Assembly: GCF_000002425.4 (NCBI RefSeq)
Contig: NC_037256.1
Location: 5,737,648-5,801,647 of the forward strand
From: Physcomitrium patens
Lineage: Eukaryota > Streptophyta > Bryopsida > Funariales > Funariaceae
Length of the DNA stretch: 64,000 nt
Reading direction: 5' to 3'
Shown: positions 1-64,000 of the stretch, piece after piece
Layout of the letters: every line of letters starts with the position of its first letter
How positions within the stretch are numbered: the first letter of the stretch is position 1
The notes under the pieces: model-generated
The model's database searches: none
What the model was told of the DNA's origin: nothing
What the model saw: the letters and a program-made list of their open reading frames with translations, nothing else
Made by a program: the position numbers and the translations under genes

Positions 1-700
1 ATTTGATTTAGGATTAGAATTTGATTTAGGGTTTAGGATTAGGGTTAAGATTTGGTTAGGATTTGATTTAAGATTAGGATTTGGTTAGGGTTTGATTAGG
101 ATTTGATTTAGGATTAGGATTTGGTTTAAGATTTAGGATTCAGTTAGAGTTTGATTTAGGATTAAGGTTTGGTTAGGATTTGATTTGAATTAGGGTTTGG
201 TTAGGATTTGATTTAGGATTTAGGATTAGGGTTAGGATTTGGTTAGGATTTGATTTAGGATTTAGGATTAGGGTTAGGATTTGGTTAGGATTTGATTTAG
301 GATTTAGGATTAGGGTTAGGATTTGGTTAAGATTTGATTTAGGATTTAGGATTAGGGTTAGGATTTAGGATTTGATTTAGGATTTGATTTAGGATTTGGA
401 TTTAGGATTTGGTTAGAATTTGATTTAGGATTTAAGATTTGATTTAGGATTTAAGGTTTGGTTTAGGGTTTAAAGTTTGATTAGGATTTGATTTAGGATT
501 TAGGATAAGGGTTAGGATTTAGGATTTGATTAGGATTTGATTTAGGAATAGGATTTGGTTTAGAATTTAGAGTTTGGTTATGATTTGATTAAAGATTTAG
601 GATTTGGTTAGGATTTAAGGTTTGGTTATGATTTGATCAAGATTTGATTTAGGATTTAAGATTTTATTTGATCTTATTTAGGATTTAAGGTTTAATTAGT
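1..700 (+). repeat. Degenerate telomere-like (TTTAGGG/TTTAGGA) tract with a 42-bp higher-order repeat
   Basis: The tract is a continuous run of TTTAGGA, TTAGGGT, TTTGGTT and TTTGATT units related to the plant telomere repeat TTTAGGG. Between about 200 and 370 a 42-bp higher-order unit is exactly phased: ATTAGGG recurs at 225, 267, 309 and 351. It lies upstream of a TG LTR end and gag relic. A similar but weaker tract occupies the same place in TG-5 (36640-37660), so it is probably part of the LTR and not a chromosome end. Confidence 0.8.
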
Positions 701-977
701 TTTTGGCCTAAAGTTTGAATGAAGTAAGATTTCAACTAGCATTAAATTAAGATTGAATTTAGATGTATTTGAAATATGTTTTTTATCATTCTAATATTTC
801 TTTAAGATTTCTTATTGTTTCTTTAGAATTCCTTTGAGGTTTCTCTGAATTTCATTAAAGCTTATTAGCATTGTTAGTGTTCTTTTAGAATTAAGATTTT
901 GTTGTTGCAATTTCCATTCTATCTTCCATAGCTAAGTGCCCGGAGCATTCTCAAGTAAGACTTCATGTATTACGACA
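1..977 (+). repeat. 3' part of the 5' LTR of TG-1 (Gypsy, tRNA-Trp primed)
   Basis: The LTR is cut by the window start. Its 3' end is ACGACA at 972-977, the same terminus as the TG-7 LTR (61043-61048). It is followed by the 4-nt spacer and tRNA-Trp primer site found in the other TG copies, and then by a TG gag relic. The stretch 700-960, which includes a line like 'cttccatagctaagtgcccgg', also resembles the end of the TG-6/TG-7 LTR. Most of the visible LTR is a telomere-like repeat tract, annotated separately. Confidence 0.7.
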
Positions 978-981
978 TATT

Positions 982-999
982 TAGTAAACCCAACGTGAA
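982..999 (+). promoter_or_regulatory. Primer binding site of TG-1, tRNA-Trp type, decayed
   Basis: An 18-mer four bases after the LTR end matches the intact TG-7 site (61053-61070) except for three G-to-A changes. The intact form is complementary to the 3' end of plant cytosolic tRNA-Trp. Confidence 0.7.
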
Positions 1000-1066
1000 A
1001 CGCTTGAGATAGAAGAAATTTGGTTTTTTTGGATTATTTGAAATTTTAAAGAAGGAAGGCAAGACG

Positions 1067-2476
1067 ATGGAAGGAGGAATTTTTGATGGTGCTTCAAGTA
1101 GAGTTGAGAGTGGTGCTTCAAGTGGAGTTGGAAGAGGAGCTTCGATTAGAGGAGAAGGTATGCATTTTGATCCTAACTCTACAAGCATGTTTGAAGCTTT
1201 TGCCTTATTCATGCAACAGCAACAACAACAGATTAAAGATTACATAGAGAGTATAGCTAACAAAGTATTACAAGCGGTTTTCGATAAAATCGATTAATTT
1301 GAAGGAAAAGACATTACAAAATATTTAAGATGTTATGTAAAGGAAATGGAATTGAAGCGTATTTTAGAAAGGAAGATGGTTCAATTATTTGAATTAGCCT
1401 CTACACGAGAGATAAAAAATCAAATAAAGTCTCTTATATAACATTTTGGAGGTTCATGGGAGAAATTTTCTCAAGCATTGAAGGATGAGTTTTTCTTGGA
1501 AGATAGTAATAGGGTTACAAAAAAGTCTTTTTTTGAATAGATTGAAAGGCCAAAGAAGGATCTTCTAGAAACAAAATTATTAAGAAAATTTGAAAAGTAA
1601 TATTCTTCTTTATCAAAGAAAGAAAGATAATTATTGGATTCAAGTAAGATAAAGCTCTTTCTTCAAGCGCCGGATGGAAAGTTGCAAGAGAAGTTGGAAA
1701 TCATACTTGAAGATAAAATTAAAGATGAAGGATTAATAATAAATTGGAAAAAGGTAGGGGAGGCTGTAGGGTTATTGACAAAAAGAGAAAGGAGAAAAGA
1801 TAGGGTGGGTGATCAAAGACCATTACAAGCATCTAAGATAAAGGTATCTAGTACCCATCCAATATCTTTGATTCAACCTTCAATGATTACATCAAAGAAA
1901 GAAGAAATGGACATTGATGAAATCATACGTGACATGAAAGATTTGCAAATAAAATTTACAAAACTTGAAGAGAAGAATCAATCATTAATAGTATCAACAA
2001 AATAAAGACTAGGCCCAATGAAGGATATTGTATGTAGGTGCATGTGGTGTGATAGCATAAATCATTCAAGAAAAGAATATAAAGATTTTACAAAGGCATT
2101 ACGTAAAGGAATTGTTTTTTTTAAAGATGGTATGATATACTTAAAGGAAATGGAGAAAAATTAGAAATAAATTTTGGTAAAGGATGAATGAAGTTATTTG
2201 TCAGAGATACTTTTAAAGTGCATTCAATCACAAGTAATGAAGCATCAATATATTGAGTAGAAGCAAATCCTAGTAAATATTTAAGTATAAATCTTAAGTT
2301 TCTAGAAGAATCTAGTTCTTTGTAGACAAATACAATGAGTTATGCTGAAAGGAGAAATTTTATTAGAGATGATTTAAAATGTACTGGTAATAACATTCGA
2401 TAAATTATTGGTTGGGATGATCTAGTAGATAGATTATCTGTGCATACTCATATTATAAGGAATCAACATAAAACAT
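1067..2476 (+). pseudogene. TG-1 gag relic
   Basis: This is the decayed gag of a TG element. The N-terminal frame (1067-1297) has a Gly/Ser-rich leader, a poly-Gln stretch (about residues 47-52) and the segment that in TG-7 reads KIDQFDGRN. Later fragments match TG gag in order: the helical capsid-like region (about 1300-1640), the basic linker (1634-2005), a CCHC knuckle-like segment near 2035-2085, and a segment equivalent to DPVESLSVHAYIAKSQHEAL ending at about 2475. Many stops and frameshifts make it non-functional. It is cut at 2476 by the LTR of TG-2, whose first base is 2477. Confidence 0.75.
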
Positions 2477-3810
2477 TGTTGTGTTGTGGTTCGGCTACTA
2501 TATAAAAATAATGTAATTATGTACTTAATATATAATTTACTAAGTAACATGGTGAGAGATGTATTAGTAGATTTTAGTTGGTTGTAGAATATAATTTGAT
2601 TATTACTTTGAGAAGAGGTTGTTTAAAAAGATTACTATAGAATTTGTATAACTTTAATTTCTTTTTGATAGTGGCTTTTAAGATTGCTTTTGGTTGATAG
2701 TAACTTCTAAATATTTAGAGTCACCTTTGTTAGACATTGGTGACCTTTGGAAACTTATTTTGGTTCTTTTATTTGGTGTTTAGAGCATAAATTATGTAAA
2801 TCTTATAAGAAAAACGATTGAAGAAGGGTTTTGATAGCAAAGGGAGTAATTAGGGCACCAATATAGATAAATGGAGATAGATGATGAAAATCTCCATTCC
2901 TATTGGTCAAAAATCATGACCATTTGGCTTTGAGGAGGCTGCCTGAGCCCACATTAGAGATTAGGGTTAGTTTTCCGGGGCCATTCGAACTTTGAAGGCT
3001 AAGGTCAGAAATTTTAGGTTTTTGGCTATGAATTTGGTACAAATTTTATATGGTTTGGAGTCTATATGAAGGATATAAAAGCGCTCAAAGTTAAGGTGTT
3101 GATTTGGGAGCTACTGTCACTCTTTATTGGCATAACACACGTTTACAGATAGCAACTGAGGATCGGTGATTACAACTAGAGAGAGTACTTTTTTGGCTAC
3201 ACTTTTTATATACTGCTTACTAGATTCGAAGTTGAAATGAAGGAGTTATTGAATTTTGAAGTTAGTGCATGCAATCTAAGGGTAGTAAGTGACTCGATTT
3301 ACTAGTGGTTGTGTCTTGAGCTATATCTTGAGCAATTTGACAAGGTTTTGGCTCAAAATTTCAAAGAATGTGTAATTTTGTATTAATAAACTTTATAAAT
3401 AAGTTTTATGACATTTGAGTATTGGATTCTTGAGATATTAAGAAAATAGTGCAAGAGTACTTGTAAATTAGGGTTTAGAGCATCTGCTAGGGTTTCTTAG
3501 ATATCAAAAGATCAGGAGTGAATTTACAATTGGTTTTCTTTGTGATAAAAGCTAAGGGTGCATTCTACCTATTCTATAAATTCGAAACAAATTAAATAGC
3601 TACATTAAGAGTTATGAATTTCTAAAGTTCAGAAAAAGAAAACCATTTGCGGAAAAAATATGTTTTGAAGGGATTTTGTTATATTTTGAGTTTTATGCAA
3701 AATAAAATATTTTTTGGAAGCTAAGACAAGATTCACATAAAGGTATAAGCTAAACTCTCTGCAATTAGATACCCGATATATTTCCATATAGCAAATCATG
3801 CCATACGATA
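2477..3810 (+). repeat. 5' LTR of TG-2, inserted in TG-1 gag
   Basis: The LTR begins TGTTGTGTTG, one change from the TGTCGTGTTG start of the TG-6 LTR. It ends TACGATA (one change from TACGACA), just before a 4-nt spacer and a Trp-type primer site. Its length of 1334 bp fits the other TG LTRs (1416-1462 bp). There is no coding potential. The 5' boundary coincides with the point where the TG-1 gag match stops, so TG-2 is a nested insertion. Confidence 0.65.
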
Positions 3811-3814
3811 GACT

Positions 3815-3832
3815 TGATGAACGCGACGTAAG
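3815..3832 (+). promoter_or_regulatory. Primer binding site of TG-2, tRNA-Trp type, decayed
   Basis: The site reads TGATGAACGCGACGTAAG, against TGGTGAACCCGACGTGAA in TG-7. The 4-nt spacer from the LTR end (3811-3814) is the same as in the other TG copies. Confidence 0.65.
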
Positions 3833-3879
3833 AATTTCTAGGGTAGAGAGTTTTGAAGAAATATTTTTGGCTTTCTATT

Positions 3880-5320
3880 ATGGAAGAGGGGCAAAGAAGT
3901 GGTAGTAGGAATTACACTAAGGAATCTCCATTGAAACTTGATCCTACTACAACTCAAATATTTCAAATATTTATACTTTTCATGCAACAACAGCAAGCAG
4001 TGGAACGCAAAGAAACAATGGCTACTAAAGCCTTGCAATTTGTTGTTGGTTTATTAGATCAATTTGATGGAAGAAATATTTTCAAGTATCTTAAGTATTA
4101 TTCTTAGGAGATGGAGCTCAATAAAGTGTCAGAGAAAGATATGATCCTAACATTTGAGCTTGTAATTGTACCACGGCTTCGTGAGCATATAAAAAAAATT
4201 ATTAAAACTCATAGAGAGAAATGGGAGGATTTTATGCTTCAACTAAAAGAAGAGTATTTTTTGGAAGATACAGAAAGGCGGACAAGAAAATCGTTTATGG
4301 AATGGATCAATAAATCCAACAAGGAGTTGGTTGCAACAGAGTTATTCCGAGAATTTGAAAGACAATTTCTTCAATTGTCTCAAGTGGAAAAGCTTACACT
4401 TGAAAATAATAAGGTAGAGTTATTTCTTCAATCAGTTGGCAATGATTTATAAAGAGAATTGGAATTATTATTGGAGGATAATACAAAGGACAATGGACTT
4501 ACTATTGATTGAAAGAAAGTCTCTGAAGCTGTGGGCATACTTGCTAAAAGAGAGTACGAGAGGAGTAAGGTGGTAGTAAGGCAAGAAACTAGACCTCTAC
4601 TGACTATAATACCTCGTAGGTAATTGCCAAAACCTGCTATACCAATAAGTACTATTCCAATTCCTATGTCTATACTTGTACCGAAGAAAGATTTGATTGA
4701 TGAGTTGGTAAAAGGAATGAAAGACTTACAAATCAAACCGACAAAGTTAAAGGAGAAAGAGGGATTATCTGAGAGTAAATTTGTATCAAAGCCAGGATAT
4801 ATACAAAGATGTATTTGGTACGATAGTATGGAGCATCCTCGAAGGGAGTATGGAGATTTTGTTGATATTCTATGACAAAGAGTAATTTTATGGAAAGATA
4901 GAAAAATTGTATTATGAGATACATGTGAGTTTTTCAAAACCAATTTTGGAAAGGGGGAGATGAAGAAGGTTTTGGAAGAGCATTTATTTCAACCAGCTAT
5001 GGCATGAAGAGAGGCTATTACTTATGGCATTGAGGCTGTAAGGGAGAAGAAGGATATTTTTGACAAGCATGTAAACACAGGGGATCTATAGAATCATGCT
5101 ATTATCAGCATGAATAAAAAAAAACAACAAAAAGGCATGAATTACTTAATACAACCATAATAATTAGAAATGCTACAAGATGAGATGACCCTGTAGATAC
5201 TATGTCTGTATATGCTTATTTTGCAAAGACCCAACATGAAGCTCTAATGGAGGTAAAAAAGAAAAGAAATAAAATAGAAGAAAATTTTGAAGAGCCAACC
5301 AACAAGAGGATATCTCAAAG
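3880..5320 (+). pseudogene. TG-2 gag relic
   Basis: The gag starts at the ATG at 3880, which aligns with the TG-7 gag start. Order of matches to TG-7: a leader with LDPTTTQIF and a poly-Gln run; LLDQFDGRN at about 4050; a capsid-like region with SEKDMIL, LKEEYFLED and FEREF-like helices (4111-4452); a knuckle-like CIWYDSMEHPRREYGD segment (4810-4860); and a segment equivalent to SVHAYIAKSQHEALMEEKRR near 5205-5265. Several in-frame stops (for example near 4105 and 4450) break it. The match ends near 5320, where minus-strand TG-3 pol begins, an inverted junction. Confidence 0.75.
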
Positions 5321-6206
5321 GCATGTTTCGACTATCATTGGTACTCCAATTAAATAATCTCTTTCATTTTTCATAGCTGTAACTATTCCCCATAGCTCCC
5401 GTTTCACCTGTGGATAGTTTCTTTGTTGTTCACTTAATACTTTAGCTCCAAATCTAATAGCAAACCTATTACCTTCTTCACCAATTTTTCCTAAAGCCCA
5501 ACCAATAGCTATTGGATTAGTATCAACTATATATATCACCGATTTGCCATCCTCATAACTTATCCTTTGCAATACAGGTGGAGAAGATAATAATTGATTT
5601 AGCTTTTGAATTGTTTATGTGTGCTTCTTTTCCCATTTAAATCTCTTCTCTTTTTGTAGCAAACTATAAAGAAGATCACCTACATGTGCATAATGAGGAA
5701 TGTATACACAATAAAATATACAAGCTCCTAAAATCCTCCGTACCTTTGTTTGTGAGCTACAAATATCCTTCATTTGTTGTATGGCATCTATCTTATTAAG
5801 ATCAGGTTTGCAACCAAACCATCCACACAAATACCCCACAATAACAACTTTTCGAACTCCAAAGGTAGATTTAGCTCCTAATAGTGTCAAATGAACCTCC
5901 TCAAGTTGAGATAAAATTTTGTCACAGTTTATAATATGATTAGATACAAATTTACGCCACCCCTTTTGATCCATTGTTTCAATTTTCTCTTCTTTCACAC
6001 ACCTTTTTATTAGAATATCATCCAAGAAGGACATAATCTTTTTTGGAATGAAATCACGAAGAACCTTATTCATCCCATTCATCATGTGAGCTACTGAGTT
6101 TCTTGCTTCTTCTGGCAATATACACATCTTAACCAACTCTAAAGGTGTCTTCATAGTATTAATATCTTTGCTTCCTTCAGCTAGTTGAAATTGATCATAT
6201 TCAAGA
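5315..6206 (-). pseudogene. TG-3 pol fragment (reverse transcriptase and RNase H)
   Basis: This minus-strand fragment starts at the RT segment YDQFQLAEGS and ends in RNase H near MIVET, both matched in TG-6 pol. The RT active-site segment is readable as FLDDILIK, and the NSVAHMMNGMNKVLRDFIP block is intact. The RNase H part has TNPIAIGWALG, matching SVDASPIAIGWAVG in TG-6. There is a frame break near 5600. Both ends are truncated and no LTR flanks it. It is therefore a rearranged relic joined head-on to TG-2. Confidence 0.8.
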
Positions 6207-6249
6207 ATTATTTGAGACTTGCGATGGAACTTGGACTCACGTCGAAACT

Positions 6250-6840
6250 AGGGAGTCATGATGAGACAAGGAAGAAAAAGAGGAAGTTCGGGACTCGCGA
6301 TGGGACTGGAACTCGCGCTGGGACTAGATAGAAGGGGAGGAGGTCCGAGACTCGTGACAGGACTGAGACTCACGCCTGGACTAGAAAGAGGGGGAGGATA
6401 TCCGGGACTCACGATGGAATTGGGACTCGCGCCAAGACTAGGAAGTGGGAGAGGAGGTCCGGGACTCGCGACAGGACTGGAACTCGTGTCGGGGTTAGGA
6501 AGTGGGAGAGGAGGTCTGCGACTCGCGACAGGACTGGGACTCGCGTTGGGACTAAGAAGAAGGAGAGGAGGTCCAGACCTCACGACGAGACTAGAACTTG
6601 CGTTGGGACTAAGAAGTGGGGGAGGAGGTCCAGAACTCGCGACGGGACAGGAACTCGCGCTGGGATTAGGAAGAGGGGGAAGAGGTCCAGGACTTGCGAC
6701 GGGACTGAGAGTTGTGCCGGGACTAGGGAAGAGAAGGACGAGGAGGAAGGCCGAGATTGGGACTCGCAGCGGGAGTAAGTAGTGGAAGAGGAGGTCCAAG
6801 ACTCACAGCGGGACAAGGAGGAAGTCGAGGAGGAGGGCCG
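6250..6840. repeat. 57-bp GC-rich minisatellite, about ten imperfect copies
   Basis: Units of 57 bp carry a GGAGGTCC core followed by GGGACTCGCGACGGGACTGG-like text. The core recurs at 6339, 6453, 6510, 6567, 6624 and 6681 (a variant core at about 6395), an exact 57-bp period. Because 57 is divisible by 3, long frames stay open on both strands, but these are products of the repeat. Base composition differs sharply from the AT-rich elements on both sides. Confidence 0.9.
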
Positions 6841-7900
6841 GGATCAGGAATTACAAAGGGGATAGCAAGCAAGACAAGGAAGGTAGGTGGTCTTCCACAA
6901 AAAAAAGTGTATCTCAGAACTTTCTTAGTATAGTAGGATGGGGGAGTTTGCCGAATCCCATAGAAAATACTATATGAGGGAAGGGTTCCTCTGAAGCGTC
7001 TCGAAAAAAATTGTGAGGGGGTGACGGTTGCTCGATGCCTACAAGTCCCGACTGCTCGCTGCCTTTTTTGAGCCCAGTACCGACGTTCGCAGGGGGGATA
7101 CCTAGATACTACTGGAATTACCTAGATACTTCTGGCGTGTTACCTGGATCAGTGAGGAGTGGGGGTTAGTTTCCCGGAGACGCGACCCTCTGAGGAGGTC
7201 CTACGGAGGGTTGTCGAGTATTATATGATGAACTGGTTGTCAAGGGTTGTGAGTCCCGCTGCCAAAATTTTTTTTGGTGTGCGGATGATTAGAAAAAGAG
7301 AGTTGGTCTTGTGTCGATACGTGTAATGTTGCAGCGAGTTCCAAGAGCTAGTAACCATTTTTGGCGGAGGGCGATGGCCTCGGTATTGTCAAGCCATTCT
7401 CTCATTCATTTGGGAGGGTGGGGAGAAGTTTTTGCCGAGGCCATTCATACTCCGCATGGTCAACCACCACTGTGATAGCCACCACGCTCAATCTCTATTG
7501 CAAGCTCAAATGAAATTCCTGATAAACTTGGAGGGGGTGTAGGACGCGTTCGTAGTGTGGGCCGAGGAGTCATAACAACCTAGGTCGGAATGTGAAAATG
7601 GAACTTTGAAACCAGTGAGAGTTCTCTTGTCTGCTTAGAGGTTTCACAAAAGTAACATTTCTATAAATTTCTATCCGACCCCTCCATTAATTTGGAGGGG
7701 TGATGGGCCCCCAAGATTGGACATACTTCTTGCTGATTTGTCTTTTGAAGAAAATCCTTCACTGTGATGATTACTTTTTTATTTTTTAATGTGTATATCG
7801 GCCTCATCGGTTTCTCTCTTTCTTGGTCACATTCCCAAAAAAGGCCGCAGCACCTATGATTCTCTTCTGGAGGGGCCTAACTCTCTGACGAGAATCAAAA
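6841..7900 (+). other. Unidentified GC-richer segment, possibly an rDNA spacer (IGS/5'ETS) fragment
   Basis: No ORF and no match to the TG or CV elements is seen here. A motif CTATATGAGGGAAGGG at about 6970 resembles the plant RNA polymerase I start consensus (TATATAAGGG, one mismatch). It lies about 130 bp after a GC-rich tandem repeat, the arrangement typical of plant ribosomal intergenic spacers. Downstream sequence has short palindromes and G-rich runs. No 18S start is found. The assignment is a hypothesis. Confidence 0.3.
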
Positions 7901-7904
7901 ATAA

Positions 7905-8110
7905 TTCAAATTCTAAAACTTATAATTCTTTATTTTTGATTCTCAAATGCTTCTTTTAAAGTTGCCAAAATCCTTATTATGAATGCAGATAGTCTATTAA
8001 AAGCCTATTAGGCATGGCCTTAAATCAATAGAAATGAAGACATTCACTTCTTGCCTTCATCTACCAATACCTTTCTTTCATCCCTCCAAATAATCTTTTT
8101 AGTGGTTTGG
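7905..8110 (-). repeat. Inverted TG-type LTR fragment
   Basis: Read on the minus strand, this stretch aligns by eye with 17080-17260 in the 3' LTR of TG-4. The shared run includes a segment like 'gccaaaatccttattatg' and a block 'aaatgcttcttttaaagtt'. It is an inverted LTR remnant next to TG-4 pol. Confidence 0.6.
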
Positions 8111-8159
8111 ATCGTCATCTTTGAGCTCCTATCTTCTCTAAAACTTTATATTTAATATC

Positions 8160-8907
8160 TAAATCTTATATAATTTATATGTTATAATAAAAATAGATAA
8201 ATCTCAAATAGATCATATTTGGAGTTTATATGAAGGAATTATAGATTTTATAGATAGAGATGCTATAGTAGAAATACATTCAAGACGGACTTATTTAGAG
8301 TTAGAAAAGATAGTAGCAAATAGTTAGCTTGCTACAAGCTATGGGTTAAACATAAGGCCAAAGTACAAACTAAATATAAAATTATAGAAAAAAAAGTAAA
8401 ATATATAGTTATTCAATTATCAATTGAAACTATCAAATATAATTAAGAAGGGACATAAAGAGCCAAGTTTAAGAGAGAGTCATAGAATTAGACATTAGTT
8501 TATTTAAGAATTATTAGCTAAGCTAAAGATTAGAAGGGATAATTTCTTAACATCAATGGAAGAAAATATGTTTTAAAAAATACTTATTAGACATGATTAG
8601 GCATTTGTTTTAACTCCTAATAAGATTGGATATATAAAACTTAGTATTATAGTACCTACGATAATCTTTGCAATGCCACAAATTTCATAGAATTTAAAGC
8701 ATATACTTGTGCCTAGAGCTTTGCTTCCAAAGTTAATAGAGTCATTAAAGAAAAAGATAAAGATGGATATTTTAGAACCTTCAATTACTTCCTATTCTAA
8801 TAGATGATTCACACTACCTAAGAAGTCAAAGGCATTAAGGTTTATTTAGAATATATAACTTGAAAATAAAATAACTATTCATAATATGGAATCAGGTCTT
8901 GTAGTAG
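8160..8907 (+). pseudogene. TG-4 pol, 5' part, interrupted by CV2-a
   Basis: Translated fragments match the region of TG-6 pol between the gag-pol junction and the RT. At about 8600-8830 they correspond to the TPMVIF, PRAHLPKLVELLKEK and KPSFTPYSS segments. The last bases correspond to AITVRNAEIEPIVDE. The reading resumes at 15252 on the other side of the CV2-a insertion with the equivalent of VDEFAEAF and AIYSMGDLYSGYDQF, showing that one pol gene was split. Multiple stops make it non-functional. Confidence 0.7.
8903..8907. repeat. Target-site duplication of CV2-a (left), AGTAG
   Basis: The same five bases occur at 15247-15251 directly after the other LTR, confirming both element ends. Confidence 0.9.
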
Positions 8908-9452
8908 TGTCACGGACACAAAATACAGACTTGAAATCTAACAAGAAGTTCAAGAAGAAGTGGCAGAATTAGATTAAACAGATGAGTACAAGAACAACAC
9001 CAGAAAGGTGAGCTAGAACTCCAAGAGATGTGTTGTCGAGACTGAAGAACTCTTCAGCCTCGATCCCTATATATACTCCTACTTAGGAAGTTTCTCGAGC
9101 TACTTCTATTAACTAAGAAGCTTCTAGAAGGTTCCAGAGGCTTCCTTTCTAGAAGGTTCTAGAAACTTCTCGAGCTACTTTTATTAACTAAGAAGCTTCT
9201 AGAAAGTTCTAGGGGATTCCTTTCTAAAAGCTTCTAGAAACTTCTCTTCTAGAAGGTTCCAGAGACTTCCTTTCTAGAAGCTTCTAGAAACTTCTCTTCT
9301 AGAAGGTTCCAGAGACTTCTTTTCTAGAAGCTTCTAGAAACTTCTCTCTAAAAGGTTCCAGAGGCTTCTCTTCTAGAAGGTTCCAGAGGCTTGTTTTCCA
9401 GAAGGTTCTAGAAACCTCTCTCTAGAAAGTTCTAAGGAATATGTCCCTAACA
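8908..9452 (-). repeat. 3' LTR of CV2-a
   Basis: Printed strand TGTCACGG...CCCTAACA, that is TGTTAGGG...CCGTGACA in element sense. It carries two copies of a 50-bp repeat where the 5' LTR has one. It contains the same heat-shock-element array (about 9089-9442) and TATATATA box. Confidence 0.95.
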
Positions 9453-9469
9453 TCATCTCCTCCTTTAGC
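9453..9469 (-). other. Polypurine tract of CV2-a
   Basis: In element sense GCTAAAGGAGGAGATGA lies directly before the 3' LTR, where plus-strand DNA synthesis would be primed. Confidence 0.7.
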
Positions 9470-9505
9470 TTCGAGGTCTCTGAGAAGCAATGTTGTTGAT
9501 CAGTA

Positions 9506-9853
9506 TCAACGCAAGAAAATGAAGATCTGTCGCATAACTTCTGCTATGAACTCCAATTGTTGTTCACGAGGCAAGTGGTTCATCGACCCTTGAAGCCAAC
9601 GGTAGTGGCCCACGCCTTCGACTTCTGACCAAGCATGAACTTCCGTGTCCTCATTGTGAAATTATCCTGCAAACACGCCTTCTGGTTGACCATCGTAAGT
9701 AGGCTCGATCTCAAATACGATCACCAGTGATCGGTTACTCGGTATCCTCCGTCGTCGTCGTGGTACATGTAGTTCTTCATCTCGGGGTCGCCTTCGTGAG
9801 CTACTCGGTTGCAATACTCTAACTGGCTTAGTATCTATCTCTTGGCTATCCAT
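9506..9853 (-). pseudogene. Extra 3' reading frame (ORF3) of CV2-a, one stop
   Basis: A frame of 116 codons lies between the chromodomain and the polypurine tract. It begins with ATG at 9853 and has one internal TAA (9662-9664). It is Arg-rich at the N-terminus (about residues 17-40). Its C-terminal half contains VIVFEIEPTYDG and GVGHYRWLQGSMNHLPREQ, which aligns with VILLEIGTTPDG and GMGHYRWLRGPINYLRREQ of CV1-a (49447-49809). The two families are otherwise far diverged in their LTRs, so the match suggests selection on a protein. Function is unknown and I recognise no family. It is in a different frame from the chromodomain ORF. Confidence 0.6.
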
Positions 9854-10023
9854 ATCAAAAGACCAAACTACGATCTATCTTGGAGAAAATAACTACATCA
9901 ACTATGAATTTTGCTGGTGCTCTCCCCTTTTCTTATATTGTTGGGAGAACAAGCTTCAGAAAGAAGCTATCATCGAATTGATTTAGGTTTATCGGGATGT
10001 CGTTGATGAAACTCCTGTACCTT

Positions 10024-13000
10024 TTATGGCGCATTCGCAAGATTTTCAGCTGGCTTCCACGTTCGCTCATTAATGTCATAGCCGCACCAATGAACAAGAT
10101 ATTCTAACTTTCCCCACCTTCGCCGTGAATCCAATACCTTTTCAACCTCATATTCTTCGTGGTTCTCGATTTCAATACTAGGTGGCGGACATTGCACTCT
10201 TCCAGAAAAAGATGACTCTCGATAAGGTTCCAACAGAGAAACATGAAAGACTGGATGTACCTTCATAGAAGCCGATAACTCCAGCCGGTATGCCACTGGA
10301 TTAATTTGCTTCTGGATGATAAATGGTCCCAATCTTCGATAGTCCAACTTATCACATGGTCGCTTGGTCTTGATATTTCGTCGAAGAAGCCAGGCTTTGT
10401 CTCCAACTTTGAAAGTAGGTGCTAGATTCTGAAATCTATCTGCAGACATCTTATAGGATTCTTGAGCGGATTGTAATTGAAGCTTCAACATAGTTTGAAG
10501 CTCTGATAGTTGCTTCACAAATCCTTCAGCTGCTGGATTGAAATTTGTTGACGAAATCAATAAATCAAGCTTCGGATGATACCCATAGTTGGAAAAGAAT
10601 GGTGTTTGTTGAATCGACGCATGGAGGGTGTTGTTATATGCAAACTCGGCTAGTGATAGATATGCAGTCCAATCGTCTTGCTGATAGTTGATGCTGCATC
10701 ATAAGTACTGCTCCAAGACTTGGTTCACCCGTTCTGTTTGGCCATCAGTTTGAGGATGAAAAGCTCAAGAAAGCTTGATATCCACCTTCAATATCCCAAA
10801 GAGAGATCTCCAAAACTTTGACACAAATTGGGTACCTCGATCTGATATGATATCATCTGGTAGTCCATGATATCGATACACATTATCGAGAAAGAGTCTT
10901 GCTGTGACTTCACTAGACGATGTCTTCTTACAAGGAACAAAGTGTGCCATCTTCGTAAGCCGATCTACCACGACAAAGATGCTGTCAAATGAGTTTGATG
11001 ATAGCAAGTCCGTGATGAAGTCCATAGAAATTGAAGACCATGGTCGACGTGGAATTGACAATGGCTGTAGAAGTCCATAAGGGCGATGCCGAGGATTCTT
11101 AAATCTTGAACAGATGTCACAAGAGAGGACAAAATCTTTCACATCCTTCCACATTTGGGGCCACCAAAAATCTCGGGAAATAAGCTCCAAGGTCTTATTG
11201 AATCCAAAATGTCCCGCAGTTGGAAAATCATGGCGAGATTGAAGAACTCGGAGTCGTGCTAGTCCTTTTGGAATGTACAATCGCTCTTCAAAGTATAAAA
11301 GATCTCCCTCCACCTTGAACTTGTCGTCATTGGTACGTTGCTTGATATCAATGGCTACTGAATCTTTAATAGTCATAGCACGTACCTGGTTTAGGAAGTC
11401 AGCATCAAATGATACAATAATAGTACAAAGTTGAAATCTCTCTGGCTTCAATAACGTTGTACATTGTTGATCAAACGCTACTTCTCTAGCCTTTGGTGTA
11501 AGATACGATCTCCTTGATAAAGCATCGGATAGTCCTTGCTGCCTTGTAGGTCGATAAGTGATAACAAAATCGAATCTAGATAGCGACATATTCCACCGAG
11601 CTTGACGCCGATTTAAAACTCGAGTCGTCATGAAATACTCCAAATTCTTGTGATCCGTATATACGGTTACTGGATGTGCAGCTCCTTCAAGAAAGTAACG
11701 CCATTCTTCGAAAGAATCCACTATAGCAAGAAGTTCCTTATCGTGGATCTCATAATTGATTTCAGCAGAAGAGAACTTCCGAGAATAGAATGCAACTGGA
11801 TAGAGCTTCTTATCTTCACTCATTTGTGAAAGCACAGCTCCCAAAGTAAAATCTGAAGCATCAGTTTCTAAATAGAAGGCCTTTGTAAAGTCTGGATGTA
11901 CCAAAATTGGAGCTGTAGTAAATGTTGTCTTCAAATCTTGAAACGCCTTCTACGCCAAAGGTCCCCATTCCAACTTATCTTTGCATGCTAACCGAGTGAG
12001 AGGAGCAGCAACTTGAGAATAATTCTTGATGAAGATCCGATAGAAGTTAGCAAAACCAAGAAAGCATTGTACGTCTCTAACCGTCTTCGGAACCTCCCAA
12101 GACATGATTGCTTCTACTTTCTTGGGGTCCATCTTCAAACCTTCTGTAGTCGCAATGAACCCCAAAAATTCCATCTCCGTCTGGTGAAATAAACAATTTT
12201 CTAATTTGGCATATAGTCCTCGCTTGCGTAGTTTCTCCAAGACCAAACGAACATGCTCCTCATGCTCTTCCTCGTTCTTAGAGAATATTAGAATATCGTC
12301 CAAGTAGATGACAACAAAATCGTCGAGGTGTTCTCGAAAGATGTCATTCATCATATGTTGGAAAACCGCTGGAGCATTGGTAAGACCAAAAGGCATGACA
12401 TTATATTCGAAATGACCATACCTTGTACGGAATGCTGTCTTCCACTCATCTCCTTCTTTGATTCGTACGAGATTATAAGCTCCACTTAGATCAATTTTTG
12501 TAAAGATCTTCGCACGTCCAAGTTGTTCTAAGAGACTAGAAATCAAGGATAATGGGTAACGATTTTTCTTTGTTACCTTGTTGAGGCCTCGATAGTCCAC
12601 ACACATCCGTAATGATCCATCTTTCTTCTTCACAAATAAGATGGGTGCTCCAGCTGATGATTTTGAATGACGAATGAAGTTCTTGGCTAGATTCTCATCG
12701 ATGTACTTTCGTAACTCTGCCAACTCCATTTGCGATAGGTTGTAGATTGGGCCAAAAGGTGGTTGTGCTCCTTCTTGCAAGTCTATGGCACAATCATATG
12801 GTCGGTGTTCCGGTAGTATGTCGGCGTTCTTCTTTTGAAACACGTCTTCAAAATCTTTATATCGCTCCGGTATACTTACTGTTGAGATCTTCTCCTCGGT
12901 AGTTGGAGCCGCATAAATGACAAATGGAGTGCCTTCCTTAGATGATCTTATAAACGCTCTTGCTCCAATGAATAAGGATTTCTTTTTTCGAGGTTTTTTA

Positions 13001-13473
13001 CTAGGTTTTTTCTTGGGTGGTTTTGTGGGAAAAGTCATCTTCCGCAACCTCCAATCTATCAATGGATTATATTTTTCCAACCAAGAAAGACCAAGAATAA
13101 TAGGATTTGATGGGGTTCTAATAATATTAAAAATAATATGACTACTATGGTCTTTAAACGTTACTTCTATAGGTTTTGATTCATGGGTGATGCTACCAGA
13201 CAATAAAGGTCGCCCATCTATGACCTCAACATGAACAGGTTTTGATTTTTGTACTAAAGGGATCTTATGATGCTTTGCAAATTCTTCGTCTAAAAAACAA
13301 GCAGATGCTCCTGAGTCTAGTAGTGCTAAGGTTCTTAGTTTTTGAGGGCCGATAAACAGATGGATTGTAAAACAAAGGGCAGGTTGGGCAGAAAGAAAGG
13401 AACCTGATTGTTGTTGGGATATTTCATTGTCCAGCCGCACGATTCCTACTGTGGCTGGGCATCCTCGTTTTCC
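10024..13473 (-). pseudogene. CV2-a pol: protease, RT, RNase H, integrase, chromodomain (three stops)
   Basis: Pol lies in the -1 frame relative to gag. Domain order: retropepsin with ALLDSGASACFLDEEF; RT with YRGLNKVTKKNRYP, FTKIDLSGAYN, MPFGLTNAP and the catalytic YLDD; RNase H with ETDASDFTLGAVLSQ and TDHKNLEYF; integrase with an HHCC zinc site (HDFPTAGHFG to SCDICSR) and the DDE core (SMDFITDL, IISDRGTQF); then a C-terminal chromodomain with LEYLVHWCGYDINERTW. The chromodomain defines a chromovirus. Stops occur at 11950-11952 (TAG), 10765-10767 (TGA) and near 10695 (TGA). The first and third fit C-to-T changes, and the second lies where CV1-a has TCA. All domains are otherwise present. 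Confidence 0.93.
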
Positions 13474-14471
13474 TGAACAAATACTCCCCTAGTCTTGACT
13501 ATGCCTCGATTTTGCTTTTTGGGGCAGTTTCCGACTTTGTGGCCTTCTCCACCACAATACAAGCATAAATTTTCCTCCATACGTCGCTTTTTTTCTTCTA
13601 TAGTAAGAGATTTGATATGTACCGCATCAATTTGCATGTCTTCCACCTCTGAATGCGAATTCACACTGCTTGCCGACATAGTTGGAGCATGGCGAATTGT
13701 ATGTTGTCTTGAGCATTGGTCTTGGCGACGTTGGAATAGGCGATTATCGCACTTCACAGCTTGGCTAATGGCTTCATTGAGCGTTCGTGGATCAGGAAGA
13801 GTTAACAGCAAATTCTTCACATCATTTCTTAAACCCCAATGAAATTGACTCATCAACGCTTCTTCATCCCAATTGATGTCGCATACTAATTGCCTGAAAT
13901 CCGAAGCATAGACTGATGTAGAACGCATCCCTTGTCGTAGCGACCGGATCTTTGTTGTAGCCCATCGAATCTTATCGTGTTCACCAAATGCTTCCGCAAA
14001 TGCTTCCAAAAAGGTTTCAAAGTTGTTTAATATGGATGATCGTTTCTCAAACAAAGGAGCAAACCATGATAGAGCTTGACCCGTAAGTAAGGTTCCAACA
14101 AGCCCAACACGTGACTCCTCCGTTGGATATCGTTCGGGCTGTAAAACTGTTATCAACCTGATTTGATTGACGAATCCTCGAAACTTGGAACGTGTTCCAT
14201 CAAACTTATCTGGAAGGCTAACTCGAGGCTCCTTATATTGTAGAACTAGTGGTTCTTGTCGAACCTGAGGTAAAGTTGTTTCTCTAAGTGTCGAAATTTG
14301 AGGCTGGTGTAGTTTAGATTGTGCTATCCCAGATACTCCATCATTATGAAGCTTTGCCACCACTCCTTCAATCTCTGCAGTTCTTTGTGATAACGTAGCG
14401 AGGGCATTCATAATAGCATCTAACTTAGACTCCGAACTTTCTGTCATACTAATGTCTTGACCTCCGGCCAT
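13446..14471 (-). CDS. gag: CV2-a Gag polyprotein
   Basis: An intact 341-aa frame starts at the first ATG after the primer site. It has an N-terminal helical segment, a retrotransposon-gag core (about residues 85-240, with LPDKFDGTRSKFRGFVNQI and QALSWFAPLFE), and one CCHC zinc knuckle near the C-terminus (CLYCGGEGHKVGNC). It forms the particle and packages RNA. It ends 6 nt before the first GTG of pol, and pol is reached by a -1 shift at 13467-13473. This is the only CV2 gene in the window without a stop. Confidence 0.92.
   Translation of the reverse strand: MAGGQDISMTESSESKLDAIMNALATLSQRTAEIEGVVAKLHNDGVSGIAQSKLHQPQISTLRETTLPQVRQEPLVLQYKEPRVSLPDKFDGTRSKFRGFVNQIRLITVLQPERYPTEESRVGLVGTLLTGQALSWFAPLFEKRSSILNNFETFLEAFAEAFGEHDKIRWATTKIRSLRQGMRSTSVYASDFRQLVCDINWDEEALMSQFHWGLRNDVKNLLLTLPDPRTLNEAISQAVKCDNRLFQRRQDQCSRQHTIRHAPTMSASSVNSHSEVEDMQIDAVHIKSLTIEEKKRRMEENLCLYCGGEGHKVGNCPKKQNRGIVKTRGVFVQENEDAQPQ
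13467..13473 (-). promoter_or_regulatory. Putative -1 frameshift heptamer GGAAAAC (CV2-a gag-pol)
   Basis: It is read as G GAA AAC in the gag frame, 24 nt before the gag stop and inside the gag-pol overlap. The ten bases GGAAAACGAG are identical at the same place in CV1-a (45885-45894). It resembles the GGA-type slippery heptamers known from some plant viruses. Confidence 0.5.
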
Positions 14472-14738
14472 TCTAAAAGAAGGACAAAAATGACCCTATA
14501 AGAGGCAATATTGGTTTATAGGAGGGTAATCCACAACCTATAAAATGCCTTAAGAATTTCAAGAAGAGGGGTAATCCACTCTCTCCAAGAAGAATAAGAC
14601 TCCAATATTGTAACAGAAGAAGTATCAGTTTAGAGGAGGGTAATCCGCAACCTCTAAAAAATGCTAGTATACCTTCAAGTAGAGGGGTAATTCACACTCT
14701 ACTAAGAAAGAACTAGCTCTGATATCTCAAGTTAGTGT

Positions 14739-14749
14739 AGTCTCGACAA
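14739..14749 (-). promoter_or_regulatory. Self-primer binding site of CV2-a (11 nt)
   Basis: In element sense TTGTCGAGACT lies two bases after the 5' LTR. It is the exact reverse complement of the LTR 11-mer at 14877-14887, which sits about 32 nt after the TATA box. Complementarity ends at 11 nt on both sides. Confidence 0.75.
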
Positions 14750-14876
14750 ACTGTCACGGATACAAAATACAGACTTGAAATCTAACAAGAAGTTCAAGAA
14801 GAAGTGGCAGAACTAGATTAAACAGATGAGTACAAGAACAACACCAGAAAGGTGAACTAGAACTCCAAGAGATGTA

Positions 14877-14919
14877 TTGTCGAGACTGAAGAACTCTTCA
14901 ACCTTGATCCCTATATATA
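14877..14919 (-). promoter_or_regulatory. CV2-a LTR core promoter and predicted transcript 5' end (self-primer)
   Basis: The TATATATA box is at 14919-14912 (minus strand). The 11-mer AGTCTCGACAA begins at 14887, about 32 nt downstream, the normal TATA-to-start distance. It is the complement of the primer site at 14739-14749. The start is predicted from spacing only. Confidence 0.65.
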
Positions 14920-14929
14920 CTCCTACTTA

Positions 14930-15236
14930 GGAAGCTTCTCGAGCTACTTCTATTAACTAGGAAGCTTCTAGAAGGTTCCAGAGGCTTCCTTTCTAGAAGG
15001 TTCTAGAAACTTCTCGAGCTACTTTTATTAATTATGAAGCTTCTAGAAAGTTCTAGGGGATTCCTTTCTAGAAGCTTCTAGAAACTTCTCTTCTAGAAGG
15101 TTCCAGAGACTTCCTTTCTAGAAGCTTCTAGAAACTTCTCTCTAAAAGGTTCAAGAGGCTTCTCTTCTAGAAGGTTCCAGAGGCTTGTTTTCTAGAAGGT
15201 TCTAGAAACCTCTCTCTAGAAAGTTCTAAGGAATAT
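14930..15236 (-). promoter_or_regulatory. Heat-shock-element array in the CV2-a LTR
   Basis: Repeated TTCnnGAA units lie on a 5-bp phase upstream of the TATA box, for example TTCTAGAAGCTTCTAGAAAC, a perfect four-unit element. Variants TTCCAGAG and TTCTCGAG fill the gaps. This is the binding pattern of trimeric heat-shock factors. The 3' LTR carries the same array with one more 50-bp unit. Confidence 0.75.
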
Positions 15237-15251
15237 GTCCCTAACAAGTAG

Positions 15252-16829
15252 ATGAAGTGGTTAAGTAATTTACAGGTTATGCCATCTATTCTATTGGAGA
15301 CTTGTATTCTGCATATGATCAATTTCAATTAGCTGAAGAAAATAGAGATTTAACTATCATGAAGATTCTTTTGTGTTTAATGAAGATGTGTACCTTATTT
15401 CAAGATATAATCAACTCTATGGTTCATATACAAAATGCTATAAATCAAATATTGAAAGAATTTTTGCTTGAAAAAATTATTCTATTTTTTGATGATAAAC
15501 TTATGAAAGAAGTTAGAAAAAACAAACAAACAAACAAACAAACAAACAAACAAACAAAGATGAGATCATGGAAGTTGAAGTTTGCAAAAACTTTGTCAAG
15601 AAGCATATTAAAGATGTGGCTAGGATATTAAAGAGATTGGAGTAAGATAATCTTGCATTATCTTTAGAGAAATCAAGCTTTGAAATTAATGAGATTCTAA
15701 TAGTGGGTTACATATATAGTAGACATAGTAGGAAATCAAACATTGATAAAGTTGATATTACATCTAGAATAAAAGCTTATAAAAGTATTACAGAAGGCAA
15801 AAGGCTTTTAAAAGCATTTATATTCTATCACATTTAGATGTCATACTTTGTCCATATCTTAGAGCCACTATACAAGTTATTGAAGAAGGATAAAAAAAAA
15901 ATTGAGAAGAATAAGAGATATTTATAGAAAATCCAAAAAAGATGTTGGATTTACTATTTATACTTTAAAAAGGGGATTATCAATCTAAAAGATGAGTGGT
16001 TGTAATAGTGGATATTAGTTCTATAGCAATTAGATGGACTATTAGACAAGATGACATAGAAGAGAGAAGATTTGTTATAAGATTTGGAGCTAGGATTCTT
16101 ACAGAGAGGCAAAAAACTTATTTGCAAGTTAAAAGAGAACTATGGAGAGTACTCACTACTCTAAAGGCTGAGAAAAATTATTTAATTGGAAAAAATATGG
16201 TTTTGAAAATAGATTGTTAGTCATTACTTGAAATGATAATTAACTACTATTCCAAACATTGCCATGATAAGATAGATAGCCAACATAAGAACATTGAATC
16301 CTATCTTAGTATATATTATTAATAAAAAAAACTTAGTGGTAAATATGTTATTGGGAGCTAGATATATCTTTAAAGAGGAGATGATGGCATATAAAAGAAG
16401 TGAAGAACAAGAAGAGAAGAGATATGGAAATTCATTTGATATTGGTAGAATGGATTTTAGTGATGAGATTCAAAATTTCTATAAAAATTTGTATAAAGAC
16501 AAATTGAAGGATATTAGAATTTATTTAAGAAAAATAAAGAAACAAGAAGGACCATATGTATTAATTATAGTCTATGATAATACCACATATATCTTACATG
16601 AATTAGATAGAACTATCATTAGAATTCGAGTAGTAGAAAAGAAGATGAAGGCTTTTAAGAAAAGAGATGGAAAGTTTAAAATAAAAGACCTTAAAGAATT
16701 TTTATCTCAATATTTAGACTAAGAATATGAAGTAGAAGAACCTATGAATAATTTAAAGAAATCTCTAGAAGATAAGGAACAATAATACATAGCTCATATT
16801 GAAGGATGTATAAGTTTGAAAGAAGAAAA
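15252..16829 (+). pseudogene. TG-4 pol, 3' part, with integrase deleted
   Basis: This is the continuation of the pol split by CV2-a. It contains RT (SIGDLYSAYDQFQLAEENRD, then a degraded FFDDKLMK active-site region), RNase H (DISSIAIRWTIRQDD and LQVKRELWRVLTTLK), the linker matching DNLVADMLSRVRY, and then, without integrase, the C-terminal tail (PYVLIIVYDNTTYILHELD) that follows integrase in TG-6. The joint at about 16545 is in frame within the frame 16294-16722, so the whole integrase was removed. A CAAA microsatellite (15529-15558) interrupts RT. Stops are frequent. Confidence 0.8.
15529..15558. repeat. (CAAA)n microsatellite
   Basis: About seven tandem CAAA/ACAA units lie inside the TG-4 RT relic, where TG-6 has no repeat. 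Confidence 0.9.
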
Positions 16830-17930
16830 TGTCATATTATAATTATTTATAGTATATAAAAATTAATTAAAATATATAATATATTTATAAGTCTTGATAT
16901 GTATTAGACTGATTAATAGGTTAAGTTAAAGAGAGTTGATGTAAGAAAATTTATTTTGAGATTTACTTATTTTTATTATAATATTTAAATTATATAATAT
17001 TTAGATATTTAATATAAAATTTTAAAAAAGATAAGATGTCAAAGATGAAGATTCAAACTACTAAAAAGCTTATTTGGAAGGATAAAAGTAAGATATAAAT
17101 AGATGAAGACAAGGAGTGAAGGTCTTCATCTCTAATGGTTGAAGGCTATGTCCAATGGGCTTTCAATAGGCTATCCACAAACATAACAAGGATTTTGGCA
17201 ACTTCAAAAGAAGCATTTAAGAATCAAAAGAAAGAGCAATAAGATTTAGGATTTAGACTGTAATTTTTGTAAAACATTTAGAGGGTTTCGAATTAGGATG
17301 AAGAAATTATAGCTATTTAAAGTTAAAATAACTTTTAAGATATAATATTTCTCTTTTGAAGATATAAGAAGTTATACAATAGCTTTTGGAGATTAAGAGA
17401 TGCAATTGTAAGATAATTTTAAGACCTACATCTTTTAGAAAAGAATTGCTAAATTTGAAATTTTTATGAACAAGTTGTAGGGTGTTGAAGACAACACATG
17501 TAATTCATAGGCAATAAGTAAGTCATTTTGTTGATAATAATGGTTGAAGCCATATCTTGAATTTTCAGATGAATTTTTAGTTTAAATTTTTTAAAAATGT
17601 GTATTATTAGATTAAAAAGCTATATATCAAAATTTTATGGTATTTAAATATTTAAATTCTGAGATATAAAGAAAATTACACATATGTGTATGTAAGTAAG
17701 GATTTGAAGCTATTATTAGGATTTTGGTAATATTTTAAGATCCATAATAAATTTACAATTAAATTTTATTTTGGTAGTTGTTATAAATATATCAATACTT
17801 CATGTAAAATTTTAGTTTATTTTAAAAATTCAATTGTGAGATATAAGGTGTTGAAATTTGAAAAAAATTCACTTTAAAGATATATAAGGATTTAGAATTT
17901 TTTTTATTACATTTTGGATGTTTTTTAGTA
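16830..17930 (+). repeat. 3' LTR of TG-4 (decayed, 3' end unclear)
   Basis: It begins TGTCATATTATAA, a decayed form of the TG LTR start, directly after a purine run (about 16814-16829) that would be the polypurine tract. It includes a short TTTAGGATTTAG run at about 17244, a trace of the telomere-like tract. The segment 17080-17260 also occurs inverted at 7905-8110. The 3' end is lost where CV1-c pol begins. From 17930 to 18085 nothing is recognisable. Confidence 0.55.
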
Positions 17931-18084
17931 CTTAGGACTTATGTATTGATATAATTATTCCTATAAGAATAATTTTATATATAAACTTAATACTGGCTTA
18001 TCTTAAGACTTAATTGAGCAATTAGTAACAGCTATAAGCTTAGTACTTTTTTGAAAAAATTCTCTTTATCCCGACAATATGTTG

Positions 18085-21000
18085 GCATAAAATACTTGAG
18101 GTTTTTATAATCCATATATATAGTGACTAGATAAGAAGTGACTTCTAATTAATGATGCTATTTTTGAAATGAATCCATAGTTGCAAGAAGCTCTTTGTTA
18201 TGAATCTTAAAGTTGATCTTAATTGCTAAAACATTTTGGGAATGAAAAGCTACAAGGTGGAGCTTGTCATCTACTCTCATTTCTGACAATACTATATCTA
18301 TAGCAAAATCTAATGCATTTGTTTCTATAAAAAAATACTTTAAAAAAGTCAATACAATATAAAATTGATACAAAAATAAATATTGTGTTTAAGGCTTCAA
18401 AAGATGTTTTGACTTTTTTGCTCCACTAAATTTTTTCTTTAAATGTAAAATATATAAAAATAATTATAATTTGAAAAAAAAATTAATGAAGATTTAGTAA
18501 CAATTAAGAAATTCTAAAAAATATTATATTTTTTTAGTATTTTTTTTAGTATTTTTTTAATCTTCTGATCTATAATAGTTTAGATTCTCTTAAGATCCAA
18601 TATAAAACTATAGTTTGAAATGATGTATACTATGAAATCAACTTGAATAGTATAAAATACATACTTTTTTTTATCTTGGTATATAATTGTACATCTCTTA
18701 GTTTTTGTAATATATGACAAACATAAAGTTCATATTCTTTTATATTTTTATAATAAAATAAATATCCTTTAGATAAAAAAATGAAAAAGTCATCAAGAAA
18801 CTCATAAAAGAAATCATGCATTAAATGTTGAAAAGCAATTGGTGCATTCATGAATCCAAAAGACATGATATTATATTCTAAATGCCTATACTTGCTTTAA
18901 AATGTAATTTTTTATTTTTCACCTTTTTTAATATATATTAGATTGTATGCTCTTTGAAGAACTATTTATGTAAAAATAGATATTAATTTGATTCAATAAA
19001 TCAAAAAGTCTTCAAATGAAAGATAGAAGATATCTATTTTTTCATAGTGATCTTGTTGAATCCTTAATAGTCTACATACATCTATAGAGATCCGTTATTT
19101 TTCTTCACAAATAAGATAGAAGTCCTTCTTAGAGATTTAAAAAAGCATATGAAGTTCTTAGTCAAGTTTTCATCTATGTATTTCTTAAGTGTAGTCAATT
19201 TATTTTATGATAACCTATAGATTGGTCTAAATCGAGGTTGAACTCTTTTTTGAAGATTAATGGAAAAGACAAAAGAATGATGTTCTAAAAGAATACTTGC
19301 ATTCTTTTTTTCAAAAAAATCTTTATAATCTTAATATTGGCTTAGAATGTTACTTCAAATCTGTTCTCTATAAAAAAAATAGATGTAGCATATATTGCAA
19401 AAGCTGATCTTTCTTTTGCAGCATGTATGAAAGTTTTTGCACCTACTAATAAAGATTTGAATGTATTGGACTTATGGATTTCTACTTGACTAATAAAACT
19501 TTTACTTAACTATAAAAAAATTAAAGTTATAAGAAATTTGATCTATTTGAGGATTATACTTTTTTAACCATAATAATCCTAAAATAATTTGATTCAAAAG
19601 AAATCTAATTATATTAAATATTACTAAATTATTGTGATCTTTAGCTGCTACGTCTAAAGAAATTATATCATGGATATTGCCTCTAGAAGACAACAAACGA
19701 CTATCTATGACTTCTACATATACAGATTTATTTTTCTTAATTAAAAATATTTCTTATTTTTTAATAAAAGTTTTATCTATAAAATAAGCTGAGGTTTTTG
19801 AATTTAATAAAGTAAAGATTTTATAATTTTTTAGTCCTAAATTTCTATTATAGAACAAAGTGAAGAATATAAAGAAAGAATAAGATCTTTAGTAGGTGTT
19901 ATGCAAGATTTCAATTGTATGATATCTATTATAATTAGATAAAGTCATTTTTTGACATATTGTCTTCTTTGGCAACTATACTCTTTATTTTGTGATTACA
20001 TTGCTTCTTTGAATAATATTGAGCAATGTGCTTAGGTTTCCATAATATAAGCATAATCTTTCTTAATAATATCAAGTCTTTTTTTACTTATTAAGAATTT
20101 TGAAATGTATTGTGTTGATTTGCATAAGTTTTGGCCTTGATGAATAAGCTTCTAATAACTTAAAAGTTATTGCAATTACTTGATTTGTACATCTTTAACC
20201 AAAATTATGTTCTTAATGTCTTTCAAAGAATTGATTATTCCATGCAATAGCTTCAACAATAAATTGCTCCAATGAATCTATTCTCGACATTGTCAACAAC
20301 AAGTCTTTGATATTATCTTTCAATTTATATTAAAATTGATTGATAAAGGCTTTGTCATTCCAATCTATATTGCAAGCAATATTTTAGAATTTTATAGCAT
20401 AGATAGTGGTTGAACATAATCCTTGTTGTAAAGATAGGTTTCTAATCTCTATTATCCTTTCTCAATCATTTTTTTCAAATGTAGCAATAAAGACTTTTAA
20501 AAATGAATTCAGATTATAAAATAATTATAAATCTTTTTCCATCAAAGTTGCAAACTAAAAAATACCACTCTTAGATAGAAATATACTTATAAATCCAACT
20601 TGATCAAATCCGTTAAGGTATTGGAAAGAATGCAATCTTAAAAAGAGTTTCACTTACTGTAGAAATCCTTGAAAATTTGATCTTATTTCGTCAAACTTCT
20701 CCAACATACTTATCCTTGCTTCTCTCATACTTATAACAAAAAGGGCTTCTTACACTTAATTCTAAATTTAATCTATTTATTTCTCTTAATTACAAAACTT
20801 CTTTACATAGAATTTGAACCTCTTTGTTGGCTTCTTGTATAGATATAGAAATAGTGCTTCCATGGTTCACATTAGAAAGATATGAAATTTCAATTCTAAG
20901 AGTATTGACAAGCTCATGAAGATCTATAATAGTTGCAAATTTATTCACTTTTGCCATAAGTAGCATCTATAATTTTTTCTTCTATAAATGACTCAAATAA

Positions 21001-21240
21001 ATTCACAAGTCAAATTAGAAGATAGTAACTACATCCTCTAATACCAAATAAAAATTTCTACAAAAAAAGATAGTTTATTCTTTTTAAAGAAAATAATTAG
21101 TATTTAAATCACTAAAATTTAATTTAAAGGTAGGTAGTCTGTAACTTTCAAAGTACAATAGTAGAAGTGAAATAATCTACTAAGTTTTAAAATAATAAAA
21201 AAAAAAACAAAAACAAAAACAACAACAACAAGTTAGTACT
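18085..21240 (-). pseudogene. CV1-c internal region: decayed gag-pol without integrase
   Basis: A minus-strand chromovirus relic. RNase H is readable at 18158-18373 (IETNALDFAIDIVLSEM, HNKELLATMDSFQ) and RT at 18630-18866 (SFGFMNAPIAFQHLMHDFF, then a damaged YLDD region). A protease-RT linker with LGLLWLKKYNPQID is at 19502-19696. Traces of gag run from about 20000 to 20950. The match stops just inside RNase H at about 18085; integrase, chromodomain and the 3' LTR are missing. Heavy AT drift and stops mark it as old. Confidence 0.75.
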
Positions 21241-21250
21241 TTTGTCAAAC

Positions 21251-21832
21251 TATCAAGAATATCAGTTTTAAAGAATTAAAAGATCAATAAACTCTGTGTC
21301 ACTTAAGAAGTCTAAAAATACACTCAAAGATGGTATAATATTAAATTATAATAGCTATTGCCAAAGATAAGAAGACTAAAAAATCTCAAAATAAGACTAA
21401 GAACTAAAAGGTATTAATAAGAGTAAAAAAGACTTCACTCTTACTTCTATATATACTATATAACTAAAAGCTACGTGGCAATATTTTATAGGACCTCCAA
21501 TACATGTATAATTTGCAAGATACATATCTTATTTTTACTTTGCAAGATACATGTCTTATTTTTACTTTGCAAGATACATGTCTTAACTTGCAAAGTAAGT
21601 TTTTTATGTGTGTATCATATTATTAGCTTGTACCACAAGCTATCTATACGTGTGATACATTGCTAATTTTTTGGCCAAGTTTCTAACCTATTAATCAACT
21701 ACAAACATATATAAAGCCAAATATACATTTATAAAGCTTCTAAAAAGTTATGCTACAAGATAATATCAAATCTACATATATTTATCTTCTACTTAACACT
21801 TCTTATCTAAGTAAATATGTATGTTTGTGACA
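21251..21832 (-). repeat. 5' LTR of CV1-c
   Basis: It aligns with the CV1 solo LTR (36728-37288): shared 'cttcactctta', 'ctatatatactat', 'aaagctacgtggc' and the CCGTGACA-like end. It is preceded by a decayed self-primer site (near 21239-21250). It holds a local tandem duplication of a 31-bp 'tttgcaagatacatgtctta' segment at about 21509-21590. Confidence 0.7.
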
Positions 21833-22177
21833 ATATTTTCTTTTTTATTCTCTTTATATCAAGTTTCTTTAAAATACATTTAACATGATATAATGATATT
21901 CTTCTACTTATTTTTTAAAAAAAATAGTCAATTTTTATCAAGGTATATATATATATATATATATAGATATATATAGATATAAAAATAAATAAATAACAAG
22001 TTGTTAAAGCTATATCCCAATGTTATTAAAGCCATATCTTCAAATCTTGTAATGATTAATTTTGAGAGACAAAGAATATGGGATAGGAGATATGGGATAT
22101 GAGATGGAGATGAAGGATAGATGAAATCAATCATGAGATAGTTATGTAGGATGTTAAGTGTAATTTTAAAAACTCCA

Positions 22178-22214
<37 letters not shown>

Positions 22215-24130
22215 AAAATTTAATAAAATTAATAATATAAGAATATATTAAAATAAATAAATTAATTATTATTTTAAATTAATGTATAATAATTTTTTAA
22301 AAAATTACTAATTATTGAGGTTCTTTAATATTTTCAAATAAATATTTTCAAAAGAATTAAAATTACATATTTTGTATTTATAATCTATTATAAAATATAA
22401 TTTTAAAATTACTATGATATAATAAATATAAAAATACTTGTAAAAATTATATATAAATAAAAATAATTAAATAATATAAAATAATTTGAATTTAAATCAA
22501 ATTTATTCTTAAAAAGATTTGTTTTCATTAAAGTTCTTCATCTGCAATTACCAGCTTTGTATTTTTATTTTAAAAAAGAAGATGTATTATCTAAGGTACT
22601 ATAGTAACATAAGTATCATTATTTTAAATTTTTTTCTCATATGTATATAAATATTTTAACAATTTTTGTTAAAACTGTTTAAAACTATTTCAATTTAACA
22701 CTCAATGAATCTATTAACTGTGAATCACTTAGAAATCAATATATTATTATCTTTTTATTCTTAAAAATGTCTTGTAAAGATATGATGTAAAAAATATGTA
22801 CTCAATTAAATTACATTGACCAATATTTATATTAAAATAAATTGGTGAAAATTCTCATTCATACAAAAATATTTATATAATTTATTGTTTGAAACAAAAT
22901 TTAAATCATGATGTCAAAAAATATAAGTATAAGGTTAAATATTTTTCGAATATTTTTTATTTTTAATAAATAAAACATATATATATATATATATATATAT
23001 ATGTAGATATACTTTATATTAATTAAAATTATTTATATATTTATGTATTGTAATAAAACTTACAATATTTATAGTTTTAGGTAGGCAAGTTATATAATTT
23101 ATATAAATTCAGCATCCAAGTCTTGTTGAATAGATATATATATATATATATATATATATGATATTCCAAAAAGTTCAAGGCATCAAAAAATACCTTATAA
23201 TATTTTCTATTTGATTTATTTTAAAATTATTATAATATTCAAAACCATCATTTTCAAATTACACTAATACATGAATAAAAAATTTATGTAATTGAATTTT
23301 AGAAAATTCTAATGCTAAATATATGGTTTAAATGATACTTAATGTATATTAATCCACACTTTTAAGTATTATTATATATAGAGAGAGAAAAAAAGAGATA
23401 GATAGATCTAATTTACAATTCTATTGTCCAAATTATAACCAAGTTATTTAAAAAAATAAACAATAACTTATTTTAATCTTTTGTAAAGTAAAGATCTACA
23501 AAGATAGTTAAATTATTTGATGCTTCACCAATAACTATTATGATGTACTTCTATATAGTTATCTAATGAAAAATAATTTATTAATTTTTAAAACATATAT
23601 GATTTTATTTTTATTTTTTATATAGACATGTTTACATAGATTAATATTATCAAATACAGTAACCATAAATAATTATCAAAAAAATAATAATTTAATGACC
23701 TATTAGCTTTTGTATATGAGAATATTAAATCTATCCAAGTAAATTTTAAAATTGACCTACCTTTTATCTTACTGTCTGGTCACCTTTTTCATATATTCCT
23801 TACCAGTATGAAGATCATCCTTTGATCATAATAAATTTGGCTTCAACGTCTACCAAAATGAATTTTAAAGCTAGCTTTGCATTGGAGCATTAGAGACATT
23901 CCTGTCTATTCCCACAATCAAATAAAATATCCACAAAGCCCTCAACTGCTTGTCAACTTTTGTAAATGAGAAAACCCACTCAAGAGATACAAATCTAAGG
24001 GGTCACCAAGGAAGAACGACCTTCTCTGGATTGGTGACAAATATTCAATATGAAACATGACAATTTTTGATTTACCTTGGTTGATTTAATATTCCCCTTT
24101 ATATATTATCTAAGAGAAAAGCAAACAATA
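21833..24130. other. AT-rich intergenic DNA with TA microsatellites
   Basis: No gene or element is recognisable. The stretch is extremely AT-rich and contains (TA)n runs at about 21943-21980, 22180-22212, 22976-23002 and 23134-23159. It separates the left retrotransposon nest from the gene island. Confidence 0.7.
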
Positions 24131-24607
24131 AAATTAATTATTTAAATTTTATTTTCAAAACGTATTTATTTCAAAATTATTAACAGGTTTTGTACAGAGC
24201 AGTCTTTGGCAAATTTGGTAAAGACACTGTCCAGGCTCTGGTTCACAACACTGGAAGTAGGCTGACAACGTAACAACTTCAATCCACCTCCAGTCAAGGT
24301 CCAACCCATCAAAAAAAGGAATAAAAAAAATGGATGGACATATGATTGAATGGATGAGGGGGGAGAAATGGGTGGATGGATAAAGTGCGATATGAGGGAT
24401 AAACGAAGACCAGGAATGCTTGGCAAGAGAGAGCAGAGCAGGATTGTGAGGCTCCACCACGACCTCCTTCCGAACCAGGAAGACGAGGACGAGGAGGAGT
24501 TGAAGGGAGTTGAGGAGAGTTCCTCCGGGCCTCTCAAAAGGAGATTGGGTTTTAAAGGAAGGATTGTGGGGAGGGTCCCACCTCAGAACCAGCCAAGCAG
24601 AGACTGA

Positions 24608-25243
<636 letters not shown>

Positions 25244-27386
25244 AGGACTGAGAAGAAGTGTGGGAGGAGTTGAGGCGTTGTAGAATAGGAGCTGAATTCG
25301 CTCAGTTTCCTTTTCTTGTTGTAAATTAGAGTTTAGTGAATCAATTCTTGAACTTGGGATTGCGCAAATTGAAGGTCTTGTTCCCAAATTTTCCACAAAC
25401 GCATCGTTTTTGCCTCATGTGTGAAATGCCCTACTTTGATAGAGCTTGGGAGGGGTTGTGACTGGTCTTAGTTATCTTTTGGATGATTGCGGCTTTAAGG
25501 CCATACTTGCACAGTATGGCTTCTAGGGGTTTGCTGTTGCGGTCTTTCTTATACTCATGGTCTGTTGGATGACATGAATATTGTACTTAACACTTGATTC
25601 ATGGGCAATTATTTATGTTCTCGAAGAATCCATGCTATTGCATGTTTTTGCAGTGACGGAAATGATAGCGCAGTTTAGGGTGTGCGATCAGGTCAGCGGG
25701 CGACAGTTGCTGGTGGATCTTCCCGTATGTCCTGGAGAATGTGAATTAGTTTACGATTTTGGGAAGATTCCAAGGATGTGCATGGGGATTACTTTTCTAG
25801 CATCCGGATTACTTCAACTCCATTGAGTTTCCACTCTGAACATCGATCAAGTGTCATATTGAATAATCCACATGCTTGTGCCTGTTTTTTGTCGTCATGA
25901 ACCTCCATGAATTATGGTCACCATATTCATACTAGGAGTACTATTCGACAGGCTTTTGATGCTGCGGCTCCCAGGATGTTCCTGTAGTGAAGTCTGAATA
26001 GTTGTTTAAGAATCTGTTTCCTTTGCCGCTCAAGTGATGAATTGGGTGCAAGAAAGTGGAGTAACAATTTTTACTTTTTCTCAATTTGATAGAATTCTGG
26101 CGTTTCTGGCAGAAACAATTAAGACAGTTGTTTCTGGTGTTTTTATCAGATAATCGTTTGTACACCATGATTCGATCATTAACGCAGTTACACGTTCTTA
26201 TGACTACATCAATCTTGAATAGCTCATGAATGTGTGTTACGAATTTTAGTTAACTCATTTAGGTCTCATCTTTGATTTGAGTTAACCTTGCTATATCATA
26301 TTACTTTGATAATATTCCCTAAAAGATTGATACGAAGTTCAAACTTCAATTTCGCTTTGTATGACAAGACAAATTCACATTCGTATGAATGTTGATTGTG
26401 ACAATTTGTACAGAGTGTTTATCTTGATTCAGATAACATAAATAATAAAAAGAAGAACAGAAGCTGTGATGCTTTTTAAATATAAACTATGATGCCTAGT
26501 GGTTGCAATAAATGCAACTATAGATTTAAGAAAATAATCAGCTGCATCAAACATTGAACTTTTGGAGATGGATGAATCTATAAAGTTTTGCAAATATGCC
26601 ATTCAAAGTGGCATATGTTTTACGCCTCTTTTGAGGCACGAAGTGCATAGTTGTGAAATACTTTGTACCTTGTTTCAAACTCTATTTACCAAAATAATCT
26701 ATTTAGTATTATATGTCAAATAAAAATTATGCATTGTAAAATGTTTTATATATTTAGAATAAAAAAAATTGTTGTAATCATTGCCTCTAAAAAAAAAATT
26801 AATAAGTTATAGTTGATAAATTATACATTATTAATTTATTTATATGCCAAAGTACTTTAGAGTCTTTGTAAAAAATTATTGGAGTGGCTAGCTAAAATTT
26901 TAAAATATTTTCCATAGAAAGTAATAACAATTTCTAAAAATAAATCCACAAATAATATAATTAGATACATGTGTTACATAAAATTAAAAATTAAAATCCT
27001 ATTTAATTTAAGAAGAAAAAATATAAAAATAAATATTTTTTTTGCATTGAATGTTATAAATTTAAAAATAATTAAATAAAAAGCCGTTGATCTTTGAAAT
27101 CCAATAAATCTAACTTTTATACAATGATGGCATGATATCATATAGATGTATGTTGGATTTTTGTAATTATATGAAATTTTAAAATATAAATAAAATTTTG
27201 TTAAAAGTTATTTTTTAATGATTTTCAATACTATTATATATTCACTAATAGTGAAGTATTTAGAGACATAGTTGTACAACTTTGTGTTTTGATTTTTTTA
27301 TAAAAAATTATTAACAAAAGAATTCATCAATCCTATACATATACATAGAATTATACTTTGATGAATTCTATGTTTATATGTTAATT

Positions 27387-27428
<42 letters not shown>

Positions 27429-29104
27429 ACTGAATAAAGAAATTAATAAAAGAATATATCTATGAAATTTTTATTCTATGTTTTAAAAATATGTATATTA
27501 TATCAAATACAAAGAATAGAATACATAATATATTGTGATAAGTTAGAAAATAATGTAAAATTTCAAAAAATAGATTTATTGATTTCTTTATATGTAAACA
27601 TCAAAACACAAACTACATACTTTTTACATCAATTATCTGTACAAGAAAACCCCAATATGCACACTCCAAGTCTTGCAGTAGAAGGGCCATCACAATGTCA
27701 TATTATTGCACTCATAAAATAAAAAACAGAACAAGCACCTCACAAGCAAGAAGCATTAAGAAGCAAGAGCTAACAATTCAATAGATGGGTCACAACAATG
27801 TTGCCGTAAAAATCTCCCCACAAGTACCACAAGCCCATTATACAACAAACAGGCAAAGCTGGTGGGGCATAGCACCACGGAATCAAGCCACGGCAATAAA
27901 ATCCCCCCTCACTTAGCCACGGTGAACCAACCTCCATCCTCCACTCTGTCCACAGAGATGAGAAATCGGGGATACTGAAGAATAATTCATCCATCTACGG
28001 TGCACTGCGGCCCCTTACCCTACATTCATTTTTACAGCGTGTTTTCCTCACATGTGTTGTGCGGAAACAGGGGCCACGACGAAGGATCTCGAAAAGCCAC
28101 CGAAGAATTCCTTCCTGTAGAAAGCAATGCTACAGGAAAACTTGGACCCTGTGTAGCCATGGTGACTAGAGAACAGTGGCGTTATTTTATTGCCGTTCGT
28201 GGAAGCCAGAAGCACTGGGTTTCTATTTGAATCCCTGGAATACCACTTGGCAGGCGTGAAACTGGAAACAGAATGCCTCCTTCGCTATGGTTTCTATTGC
28301 AGAGGGTGGTTTGGCTGGATTTATTTTCGGAAATGACCACCTGGGGAGTTTATATTGTTTTCCGTGGGTTACGTATAGTCGTTCGCTGAAGGAACTCCTC
28401 TGGAAAGCTTCCATAGTGCGACGAAGAATGCTTCGAGTGTTGGTCACAGTTGTTGAATCTTTAAACTTTTGGAGTGTTTTGATTTTATGATACCTCGCCG
28501 TTTGGCAGGTGGGAACAGATCATTGGAATATTGAAGTAAGGGGGATAGGAGGGAAGTGTGCAAGAGGGCACCGGGAATTTATATGGGATTTCTGACACGA
28601 TTGTGTTCTGACCCAGCAAAAAGCCGAATGAGCTTTTGTCGGAATGTAGGTATCTTGGTATCTGGAGGTGTCGTCAGAAGACCCCAGTTGGTGGGGCAGC
28701 TACAATCACAAGAGAGGGTGACACTGGGCGGAAACATCACAGGCAGTTCACAGAAAGCCATAAGGTGTGAGGATGAGAAAGGCGGTTGTATACGTCCGAT
28801 TCCATCATTTGAATTTTTTGTTTTTTTGTATTTAGTGAGAAGTGCTAGGAGGATGTAGCTGTTGAACGTGTTTGTTCAGATGGTCGTCATTTGAGGATTG
28901 TAGTGGTTTTGGAGCGGCAGTTTTGCAGTGTTTTGAATTTTTAGCGTCTGGAGGCGTTGAGGTGATACTTTTAAGGAGTACGTGAAATGGAAGATTTGAA
29001 GAATTGGCAGAAATATCACGTTGAAGCAGTATGAGAGAAAGTAGGCGGAGCCAGAGGATGCACGCTCTTGCTCCGTTGCTGGGCTAGCTGTCGAAGGAGA
29101 AGGT
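25244..29104. other. Intergenic region: ferredoxin 3' UTR, AT-rich spacer, EDR2-C gene upstream region
   Basis: From 25244 to about 26450 the sequence is unique with no supported ORF; the first few hundred bases should hold the ferredoxin 3' UTR. From 26450 to 27700 it is very AT-rich with a (TA)n run at 27390-27425. From 27750 to 29104 it is more GC-rich, with only short unsupported frames; this probably holds the promoter and leader of the next gene. A short hairpin CCTGTAG...CTACAGG lies at about 28110-28135. Confidence 0.5.
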
Positions 29105-30037
29105 ATGGAGTACGTGGTGCACGAAAAGAATGTTAGAAAGGAAAAGGATTGGGTGAAGGAAGTGCGGGAGGGGGGCTCTTTGCGGAATGTGGAGCTCCGG
29201 GATGATGGAGTGCATGGATGGGCGTCACCGCCAGCTGGTTTGTTTATGGTGCGCGGGGCGAATTATTTCCAGAAGAAGGTGAAGGTGCCGTGCTCGGAAA
29301 TGCTGCTGGAGCCTTTGGGCGTCGATTGGTTGCGGTCTAATGCGAAGCTTGATCATGTGCTGGCGCATCCTGAGAATAGGGTGATGCAAGTGCTTCAGAA
29401 GTTAAGCGAAGAGGCGCGCAAGACATCGTTCATCTTGGCCATCAATTTGCAGGTCTCAAGCAAGAAACACCACAGCGCCGTGTTCTACTTCATGACGGAC
29501 GAGCCCATTGTTGAGGGTTCCTTGTTGCACCGCTTCATCCACGGAAACGACGCGTTTTGGAATAGTAGGTTTAAACTAGTCAATCGGATTGTGAAGGGTC
29601 CTTGGATCGTCAAAGCAGCGGCAGGAAATCACACCGCATGCTTGTTGGGTAGAGCTCTCACATGTCGGTACATTAATGGACCTAACTATCTGGAAATTGA
29701 CGTGGATATCAGTTCCTCCACTGTGGCTAATGCAATCTTACATTTGGCTCTGGGCTACGTCACGACCGTATCCGTTGACATGGCCTTCCTCATTGAAGCA
29801 CAGACTGACGACGAGTTGCCAGAGAAACTGCTTGGGTCAGTGCGAATCGCCCAAATAGAGATGGAGGCGGCCTCTTATCTTGAGAATCACAATGAGAACT
29901 GCTCCATTTCTGCCCACGAACAGCCGGGATCCCAATTTGGGTTGTATTGGCGCAAACTTAGCAAGACCTTGTCCAGGATAGGAAGCCATGGGAGCAAGAA
30001 CGGGAGAGTTGATGTGGAGGAGGCCGAAGAGAAGTGA
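29105..30037 (+). CDS. EDR2 C-terminal (DUF1336) domain protein
   Basis: A 310-aa protein in one open exon. Almost all of it is the EDR2_C/DUF1336 domain: N-terminal WASPPAGLFMVRGANYFQKK (about residues 39-58), PLGVDWLRS, then the conserved core GPWIVKAAAGNHTACLLGRA, NYLEIDVDISSSTVANAIL and DMAFLIEAQTDDELPEKLLG (about 165-245). The C-terminal 60 residues are unconserved and charged. In seed plants this domain usually follows PH and START domains in EDR2, a lipid-binding negative regulator of defence and cell death. Neither is seen here, so this is a stand-alone form. Many plant relatives of this size exist; the substrate is unknown. No signal peptide or membrane segment is evident. The first ATG was used. 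Whether upstream exons exist cannot be excluded. Confidence 0.9.
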   Translation: MEYVVHEKNVRKEKDWVKEVREGGSLRNVELRDDGVHGWASPPAGLFMVRGANYFQKKVKVPCSEMLLEPLGVDWLRSNAKLDHVLAHPENRVMQVLQKLSEEARKTSFILAINLQVSSKKHHSAVFYFMTDEPIVEGSLLHRFIHGNDAFWNSRFKLVNRIVKGPWIVKAAAGNHTACLLGRALTCRYINGPNYLEIDVDISSSTVANAILHLALGYVTTVSVDMAFLIEAQTDDELPEKLLGSVRIAQIEMEAASYLENHNENCSISAHEQPGSQFGLYWRKLSKTLSRIGSHGSKNGRVDVEEAEEK

Positions 30038-31090
30038 ATCAGGTCAAGCTGATAGTGCCAATTGATTGGTGGGCCACCACATTCAATTTATTTGGTGGAA
30101 TGACGGCTCTCCACATGGTGGTGAAATGTTCGCGAAGGATGCACGAGTACTGAAACTTCGTTGCAGGGTAGGCATTTTGTAAGGACATTTCAAAATTTGT
30201 AGAACTACGTAACTATTGTAGTATTTTGATCGATTAGGAAAAATCAATTCTCAATGTTCGGGATGGAAAGAGAAGATCTTTGTGACAATTTTACATGAAT
30301 CTTCCTTTTCTTTTTCTTGGTTTTTGATTTTTAGGCTGTCATGAGGAGTGCTAGCTTGCCAATGCCAGAAGTTGGCAAAAGCAACACGGTCTTGGTAACT
30401 ACCTTCAAGTTGCTTTAGGTGGAGTCCATTGCTGCTTCAACCTTTCGTTCCTGAGAAGTCAGATCTTTGCTTTTCTTGAGTAGAAGCTTTCTCCCTGTCA
30501 GGGTTTCAAATGGGGTCCTAAATCCACAAATGCAGTGAGTTTTTGATCCGAGGGCACAGTGCAAAATGCAGTGCAAATTAGGTCAGTGTTGATGGGGCGT
30601 GAACGCGTTGATTAATTGGTATTGTTGCAAGGGTAGTTACACAGATCAATAATTGATTTCTGTAAATCACTGCCAAGTTTCGTTTTGAACCGAGACGTGG
30701 AGAGTGTTCATGCTCAAGCGACGGAGATGGGGTAGCGCAAGGTGCCAGCTCGCATGAAGTCATTACAACATTGTCGGTCCTCGCCACAATCCTCGTAGAC
30801 ATTTCTTTCCATACTGCAAATTTTCTCAACAACAGCATGTCCAAGTTGCTTGCTTTTCACTGCTCCTCAACACATATCACATTTTCGCCAATAACATCAA
30901 AGAGAGCATGGTTTATTCCTGACAGAATCCTATGCTCGTCTTCACTAAAAGATCACTCAGTTCTCGGAAAAAAATTAAGATTACATTGTGGGATTGAGTG
31001 TGAACATTGTCTATAGGGGTTGATTAGAAATTATTTTTTTTATTAGTCCCCGCACTCGATTGCTATCAGAACTTCAGAAGCGGTTCCTGG
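30038..31090. other. Intergenic region between EDR2-C gene and tRNA-Gln
   Basis: It presumably holds the 3' UTR of the EDR2-C gene. Short frames at 30578-30844 and 30771-31016 overlap on opposite strands and show no recognisable protein. Confidence 0.4.
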
Positions 31091-31162
31091 GGTCCTATGG
31101 CCCAGTGGTTACGACTTTGGACTTTGAATCCAAATACCCGAGTTCAAATCTCGGTGGGACCT
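31091..31162 (+). tRNA. tRNA-Gln (anticodon TTG)
   Basis: This 72-nt gene folds as a cloverleaf: acceptor stem GGTCCTA/TGGGACC (one G-U pair) with discriminator T, anticodon stem TTGGA/TCCAA around loop CTTTGAA (anticodon TTG), and T stem CCGAG/CTCGG around TTCAAAT. The A box TGGCCCAGTGG fits TRGCNNAGTGG exactly, and the B box is GTTCAAATC. The D stem has mismatches (C-A and C-C), so function is likely but not certain. The 3' CCA is not encoded, as usual in nuclear genes. Confidence 0.88.
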
Positions 31163-31187
31163 TTGAATGTAGCGCTATTGTGGCTGC

Positions 31188-31192
31188 TTTTT
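31188..31192 (+). terminator. Pol III terminator of tRNA-Gln
   Basis: A run of five T residues lies 25 nt after the tRNA end, the normal RNA polymerase III stop signal. Confidence 0.6.
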
Positions 31193-31508
31193 CAACTTCG
31201 TCTTCTACGACCGTAATTGAATAAACCAGCATGTGGAAAGGAACTAGCGTGCATGGCAAGAATGTTTGCGGTTGTATACATAATGTTTGATTTAAACATG
31301 ATTTTGGTAGAACGCTGAATGCATTACTTACCTATTTCACAAATGCAACACCGTTAAGAATGCAACAATTGTGCGCATTTATGATGAAAATTTTGAGAAT
31401 TTCCCAAAGTCTTAATATAGGTGGTTTATCCCTGTCCGTTGAAATCCGTTCTTCTAAAATGCAGTGACTGGATGGTTTCCATTACTCATTCAGTTTCCCC
31501 CCAATACT

Positions 31509-31817
31509 ATGAAATTAAAGCGTAATGTCGTAGCACTGGATTCCACCTCGACTATTGCCTCGAAGGTACCCACAAGCAGCGCAGAAGCTAAGCCGATTCC
31601 CTTATTCTTTGAGGGAGATCGTGAGACGGTATTCATCCGAGAGCTCGCATTTGAATCACTCGATCTGGGATGCACAACCGACACATTCAGTCCTGGCAAC
31701 TTACCCACTGGTCGTGCCCAATCGATCTCCACATCGCAGGAATCGGACGAAGGTGGTCTCAGAATAATGCTTCTATTTATGTCTGCCCCATATGAAGTAG
31801 GGGCAGATCGAAGGTAA
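31509..31817 (+). CDS. Uncharacterised small ORF, doubtful
   Basis: A 102-codon frame starts at ATG 31509 (MKLKRNVVALDSTS...). No family is recognised. It ends GATCGAAGGTAAGATTT, where AAG|GTAAGA would be a good splice donor at 31813/31814, so it could be an exon. The opposite strand also has an open frame (31948-31490), so strand and reality are both uncertain. Confidence 0.2.
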   Translation: MKLKRNVVALDSTSTIASKVPTSSAEAKPIPLFFEGDRETVFIRELAFESLDLGCTTDTFSPGNLPTGRAQSISTSQESDEGGLRIMLLFMSAPYEVGADRR

Positions 31818-32347
31818 GATTTGGGTAAACTTGGTGCGTCGGAGCATAATACCGGGATCGGATCAACACCAGCGCAGTCGAAACCGGCTATGTGCTCGTG
31901 GCGTTCCCTGGACACTGTTTTGCTTGGAATACGTGGATGCTCGTTCATTGAATGTGGTTAGCAGAATTTGTTTCCATGTTTAGCACCACGCCAGGTGGAG
32001 GGTGCAGTGAGTAGGTCCAACAGTAAACGGATGGACTGAAACTGAACAGCGAAGAGAAAGGAGCTCACACCCCTAGACGTTTGAGTTTCCAAAAGCGGCA
32101 ATTGCTGCTAGATTCTCGTTGCATGCATCTGGACCTTGGTTCGGTAATCTTTGGTTGGGACTCCTGCACGGGGATCTTATGTACATGCCACAAAGGTGCC
32201 CTGGAGGGTGCACAACGGAGCCATGCCCAATCAATGTGCAGTGGTGGGTGGTTGCTAGGTCGTTTGTTGACAGATGTTTGTGAAGGTGGTAGGTGTTAGA
32301 AGTGAAGGTAATTTCTAATTGCTCAGTTCTGCTTGTTATGCAACGAA

Positions 32348-32701
32348 ATGTCTTTCTCAGGAAACGACTACAGTCTCTTGGGCCTCTCTGTCGGCAGAGC
32401 CAAGGACGAGAAGTCAAGAGAGGAGAAGAAGTCGAGTGCGTCGTCCACTCTGGCGAGTCGCATGGCTAAGAAAATCTCTTCAGTCCTGAGGCTCCGGCGT
32501 TCTACGTCGTGCTCTAGGAGGAATTCGTCGGCTATGGTATTTAACAACTCAACGTCGTACTCAGATGTCGACGAATCCCAATGCAAGTACTTCACTGGTG
32601 AATCAGAGCGGTTTTGTCCAGACATAAGTGCTTCGCGGAGGCATGGTGACTCTCAGAATAATCGTTCACAACGAAGCGCAAGTCTGCGAATCCATGTCTA
32701 A
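32348..32701 (+). CDS. Uncharacterised Ser/Arg-rich small protein, doubtful
   Basis: A 117-codon frame starts at ATG 32348 with MSFSGNDYSLLGLSVGRAKD, followed by a Lys/Glu-rich stretch, a basic helix-like segment (RMAKKISSVLRLRRS) and a Ser-rich tail. Third codon positions are mostly G or C, unlike the surrounding non-coding DNA. No family is recognised. The antisense strand is also open (32625-32368). A splice-acceptor-like run TGTCTTTCTCAG lies at its start, so the true exon may begin at 32360 in another phase. Confidence 0.3.
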   Translation: MSFSGNDYSLLGLSVGRAKDEKSREEKKSSASSTLASRMAKKISSVLRLRRSTSCSRRNSSAMVFNNSTSYSDVDESQCKYFTGESERFCPDISASRRHGDSQNNRSQRSASLRIHV

Positions 32702-35346
32702 CTCGAGGTACACTTTCGTACTGTAATGCTCTTGAACATGTGGGAATAGAAGCACTTATGCCAGGATTTGCGGCATCAGGCTGGAACTTCTGGATGATGG
32801 TAATGGTCCAGAATTTGCACCAAAAAGACGCTACCTTGTAATGAAGCTACTCTTAGAGTTTCACTAAGCTGGGTGCAATTCACTGTATTAGATGCTGGAA
32901 AGAATGTTTCACTTTTTCGTCTATGTCTTCAGTGTCGTTGCTGCACCATTTCGCCTTTCTCCTGCGTACGCACAAGCTTGTAGAGCTCAGCATAGGTGGA
33001 CCTCTAGAATTGTTGTTCCTCTTCTAGTATGATTTGCAGGACATACATTTTCGGCCATTCTCACCACAACCGGATTTGGAGAGTAGTACAATTGTGATGT
33101 TGATTTTTGTTATCACTAGGTTTTCAACTGCAGTGGGTGCTTAAATTCAATCGTCATTTTATTTTGACCGGCATCAGTTACCCTGGTTTATTTTGCAAAC
33201 AGGTTAAGAGTCAGTTTCAGTTATTTTTCGAGACCAGGCATTATGATATACTGGCAAATATGTAATAGCACGTGATCCCAGTACTTCTACGAATACAGCA
33301 CATTTCCGGATGCAACTGCACGTGATTATCCGCAGTGTAAAACATAAAGGAGAGCATTTTTGTAATAACACGTGGTCCTTAATGGCGCTTTTGGATTGCT
33401 GAAGCAGGCGGTTTCTGATGATTCCTTCAGATACGAAATTCCTCCCACGAGGAATTATGGATTATCACCTTGGGGTTCAAATGATACGACACAGTTCTTT
33501 TGTTGCATGACATTGTTCTACATTATATTCCTCCTCCGAGGAGCATTCATCCCCAGAAAGTTAATAAGGCATCTTCAAAATGTTCTATTTGAAGAAGGCT
33601 CGTAACAGTAGCCAGCAAGCGTGGGCATTTTCTACGAGAAACTAAGTACTGTCGCTAGCTGTCTAGCGTTGCACGACTTTACACGAGGTAGTCGAGTCTT
33701 CCATCGAAGGCTTGTACCTCAAAAGAATGAATCAATGGGTTGCGAGACGGTGTAGGGCAGATTGAAAGATATCTCATGTAAAGGGTAGAAAATGTAATGG
33801 GGTGTACCGTACTTAAGTAATCTTTGTTCATGAAAAGGTCCAAATTTGCTGATTCTCTAAATGCTCTTTGCTGAAAGTGCAGCCCAAGGGCCTCAATTGT
33901 TAGACTATTGTATTTACTCTTCATTTATAGACTACCCCATGGAAGGTATATGTTGATCCTTTGCGGTCTAGTGTGTAACCTCTCCTTTGTGAGTGAAAGG
34001 CTGGGTACGCACGTAAAATGGGACATGTGTATCCTGTGCTATAGCTGCTTTCTGGGTTTGCGATCATTATTAGTGTTGGTTGTTCGGCGAGAATGTCCAT
34101 CAATCCTCACTGCCGATAATTGTCTTGCATACGATTAAGTGCCATATATTCTCGTTTCTGTCTTCTTCCAGCTTTGCACTCGGTTGTGATTTTGCACGAG
34201 AAACACCGTCGCTGTCTTTCAGTCTCGCAGAGTCAATCTGCATCAGTCCTGTAGGTTTTACGACGGTACCGACACAGTCACTCTAATTTCTATTTGAACT
34301 CCTTCGAAGTGGACTACGTAGAGACCTTCGCTGCTATGTTGTCAATCGTTAGAGGGTGAACTGGCTTGCTGAGAAGGCTGTCACTGTCTGAAAGTACATC
34401 ACTGCAAGTCTCAATTGTCCATTGTTACGGAATACTCCCTCTATTCAACGAGATTCGACCTTGAACTGTGTGTAGACACATCTTCTTCTAACACTATAAT
34501 CTGTCATAGAGGACACCAATTCCAAAGAACTTGCTTCCAAAGGAACATAGTTTTTTCTTTGAATTACTTTCTTGTCTGAATTTTTTTTTGCTTCCTTACT
34601 GAACTTCACATTGGCAAGGTGTGTAGAATTCTCCACCAAAAACCTTGCATAGTAAGCTTTGTGTTGTATGTATGCCAACATGTCTTCAAGTTCAAGGAAT
34701 TCTTACTTTTCCTTCCTACTTGAGATAGACAATTTGGAAGACGCTGAAATAATTTCATGATTCACTTCAAAAATAAACTTCTCAACTTATCATGTTATAT
34801 GATAAGTTAATATGGTTTTAAAGCTAATTCAAATGCAGTAGACATAGGTGGTTTAGAAACTTACTTTTTTCTTTGTCCATTTATGTAGGCAACATATGAA
34901 AAGATCTTCAAAATGGCTCATTTAGACATTGTCCTCTCACATCTTTTGGAAATGTTTTGTAGTTTTTGAATCCCAATCCCGAGGTACTATAATATTATCT
35001 ATATAGAATCAGAGTAAGAACAAACCATATGTTTTGTGCAGACACAACTGCACAGTTAAAGAATTTAACACCTCATTTTTCTTTTGCCTTTCCATAGTTT
35101 TAGTTAGTTCCTTATGCAAATTAAAAAAAGTTCTTTTGGACTATATATTTCTTCTCTAAAGCAAGGTGATAAATGAATAGTTTTGGCCATGCCTTCCCTT
35201 CATTCCAAAATTTGATAAGCTTCCTGTTTGTCTCAAATTTCTTGTTCCAAATTAGTTGAATTGATATGCTCTTTTACAAACTTGCTTCAACATTGACCAT
35301 CGTACTTAAGTGGTCTATAAAAAAAGAATCAAGACAAAACACGTAT
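32702..35346. other. Intergenic DNA without recognisable genes
   Basis: To about 34450 the sequence is of medium GC with only short frames. After that AT content rises toward the retrotransposon nest. A frame at 34445-34681 (minus) has no recognisable match. Confidence 0.4.
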
Positions 35347-35690
35347 TGTCACAAATATATATTTATTCTTATAATTATCTAGATAACATATATAGATAGA
35401 AGTAGGTAAAAATAGATTAATTTGATAATATCTTATAGAGAAGCTTCATAGATGCAATTTTACCTTTAAACATATCTATAGGTGATTAATAGATTGAAAA
35501 TTCAACTAATAAGTCAGCCACATGTATGTATTTGTAGTTTAAAGTACAATCTAATCATGTGGCGTACATATAAAAAACTTATTTTATAAGTTAAGACATA
35601 TATCTCGTAAATTAGAAATATGATATAGGTCCTATAGAATTTTATTATATAATAATACAACCATTTAATTAAAAGAAAAAAAGTTTTATT
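35347..35690 (+). repeat. CV1 LTR relic (decayed)
   Basis: Read on the plus strand it follows the CV1-a LTR in order: TGTCACAAATAT start, 'agaagtaggtaaaa', 'taatatcttatagagaagct', 'cttcatagatgc', 'aagtcagccacatg', 'tcatgtggcgtacat', and 'ggtcctatagaa'. The match fades near 35690. Confidence 0.6.
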
Positions 35691-36180
35691 ATAGAAGAAC
35701 TTAATTAAAAATTATAATAAAAAAATATAGGTAAAAATTAGACAAGTAGTAAAATCTTGTTGTATTAGAATTGCATATTATGAAAATGGATTCTATTTAC
35801 TTTGTATGGCCATAAATAAGGTAAAATAAGATAGATTAGAAAATAAAAGATATAGGTATATATAAAAAGAAGTTAGGAGTTGATTTTAGCAAAAGTTATG
35901 TCTAAAAAATAAGAATTGATACACAAAGAGAAGTAGTTGCCAATCAAGATTGAAATTAGACCTTAAAATACAAAACCAAGCTTCTATATTATTTTTGGGA
36001 TTTTTTTACAAATAAAAGAATAGGATGTGAGAGTAAATTTGGTTAGACTTTTTTGAATATTAATTTTGAAGGATTTGAGTTTGTAACAACTTTGGTTTTG
36101 TGAAATAAAATAGAGTTGATATTTGGACAATTTTCTAAGTTTTTTAATAGATCTGTAAGTAAAAATTTGTGGATTTGTGA
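35691..36180. other. AT-rich DNA, nothing recognised
   Basis: There is no ORF and no clear element. It may be more decayed LTR of TG-5 or of the CV1 relic. Confidence 0.3.
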
Positions 36181-36639
36181 GTATAGTTGTGTTAAATATG
36201 TATAATGAATTTGAACTTAATTAAATGGTTAGGCTGAAGGTTATTGAAGTTCAAGTAGGTTGAAGTCTCAAAAATCAAAGTTTGAGGGCTAATAAGAATT
36301 TCTAAGGTCCTCAGTAGTTTGCTAATTGGATTGAAGTGAAAATTATTTGTATGAATAGTATACTTGATTATCAAGATTTATATAAATTTTGAAAGCAATT
36401 CAATTGTTTGAGAAGGAGATATTGGTATTGAAAGTTTAGCATCAAGGTTGAAGAAGAAGGTTGCTCAACATCCAAATCGATTATCTTATATTTCTTTTAA
36501 TTCATCTCATTTTTCTTATTCTTATTTTTAACTAAGTTAATGAATAGTGTGAAAATTTTGAGTTGATATCAATAGTTTAATTATTAATTGTTGAGGTTTT
36601 AATTTTTTAAAAGAATTATTTTAATTTTTTTTAGATTTA

Positions 36640-37484
36640 GGATTTGATTAGAATTTTTTAAAAATTGGTTTAGAATTGGTTTAAAATTTATTTCGGATTT
36701 ATTTAAGATTTGCTTAAGATTGATTTATGTCAAAGACAAGAACTCGATGAAAAAGCAATTCAGACAAGTGAGCCTTCACTCAAAGAAAGGTAACAAAATA
36801 TAAATAAACAAGTATGTATATTGAAAGAGAAACTGGAATGGCTATTGCAAAAAGACAAGAAAACTAGAGACCCTTGAAACTAGACTAGAAGCAAGAAAGG
36901 AGTTGACAAGAGTGAAGAAGGCTTCACTCTTATCTCTATATATACTATCTAACTAAAGGCTATGCGGCGATGTTCTATAGGACCTCCAATATGTGTTGAC
37001 TTTGTAGGACACATGCCTTGACTTACAAGGCAAGTTTTTCTACGTGTGGGCCACATAATTAGCTTGATCTTCAAGTTAACAATATGTGTGGCACATGGCC
37101 AACTTGTTGACGACGTTTCTAATCCAAAAAGTCAATTAAAGACACCTATGAAGTCAAAGCAGCGTCTATGAAGCTTCTAGAAAGCTTCTATATTAAATAC
37201 TATAGAATTAACTTACTTTTATCTACTTTTACTTACTTCTACCTATTTGTATATGTAATTGCTAGCTTACATGAGTATGTCCGTGACAATTTAAGGTTTC
37301 ATTAAGATTTGATTTAGGATTTAAGATTTGTTTAGAGCTTGATTAGAATTGGTTTAGAATTTGGTTAAGATTTATTAAAGATTTTATTTGGATTTGATTA
37401 GGATTCAATTGAAATTTCTATTTTTGATATTTTTAAAAATTTATTTTTATTATTTTATTAAGATTTTTATTTTATTATTTTTTT

Positions 37485-37515
<31 letters not shown>

Positions 37516-37660
37516 GTTAAGATTATTTCATAAAAAAATTATATTTTTTTATAAGCTCTTTAAGACTCTTTTGGAATTTAATTAAATATTGATTAGGATT
37601 TTAATAATTTAATTGGACTTTATTTAAGGTTTTATTAAAATTTTAAAAATTTTCTTATTG
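36640..37660 (+). repeat. Telomere-like T-rich tract of TG-5 LTR, split by a solo LTR
   Basis: Runs such as 'gatttaggatttgattag' (36635-36725) and 'aagatttgatttaggatt' (37305-37420) repeat the motif of the TG-1 tract and lie at the same place relative to the LTR end and gag. The two halves flank the solo LTR 36728-37288. A (TA)n run sits at 37490-37515. Confidence 0.6.
36728..37288 (-). mobile_element. CV1 solo LTR
   Basis: A 561-bp LTR of the CV1 family (minus) starts TGTCAAAG and ends CCGTGACA on the printed strand. It is flanked by the 5-bp duplication ATTTA (36723-36727 and 37289-37293) with no internal region, so it arose by LTR-LTR recombination. It keeps TTGACAAGAGT (36903-36913), a TATATATA box and heat-shock units (GAAGCTTCTAGAA near 37172). 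Confidence 0.9.
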
Positions 37661-37799
37661 CAAGTTCTATTTTACCTTCTATAGCTAGGTGCTTGGTGCA
37701 TTTTAAAGCAAACTTTGCAAAATATGACATAATTTGGTGAATCCAAAATTTATAATGCTTTAGATGGAAGGTGTTTGGATTTTTTTTGTTTATTTGAAT

Positions 37800-39056
37800 T
37801 ATAAAAAAAGAAGACAAGAGAATAGAAGGAGGGACTTTGGGTGGTACTTCAATTGGTATTTTAAGTAGAGTTGAAAGTGGAGCTACAAGTAGAGGATATG
37901 ATATGTATTTTGATCCCAACTCTAAATATGTTTGAGTCATTTGCTCTATTTATGAAATAATAATAGATTAAATATAATAAAGATGATATGACAAATAAAG
38001 CTTTACATGAAGTTGTTGATAAAATTGATTATTCAAAGATATTATAAGGTATTATAAGATATTTTAAAGAATCATGGAAGTAATTTTCTTAAGCATTGAA
38101 GGATGAATGTTTTTTGGAAGATAGTGATTGAGTTACAAAAAAGTCATTTTTTGAATGGATTGAAAGATCTAAGAAGGGGCTTTAAGCAATGATATTATTG
38201 AGAGAAGTTGAAATAAAATATTCTCATTTATCAAAGAAGGAGAGGCAATTTCTAAATCCAAAAAAAATGGAGCTTTTTCTTTAAGCGGCTCATAGAGAGT
38301 TACAAAAGAAGTTAGAGATTTTTCTTGAAAATAAAAAATAAGAAGAAAAAAGATAGGATAGATATTTAAAGAGAAAAGAAAAAGAAAAAGGAAAAAAGAT
38401 AGGATAGATATTTTAAGACCATTACAAATATCTAAGATAAAAATGACTATTAATCATCCTCCGTTTATAGTTCAATCTTTAATAACTACATCAAAGAAAG
38501 AAAGAAAGAAAGAAAGAAAGATTGTTAATGAAATTATACAAGAGATGAAAGATTTGAAAATAAAATTTGTAAAACTTTAAGACAAGATTTAAATATCAAG
38601 AGTATCAATAAGACCAAAATTTGGACCAATAGAAGGTGAAGTATATAAGTACATGTGGTGTGATAGCATGAATCATTTAAAAAAGAAATATGAAGATTTT
38701 ACAAAAATATTATGTAAAGGAGTTGTTTTTTTTAAAGATAATATGATACATTTAAAAGAAAGTAGAAAAAAATTAGAGACAAATTTTAATAAAAGAAGAA
38801 CAAACCTGCTTGTAGGAGATGCTTTTAAAGTACCAACAAAATATACAAATATTATTGCCAAAATATTGGTTGGAAGCAAATCCTTGCAAATATTTCAATA
38901 TAAATTTTGGATTTTTAATAAAACCTAATTTTTTGTAGACAATTGAAATAAATTAAGTTGAAATAAAAATAATCATTAGAGATGATTTAAAACATGTTGG
39001 CAATAATATTTGATAAATTATAAAGTAGAAAGAATTAGTAAATAGATTATTAGTTC
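37800..39056 (+). pseudogene. TG-5 gag relic
   Basis: Heavily decayed gag. The start region equals TG-1 (Gly/Ser leader, 'tgtattttgatcccaactct'), but the ATG has become ATA. Later pieces match the capsid-like helices (LKDECFLED, FFEWIERSKKGL) and the knuckle region (YMWCDSMNHLKKKYEDF at 38645-38700). A (GAAA)n run sits at 38494-38520. It stops at 39056, where the CV2-b LTR begins, at the same gag region (DRLLV, matching ESLSV). Confidence 0.7.
38494..38520. repeat. (GAAA)n microsatellite
   Basis: About six GAAA units lie inside the TG-5 gag relic. Confidence 0.85.
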
Positions 39057-40753
39057 TATCACGAATATATTACATAGAAGCCAAAAAAAGAAGTTGAATA
39101 AAAGAATTTCAACAAGAAGTTGAACAAAAGATTTTCAACAAGAAAGCCAACGAGAATTTGATTAAATTAGATGAATATAAGATCAACACTAAGAAAAGTG
39201 AATTAAAACTCTAAGAAATATATTGTTGATACTATGAATCTCTTGAGCCTCAACTTGAATATAAACTAGACATTAGAAAGCTTGTTAAGAAGTTTCTATA
39301 TTGCTTGAAGACCAAATAAACTTCAAAAGCTTTTCAAAATTTTATTTTTTATCTTTTTAGAATTTTTTAGAATTTTCTAGAATTTTCTAAAAATCTTTTA
39401 GAACCTCTTATTAAAATATTTTTAAAATCTTTTAGAATCTTCTAAAACTTGATAAAATCTTTTATAAATATTTTTAGATTCTTCTTGTTGGATGTCCATA
39501 ATATCATATCTTTTTTAAACTTTGAGCTCCACAAGAAGTATCAATTTTATATCCACAATAGAATAATCAAAGCTCAAGCATTATCTTTAAGATTTTCTTG
39601 TTTGAATTGATTGTAGCATGAATGTTTTCTCTCTTGAGAAGGTCTAGTTTCATCTCAAGAATAATCTTGTAAAGATTTTAAGAGCTCAAATAGTTAATTT
39701 AATAGTAGTAATATATAAAGCTCTAATTTTGATTCTATTTTGAGATTCTTAATCTAAAGATTTTCTAAACACTCTTCAATTTGATGTATTAGATCATAAA
39801 CTAGATATACTAAATATTAAAGTTGTTGTAAGCAATATATGCTCTCTTTGTTATATATAATATCCTAATAATAACTTCATAGAGAAGTTATTCTAAAATA
39901 GGTTTAGATTTTTGAGGATAGCATCAATAAAACTCTTGAATCTTTTGCAGTGTATTAATTAGATTTTCTATTATTTCCCAGTATGCTCATTGATATCATA
40001 GTCATATCAATGAATAAAATATTCCAACTTATTTCTACTTCACTAAGAATCAAGGACCTTTTTCATCTCATATTTCACATGATCATCTATTTCAATGCAA
40101 GGCATTGATGGTTGTATTCTTCTTAGAATAGTTGATTCTATATAAGCTTCTAAAAGAAAAATATGAAAGAGTGGATTTATTTTTATGAATGTGGGTAGTT
40201 TTAACTAATAAGCCACCAAATTAATTTGCTATTGAATATAAAATAGTCATAGTTTTTAATAGTCAAATTTATTGTAAGGCCAATTGGTCTTGATATTTTG
40301 TCAAAAAAGCCATATTTTAACATCAACTTAAAAATATGAAATTTCTTTTTAAATTTATGTGGAGATGCTTTATAAGAATCTTGAATTGCTTATAAATGGA
40401 GCCTCAAAGTTATTTAAAGTCATAAAAATTATTTTATAAGATCTTCAACTACTAGATTTTCATGCTTTAATGTACTTAATAAATCAATCTTTAAATGGTA
40501 ACCATAATTGGCTTAAAATGATGTTTATTGAGTCAAAGTATGAAAAATAATATTATAAAAAAACTTTACTAAAGATAAATATAAGGTCCAATCATCTTAT
40601 TAATAGTTGATAGTACATTGTAAATACTATTTCAAAATTTAATTTACTTGTTATATTTGACCATCAATTTAAAGGCAGAGAAAAATTTGATATCTACCTT
40701 TAATATTTTGAAAAGAAAATTTAAAAACTTTGATATAAATTCAGGCCTTCAAT

Positions 40754-40788
<35 letters not shown>

Positions 40789-42552
40789 GACCTATTATTT
40801 CTTTTCTAAAATTTCTTTTTTACATGGAATAAAATGTACTATCTTTATAAGTTGATCTATAATAATATAGATAGTATCAAATATAGCTAATAGCAGAAAA
40901 TTAATGATAAAATTCATTTATACTAAAGACCATAGTCACTTGAAAATTGGTAGTAGCTATAAAAATCTAGAAAGATGATGTCAAGAATTTTTTGATATTG
41001 AATAGATGTCACATAAGAGAACAAAGTCCTTCATGGTCTTCTATATTTGAAGCCACCAAAAATCTGAAGAGATAAGTTCCAATATTTTGTTAAATCTAAA
41101 ATGTCTTCCAGTTGGAAAATCATGATAAGATTGAAGAACACGAAGTTGAACTAGCCCTTTTGGAATATATGTACAATCTTTATAATATAAAAAATCTTCT
41201 ATAAAATTGAACTTATTGTTATTAAGATATTATGTAATATTACAGCTTAATAAGTCCTTAATTGATACTATATAAATTTCTTCAAAAAAACTTAAATAAA
41301 TAGATATAATTATAGAAGTAGTACAAAGACAAAATTATTCAAGTTTCAAATAATGCCATTCTTAAAAAGAGTCTATAATTATAAAAATATTTTTTATTAT
41401 AAATCTTATAATTGATTTATATAATTGAAAATATTTTAGAATAGAATATAATTAGGCAAAGCTTTCTATCTTTTCTCATTTGTGATAGTACATCTCTTAA
41501 CAAAAAGTTGAAAGTATTAATCTCTAAATATAAGGCCTTTGTAAAATTTGAATACATTAAGATTGAATTTGTAATAAAAACTGCCTTCAAATCTTAAAAA
41601 GATCTTTGAATTTGAGGTCCCCATTCTAATTTGTTTTTGAATGTCAAGCAAGTGAGAGAGGTAACAATTTGGAAATAATTCTTGATAAATATCCAATAGA
41701 ATTTACAAATTTAAGGAAACATTATACATCCTATACTATCTTTGAAGTTGCTCACTCCCTTACAACTTGAACTTTCTTTAGATCCATCAGTAGGCCTTCA
41801 TTAGATATAATATATTCAAGAAATTCTACTTTTAATTTATGGAATATATATTTATCTAATTTATTATATAATCTTAAATCTCGTAATTTTTGCAAGACTA
41901 ATTTCACATGTTTTTTTATGTTTTTAAAGAATCTTGAAGTAGATTCAGATATCATGAAGACAACAGATAATAAACTTATTCAAGAATTTTTTAAAAATAT
42001 TATTCATCAATTATTGGAATATAGCTAAAGAATTTTTGAATCCAAAATATATGACATTATATTCAAAATATTTATAACTTTTCTAAAATTGTATCTTTTA
42101 TTCATTTCGTTCTTTAATCTGTATCAAATTATACACTCCACAAAGATCTATTTTGATGTAGATCTTACCTTGATGGAATTACTTCAAAAGTCTAAATATT
42201 AATAATAATAGATAATTATTTATTATTATTATTTTTTTGAAGCTCCAATAATCAAAATATTTTTATAAAGATCCATCTTTTTTCTTCTCAAAAAATATTG
42301 ATGTATCTATTGGACATTTAAAATGTTAAATAAAGTTCTTTGTAGTTTTTTTTGTTGATGTGGTCTTTCAATGATAAAAGCTCATTCAATGATAGGTTGT
42401 ACATTAGACCAAATAATAGTTGAGCCCTTTCTTGAAGATCAATGGCACAATCATATAGTCAATACCTTGGCAATATATCAACATTCTTCTTTTCAAAGAC
42501 ATCTTATAACTTCTTATATTGCTCTAGAATAGTTATTAGAAAGCTTGCTTCT
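39057..42552 (-). mobile_element. CV2-b: decayed, 5'-truncated chromovirus
   Basis: A minus-strand relic. The 3' LTR (39057-39503) matches the CV2-a LTR in order, including remnants of the TTCTAGAA units. The internal part retains traces of chromodomain (about 39980-40140), integrase (40650-41150), RNase H (41340-41560) and RT (41640-42300; a readable piece at 41752-41955 with DLKKVQVVRE). It ends in the protease-RT linker at about 42550, where the CV1-b LTR end starts. A (TA)n run is at 40757-40783. Stops and AT drift are dense. Confidence 0.75.
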
Positions 42553-44153
42553 TCACAAGTCTCACTTATTTATTTGTCTTTATTATGTTTTCATCTTTGA
42601 CAGATTGACAAGACTACACCTACAATATCAGAGCTTTGTCTAATGTTGATTAAAAGTGGATTACATCTTTTTTTTGATAAGATACATGCATATTAAAAGT
42701 TGTGGATTACCCTCTTCTAAATTGATATTGTCCTTACTATTTTCTTTGTTCTCAAGTCCTCTCTTCTATTTGACTAGAGCGATATTAGATATCTTCTCTT
42801 TTCTAAGTGTTATCATGGCAAAACTTTTTGAAATGAAGACTGCAATGGCACAAATGCAAGAGCAATTGAGGGAGTTAATGCTTGCGATGCATCAACTCAA
42901 TTTACCACTACAAGGAGCAACAAGATTGGCAAGAAGTGAAGATATAGAAATGATTGGAGCTGCTTCAATATCTACACCAAATCATATCCCTTCTTCTATG
43001 GTCGAACGTCCTTTCAGTATTAGAGAACCAAGAATTATCCTACTCGAGAAGTTTGATGGTACCAGATCCAAGTTTCAAGGATTTATCAATCAAGTGCAAC
43101 TTGTGATTGAACTTCAATGTCAAAGCTATCCAATTCTAGGATCGCAAGTTAAATTCATTAGTATGCTTCTTTCAGATTGAGCACTATCGTGGTTTTCATC
43201 TTTTCTTGAATGACGAGATTCAATATTGGATAATCTAGAGGCTTTTTTGGTGAAGTTTCAATCCATGTATGGAGAATATGATGTAATTCGTGTTGCAATC
43301 AATAAGATCCATATTTTATAATAAAACAATCGATCAATAATGTTGTATGCTTCACAATTTTGACAACTTGCAACTGATATGAAGAAAGATGATACTACGT
43401 TTATTAGCTAATTTCTCCACGGATTGCAATATGAGGTAAAAAAATTAATGCTCAACTTATCTGATCCTCAAACATTGAGTCAACCAATTGACTTTGCTGT
43501 GATGTGTGACAATCACGTTTTTGAATTCCAATCTGAGAAACGTACAAGTGGACCTCAACATTATTATAATTCAATGGCAACACCAACACATCATCAACAC
43601 ATACATTTAGAAGTAGAAGATATGCAAATTGATACAGTACGTTTCAAACTTCTTACCGAGCAAGAAAAGACTTGTCATCATCAAGAAAGATTGTACTTAT
43701 ATTGTGGAGAACCTAAGCACAATGCTCAATATTATCCAAAAAAGCAACGCAACTATAAAATGAGGAGTACGGTGATCAAAGAAGATAGTATGTCGTAAAA
43801 CAAACTTGTCCAGCTACAATAGGGACTGTGCGGCTGGAACCTTGTACAATGCCTAGTGAAGGTCCTATCCTCTCTTTAGAACCCTCTCCATGTTTTATGA
43901 TAAATATTATTCTAGGACCTAAACATCTCAAAGCCTTTGCCTTGCTAGATTCAGGAGCCTCAGCATGTTTCTTAGATGAAAAATTTGCTAAAAGACATAG
44001 CATATTTTTAATAAAGAAAACTAAACCTGTTCATGTAGAAATCATAGATGGTCGTCTGTTATCTTCAAGAGATGTTACTCATGAAATCTTTTTTTAGATA
44101 TAGTAATTAATGGTCATAATAGCTTTATAATATTTAATATCATTAAATCTCCT
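42553..44153 (+). pseudogene. CV1-b: LTR end, primer site, gag and protease start (host of CV1-a)
   Basis: Only the last about 50 bp of the 5' LTR remain (42553-42603), followed by primer site TTGACAAGACT (42605-42615, one change from CV1-a). Gag starts at ATG 42817 with the same order as CV1-a, a CCHC knuckle at about 43695 (CGEPKHNAQYYP, one Cys lost) and stops near 43180. The protease piece ALLDSGASACFLDEKF is at about 43930-43990. The frame is cut at 44153 by CV1-a and resumes at 50391. Confidence 0.8.
44149..44153. repeat. Target-site duplication of CV1-a (left), CTCCT
   Basis: The same five bases lie at 50391-50395. Joining across the element restores the continuity of the CV1-b protease region. 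Confidence 0.9.
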
Positions 44154-44235
44154 TGTCACGGACATACATATAATTACCTATATGAATAGATAAAAGTATG
44201 TAAAAGTAGATAAAAGTAGGTTAATTGTGTAATAT

Positions 44236-44263
44236 CTTCTAGAGAAGCTTCTTAGAAGCTTCA
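44236..44263 (+). promoter_or_regulatory. Heat-shock-element-like cluster in the CV1-a LTR
   Basis: Two AGAAGCTTCT units (GAAnnTTC) with flanking TTCTAGAG lie about 225 bp upstream of the TATA box. It is weaker than in CV2 but the same motif, also present in the solo LTR. Confidence 0.5.
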
Positions 44264-44461
44264 TAGACGCTGCTTTGACTTTATAGGAGTCTATAGTTGA
44301 CTTTTAGGTTAGAAACTTGGTCAACAAGTTAGCCATGTGCCACACATGTTGGAATCTTAAAAAACAAGCTAACTACGTGGTCCATCCATAGAAAACTTGC
44401 CTTGCAAGCAAAGGCATGTGGCCTAGAAAGTCAACATATATTGGAGGTCTTATAGAACATC

Positions 44462-44471
44462 GCCACGTGGC
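44462..44471 (+). promoter_or_regulatory. G-box palindrome GCCACGTGGC
   Basis: A perfect 10-bp palindrome with core CACGTG lies 15 bp before the TATA box. G-boxes bind plant bZIP and bHLH factors. Repeated in the 3' LTR. Confidence 0.55.
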
Positions 44472-44485
44472 TTCTAGTTAGATAG

Positions 44486-44527
44486 TATATATAGAGACAA
44501 GAGTGAAGGCTTCTTCACTCTTGTCAA
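44486..44527 (+). promoter_or_regulatory. CV1-a LTR core promoter and predicted transcript 5' end (self-primer)
   Basis: TATATATA at 44486-44493; ACTCTTGTCAA at 44517-44527, 31 nt from the box start. This 11-mer is the exact complement of the primer site 44696-44706. A perfect 13-bp inverted repeat (44496-44508 with 44513-44525) brackets the predicted start. Confidence 0.7.
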
Positions 44528-44695
44528 CTCCTTTCTTGCTTCTAGTCTAGTTTCAAGGGTCTCTAGTTTTCTTGTATTTTGGCAATAGCCATTCCAGTTT
44601 CTTTCTTAATATACATATTTCTATTTTGTCCTATTTCTTTTTGAGAAAAGTCTCACTTACTCTTTAGCTTTCATCGAGTTCTTGTCCTTGACAGA

Positions 44696-44706
44696 TTGAC
44701 AAGAGT
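44696..44706 (+). promoter_or_regulatory. Self-primer binding site of CV1-a (11 nt)
   Basis: TTGACAAGAGT lies two bases after the LTR. It is the exact reverse complement of the predicted mRNA 5' end (44517-44527). No TGG-starting tRNA site adjoins the LTR. A 9-mer TATCAGAGC, matching most of the usual initiator-tRNA site, lies further on at 44717-44725. Confidence 0.78.
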
Positions 44707-44904
44707 ACACTTACAATATCAGAGCTTTGTCTTTTTTTGATTAAGAGTGGATTACCCCTTTTTCTTGATAAGACATAAGCGCATTAGAAGTTGCGGATTA
44801 CCCTCTTTTAAACTGATATTGTTCTTAGTATTTTCTTTGTTATCAATTCCTCTCTTCTATTTTGAGCGTTATTAGACATCTTCTCTTTTCTAAGTGCTAC
44901 TACT

Positions 44905-45912
44905 ATGGCAGAGCTTGTTGAAATGAAGAGTGCAATGGCACATATGTAAGAACAATTGAGGGAGTTAATGCTTGCGATGCATCAACTCAATTTACCACCA
45001 CAAGGAGCAACAAGAATGGTAGGAAGTGAAGATATAGAGATGATTGGGGCTGCTTCAACATCTGCACCAAACCATGTCCCTTCTCCCAGAATGGAACACC
45101 CTTCGAGTGTTAGAGAACCAAGAGTTGCCTTGCCCGAGAAGTTTGATGGTACCAGATCCAAGTTTCGAGGATTCATCAATCAGGTCCAACTAGTGATTGA
45201 ACTTCAACCCCAGAGCTATCCAACTCCAGGGTCACAAGTTAGATTCATTGGTACACTTCTTTCAGGTTCAGCATTGTCATGGTTTTCATCTTTTCTTGAA
45301 CGACGAGATCCAATATTGGATAATTTGGAGGCTTTTTTGGCGGAGTTTCGATCCATGTTTGGAGAACATGATGCAATTCGTGTTGCAATCAACAAGATCC
45401 GTATTTTGCGACAAGGCAATCGATCAATAACATTATATGCTTCGCAATTTCGACAACTTGCAACTGATATCAAGTGGGATGATGCCGCACTTGTGAGTCA
45501 ATTTCTCTACGGATTACAATATGAGGTAAAGAAATTGATGCTTAATTTACCTGATCCTCAAACATTGAGTCAAGCAATTGACTTTGCTGTGAAGTGCGAC
45601 AATCGACTTTTTGAATTTCGATCCGAGAGTCGCACAAGTGGGCCTCAACGTTACTACAATTCAATGGCAACACTGACGTCTCCTCAACACATACCTTCAG
45701 AAGTAGAGGATATGTAAATTGATGCGGTATGTTTCAAACCTCTTACTGAGCAAGAAAAGTCTCGTCGTCGACAAGAAGGATTGTGCTTATATTGTGGAGA
45801 ACCTAAGCACACTACTCAACATTGTCCAAAGAAGCGACGCAACTACAAAATGAGGAGTACGGCTGTCAAAGAAGACAGTATGTCGGAAAACGAGTACGTC
45901 CAGCTACAATAG
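44905..45912 (+). pseudogene. gag: CV1-a gag (two nonsense codons)
   Basis: The gag frame runs from ATG 44905 to TAG 45910-45912. Order: N-terminal helix (LREL and LAMHQLNLP), gag core (LPEKFDGTRSKFRGFINQV and ALSWFSSFLERRDP at about residues 90-140), and one CCHC knuckle (CLYCGEPKHTTQHC). Two Gln codons are TAA: one near 44950 (CV1-b has CAA) and one near 45715 (CV2-a and CV1-b have CAA). Both are C-to-T changes. Pol follows in the -1 frame with a 24-nt overlap after the heptamer. Confidence 0.9.
45885..45891 (+). promoter_or_regulatory. Putative -1 frameshift heptamer GGAAAAC (CV1-a gag-pol)
   Basis: Read as G GAA AAC in the gag frame, 24 nt before the gag TAG, with pol open in the -1 frame across the site. 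GGAAAACGAG is identical in CV2-a at the same distance from the stop. Confidence 0.5.
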
Positions 45913-48900
45913 GGACCGTGCGGCTGGAATCTTGTACAACTTCTAATGAAGGTCCTATCCTCTCCTCAGAACCATCTCCTTGTTTTATAATAGATGTGCG
46001 TTTAGGACCTAATAATTACAAAGCCTCTGCCTTGGTAGATTCAGGAGCCTCATCTTGTTTTTTAGATGAAGAATTTGCTAGATGTCATAGAATATCATTA
46101 ATACAAAAAACTAAACCTGTACACGTAGAAGTCATAGATGGTCGTCCGTTGTCTTCTGGAGATGTAACTCACGAAACACTTCCTGTAGATGTAGTAATAA
46201 ATGGTCATAGTAGTTGCGTAATTTTTAATATAATTAGATCTCCCTCTAATCCAGTTATTTTAGGCTTATCATGGTTAGAAAAGTATAATCCTCGAATAGA
46301 TTGGATTTCTCATAAACTTGATTTTCCTCAGAGCATTAGTAACAGTTCTATTAATCAAGTAAAAAACCATGAGTCTAGTATAGTAAAATCCGCACTTATA
46401 GGTGCAAAAGCATTTATACACGCAGCAAAAGAAGGATCAACTTTTGCTATTTATGCTGCACCTATTTCTGAAAGCGTAAAGACTTCAAGTGGCATTCCAA
46501 GTCAATATCAGGATTATCAAGACGTTTTTGAGAAAAAGAATGCAGATATTCTTCCTGAGCATCGCCCATACGATTGTTCAATTGATCTCAAGGAAGGAAC
46601 TCAGCCACCATTTGGACCAATTTACAGTTTATCGCAAGATGAGTTGGCTGAACTCAAGACATATATTGACGAGAATTTAGCGAAGAATTTCATACGCCAT
46701 TCAAAATCTCCAGCAGGAGCTCCAATTTTATTCGTAAAGAAAAAAGATGGATCTTTACGAATGTGTGTTGACTATCGAGGACTCAACAAGATCACAATCA
46801 AGAACAGGTATCCATTACCTTTGATATCAGGACTCCTTGACCAGTTAAATCAAGCTAAGATCTATACAAAAATAGATCTAAGAGGAGCATATAATCTAGT
46901 ACGGATCAAAGAAGGAGATGAATGGAAGACTGCGTTTCGAACTAGGTACGGGCATTTTGAATATAATGTCATGCCTTTTGGACTCACGAATGCACCAGCT
47001 GCTTTTCAACATCTCATGAATGATGTATTTCGTGAATTCTTAGACAATTTTGTCGTCTGCTACCTCGACGATATCCTGATTTATTCTAAGAATGTTGAAG
47101 AACATGAAATACATGTTCGTCAAGTATTACAAAAACTTAGAGATGCAGGATTGTACGCCAAGATGGAAAAGTGTATATTTCACACTACTCAAGTTGACTT
47201 TTTAGGATACATCATTTCAAATGATGGTCTTATGATGGATTCTAAGAAAGTCCAAACAATCATGGATTGGAAGATTCCAAAGACTGTAAGAGATGTCCAA
47301 TGTTTCTTGGGATTTGCCAATTACTATCGGATCTTCATCAAAGACTTCTCACGAGTTGCAGCTCCACTTACACGCTTGACTAGTAAAGATAAATTCCAAT
47401 GGAATCAAGAAGCGGAAGCAGCATTTGAAGCCTTGAAGACATCGTTTGTCTCTGCACCAGTCTTATATCGTGTTGACTTTTCCAAGGTATTTTTTATGGA
47501 AACAGACGCATCGGATTTTGCCTTGGGTGCAGTTTTATCACAAATGGGAACAGATGACAAACTTCATCCGATAGCTTTTCATTCAAGAAAATTCTCAGCA
47601 GCCGAGATCAATTATGAGATCCATGATAAAGAACTTCTTGCAATCGTGGATTCTTTTCAAGAATGGCGTCATTATCTAGAAGGTGCTTCTAGTCCAGTCA
47701 CTGTGTATACAGATCACAAGAACCTCGAGTATTTCATGTCAGCACGCGTGTTGAATCGTCGTCAAGCTCGTTGGAGTATGTCTTTGTCAAGATTCGACTT
47801 CATTATCACTTATCGGCCAGGAAAACAACAAGGTTTGTCCGATGCCCTGTCTAGACGTTCTTATTTTGCACCAAAAGAAGGAGATGCAGCTTTTGAGCAA
47901 CAAAGAACGGTCCTCTTGAAACCGGAGCAATTTCATCTCCGAGCAGTGAAATCAACATTGACTGTTGATTCAACTTTTCTCAAGCAAATCCAGTCCAGTA
48001 TGTCCTCAGACCCTCTTGTTCATGATATCGAGAATAATTCTTCCAAGTCTCATGATTCTTCTAAGTTCGAGTTCAAGAATAATCTATTATATTTTGAAGG
48101 ACGCCTATATGTTCCAGAAGGAAAAGCACGTTTGCGTGTTCTTCAAGCATGTCATGACTTTCCAGCAGCAGGGCACTTTGGATATAATAAGACTCTGGAA
48201 CTCATATCAAGAGATTTTTGGTGGCCACAAATGTGGAAGTCAGTCAAAGACTTTGTACAATCATGTGATATTTGTTCAAGATCAAAAATTCCTCGACATC
48301 GACCTTACGGACTTCTTCAGCCATTACCTATACCAGAACAACCATGGTCTTCTGTTTCTATGGATTTCATCACAGATCTTCCAAACTCAAGATCTTATGA
48401 TTCTATATTTGTGATAGTAGATCGTTTCACCAAGATGGCACATTTTATGCCATGTACAAAATCTATCACAGGTGAAGAAACAGCTAAGCTTTTCATTGAT
48501 AATATCTATCGCTATCATGGATTACCTAAAGATATCATATCGGATAGGGGAACTCAATTTGTGTCGAGATTCTGGAGGACTCTTTTCAAGATTTTAAAAG
48601 TGGACATAAAGCTATCTTCAGCTTTCCATCCTCAAACTGATGGACAAACAGAGCGCGTAAACCAAGTCTTGGAACAGTATTTAAGGTGTACCATCAACTA
48701 CCAACAAGATGATTGGACAAACCTTCTGCCATTGGCAGAGTTTGCTTATAATAATACGGTACATTCCTCCACGCAACAAACACCTTTCTTTGCCAATTAT
48801 GGCTATCATCCACGACTTGATACTTTTGATTTTTCAAAAGTTGATAATCCTGCAGCAGAAGATATGGCAAATCGGTTGTCAGAGTTACATGCAATAATGA

Positions 48901-49406
48901 AGGCGCAGTTGAAGAAAGCTCAAGAACGACAAAAGATAAATGCAGATGTATATCGTAAAGAGCAACCACAACTCAACGTGGGTGATAAGGTATGGCTACT
49001 TCGTCGCAATATCAAGACCACTCGACCTTGTGACAAATTGGACTATCGTAGGCTTGGCCCCTTTTCTGTTTCTGAATAGATCAACCCAGTTGCATATCGG
49101 TTACATCTACCGGAGTCAATGAAGATCCATCCTGTATTCCACGTGTCTCTTCTTGAACCATATAAGACAGTGGATATACAAGGAAGAAGACAAATGCCAC
49201 CGCCTCCTATAGAAGTAGATAATAATGAAGAATTTGAGGTGGAAGAGATATTAGACTCAAGGCGGCGCCGAAATAAGTTGGAATATCTTGTTCATTGGTG
49301 CGGATATGATATTAGTGAGCGCACATGGGAGCCATCCAGGAATCTAGCAAATGCATTAGCTAAAGTCAAAGTTTTTCATCAACGACATCCATCAAAACCA
49401 AGATGA
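45886..49406 (+). pseudogene. pol: CV1-a pol: protease, RT, RNase H, integrase, chromodomain (one stop)
   Basis: Nearly intact. The main frame (to 49079) numbered from 45822: retropepsin DSG at 73-75; RT with catalytic YLDD at 414-417; RNase H with first Asp at about 562 (ETDASDFALG); integrase zinc domain from His778 (HDFPAAGHFG to SCDICSR); DDE triad Asp848, Asp908, Glu944 with the standard 35-residue D-E gap. A TAG at 49077-49079 replaces a Gln codon (CV2-a has CAG), then the frame continues through HPVFHVSLLEPY to a chromodomain (LEYLVHWCGYDISERTWEPS) ending at 49406. The chromodomain should direct integration to methylated-histone chromatin. Apart from the single stop all catalytic residues are present. 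Confidence 0.95.
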
Positions 49407-49446
49407 AAACCTCTCTTATAAAAGAGACAAGATTGAGGCAAGATAA

Positions 49447-49809
49447 CATTCAATTTCCTATCCTCAACCTTCAAGACAACGCAACCGAGATGAAGACCCT
49501 CAAGAACGACATGTTCTTCCTCGAATAGATGGTGAGATACAACGCATTTGGTATCACGACCTTGGAAGAGATTCTCGATGTTTGGTGATATTATTGGAGA
49601 TAGGAACGACTCCTGATGGTGTTTCAAATGTATTATTTGAAGGAAGTTATGAAGGCCTCAAAAATGATCAAATAACAGGGTGGTCTTCTCGCCCTGGAAT
49701 GGGACACTATCGATGGCTAAGAGGACCCATCAACTATCTTCGAAGAGAACAAAGATCAGAGTATGTAGCAAATACAATTCGCCGCATATTAGATTTTCTC
49801 AATATATAA
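49447..49809 (+). CDS. CV1-a extra 3' reading frame (ORF3), unknown function
   Basis: An open frame of 120 codons between the chromodomain ORF and the polypurine tract, in the +1 frame relative to the chromodomain. It has no ATG near its start, so it may be reached by frameshifting, splicing or non-AUG initiation, or the start may have been lost. The N-terminal third is charged and Arg-rich. The rest contains VILLEIGTTPDG, GMGHYRWLRGPINYL and RREQRSEYVANTIRRILDFL, which aligns with CV2-a ORF3 (9506-9853). The spacing of W, GHYRWL, G, N, L and REQ is the same in both. No family is recognised. It could be an accessory or a C-terminal Pol domain. Confidence 0.6.
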   Translation, partial: HSISYPQPSRQRNRDEDPQERHVLPRIDGEIQRIWYHDLGRDSRCLVILLEIGTTPDGVSNVLFEGSYEGLKNDQITGWSSRPGMGHYRWLRGPINYLRREQRSEYVANTIRRILDFLNI

Positions 49810-49836
49810 TCACCGCTCCTCGTGGAACTCGTCCCT

Positions 49837-49850
49837 AGAAGGGGGGGTAA
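49837..49850 (+). other. Polypurine tract of CV1-a
   Basis: AGAAGGGGGGGTAA lies directly before the 3' LTR. Confidence 0.85.
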
Positions 49851-50390
49851 TGTCACGGACATACATATAATTACCTATATGAATAGATAAAAGTATGTAA
49901 AAGTAGATAAAAGTAGGTTAATTGTGTAATATCTTCTAGAGAAGCTTCTTAGAAGCTTCATAGACGCTGCTTTGACTTTATAGGAGTCTATAGTTGACTT
50001 TTAGGTTAGAAACTTCGTCAATAAGTTAGCCATGTGCCACACATGTTGGAATCTTAAAGAACAAGCTAACTACGTGGTCCATCCATAGAAAACTTGCCTT
50101 GCAAGCAAAGGCATGTGGCCTAGAAAGTCAACATATATTAGAGGTCTTATAGAACATCGCCACGTGGCTTCTAGTTAGATAGTATATATAGAGACAAGAG
50201 TGAAGGCTTCTTCACTCTTGTCAACTCCTTTCTTGCTTCTAGTCTAGTTTCAAGGGTCTCTAGTTTTCTTGTATTTTGGCAATAGCCATTCCAGTTTCTT
50301 TCTTAATATACATATTTCTATTTTGTCCTATTTCTTTTTGAGAAAAGTCTCACTTACTCTTTAGCTTTCATCGAGTTCTTGTCCTTGACA
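49851..50390 (+). repeat. 3' LTR of CV1-a
   Basis: 540 bp, matching the 5' LTR except about four substitutions. Followed by the CTCCT duplication (50391-50395). Confidence 0.96.
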
Positions 50391-50696
50391 CTCCTTTTAA
50401 TCCAGCCATTTTAGATTTATCATGGCTAAAAAAATATAACTCTAAAATAGATTGGACTTCTCATAGTCTTGACTTTTTTGAAAGTATAACTAAGAGTGTA
50501 CTTAATCAAGTAGAAAGTCATAAGTCTAGTATAATTAAACCTATATTTGTAGGTACAAGTGCTTTCTTGCATGCAGCAAAAGAATGATCACCTTGTGTCA
50601 TTTATGCTACACTTGTTTCTATTGGTGGAAAGACTTCAAGTGGCATTCCAAGCCAATATCAAGATTTCAAAGATATATTTAAAAAAAAGAATGCAG
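50391..50696 (+). pseudogene. CV1-b pol continuation (protease-RT linker), cut by TG-6
   Basis: It continues the CV1-b frame after the CV1-a insertion: equivalents of NPVILGLSWLEKYN, then VGTSAFLHAAKE and SGIPSQYQDFKDIF, KKNA. It stops at 50696, where the TG-6 LTR begins (TGTCGTATTACG). Confidence 0.85.
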
Positions 50697-52158
50697 TGTC
50701 GTATTACGTGCTTTCCTGCTCGAGAACGCGTCGGGCGTCTGGCTGTAGAAGGTAGTATGGAGATTCGCCAATAATCAAGCAGTCTATCAGTTTTTGACTA
50801 CTGGAATATAAACGACTGCAAGAATACACCGTAAATCTATACGGATGTCCTTCGACTGCTTGTCGAAATCCTTTTTGTCCCAGTCGGTAGGTCTCTAGAC
50901 GTTACAGAGAATCCCGAACAACCCAATCTGCTAATCTCCGATATCGCTTTGTACTTACGATCTTGTATCCACTGACTGTCTTGTTAGATTAATCCAATAA
51001 ATTTCATTCACTCCGCATACTCAATCCTATAGACACCCTTTTAACTCTTCATCACAGACATAACTTGATGTCATAAAACAGTCAAGAGTAATCAAACCTA
51101 CTTCATTAAAAATCCCGATTCACCATTACAACATTGACTTCAGCAACGATTACCTCAGTCTTCCCAAAACTCTATGAAGAAGAAAAATCCAATTCCCTGA
51201 CTTTTCTTCCCTGACCCTGAAGTATGAAGCTCCTCTCCAATTCCCCTGATCTTTAAAAACCTCTAATGAAACCGAAGTAGTAACCTTGAAAAAAACTTGA
51301 AGCTAGCTCTTCGATCCAAAAAACCTCCCCCCCTCTGATCTGAAAAAAAAAAAAAAAAAAAAAACCCCCTCAAAAACTTATATCCCCCCCTTAACCTTAT
51401 CCTCTGAATTTCTTTAATCTTCCGTCTTGGATCTGGAATTGGCTCCCACCGTCAGAGCTTAGATCCGAAATTGGCTCTCGCCATCAAAGCTTTCTCCTCC
51501 GTTTTTACCTTTAAGAGATCCATTTACCGAAAACAACGTTTCCTGAAACAGAGAATAGGACAGCCTGAAACAGAATCAAACCCCGTAATCGAGACCACAT
51601 TGAGTCGCTCGACCAATTCAGGTCTCATATTAGATAAGAGTCTAGTAGTAGGACCCGGATTTTCCCGTAATCAGACTGCATTGGGTTGTCCGACCAATGC
51701 AGGTCTCATATTGGGTAAGATGCCCGTAGTAACCTCGATGTTCTCGTAATTACTCTGCATTGGATTGCCCGACTAATACAGGTCTCATATTGGATAAGAG
51801 GACCCGGAGTAAGACCTGGATTTTCCCGTAATCAGACTGCATTGGGTTGCCCGACCAATACAGGTCTCATATTGGGTAAGAGGACCCAGATTGGATTCTC
51901 GAAATTGGATCCAATTGGCTCTTTGACCCAGGCTCACGCGTCGAGTGAATTGGTCCTTTTCCTTCCTGCTGACTCCCGTTATTGGAATCGAATGGAGCAT
52001 TTCAGTATGCCCCGGTTGACTGGAACGGGGTGACTGAACCTGGCCACTCAATATTTGTACTGGAGTTGGTCATTGCTCCCAATATTCGCGGTAACTGAAC
52101 ATTAATAAAATTCCCCTTTCTTTTTATTTTCATGATATACTCGTGTTACAACACGACA
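50697..52158 (-). repeat. 3' LTR of TG-6
   Basis: 1462 bp; printed ends TGTCGTATTACG and ACACGACA, sharing the 6-bp inverted terminus TGTCGT. It has a C/A homopolymer tract (51327-51365) and repeats of a 'ccaatacaggtctcatattgg' type motif (51600-51900). No coding potential. Confidence 0.92.
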
Positions 52159-52170
52159 TCCACCCCCTCT
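52159..52170 (-). other. Polypurine tract of TG-6
   Basis: In element sense AGAGGGGGTGGA directly precedes the 3' LTR. Confidence 0.8.
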
Positions 52171-52247
52171 GAACCTGTGCATCTTCCGGTATGCACCAAT
52201 TTACCCAATTGTGGTTTGATTCAAAATATATCCTCTACGTCTTTGTC

Positions 52248-55200
52248 CTATTCGTCTTCGTCACCTTCATTATCCAAATCACTTTCATCTTCTTGCTGCT
52301 GAATTTCTATACCTTCATTATGGTCTTCCATATTCATCTCTGCGTGTCTTCGTTTAAATATTTTTACTCGCTTCCCTGCAGTTGGTATTTTCAATTTTAT
52401 ACCATCTAACTCCCAGAACGAGTAAGTCGCATTATCATGAACTATTGTTACGACATATGGTCCAAACTAACGTTTTGAAAATTTTTGCAAAGTACTATGT
52501 TGATTATCCAGACTATTGTCATAAACAAGTACCCAGTCACCTTCCTCGATTGCTTTTGGTCTCAATCGATGTTGCTTATCGAATCGCGCCTTGTTTTGTA
52601 ACCTAGCTCTTTTTAACCTTTCCAATGCTATCTGGACATCTTCCGTTCTTTGCTCCAATTGTCGAATCCTAATAGCCAGAAGTTCTTCTCTTGTCAATCC
52701 ATCTTCCCATGGTAGCATACTCCAAGTAAGTATCTTTTCTTCAATCAGCATAATTGGTTTTTGACCTGTCATAAGTTCTACTGGCATATATCCTGTCACC
52801 GAACTATGTGTTGTTCGATCAGCCCATAATGCAAATGACAAAAGCCGTGGCCACTCTTTAACTTTCCCATTACAAGCTTTAACTAAGGCTTTCACAATCG
52901 GTGGGTGACCGCGTTCACTTTTTGCATTCCCTTCTGGATTATAAGCAGTATTCAGTGATAGTTTAACTCCACATCTTTCAAAGAACTTACGAGCTTCTTG
53001 TGCATTTAATTCTCCATGATCTGCAGTGATTTTTCCTACACACCCGTAACGGCAAATGACATCTTCGAGCAAAAACCTACAAATCCCCTTTGTAGATTTT
53101 GTCCTCAATGCTCTTCCTTCTACTTGATTCGATAAATCTTCACGAGCTAAAACCAAATATCTCATCTGCCATAACCCAACCGGCATAATAACCAAATCAA
53201 CAACCCATTTAAAATGAATAGCCAGAGGATACGTAGGATGAAGACCATCTCGATGTCGAATATTAGAATACGATTGACAGATTTCACATGACTCTACAAA
53301 TGAGAGCACATCTCGATACATATTTTTCCACCAATATCGTTCCTTGAGTTTAGCAAAAGTAGCCCAGATTCCTCTATGCCCTGCCCATAAACTATCATGG
53401 AACTCCTTTAATAATTTTAGTTTTTCTTCCCTTTTGCCTATCACTCGTTGTGGCATCCCAATTCCTTTCTTCGGTCTCTTCCATAAGAATCCATCTCGAA
53501 GTAAAAATCTATATGCTTTTTTTCTTATTTGTTTGAATTTTTCTATAGACCAATTCTCCTGCTTAGTCAAGGTATTCAAGTAATGACCAATATCCAATAA
53601 TTCTCCTTTATAAGATTCTCCAAGAAATAGCTTGTCTTCTCTGTTGAGATTTGATATTGAATAGAATTTCAATCCGACGTCATCAATGTCTTCAACCATT
53701 TCGTCCTCCCTCTCGTATCTTACTCGAGATAGCATATCTGCTACTAAATTGTCCTTCCTAGTAATATGCTTAAATTCTGGATTTAGTGACTTAATATAAG
53801 CAATCCATCTGAACATTGCAATATCTAGCGTTGAACAGTTAATAATCATTCCAAGCAATGGCAAGCAATCTGTTTCAATTACTACTACTGCCCGAATCAA
53901 ATAGTCCTTTTCAGCTTTCATAGCCGAAACGACTCCCCAAAGTTCTCTTTTGACTTGCGAATATGCACGCTGACGAATACTTAAAACTTTAGTCCCAAAC
54001 CGAACTGCAAATCTATTCCCACTGGAATCATCTTGACCCACAGCCCATCCAATGGCAATTGGACTAGCGTCTACACTAAGAATCACTGGTCTATTGCACT
54101 TATAATCAACCTTCTTCAATATTGGAGGTGACATCAATAATTTCTTCAATCTTTGCATTGCCTGAATATGCCTTTCTTTCCATTCAAATCGGTAACCCTT
54201 GCGTAACAGTTCATATAATGGATCTGCTATGTGAGCAAAATGAGGGATCCAGATTCGATAAAATACACATGCACTCAAAAACCTGCGAACGTCTGTTAAA
54301 GAATCACAATCCTCTTTCATCCTTCCAATTGCATCAACTTTAGTCGGATCTGGTTTTCTTCCGTAAGATCCGCATAAATGTCCAACAATTACAACCTCTC
54401 GTACTCCAAATACGGACTTCATACCCGATAATGTAAGATGAACTTCTCCAAGCCGAGTTAAAATCTTTTCACAATCTTGTATATGATCAACAACATATCT
54501 GCGACACCCCCTCGTATCTAAAGTTTCATCCTTGTCTCCTTCTTTGCACCCTTTTATAGGAACATCATCCAGAAAAGGCATAGTCTTTTCCGGAATAAAA
54601 TCTCTCAATACCTTATTCATCCCATTCATCATATGCGCAACTGAGTTGGTCGCGCCTTGAGGAAGAGTGCACATTCTAACCAATCCAAGCGGTGTCCTCA
54701 TCGTTGTCATATCTCTACTTCCTTCGGCAAGTTGAAATTGATCATAACCTGAATACAAATCACCCATTGAATAGATCGCCCTTCGAGCAAACGCCTCAGC
54801 AAATTCATCCACAATAGGCTCAATTTCTGCATTCCTGACAGTTATTGCATTCACCGGTTGCATATCTTGAATAAACTGTAGTGACCCATTCTTCTTAGGT
54901 ACCGTAAACCATCAACTAGAATACGGCGTAAATGAGGGTTTCAATATTTTCATCTTTATCTTTTCTTTTAATAGTTCAACCAATTTAGGTAAATGTGCCC
55001 TCGGTACTGGAATCGGTCTTAGATTCCAAGGTACATGTGGTACAGTGAAGATAACCATAGGTGTTATAATATTTGGATCCACACACCCAATTTCATGAGA
55101 TTCGAAGGCAAACGATCTATCTTATTTAGCCAACATCTTTTTGAAGCAAGTAATTTCGTCCGGTAATAAAGAACCATCAGAATCAATCTTCAATTCTTCA

Positions 55201-55721
55201 AAAGTCTCTTTAGTAAACTGATGTCTAATACTCATTGGATCTCTTAAACTTGCTTCTTTTGATGCTTCTCCCATTTGTTCTTTAGAATCTTCTGGTAATG
55301 GTATGGCAACAGGCTTTACCTTCTTATCTGCCGTTTTATATCTCGTCTCTATAGTGACTTCTGGTGCTTGAAAAGATTCAAGTATGGTATAAACCTCTCT
55401 TGAATGAATCTCAACAATCTTATCATTATCCCCTAACCCAATAGATGTAATCAATTCCAATGAATCTTCCAGTCCATTTTCTTCATAAACACCTAAAATC
55501 CTCTCATCATCTTGCAATGCACCTAACTTGCGTAATTGTCCTTCAATATCATATAATCTTTTTCTTTCTTTTCTTTTAAAATTATCTACTTTCTTATACA
55601 TAATATTTCCATTCTCCTATATACCAATAAAATTGGCATCAAAGGTACCTTCATCTCGCGAGAGTACCTCCTCTTTTGTACCTCCATAATCTCGCTTTAC
55701 AGTGGTACCTCCCCAAAATCC
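52248..55721 (-). pseudogene. pol: TG-6 pol: RT, RNase H, integrase and a C-terminal tail (several stops)
   Basis: Pol begins at the frameshift site (55715-55721). The leader 55601-55122 (MYKKVDNFKRKERKRLYDIE) has no recognised domain. The main frame 54863-52467 carries RT (catalytic FLDD at residues 97-100, NSVAHMMNGMNKVLRDF), RNase H (SVDASPIAIGWAVGQDD, ETDCLPLLGM), integrase zinc finger (HDSLWAGHRG to SCEICQ) and a DDE-type core (WVVDLVIMP, ITADHGELNAQ, GNAKSERGH). After a TAG the tail (FGPYVVTIVHDNATYSFWEL, acidic end) runs to 52248. No chromodomain is seen. Stops: TAA at about 55122, TGA near 54915 and TAG near 52467. Confidence 0.9.
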
Positions 55722-58069
55722 TTAAATCCTTCAATAATCTTTAGCAATGGTTTCTCCTTCAACCTATCTCGATTCCGTTCATGATTAGGAGGTACTGTTA
55801 GAAATTATACAGCTTTCCTCCCATCCTCGCTACGTACCCTGGCATAAGCAGAACTATCGTCAAGTACTTTTGTTTCCATCCGTATTGCTGTAATATAAGG
55901 TTGTCCTAAAATCAACGGATAAGACGTTGTATCCTGAACAATGAAATGTTGTTCCATCGCAACATCCCCAATCCGAATTTTGACATCTGGACAAGCTCCA
56001 TATAATTTGCCCTATGTGTTATTAGCTGCTCGTATTGCCCATCCATGTTCCATATCAATCGGCCATTTTTGCTTCTTATAAAGATCTTTAGACATGAGAT
56101 TTATTTCAGAACCATGGTCGACTAAAGCAACAATTGGTTCTTCTATATCTCCTACTTTCACCAATACCTCAGTAGTTGCCCTTGCCCAATGCTTTCGAGT
56201 ATAATGGCTCAAAGTTTCCATTTCTTTGTCACTAGAATCTTCAAAATGTACTCGTTGATTATACCCATTCCTTTCATTTGTTGGTTGCTTGTAACCAATA
56301 TCAACCTCTTCTTCATCTTTATATATTCTTGCATCAATAGCATGACTCATTCCAGTTTCGCCCATTAATTGCCTCTTTCGCTTAATGCTGTCAATGATGA
56401 CATCATGAAACTCCCTCTTTGCAATTTCCAAGACTTCTTTCAAAGTGAATTCCACCTTAGCGTTTAATATACGTTCTTCCAGCACCTCTTTCAAATCTAT
56501 TGCCGCTTCAATGTCAGAAAGTAGCTTATAAGCAATTGATTTGCCCTTATCTTTTGTCTCCTTTGTTTTTTCTCTCAATGATGCTGAGGTATCCTTTACA
56601 GGTAATTCTTGTGAAGCTGCCTCCCGAGCCTTGTCTCTTCGAGTTTGCCTCTTAGAAGAATTTCCTTCTCTACTATCATCAAAATTTCCTCGTCTCTTTT
56701 CTTCCATCAAAGCTTCATGTTGGCTCTTAGCAATATATGCATGAACTGAAAGAGACTCAACAGGATCCTCCCAACCTGTTTTATCTCGTATTGTAGCTGC
56801 AGTTCTCAATAACGCTTCTCGAGGTAATTTCCCTTCTTGCATTGTAGAAACAGCAGAAGCCCAAAACTCACTAGTTTCCGTACTTCCACCAATTTCATCA
56901 TCTACTCTAGCACCATAACTTGTACTTTCTCGTGCTGCTGTTTCATGCTCTTTTAGGTAATCTTCAACCAATGCTCTCATTCCTCCCTTGCCAAAATTGA
57001 TTTGAAGAAGATCCTCCCTATCTTTCAATGCTATTTTCCCATCTTTCCAGCAAATAATTCCCTGCCGTATCATATTATTAAATTCATTGCAATCTTTTCT
57101 AGTGTGTGAAGCATCATCACACCAAATGCATCTTTGTACGTATCCTTGTTTTGAAACATTCTTCAAATTGTTTATAGAAGTATTCTCTTCAAGTCTTGCC
57201 AATTTGATTTGAAGATCTCGCATTCCTTGTATAATTTCTTCTATCTCCATATCTGCTTTCTGTGATAAGGATGTCGAAGGTTGAACTGTAGGCATTGTCG
57301 GTGGTGTTGTACGTACTGGAGCTTTGGGTGCTTGTACTGTTTTCGGAATATTGCTTCTATCCTTCCTCCTTTCTTTTTTTGTAAGCAACCCCATCGCATC
57401 TTCAACGTTCTTCCACTTTGTTGTCAATCATTCAACTTCTTCTTTATCTTCAAGAAGAAGTTCTAATTTCCCTTGCAATTTTCCATCAGCAGCTTGAAGA
57501 AATAGAGCAACTTTGTTTGGCTCCAATATCAATTTTTCTACCTTCGATAATTGAAAGTACCGCCTCTCAAATTCCCTTAGTAGCTTTGTTGCTTACAAAT
57601 TCTTATTGGGCCATTCAATCCATTCCAGAAACAGCTTCTTAGTAACGCGATCAGCATCTTCTAAGAAATATTTGTCTTTCAATGCATGTGAAAAATCCTC
57701 CCATGAATTCCCATAACGATTCGTAATCGATGTAATGTGGTCCCTTATCTCCGGTATCGTGGCAAGTCCAAATAGTGCAACTATTTTCTTCTCAGAAACC
57801 CGATTTAATTCCATTTCACGAACATAACATCTTAAATACCTTAAAATATTCCTCCCATCAAATTGATCAATTTTATTGATCACTGCTTGTTATGCTTTGG
57901 TTGCCAAAGCTTCCTTTCGATCATTGCTTTGCTGTTGCTGCATTGACAATGAGAAGGCTTGAAACATACTAGCAATAGATGGATCCATGTGCATACCTTG
58001 TTCTGTAGAAGACTCCCCACTAGAAACTCCTCCCAAAAATCCTTCAAAATTTTTATTTTTGTTTTCCAT
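55697..58069 (-). pseudogene. gag: TG-6 gag with protease (five stops)
   Basis: Starts at ATG 58069-58067. Order: short leader, poly-Gln, capsid-like helices (IDQFDGRN to LKDKYFLED), basic linker, CCHC knuckle (CIWCDDASHTRKDC), a long charged region, and a retropepsin-like site ALVDHGSEINLMS. Stops: TAA after ALATKA and TGA after KEEVE (both shared with TG-7), plus TG-6-only stops after PNKNL, after AANNT and after GRKAV. The protease site has His where most retropepsins have Ser or Thr. Confidence 0.9.
55715..55721 (-). promoter_or_regulatory. Putative -1 frameshift heptamer GGATTTT (TG-6)
   Basis: Same sequence and frame as 63468-63474 in TG-7, 16 nt before the gag TAA. Confidence 0.5.
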
Positions 58070-58117
58070 AAAATAAAGATAAAATCAACCAAAATCCAAT
58101 ACCTTCTACCTCAAGCT

Positions 58118-58135
58118 TTCACGTCGGGTTCACCA
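58118..58135 (-). promoter_or_regulatory. Primer binding site of TG-6, tRNA-Trp
   Basis: In element sense TGGTGAACCCGACGTGAA, complementary to the 3' end of plant tRNA-Trp, four bases after the LTR. Confidence 0.85.
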
Positions 58136-58139
58136 CTTT

Positions 58140-59632
58140 TGTCGTATTACGTGCTTTCCTGCTCAAGAATGCGCCGGGCATCTGGCTGTAGAAGGTAGTA
58201 TGAAGATTCGCCAATAATCAAGCAGTCTATCAGTTTTTGACTACTGGAATATAAACGACTGTAAGAATACACCATAAATCTATACGGATGTCCTTCGACT
58301 GCTTGTCGAAGTCCTTTTTGCCCCAGTCGGTAGGTCTCTAGACGTTACAGAGAACCCCGAAGAACCCAATCTGCTAATCTCTGATACCGCTTTGTACTTA
58401 CGATCTTGTATCCACTGACTGTCTTGTTAGATTAATCCAATAAATTTCATTCACTCCGCATACTCAATCCTATAGACACCCTTTTAACTCTTCATCACAG
58501 ACATAACTTGATTTCATAAAACAGTCAAGAGTAATCAAACCTACTTCATTAAAAATCCCGATTCACCATTACAACATTGACTTCAGCAACGATTGCCTCA
58601 GTCTTCCTTAAACTCTATGAAGAAGAAAAATCCAATTCCCTGACTTTTCTTCCCTGACCCCGAAGTATGAAGCTCCTCTCCAATTCCCCTGATCTTCAAA
58701 AACCTCTAATGAAACCGAACTAGTAACCTTGAAAAAAACTTGAAGCTAGCTCTTCGATCCAAAAAACCCCCCCCCCTCTGATCTGAAAAAAAAAAAAAAA
58801 AAAAAAAACCCCCCCAAAAACTTATATCCCCCCCTTAACCTTATCCTCTGAATTTTTTTAATCTTTCGTCTTGGATCTGGAATTGGCTCCCACCGTCAGA
58901 GCTTAGATCCGAAATTGGCTCTCGCCATCAAAGCTTTCTCCTCCGTTTCTACCTTTAAGAGATCCATTTACCGAAAACAACGTTTCCTGAAACAGAAAAT
59001 AGGACAGCCTGAAACAGAATCGAATCCCGTAATCGGGACCACATTGAGTCGCTCGACCAATTCAGGTCTCATATTAGATAAGAGTCTAGTAGTAGGACCC
59101 GGATTTTCCCGTACTCAGACTGCATTGGGTTGCCCGACCAATGCAGGTCTCATATTGGGTAAGATGCCCGTAGTAACCTCGATGTTCTCGTAATTACTCT
59201 GCATTGGATTGCCCGACCAATACAGGTCTCATATTGGATAAGAGGACCCGGAGTAAGACCTGGATTTTCCCGTAATCAGACTGCATTGGGTTGCCCGACC
59301 AATACAGGTCTCATATTGGGTAAGAGGACCCGGATTGGATTCTCGAAATTGGATCCAATTGGCTCTTTGACCCAGGCTCACCCGTCGTGTGAATTGGTCC
59401 TTTTCCTTCCTGCTGACTCCCATTATTGGAATGGAATGGAGCATTTCAGTATGCCCCGGTTGACTGGAACGGGATGACTGAACCTGGCCACTCAGTATTT
59501 GCACTGGAGTTGGTCGTGCTCCNNNNNNNNNNNNNNNNNNNNNNNNNNNNNNNNNNNNNNNNNNNNNNNNNNNNNNNNNNNNNNNNNNNNNNNNNNNNNN
59601 NNNNNNNNNNNNNNNNNNNNNNATATTCGCGG
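58140..59632 (-). repeat. 5' LTR of TG-6, broken by TG-7, with assembly gap
   Basis: It is nearly identical to the 3' LTR (50697-52158) up to 59522. After the Ns, ATATTCGCGG (59623-59632) continues the LTR as at 52080-52091, then stops at the TG-7 terminus. The remaining about 70 bp of the LTR should lie beyond TG-7. Confidence 0.85.
59523..59622. other. Assembly gap, 100 N
   Basis: Exactly 100 Ns, the usual placeholder for a gap of unknown length. Comparison with 52076-52091 suggests very little or no sequence is really missing there. Confidence 0.97.
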
Positions 59633-61048
59633 TGTGGTGTTGTGACACGAGTATACAGTGAAAATAAAAAGAAAGGGGAATTTTATTAATATTCAGTTAC
59701 CTCGAATATTGGGAACATTGACCAACTCCAGTACAAATACTGAGTGGTCAGGTTCAGTGACTCCGTTACAGTCAGCCGGGGCATACTGAAATGCCCCGTT
59801 CGATTCCAATAACGGGAGTCAGCAGGAAGAGAAGGACCAATTCACACGACGGGTTCGAGGAGCCAATTGGATCCAATTTCGAGAATCCAATCCGGGTCCT
59901 CTTACCCAATATGAGACCTGTATTGGTGGGGCAACCCAATGCAGTCTAGTTACGGGAAATCCAGGTCTTACTACGGGTCTTAGCCAATCTGACACGAGGA
60001 CCAATTTGACCCAATTACGGGAAATCCAGGTCTTACTACGGGTCTTAGCCAATCTGACGCGAGGACCAATTTGACCCAATTACGGGAACATCCTGGTTAC
60101 TACGGACATCTTTACCAATATAGGACCTGAATTGGTAGGGCGACTCAATGTGGTCCCGATCACGGGATTCGATTCTGTTTCAGGCTGTCCTGTTCTCTGT
60201 GCCGTCTCAGGGAACATTGTTTTCGGTAAATGGATTTCTTAAAGGTAAAAACGGAGGAAAAAGCTTGGCGGCGAGAGCCAATTTCGAATCCAAGTTGAGG
60301 TGAGAGCCAATTTCGGATCCAAGCTTGAGGTGGGAGCCAATTCCGGATCTAAGACGGAAGATTGAAGAAATTCAGAGGATAAGGTTAGGGGGGATATAGT
60401 TTTGGAGGGAAATCGAGGGGGGAGCTAGTTTTTCAAGCTTCTGCAAGGTTACCAGTTCGGGGTTTTTATTTTTATTGGGGGTTTTTGAAGATCAAGGGAA
60501 TTAGAGAGAGGAGCTTCATGCTTCGGGTCGGGGAAGGAAAGACATAGAATTTGGATTTTTCTTCTTCGTAGAGTTTTGGGGAAGACTGAGGCAATCGCTG
60601 CTAAAGTCAGTGTTGTAATGATGAATCGGGATTTTTAAATGAAGTGGGTTTGAATACTCTTGACTGTTTTGTGAAATCGAGTTACGTCTATGATTGAAGG
60701 ATTAAAAGGGTGTCTATAGGATTGAGTATGCGGAGTGAATGAAATTTATTGGGTTAATCTAACAAGACAGTCAGTGGATACAAGATCGTAAGTACAAAGC
60801 AGTATTGAAGGTTAACAGTTTGGGTTGTACGGGGTTCTCTGTAACGTCTAGAGACCTACCGGCTGGGCAAAAAGGACTTCGACAAGCAGTCGAAGAGCAC
60901 CCGTATAGATTTATGGTACATTGTTGCAGTCGTTTATATTTCAGCAGTCAAAAACTGATAGACTGCTTGACTATCGGCGAATCTCCATACTACCTTCTAC
61001 AGCCAGACGCCCGGCGCGTTCTCGAGCAGGAAAGCACGTAATACGACA
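59633..61048 (+). repeat. 5' LTR of TG-7
   Basis: 1416 bp, from TGTGGTGTTGTGACACGAG (one change from TGTCGTGTTG) to CGTAATACGACA. It aligns with the TG-6 LTR in inverse orientation but has several differences, including a local duplication around 59940-60080 ('attacgggaaatccaggtc' repeated) and loss of the homopolymer C/A tract. Confidence 0.92.
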
Positions 61049-61052
61049 TAAG

Positions 61053-61070
61053 TGGTGAACCCGACGTGAA
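61053..61070 (+). promoter_or_regulatory. Primer binding site of TG-7, tRNA-Trp
   Basis: TGGTGAACCCGACGTGAA, four bases after the LTR, complementary to the 3' end of plant cytosolic tRNA-Trp including CCA. Confidence 0.87.
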
Positions 61071-61119
61071 AGCTTGAAGTAGAAGGTATTGAATTTCGAT
61101 TGATTTTATCTTTATTTTT

Positions 61120-63492
61120 ATGGAAAACGAAAATAAAAATTTTGAAGGATTTTTGGGAGAGGTTTCTGGTGGGGAGTCTTCTAAAGGACAAGGTATGCAC
61201 ATGGATCCGTCTATTGCTAGTTTGTTTCAAGCCTTCTCATTGTCAATGCAGCAACAGCAAAGCAATGATCGAAAGGAAGCTTTGGCAACCAAAGCATAAC
61301 AAGCAGTGGTCAATAAAATTGATCAATTTGATGGGAGGAATATTTCAAGGTATTTAAGATGTTATGTTCGTGAAATGGAATTAAATCGGGTTTCTGAGAA
61401 GAAAATGGTTGCACTATTTGGACTTGCCACGATACCGGAGATAAGGGACCACATTACATCGATTACGGATCATTGTGGGAATTCATGGGAGGATTTTTCA
61501 CATGCATTGAAAGACAAATATTTCTTAGAAGATGCTGATCGCGTTACTAAGAAGCTGTTTCTCGAATGGATTGAACGGCCCAATAAGAATTTGCAAGCAA
61601 CAAAGCTACTAAGGGAATTTGAGAGGCAGTACTTTCAATTATCGAAGGTAGAAAAATTGACATTGGAGCCAAACAAAGTTGCTCTATTTCTTCAAGCTGC
61701 TAATGGAAAATTGCAAGGGAAATTAGAACTTCTTCTTGAAGATAAAGAAGAAGTTGAATGATTGACAACAAAGTGGAAGAACGTTGAAGATGCGGTGGGG
61801 TTGCTTACAAAAAAAGAAAGGAAGAAGGATAGAAGCAATATTCCGAAAACAGTACAAGCACCCAAAGCTCCAGTACGTACAACACCACCGACAATGCCTA
61901 CAGTTCAACCTTCGACATCCTTATCAAAGAAAGCAGATATGGAGATAGAAGAAATTATACAAGGAATGCGAGATCTTCAAATCAAATTGGCAAGACTTGA
62001 AGAGAATACTTCTATAAACAATTCGAAGAATGTTTCAAAACAAGGATATGTACAAAGATGCATTTGGTGTGATGATGCTTCACACACTAGAAAAGATTGC
62101 AATGAATTTAATAATATGATACGGCAGGGAATTATTTGCTGGAAAGATGGGAAGATAGCATTGAAAGGTAGGGAGGATCTTCTTCAAACCAATTTTGGCA
62201 AGAAAGGAATGAGAGCATTGGTTCAAGATTACTTAAAAGAGCATGAAACAGTAGTACGAGAAAGTGCAAGTTATGGTGCTAGAGTAGATGATGTAATTGG
62301 TGGAAGTACGGAAACTAGTGAGTTTTGGGCTTCTGCCGTTTCTACAATGCAAGAAGGAAAATTACCTCAAGAAGCGTTATTGAGAACTGCAGCTACAATA
62401 CGAGGAAGAACAGGTTGGAAGGATCCTGTTGAGTCTCTTTCAGTTCATGCATATATTGCTAAGAGCCAACATGAAGCTTTGATGGAAGAAAAAAGACGAG
62501 GAAATTTTGATGATAGTAGAGAAGGAAATTCTTTTAAGAGGCAAACTCGAGGAGACAAGGCTCGGGAGGCAGCTTCACAAGAATTGCCTGTAAAAGATAC
62601 CTCAGCATCATTGGGAAAAAAAACAACGGAGACAAAAGATAAGGGCAAATCAATTGCTTATAAGCTACTTTCTGACATTGAAGCGGCAACAAATTTGAAA
62701 GGGGTGTTGGAAGAACGTATATTAAACGCTAAGGTGGAATTCACATTGAAAGAAGTCTTGGGAATTGCAAAGAAGGAGTTTCATGATGTTATCATTGACA
62801 ACATTAAGCGAAAGAGGCAATTAATGAGCGAAACTGGAATGAGTCATGCTATTGATGCAAGAATATGTAGAGATGAAGAAGAGGTTGATATTGGTTACAA
62901 GCAACCAACAAATGAAAAGAATGGGTATAATCAGCGAGTACGTTTCGAAGATTCTAGTGACAAGGAAATGGAAACTTTGAGCCATTATACTCGAAAGCAT
63001 TGGGCAAGGGCAACTACTGAGGTATTGGTGAAGGTAGGAGATATAGAAGAACCAATAGTTGCTTTGGTGGACCATGGTTCTGAAATAAATCTCATGTCTA
63101 AAGATCTTTATAAGAAGCAAAAATGGCCAATTGATATGGAACATGGATGGGCAATACGAGCAGCTAATAACACACGAGGCGAATTATATGGAGCTTGTCC
63201 AGATGTCAAAATTCGGATTGGGGATGTTGCGATAGAGCAACATTTCTTCGTTCAAGATACAACGTCTTATCCGTTGATTTTAGGACAACCTTATATCACG
63301 GCAACACGGATGGAAACAAAGGTACTTGACGATGGTTCTGCTTATGCAAGGGTACGGAGCGAAGATGGGAGGAAAGCTGTACAATTTCTAACAGTACCTC
63401 CTAACCATGAACGGAATCGAGATAGGTTGAGGGAGAAACCATTGCTAAAGATTGTTGAAGGATTTAAGGATTTTGGGGAGGTACCACTGTAA
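61120..63492 (+). pseudogene. gag: TG-7 gag with protease (two stops)
   Basis: Starts at ATG 61120. Order: leader (MENENKNFEGFLGE), poly-Gln, capsid-like region (61306-61761), basic linker, CCHC knuckle (from 62059: CIWCDDASHTRKDC), a charged region with a coiled-coil-like segment, and a protease-like site VDHGSE (63067-63084) followed by GQPYI-type flap text. Only two stops break it, TAA at about 61299 and TGA at 61759-61761, and both occur in TG-6. The 576-codon frame 61762-63492 is otherwise clean. It ends at TAA 63490-63492; pol follows in the -1 frame. Confidence 0.9.
63468..63474 (+). promoter_or_regulatory. Putative -1 frameshift heptamer GGATTTT (TG-7)
   Basis: Read as G GAT TTT in the gag frame. 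The -1 frame opens right here: its last stop is TAA at 63465-63467, and gag ends at 63490. The overlap is thus 25 nt and contains this heptamer. GGAUUUU is an established slippery sequence in a plant virus. Confidence 0.55.
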
Positions 63493-64000
63493 AGCGAGAT
63501 TATGGAGGTACAAAAGAGGAGGTACTCTCGCGAGATGAAGGTGCCTTTGATGCGAGTTTTATTGGTATATTGGAGAATGGAAATATTATGTATAAGAAAG
63601 TTGATGAATTTAAAAGAAAAGAAAGAAAAAGATTATATGATATTGAAGGACAATTACGCAAGATAGGTACATTGCAAGATGATGAGAGGATTTTGGGTGT
63701 TTATGAAGAAAATGGGCTGGAAGATTCATTGGAATTGATTACATCTATTGGGTTAGGGGATAATAATAAGATTGTTGAGATTCATTCGAGAGAAGTTTAT
63801 ACCATGCTTGAATCTTTTCAAGCACCAAAAGTCACAGTAGAGACGAGATATAAAACGGCAGATAAGAAGGTAAAGCCTGTTGCCGGACCATTACCAGAGG
63901 ATTCTAAAGAACAAATGGGAGAAGCATCAAAAGAAGCAAGTTTAAGAGATCCAATGAGTATTGGACATCAGTTTACTGAAGAGACTTTTGAAGAATTGAG
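63468..64000 (+). CDS. pol: TG-7 pol, N-terminal part (partial)
   Basis: Open to the window end in the -1 frame. It contains MYKKVDEFKRKERKRLYDIE from 63588, an acidic YEENGLEDSLELI segment and ETRYKTADKKVKPV, all as in TG-6. No catalytic domain is reached. No stop is seen in the visible part, unlike TG-6. Confidence 0.8.

Follow-up and report, generated by a model that had tools for sequence, protein, structure and literature searches.

Predicted self-priming in two chromovirus families of the moss Physcomitrium patens and a start-site palindrome that covaries with the primer

The analysed stretch of DNA, hereafter the window, comprises 64,000 nucleotides of Physcomitrium patens (NC_037256.1, positions 5,737,648 to 5,801,647) and holds two LTR retrotransposons, CV1-a and CV2-a, both of which encode gag and pol of the Ty3/gypsy type with an integrase (Table 1). 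The pol frame of CV1-a ends before a chromodomain in the window copy, and the chromodomain of this family was found via the database protein P0001 only, which is the closest to CV1 (100%, rounded, over the searched region); the integrase chromodomain of CV2-a is present in the element itself (PF00385, E 1.7e-12). Read by eye, the aromatic cage of the chromodomain is of type I in both families, with F/W/Y in P0001 and Y/W/Y in CV2. An older CV1-like copy (42557-44153 and 50391-50696) is split by the insertion of CV1-a, with duplication of CTCCT. The U3 regions of the CV2-a LTRs (9092-9452 and 14931-15246) contain a 25-nt tandem array whose TTCTAGAAGNTTC units have the form of heat-shock elements, and the array suggests a heat-responsive promoter. 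Elsewhere, the window encodes a plant-type ferredoxin and an EDR2-like gene, and it includes a GC-rich 57-nt minisatellite of about eight copies in an AT-rich region (6279-6727) and a 2.9-kb inverted repeat (55190-58073 and 61116-63999; 96% complementary) that flanks a 100-N gap (59523-59622) and may be either an artefact of the assembly or a palindromic element of large size.

Table 1. Coordinates of the retrotransposon features in the window.
Feature	Position	Strand	Remarks
CV1-a, whole element	44154-50390	+	LTRs 99.3% identical over 540 nt
CV1-a target duplication CTCCT	44149..44153, partner 50391-50395	+	5 nt
CV1-a 5' LTR, TGTCA...TGACA	44154..44693	+	99.3% identity to 49851-50390; ends plus 5-nt target duplication
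CV1-a TATA box, TATATATA	44486..44493	+	read directly
CV1-a start-site palindrome, U3 arm GACAAGAGTGAAG	44496..44508	+	13 bp complementary to 44513-44525
CV1-a start-site palindrome, downstream arm	44513..44525	+	overlaps self-primer
CV1-a putative transcript start and 11-nt self-primer ACTCTTGTCAA	44517..44527	+	exact reverse complement of 44696-44706
CV1-a putative primer-binding site TTGACAAGAGT	44696..44706	+	2 nt past LTR end (44693)
CV1-a gag reading frame	44956..45717	+	PF03732 (E 2.6e-15), PF19259
CV1-a pol reading frame (protease, RT, RNase H, integrase)	45822..49079	+	PF00078, PF17917, PF17921, PF00665
CV1-a polypurine tract AGAAGGGGGGG, before 3' LTR	49837..49847	+	read directly
CV1-a 3' LTR	49851..50390	+	second primer copy 50214-50224 within intact palindrome 50193-50222
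CV2-a, whole element	15246-8908	-	5-nt target duplication CTACT on both sides
CV2-a 5' LTR	14752..15246	-	
CV2-a putative start and self-primer AGTCTCGACAA	14877..14887	-	32 nt after CV2-a TATA
CV2-a putative primer-binding site TTGTCGAGACT	14739..14749	-	
CV2-a 3' LTR	8908..9452	-	second primer copy 9033-9043
Third CV1-like LTR, 83% identical	36728..37289	-	primer and palindrome at 36900-36941
Older CV1-like copy, primer-binding site TTGACAAGACT	42605..42615	+	no primer copy of that element found beside it
Old diverged LTR, same group	21350..21835	-	decayed, mismatched primer / binding site ACTCTTATTAA / TTGACAAAAGT

The sequence-only reading of this window had pointed to an 11-nt site two bases after the 5' LTR of CV1-a that is the exact reverse complement of a word inside the same LTR, and this pairing is confirmed, with the partner word beginning 31 nt downstream of the initial T of the TATA box (44486). 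The equivalent pair of CV2-a on the minus strand (14749-14739 and 14887-14877), placed 32 nt after its TATA, likewise stands. The two families differ at three of the 11 positions (2, 6, and 8), and each of the three differences is compensated in the partner. The claim that the match ends at exactly 11 nt holds for CV1-a and CV2-a, where 11 is the longest match, but it fails for the CV2 copy L009, in which the match is 12 nt long, as it is in the contigs L033 and L035 described below. Across the whole genome (470,438,890 bases), exact pairs of the CV1 type occur at 3605 places and those of the CV2 type at 1639, with reversed-pattern controls giving 0 and 0; each pair pattern equals its own reverse complement, and its forward and reverse counts therefore cover the same places, and individual places were inspected among the matches listed. 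The word ACTCTTGTCAA alone occurs 10,291 + 10,188 times genome-wide vs. 59 + 64 times for the reversed word. A blind scan for a TATA followed 24-39 nt on by an 11-mer whose reverse complement lies 60-900 nt downstream, run over 264 kb made up of the window and 20 systematically placed 10-kb stretches of the genome, gave eight matches, seven of them within six CV1 or CV2 elements (one in two neighbouring registers) and one unrelated, with four matches in the reversed control and one in the complement-only control.

The same layout recurs in related elements from other assemblies. A scan of bacterial and archaeal assemblies found 34 contigs encoding relatives, which are presumably eukaryotic contaminants, and seven of these show ACAGN just before a site starting TTG and a TATA 31-34 nt before the partner. 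Three further matched primers are added by these seven elements: AAGGCGAACAA with its matched site in L032, L034, L043, and L058; AAGGTGAACAA in L039, which differs by a single compensated change; and the 12-nt ACTCTTGATCAA in L033 (206-217 and 346-357), where a start-site hairpin is absent. The seventh contig, L035, carries the CV2 primer with a matched site. No such pair was found in the other 27 of the 34 contigs, some of which possibly end short of the LTR; in L030 both sites are present and the pair, read by eye, is mismatched. Two scans of viral contigs returned one short match, in L029, and this contig held no pair in the contig scan. Eleven of the 34 contigs (L030-L034, L039, L043, L051, L053, L058, and L059) come from a single cyanobacterial assembly labelled 'Trichormus' (ERR2144891), six of them of the self-primed type and L051 with a plant tRNA-type site; their source may be a cyanobiont-bearing plant, and if that host is a fern, self-primed chromoviruses would reach beyond mosses and club-mosses.

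Single matches of this length do arise by chance, and of the 18 matches in the contig pair scan (the 34 contigs plus viral contig L029), 11 look like chance, with controls of 10 and 6. An 11-nt match anywhere in the LTR was obtained in 60 of 5000 trials (CV1) and 30 of 5000 (CV2) under a resampling null that is built from the same 40-nt leader and ignores the fixed positions, and that overstates chance because the leader's own words are kept. The pairs nevertheless occupy thousands of places with a fixed geometry, they involve five different matched primers, and the whole-genome pair counts with their zero controls already refute coincidence, which is left with a vanishingly small probability.

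Comparison between primer types shows how closely the two 11-mers follow one another. Among four types (CV1-a, L009, L034, and L039), the binding site follows the primer in 28 of 28 pairwise differences, these comparisons not being mutually independent; L009 stands for CV2 because the arm in the CV2-a 5' LTR is decayed, and L033 was left out on account of its 12-nt match and missing hairpin. The expected covariation holds between families. Within families, 5 of 12 readable copies mismatch (L002, L005, L006, L020, and the window copy at 21236) and seven match; this count leaves out copies without a readable binding site or R, the duplicate L007, L023:753, and window:42557 (R unreliable). The loci L001-L008 were chosen for holding ACTCTTGTCAA and are a non-random sample; among the eight copies that were not chosen via the primer word, six match and two mismatch. 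Counted by hand, the changes from the family 11-mers number nine, and every one is C>T or G>A, which is the pattern to be expected if the mismatched older copies reflect decay of methylated cytosines after insertion. Independent variation of the two words had been named as evidence against self-priming, and to the letter it is what these copies show, yet it is also what dead copies should show. The case for covariation is accordingly based on the differences between families together with the LTR hairpin counts given below.

The position of the LTR end bears on how reverse transcription would be primed. The 5' LTR ends 2 nt before the 11-mer site, and the 3' LTR of CV1-a stops directly ahead of its target duplication, so that minus-strand DNA would start at this site, and no TGG-type tRNA site, including that of tRNA-Met, lies at the LTR edge of CV1-a or CV2-a. 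Priming by a tRNA would leave the complementarity between R and the binding site to serve circularising, dimerising, or packaging of the RNA. Consistent with such priming, both families have the motif TATCAGAGC at a distance of 10-14 nt beyond the 11-mer (44717-44725 on the plus strand and 14716-14724 on the minus strand). Among the 14 elements whose self-complementary site is readable, 12 have this motif after it, the exceptions being L020 and the old copy at 21236. Plant primer-binding sequences of the TGGTATCAGAGC type are assigned to initiator tRNA-Met. The CV2 copy L009 reads exactly this TGGTATCAGAGC (L009:2379-2390), a conserved plant primer-binding sequence in the part of PMC7215508 available. 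A primer placed 18-22 nt further in would, however, shift the LTR end there, whereas only 2 nt separate the 5' LTR from the 11-mer, and the 3' LTR stops at the same point; the TGG with which a tRNA-CCA site starts is not seen at the head of the 11-mers, and the motif is missing from L032-L035 in the stretch read after the site. Priming by a tRNA is therefore very improbable, and TATCAGAGC may be a relict, a second site, or chance. A switch from tRNA to self-priming, with TATCAGAGC as the relict site, was also considered and is weakened by the elements L032-L035 that have no motif. No tRNA was found within the 20 sampled 10-kb stretches.

The recurring matched layout, the LTR end, the missing TGG, and the pol tree discussed below all support the Tf1-like self-priming that had been proposed from the sequence, and CV1 and CV2 are best read as self-primed Ty3/gypsy chromoviruses of the Tf1/Sushi (Tcn1) kind, with a probability of roughly 0.83. 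Judging from the TATA spacing (31-34 nt) and from where the complementarity stops, transcription would start at the first base of the primer; in the window elements, initiation 31-32 nt after the TATA would place the 11-nt primer at the very start of the RNA. By folding back, this RNA would bring its 5' end to the binding site next to the 5' LTR, RNase H would cut after nucleotide 11, and the reverse transcriptase would extend the 11-mer into U5. For Tf1, the RNA is described as being cut between bases 11 and 12 (PMC7175516, as far as available). In later plus-strand synthesis the primer would itself be copied, and every new element would thereby have its binding site rewritten after the primer. 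Such rewriting could account for covariation without two independent mutations, and also for a match that ends, in most elements, at the presumed first base of the RNA. In both window leaders, pairing of the primer with its binding site appears in the minimum free energy (MFE) and centroid folds, and the whole-leader folds of both elements are no more stable than those of shuffles.

The primer-binding sequence has a further, nearly complete copy, which went unmentioned in the sequence-only reading and which also covaries with the primer and the binding site. Between the TATA and the presumed start, the reverse complement of the primer is present for the greater part, and the start site thus lies inside a palindrome; in CV1-a, the U3 arm of this palindrome is the third copy. 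The palindrome reads GACAAGAGTGAAG-gctt-CTTCACTCTTGTC in CV1, GTCGAGGCTGAAG-ggtt-CTTCAGTCTCGAC in the CV2 copy L009, and GTTCGCCTTGGT-ccca-ATCAAGGCGAAC in L034. Among the four primer types, each of the 28 differences in the primer is also matched by the U3 arm (28 of 28; G-U allowed, one register per group). In an alignment of 37 LTRs (31 distinct), of which 36 are from P. patens loci and one is L035, the hairpin has 91.8% of cells paired vs. 83.9% in shuffles, 28 double changes vs. 9.0, and a covariation score of 0.293 vs. 0.151, with 0 of 500 shuffles as high in each case; two further measures do not stand out from the shuffles (75 and 56 of 500 as high), and slid-partner controls had 41-56% of cells paired. 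This alignment leaves out opposite-strand duplicates, two L007 rows that overlap L006, L011:3721 (an indel), and the spurious matches L027:3164, L027:9221, and window:11227. The CV2-a 3' LTR keeps 12 of 13 pairs (one G-U) and its 5' LTR 11 of 13 (two G-U). L033 lacks the hairpin, and that of the CV2-a 5' LTR is weak or degraded (186 and 237 of 1000 shuffles as stable).

The palindrome raises the question of how a self-primed element keeps its 3' primer copy from pairing and being cut. The same RNA would hold a second copy of the primer in the 3' R, and the U3 arm would be transcribed there only; a transcript from +1 has this arm only in the 3' LTR, and the 5' copy would therefore be free and the 3' copy hairpinned. 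Held in such a hairpin, some 12-13 bp long, the 3' copy would neither compete for the binding site nor be cut. Such a guard would make sense because a cut at the 3' copy would presumably damage the R needed for strand transfer. Predicted energies agree with this arrangement: in the eight elements with a stable hairpin, the hairpin of the 3' primer copy is predicted at -16.9 to -22.8 kcal/mol, and the net predicted binding to the primer-binding site is -11.3 to -16.3 kcal/mol for the free 5' copy and 0 to -4.7 kcal/mol for the hairpinned copy in the same 8 of 10 elements, four of which have one primer in common. The contrast is small for CV2-a with its 5' LTR copy (-10.4 vs. -15.1) and for L033 (-12.7 vs. 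-14.8), which is a variant without the guard hairpin. A guarding role for the hairpin is put forward tentatively, at somewhat less than even odds. With similar caution, the problem posed by two primer copies may be solved by a third, covarying copy in U3 that guards the 3' end, maybe as a general cis-rule of elements of the Tcn1 kind.

Two other origins of the palindrome can be set against a guarding role. Template switching in near-palindromes is established, and switching by the reverse transcriptase within an imperfect hairpin, which converts one arm to the other, would likewise give covarying arms. Two observations speak against a by-product of this kind, neither of them decisively: arm-primer matching stops at primer position 9 in seven of the eight tabulated elements (position 10 in L039), and the hairpin persists with double changes in the diverged LTR L010; this origin is unlikely, while retaining a substantial share of the probability. 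The location of the palindrome exactly between the TATA and the presumed start would also suit a promoter element, such as a site for a dimeric protein or a cruciform around the start. Primer and arm of the CV1 and L034 types form only two of nine pairs when crossed, and each type pairs with itself; base pairing is favoured over protein recognition because the two types pair only with themselves, and a promoter element is a distinctly less probable origin than template switching.

In the pol tree, CV1, CV2, L033, L034, and L035 group with fungal and vertebrate rows, and the split (100/100) separates them from rice, two Closterium rows, Haematococcus, and the contig L051 with its tRNA site; the tree contains one angiosperm reference (rice, on a long branch) and several other long branches, and 10 of its 24 inner forks are open. 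In the available text of PMC6317226, the majority of Tcn1-clade elements are without tRNA sites and are predicted to be self-primed, in plants those of mosses and club-mosses, and no other plant chromovirus group is stated to self-prime. PpatensLTR elements of P. patens are placed in the Tcn1 clade, and the authors who described SM-Tcn1 of Selaginella found no evidence for tRNA or self-priming (PMC2864245, in the portion available). Self-priming of such moss elements is hence not new in kind, having already been predicted for the Tcn1 clade in the text at hand. The clade-level prediction is here brought down to named bases with thousands of genomic copies. By its abundance, CV1 is probably RLG1, the most abundant transposable element of P. 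patens, which has a chromodomain integrase and 5092 complete copies and is expressed in protonema (PMC7466625, as available). No priming site is named for RLG1 in that text because neither 'PBS' nor 'Tcn1' occurs in it (0 occurrences each). P. patens is a model plant in which such an element is transcribed. A start-site palindrome was not found described in the literature searched, where hairpins were a minor theme, which was available in part, and which lies outside the original Tf1 papers and supplements; this absence is weak evidence of novelty, and a palindrome covarying with primer and binding site is possibly new.

Compared with known systems, CV1 and CV2 differ from the tRNA-primed chromoviruses of plants (Tekay, Reina, CRM, and Galadriel) in having no tRNA-Met site at the LTR edge. 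Self-priming is also predicted in plants for Ty1/copia elements of the TAR lineage, including Houba and Osr-1 (PMC6317226, in its available part); these belong to the copia superfamily, whereas CV1 and CV2 are gypsy chromoviruses. A P. patens element has been used in a phylogenetic analysis that describes the chromodomain and a three-duplex 'pretzel' (PMC10085805, as far as accessible). In the present elements, the number of 200 shuffles with side duplexes at least as good on the 5' and 3' sides is 57/108 for CV1-a, 178/17 for CV2-a, 186/0 for L009, 195/131 for L035, 25/7 for L034, 3/135 for L032, 27/193 for L043, 125/141 for L058, 4/36 for L039, and 19/24 for L033. The side duplexes are clear on at least one side in L032, L034, and L039 and on the 3' side of CV2, and they are no better than shuffles on both sides of CV1-a and on the 5' side of CV2; in this respect, the pretzel is not clear in CV1 and is one-sided in CV2, unlike in the Tf1/Sushi group. 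A U3/R palindrome covarying with the primer is unmentioned for that group in the literature available, and the primer sequences, their covariation between families, and the start-site palindrome were not found in the accessible Tcn1-clade literature. CV1 and CV2 have in common with the Tcn1 clade a type I chromodomain with its aromatic cage, and with the Tf1/Sushi group (Tf1, Tf2, sushi-ichi, Tcn1, and Tj1, the last described in the available part of PMC4600332) an LTR-adjacent site that is complementary to the presumed first 11 nt of the transcript.
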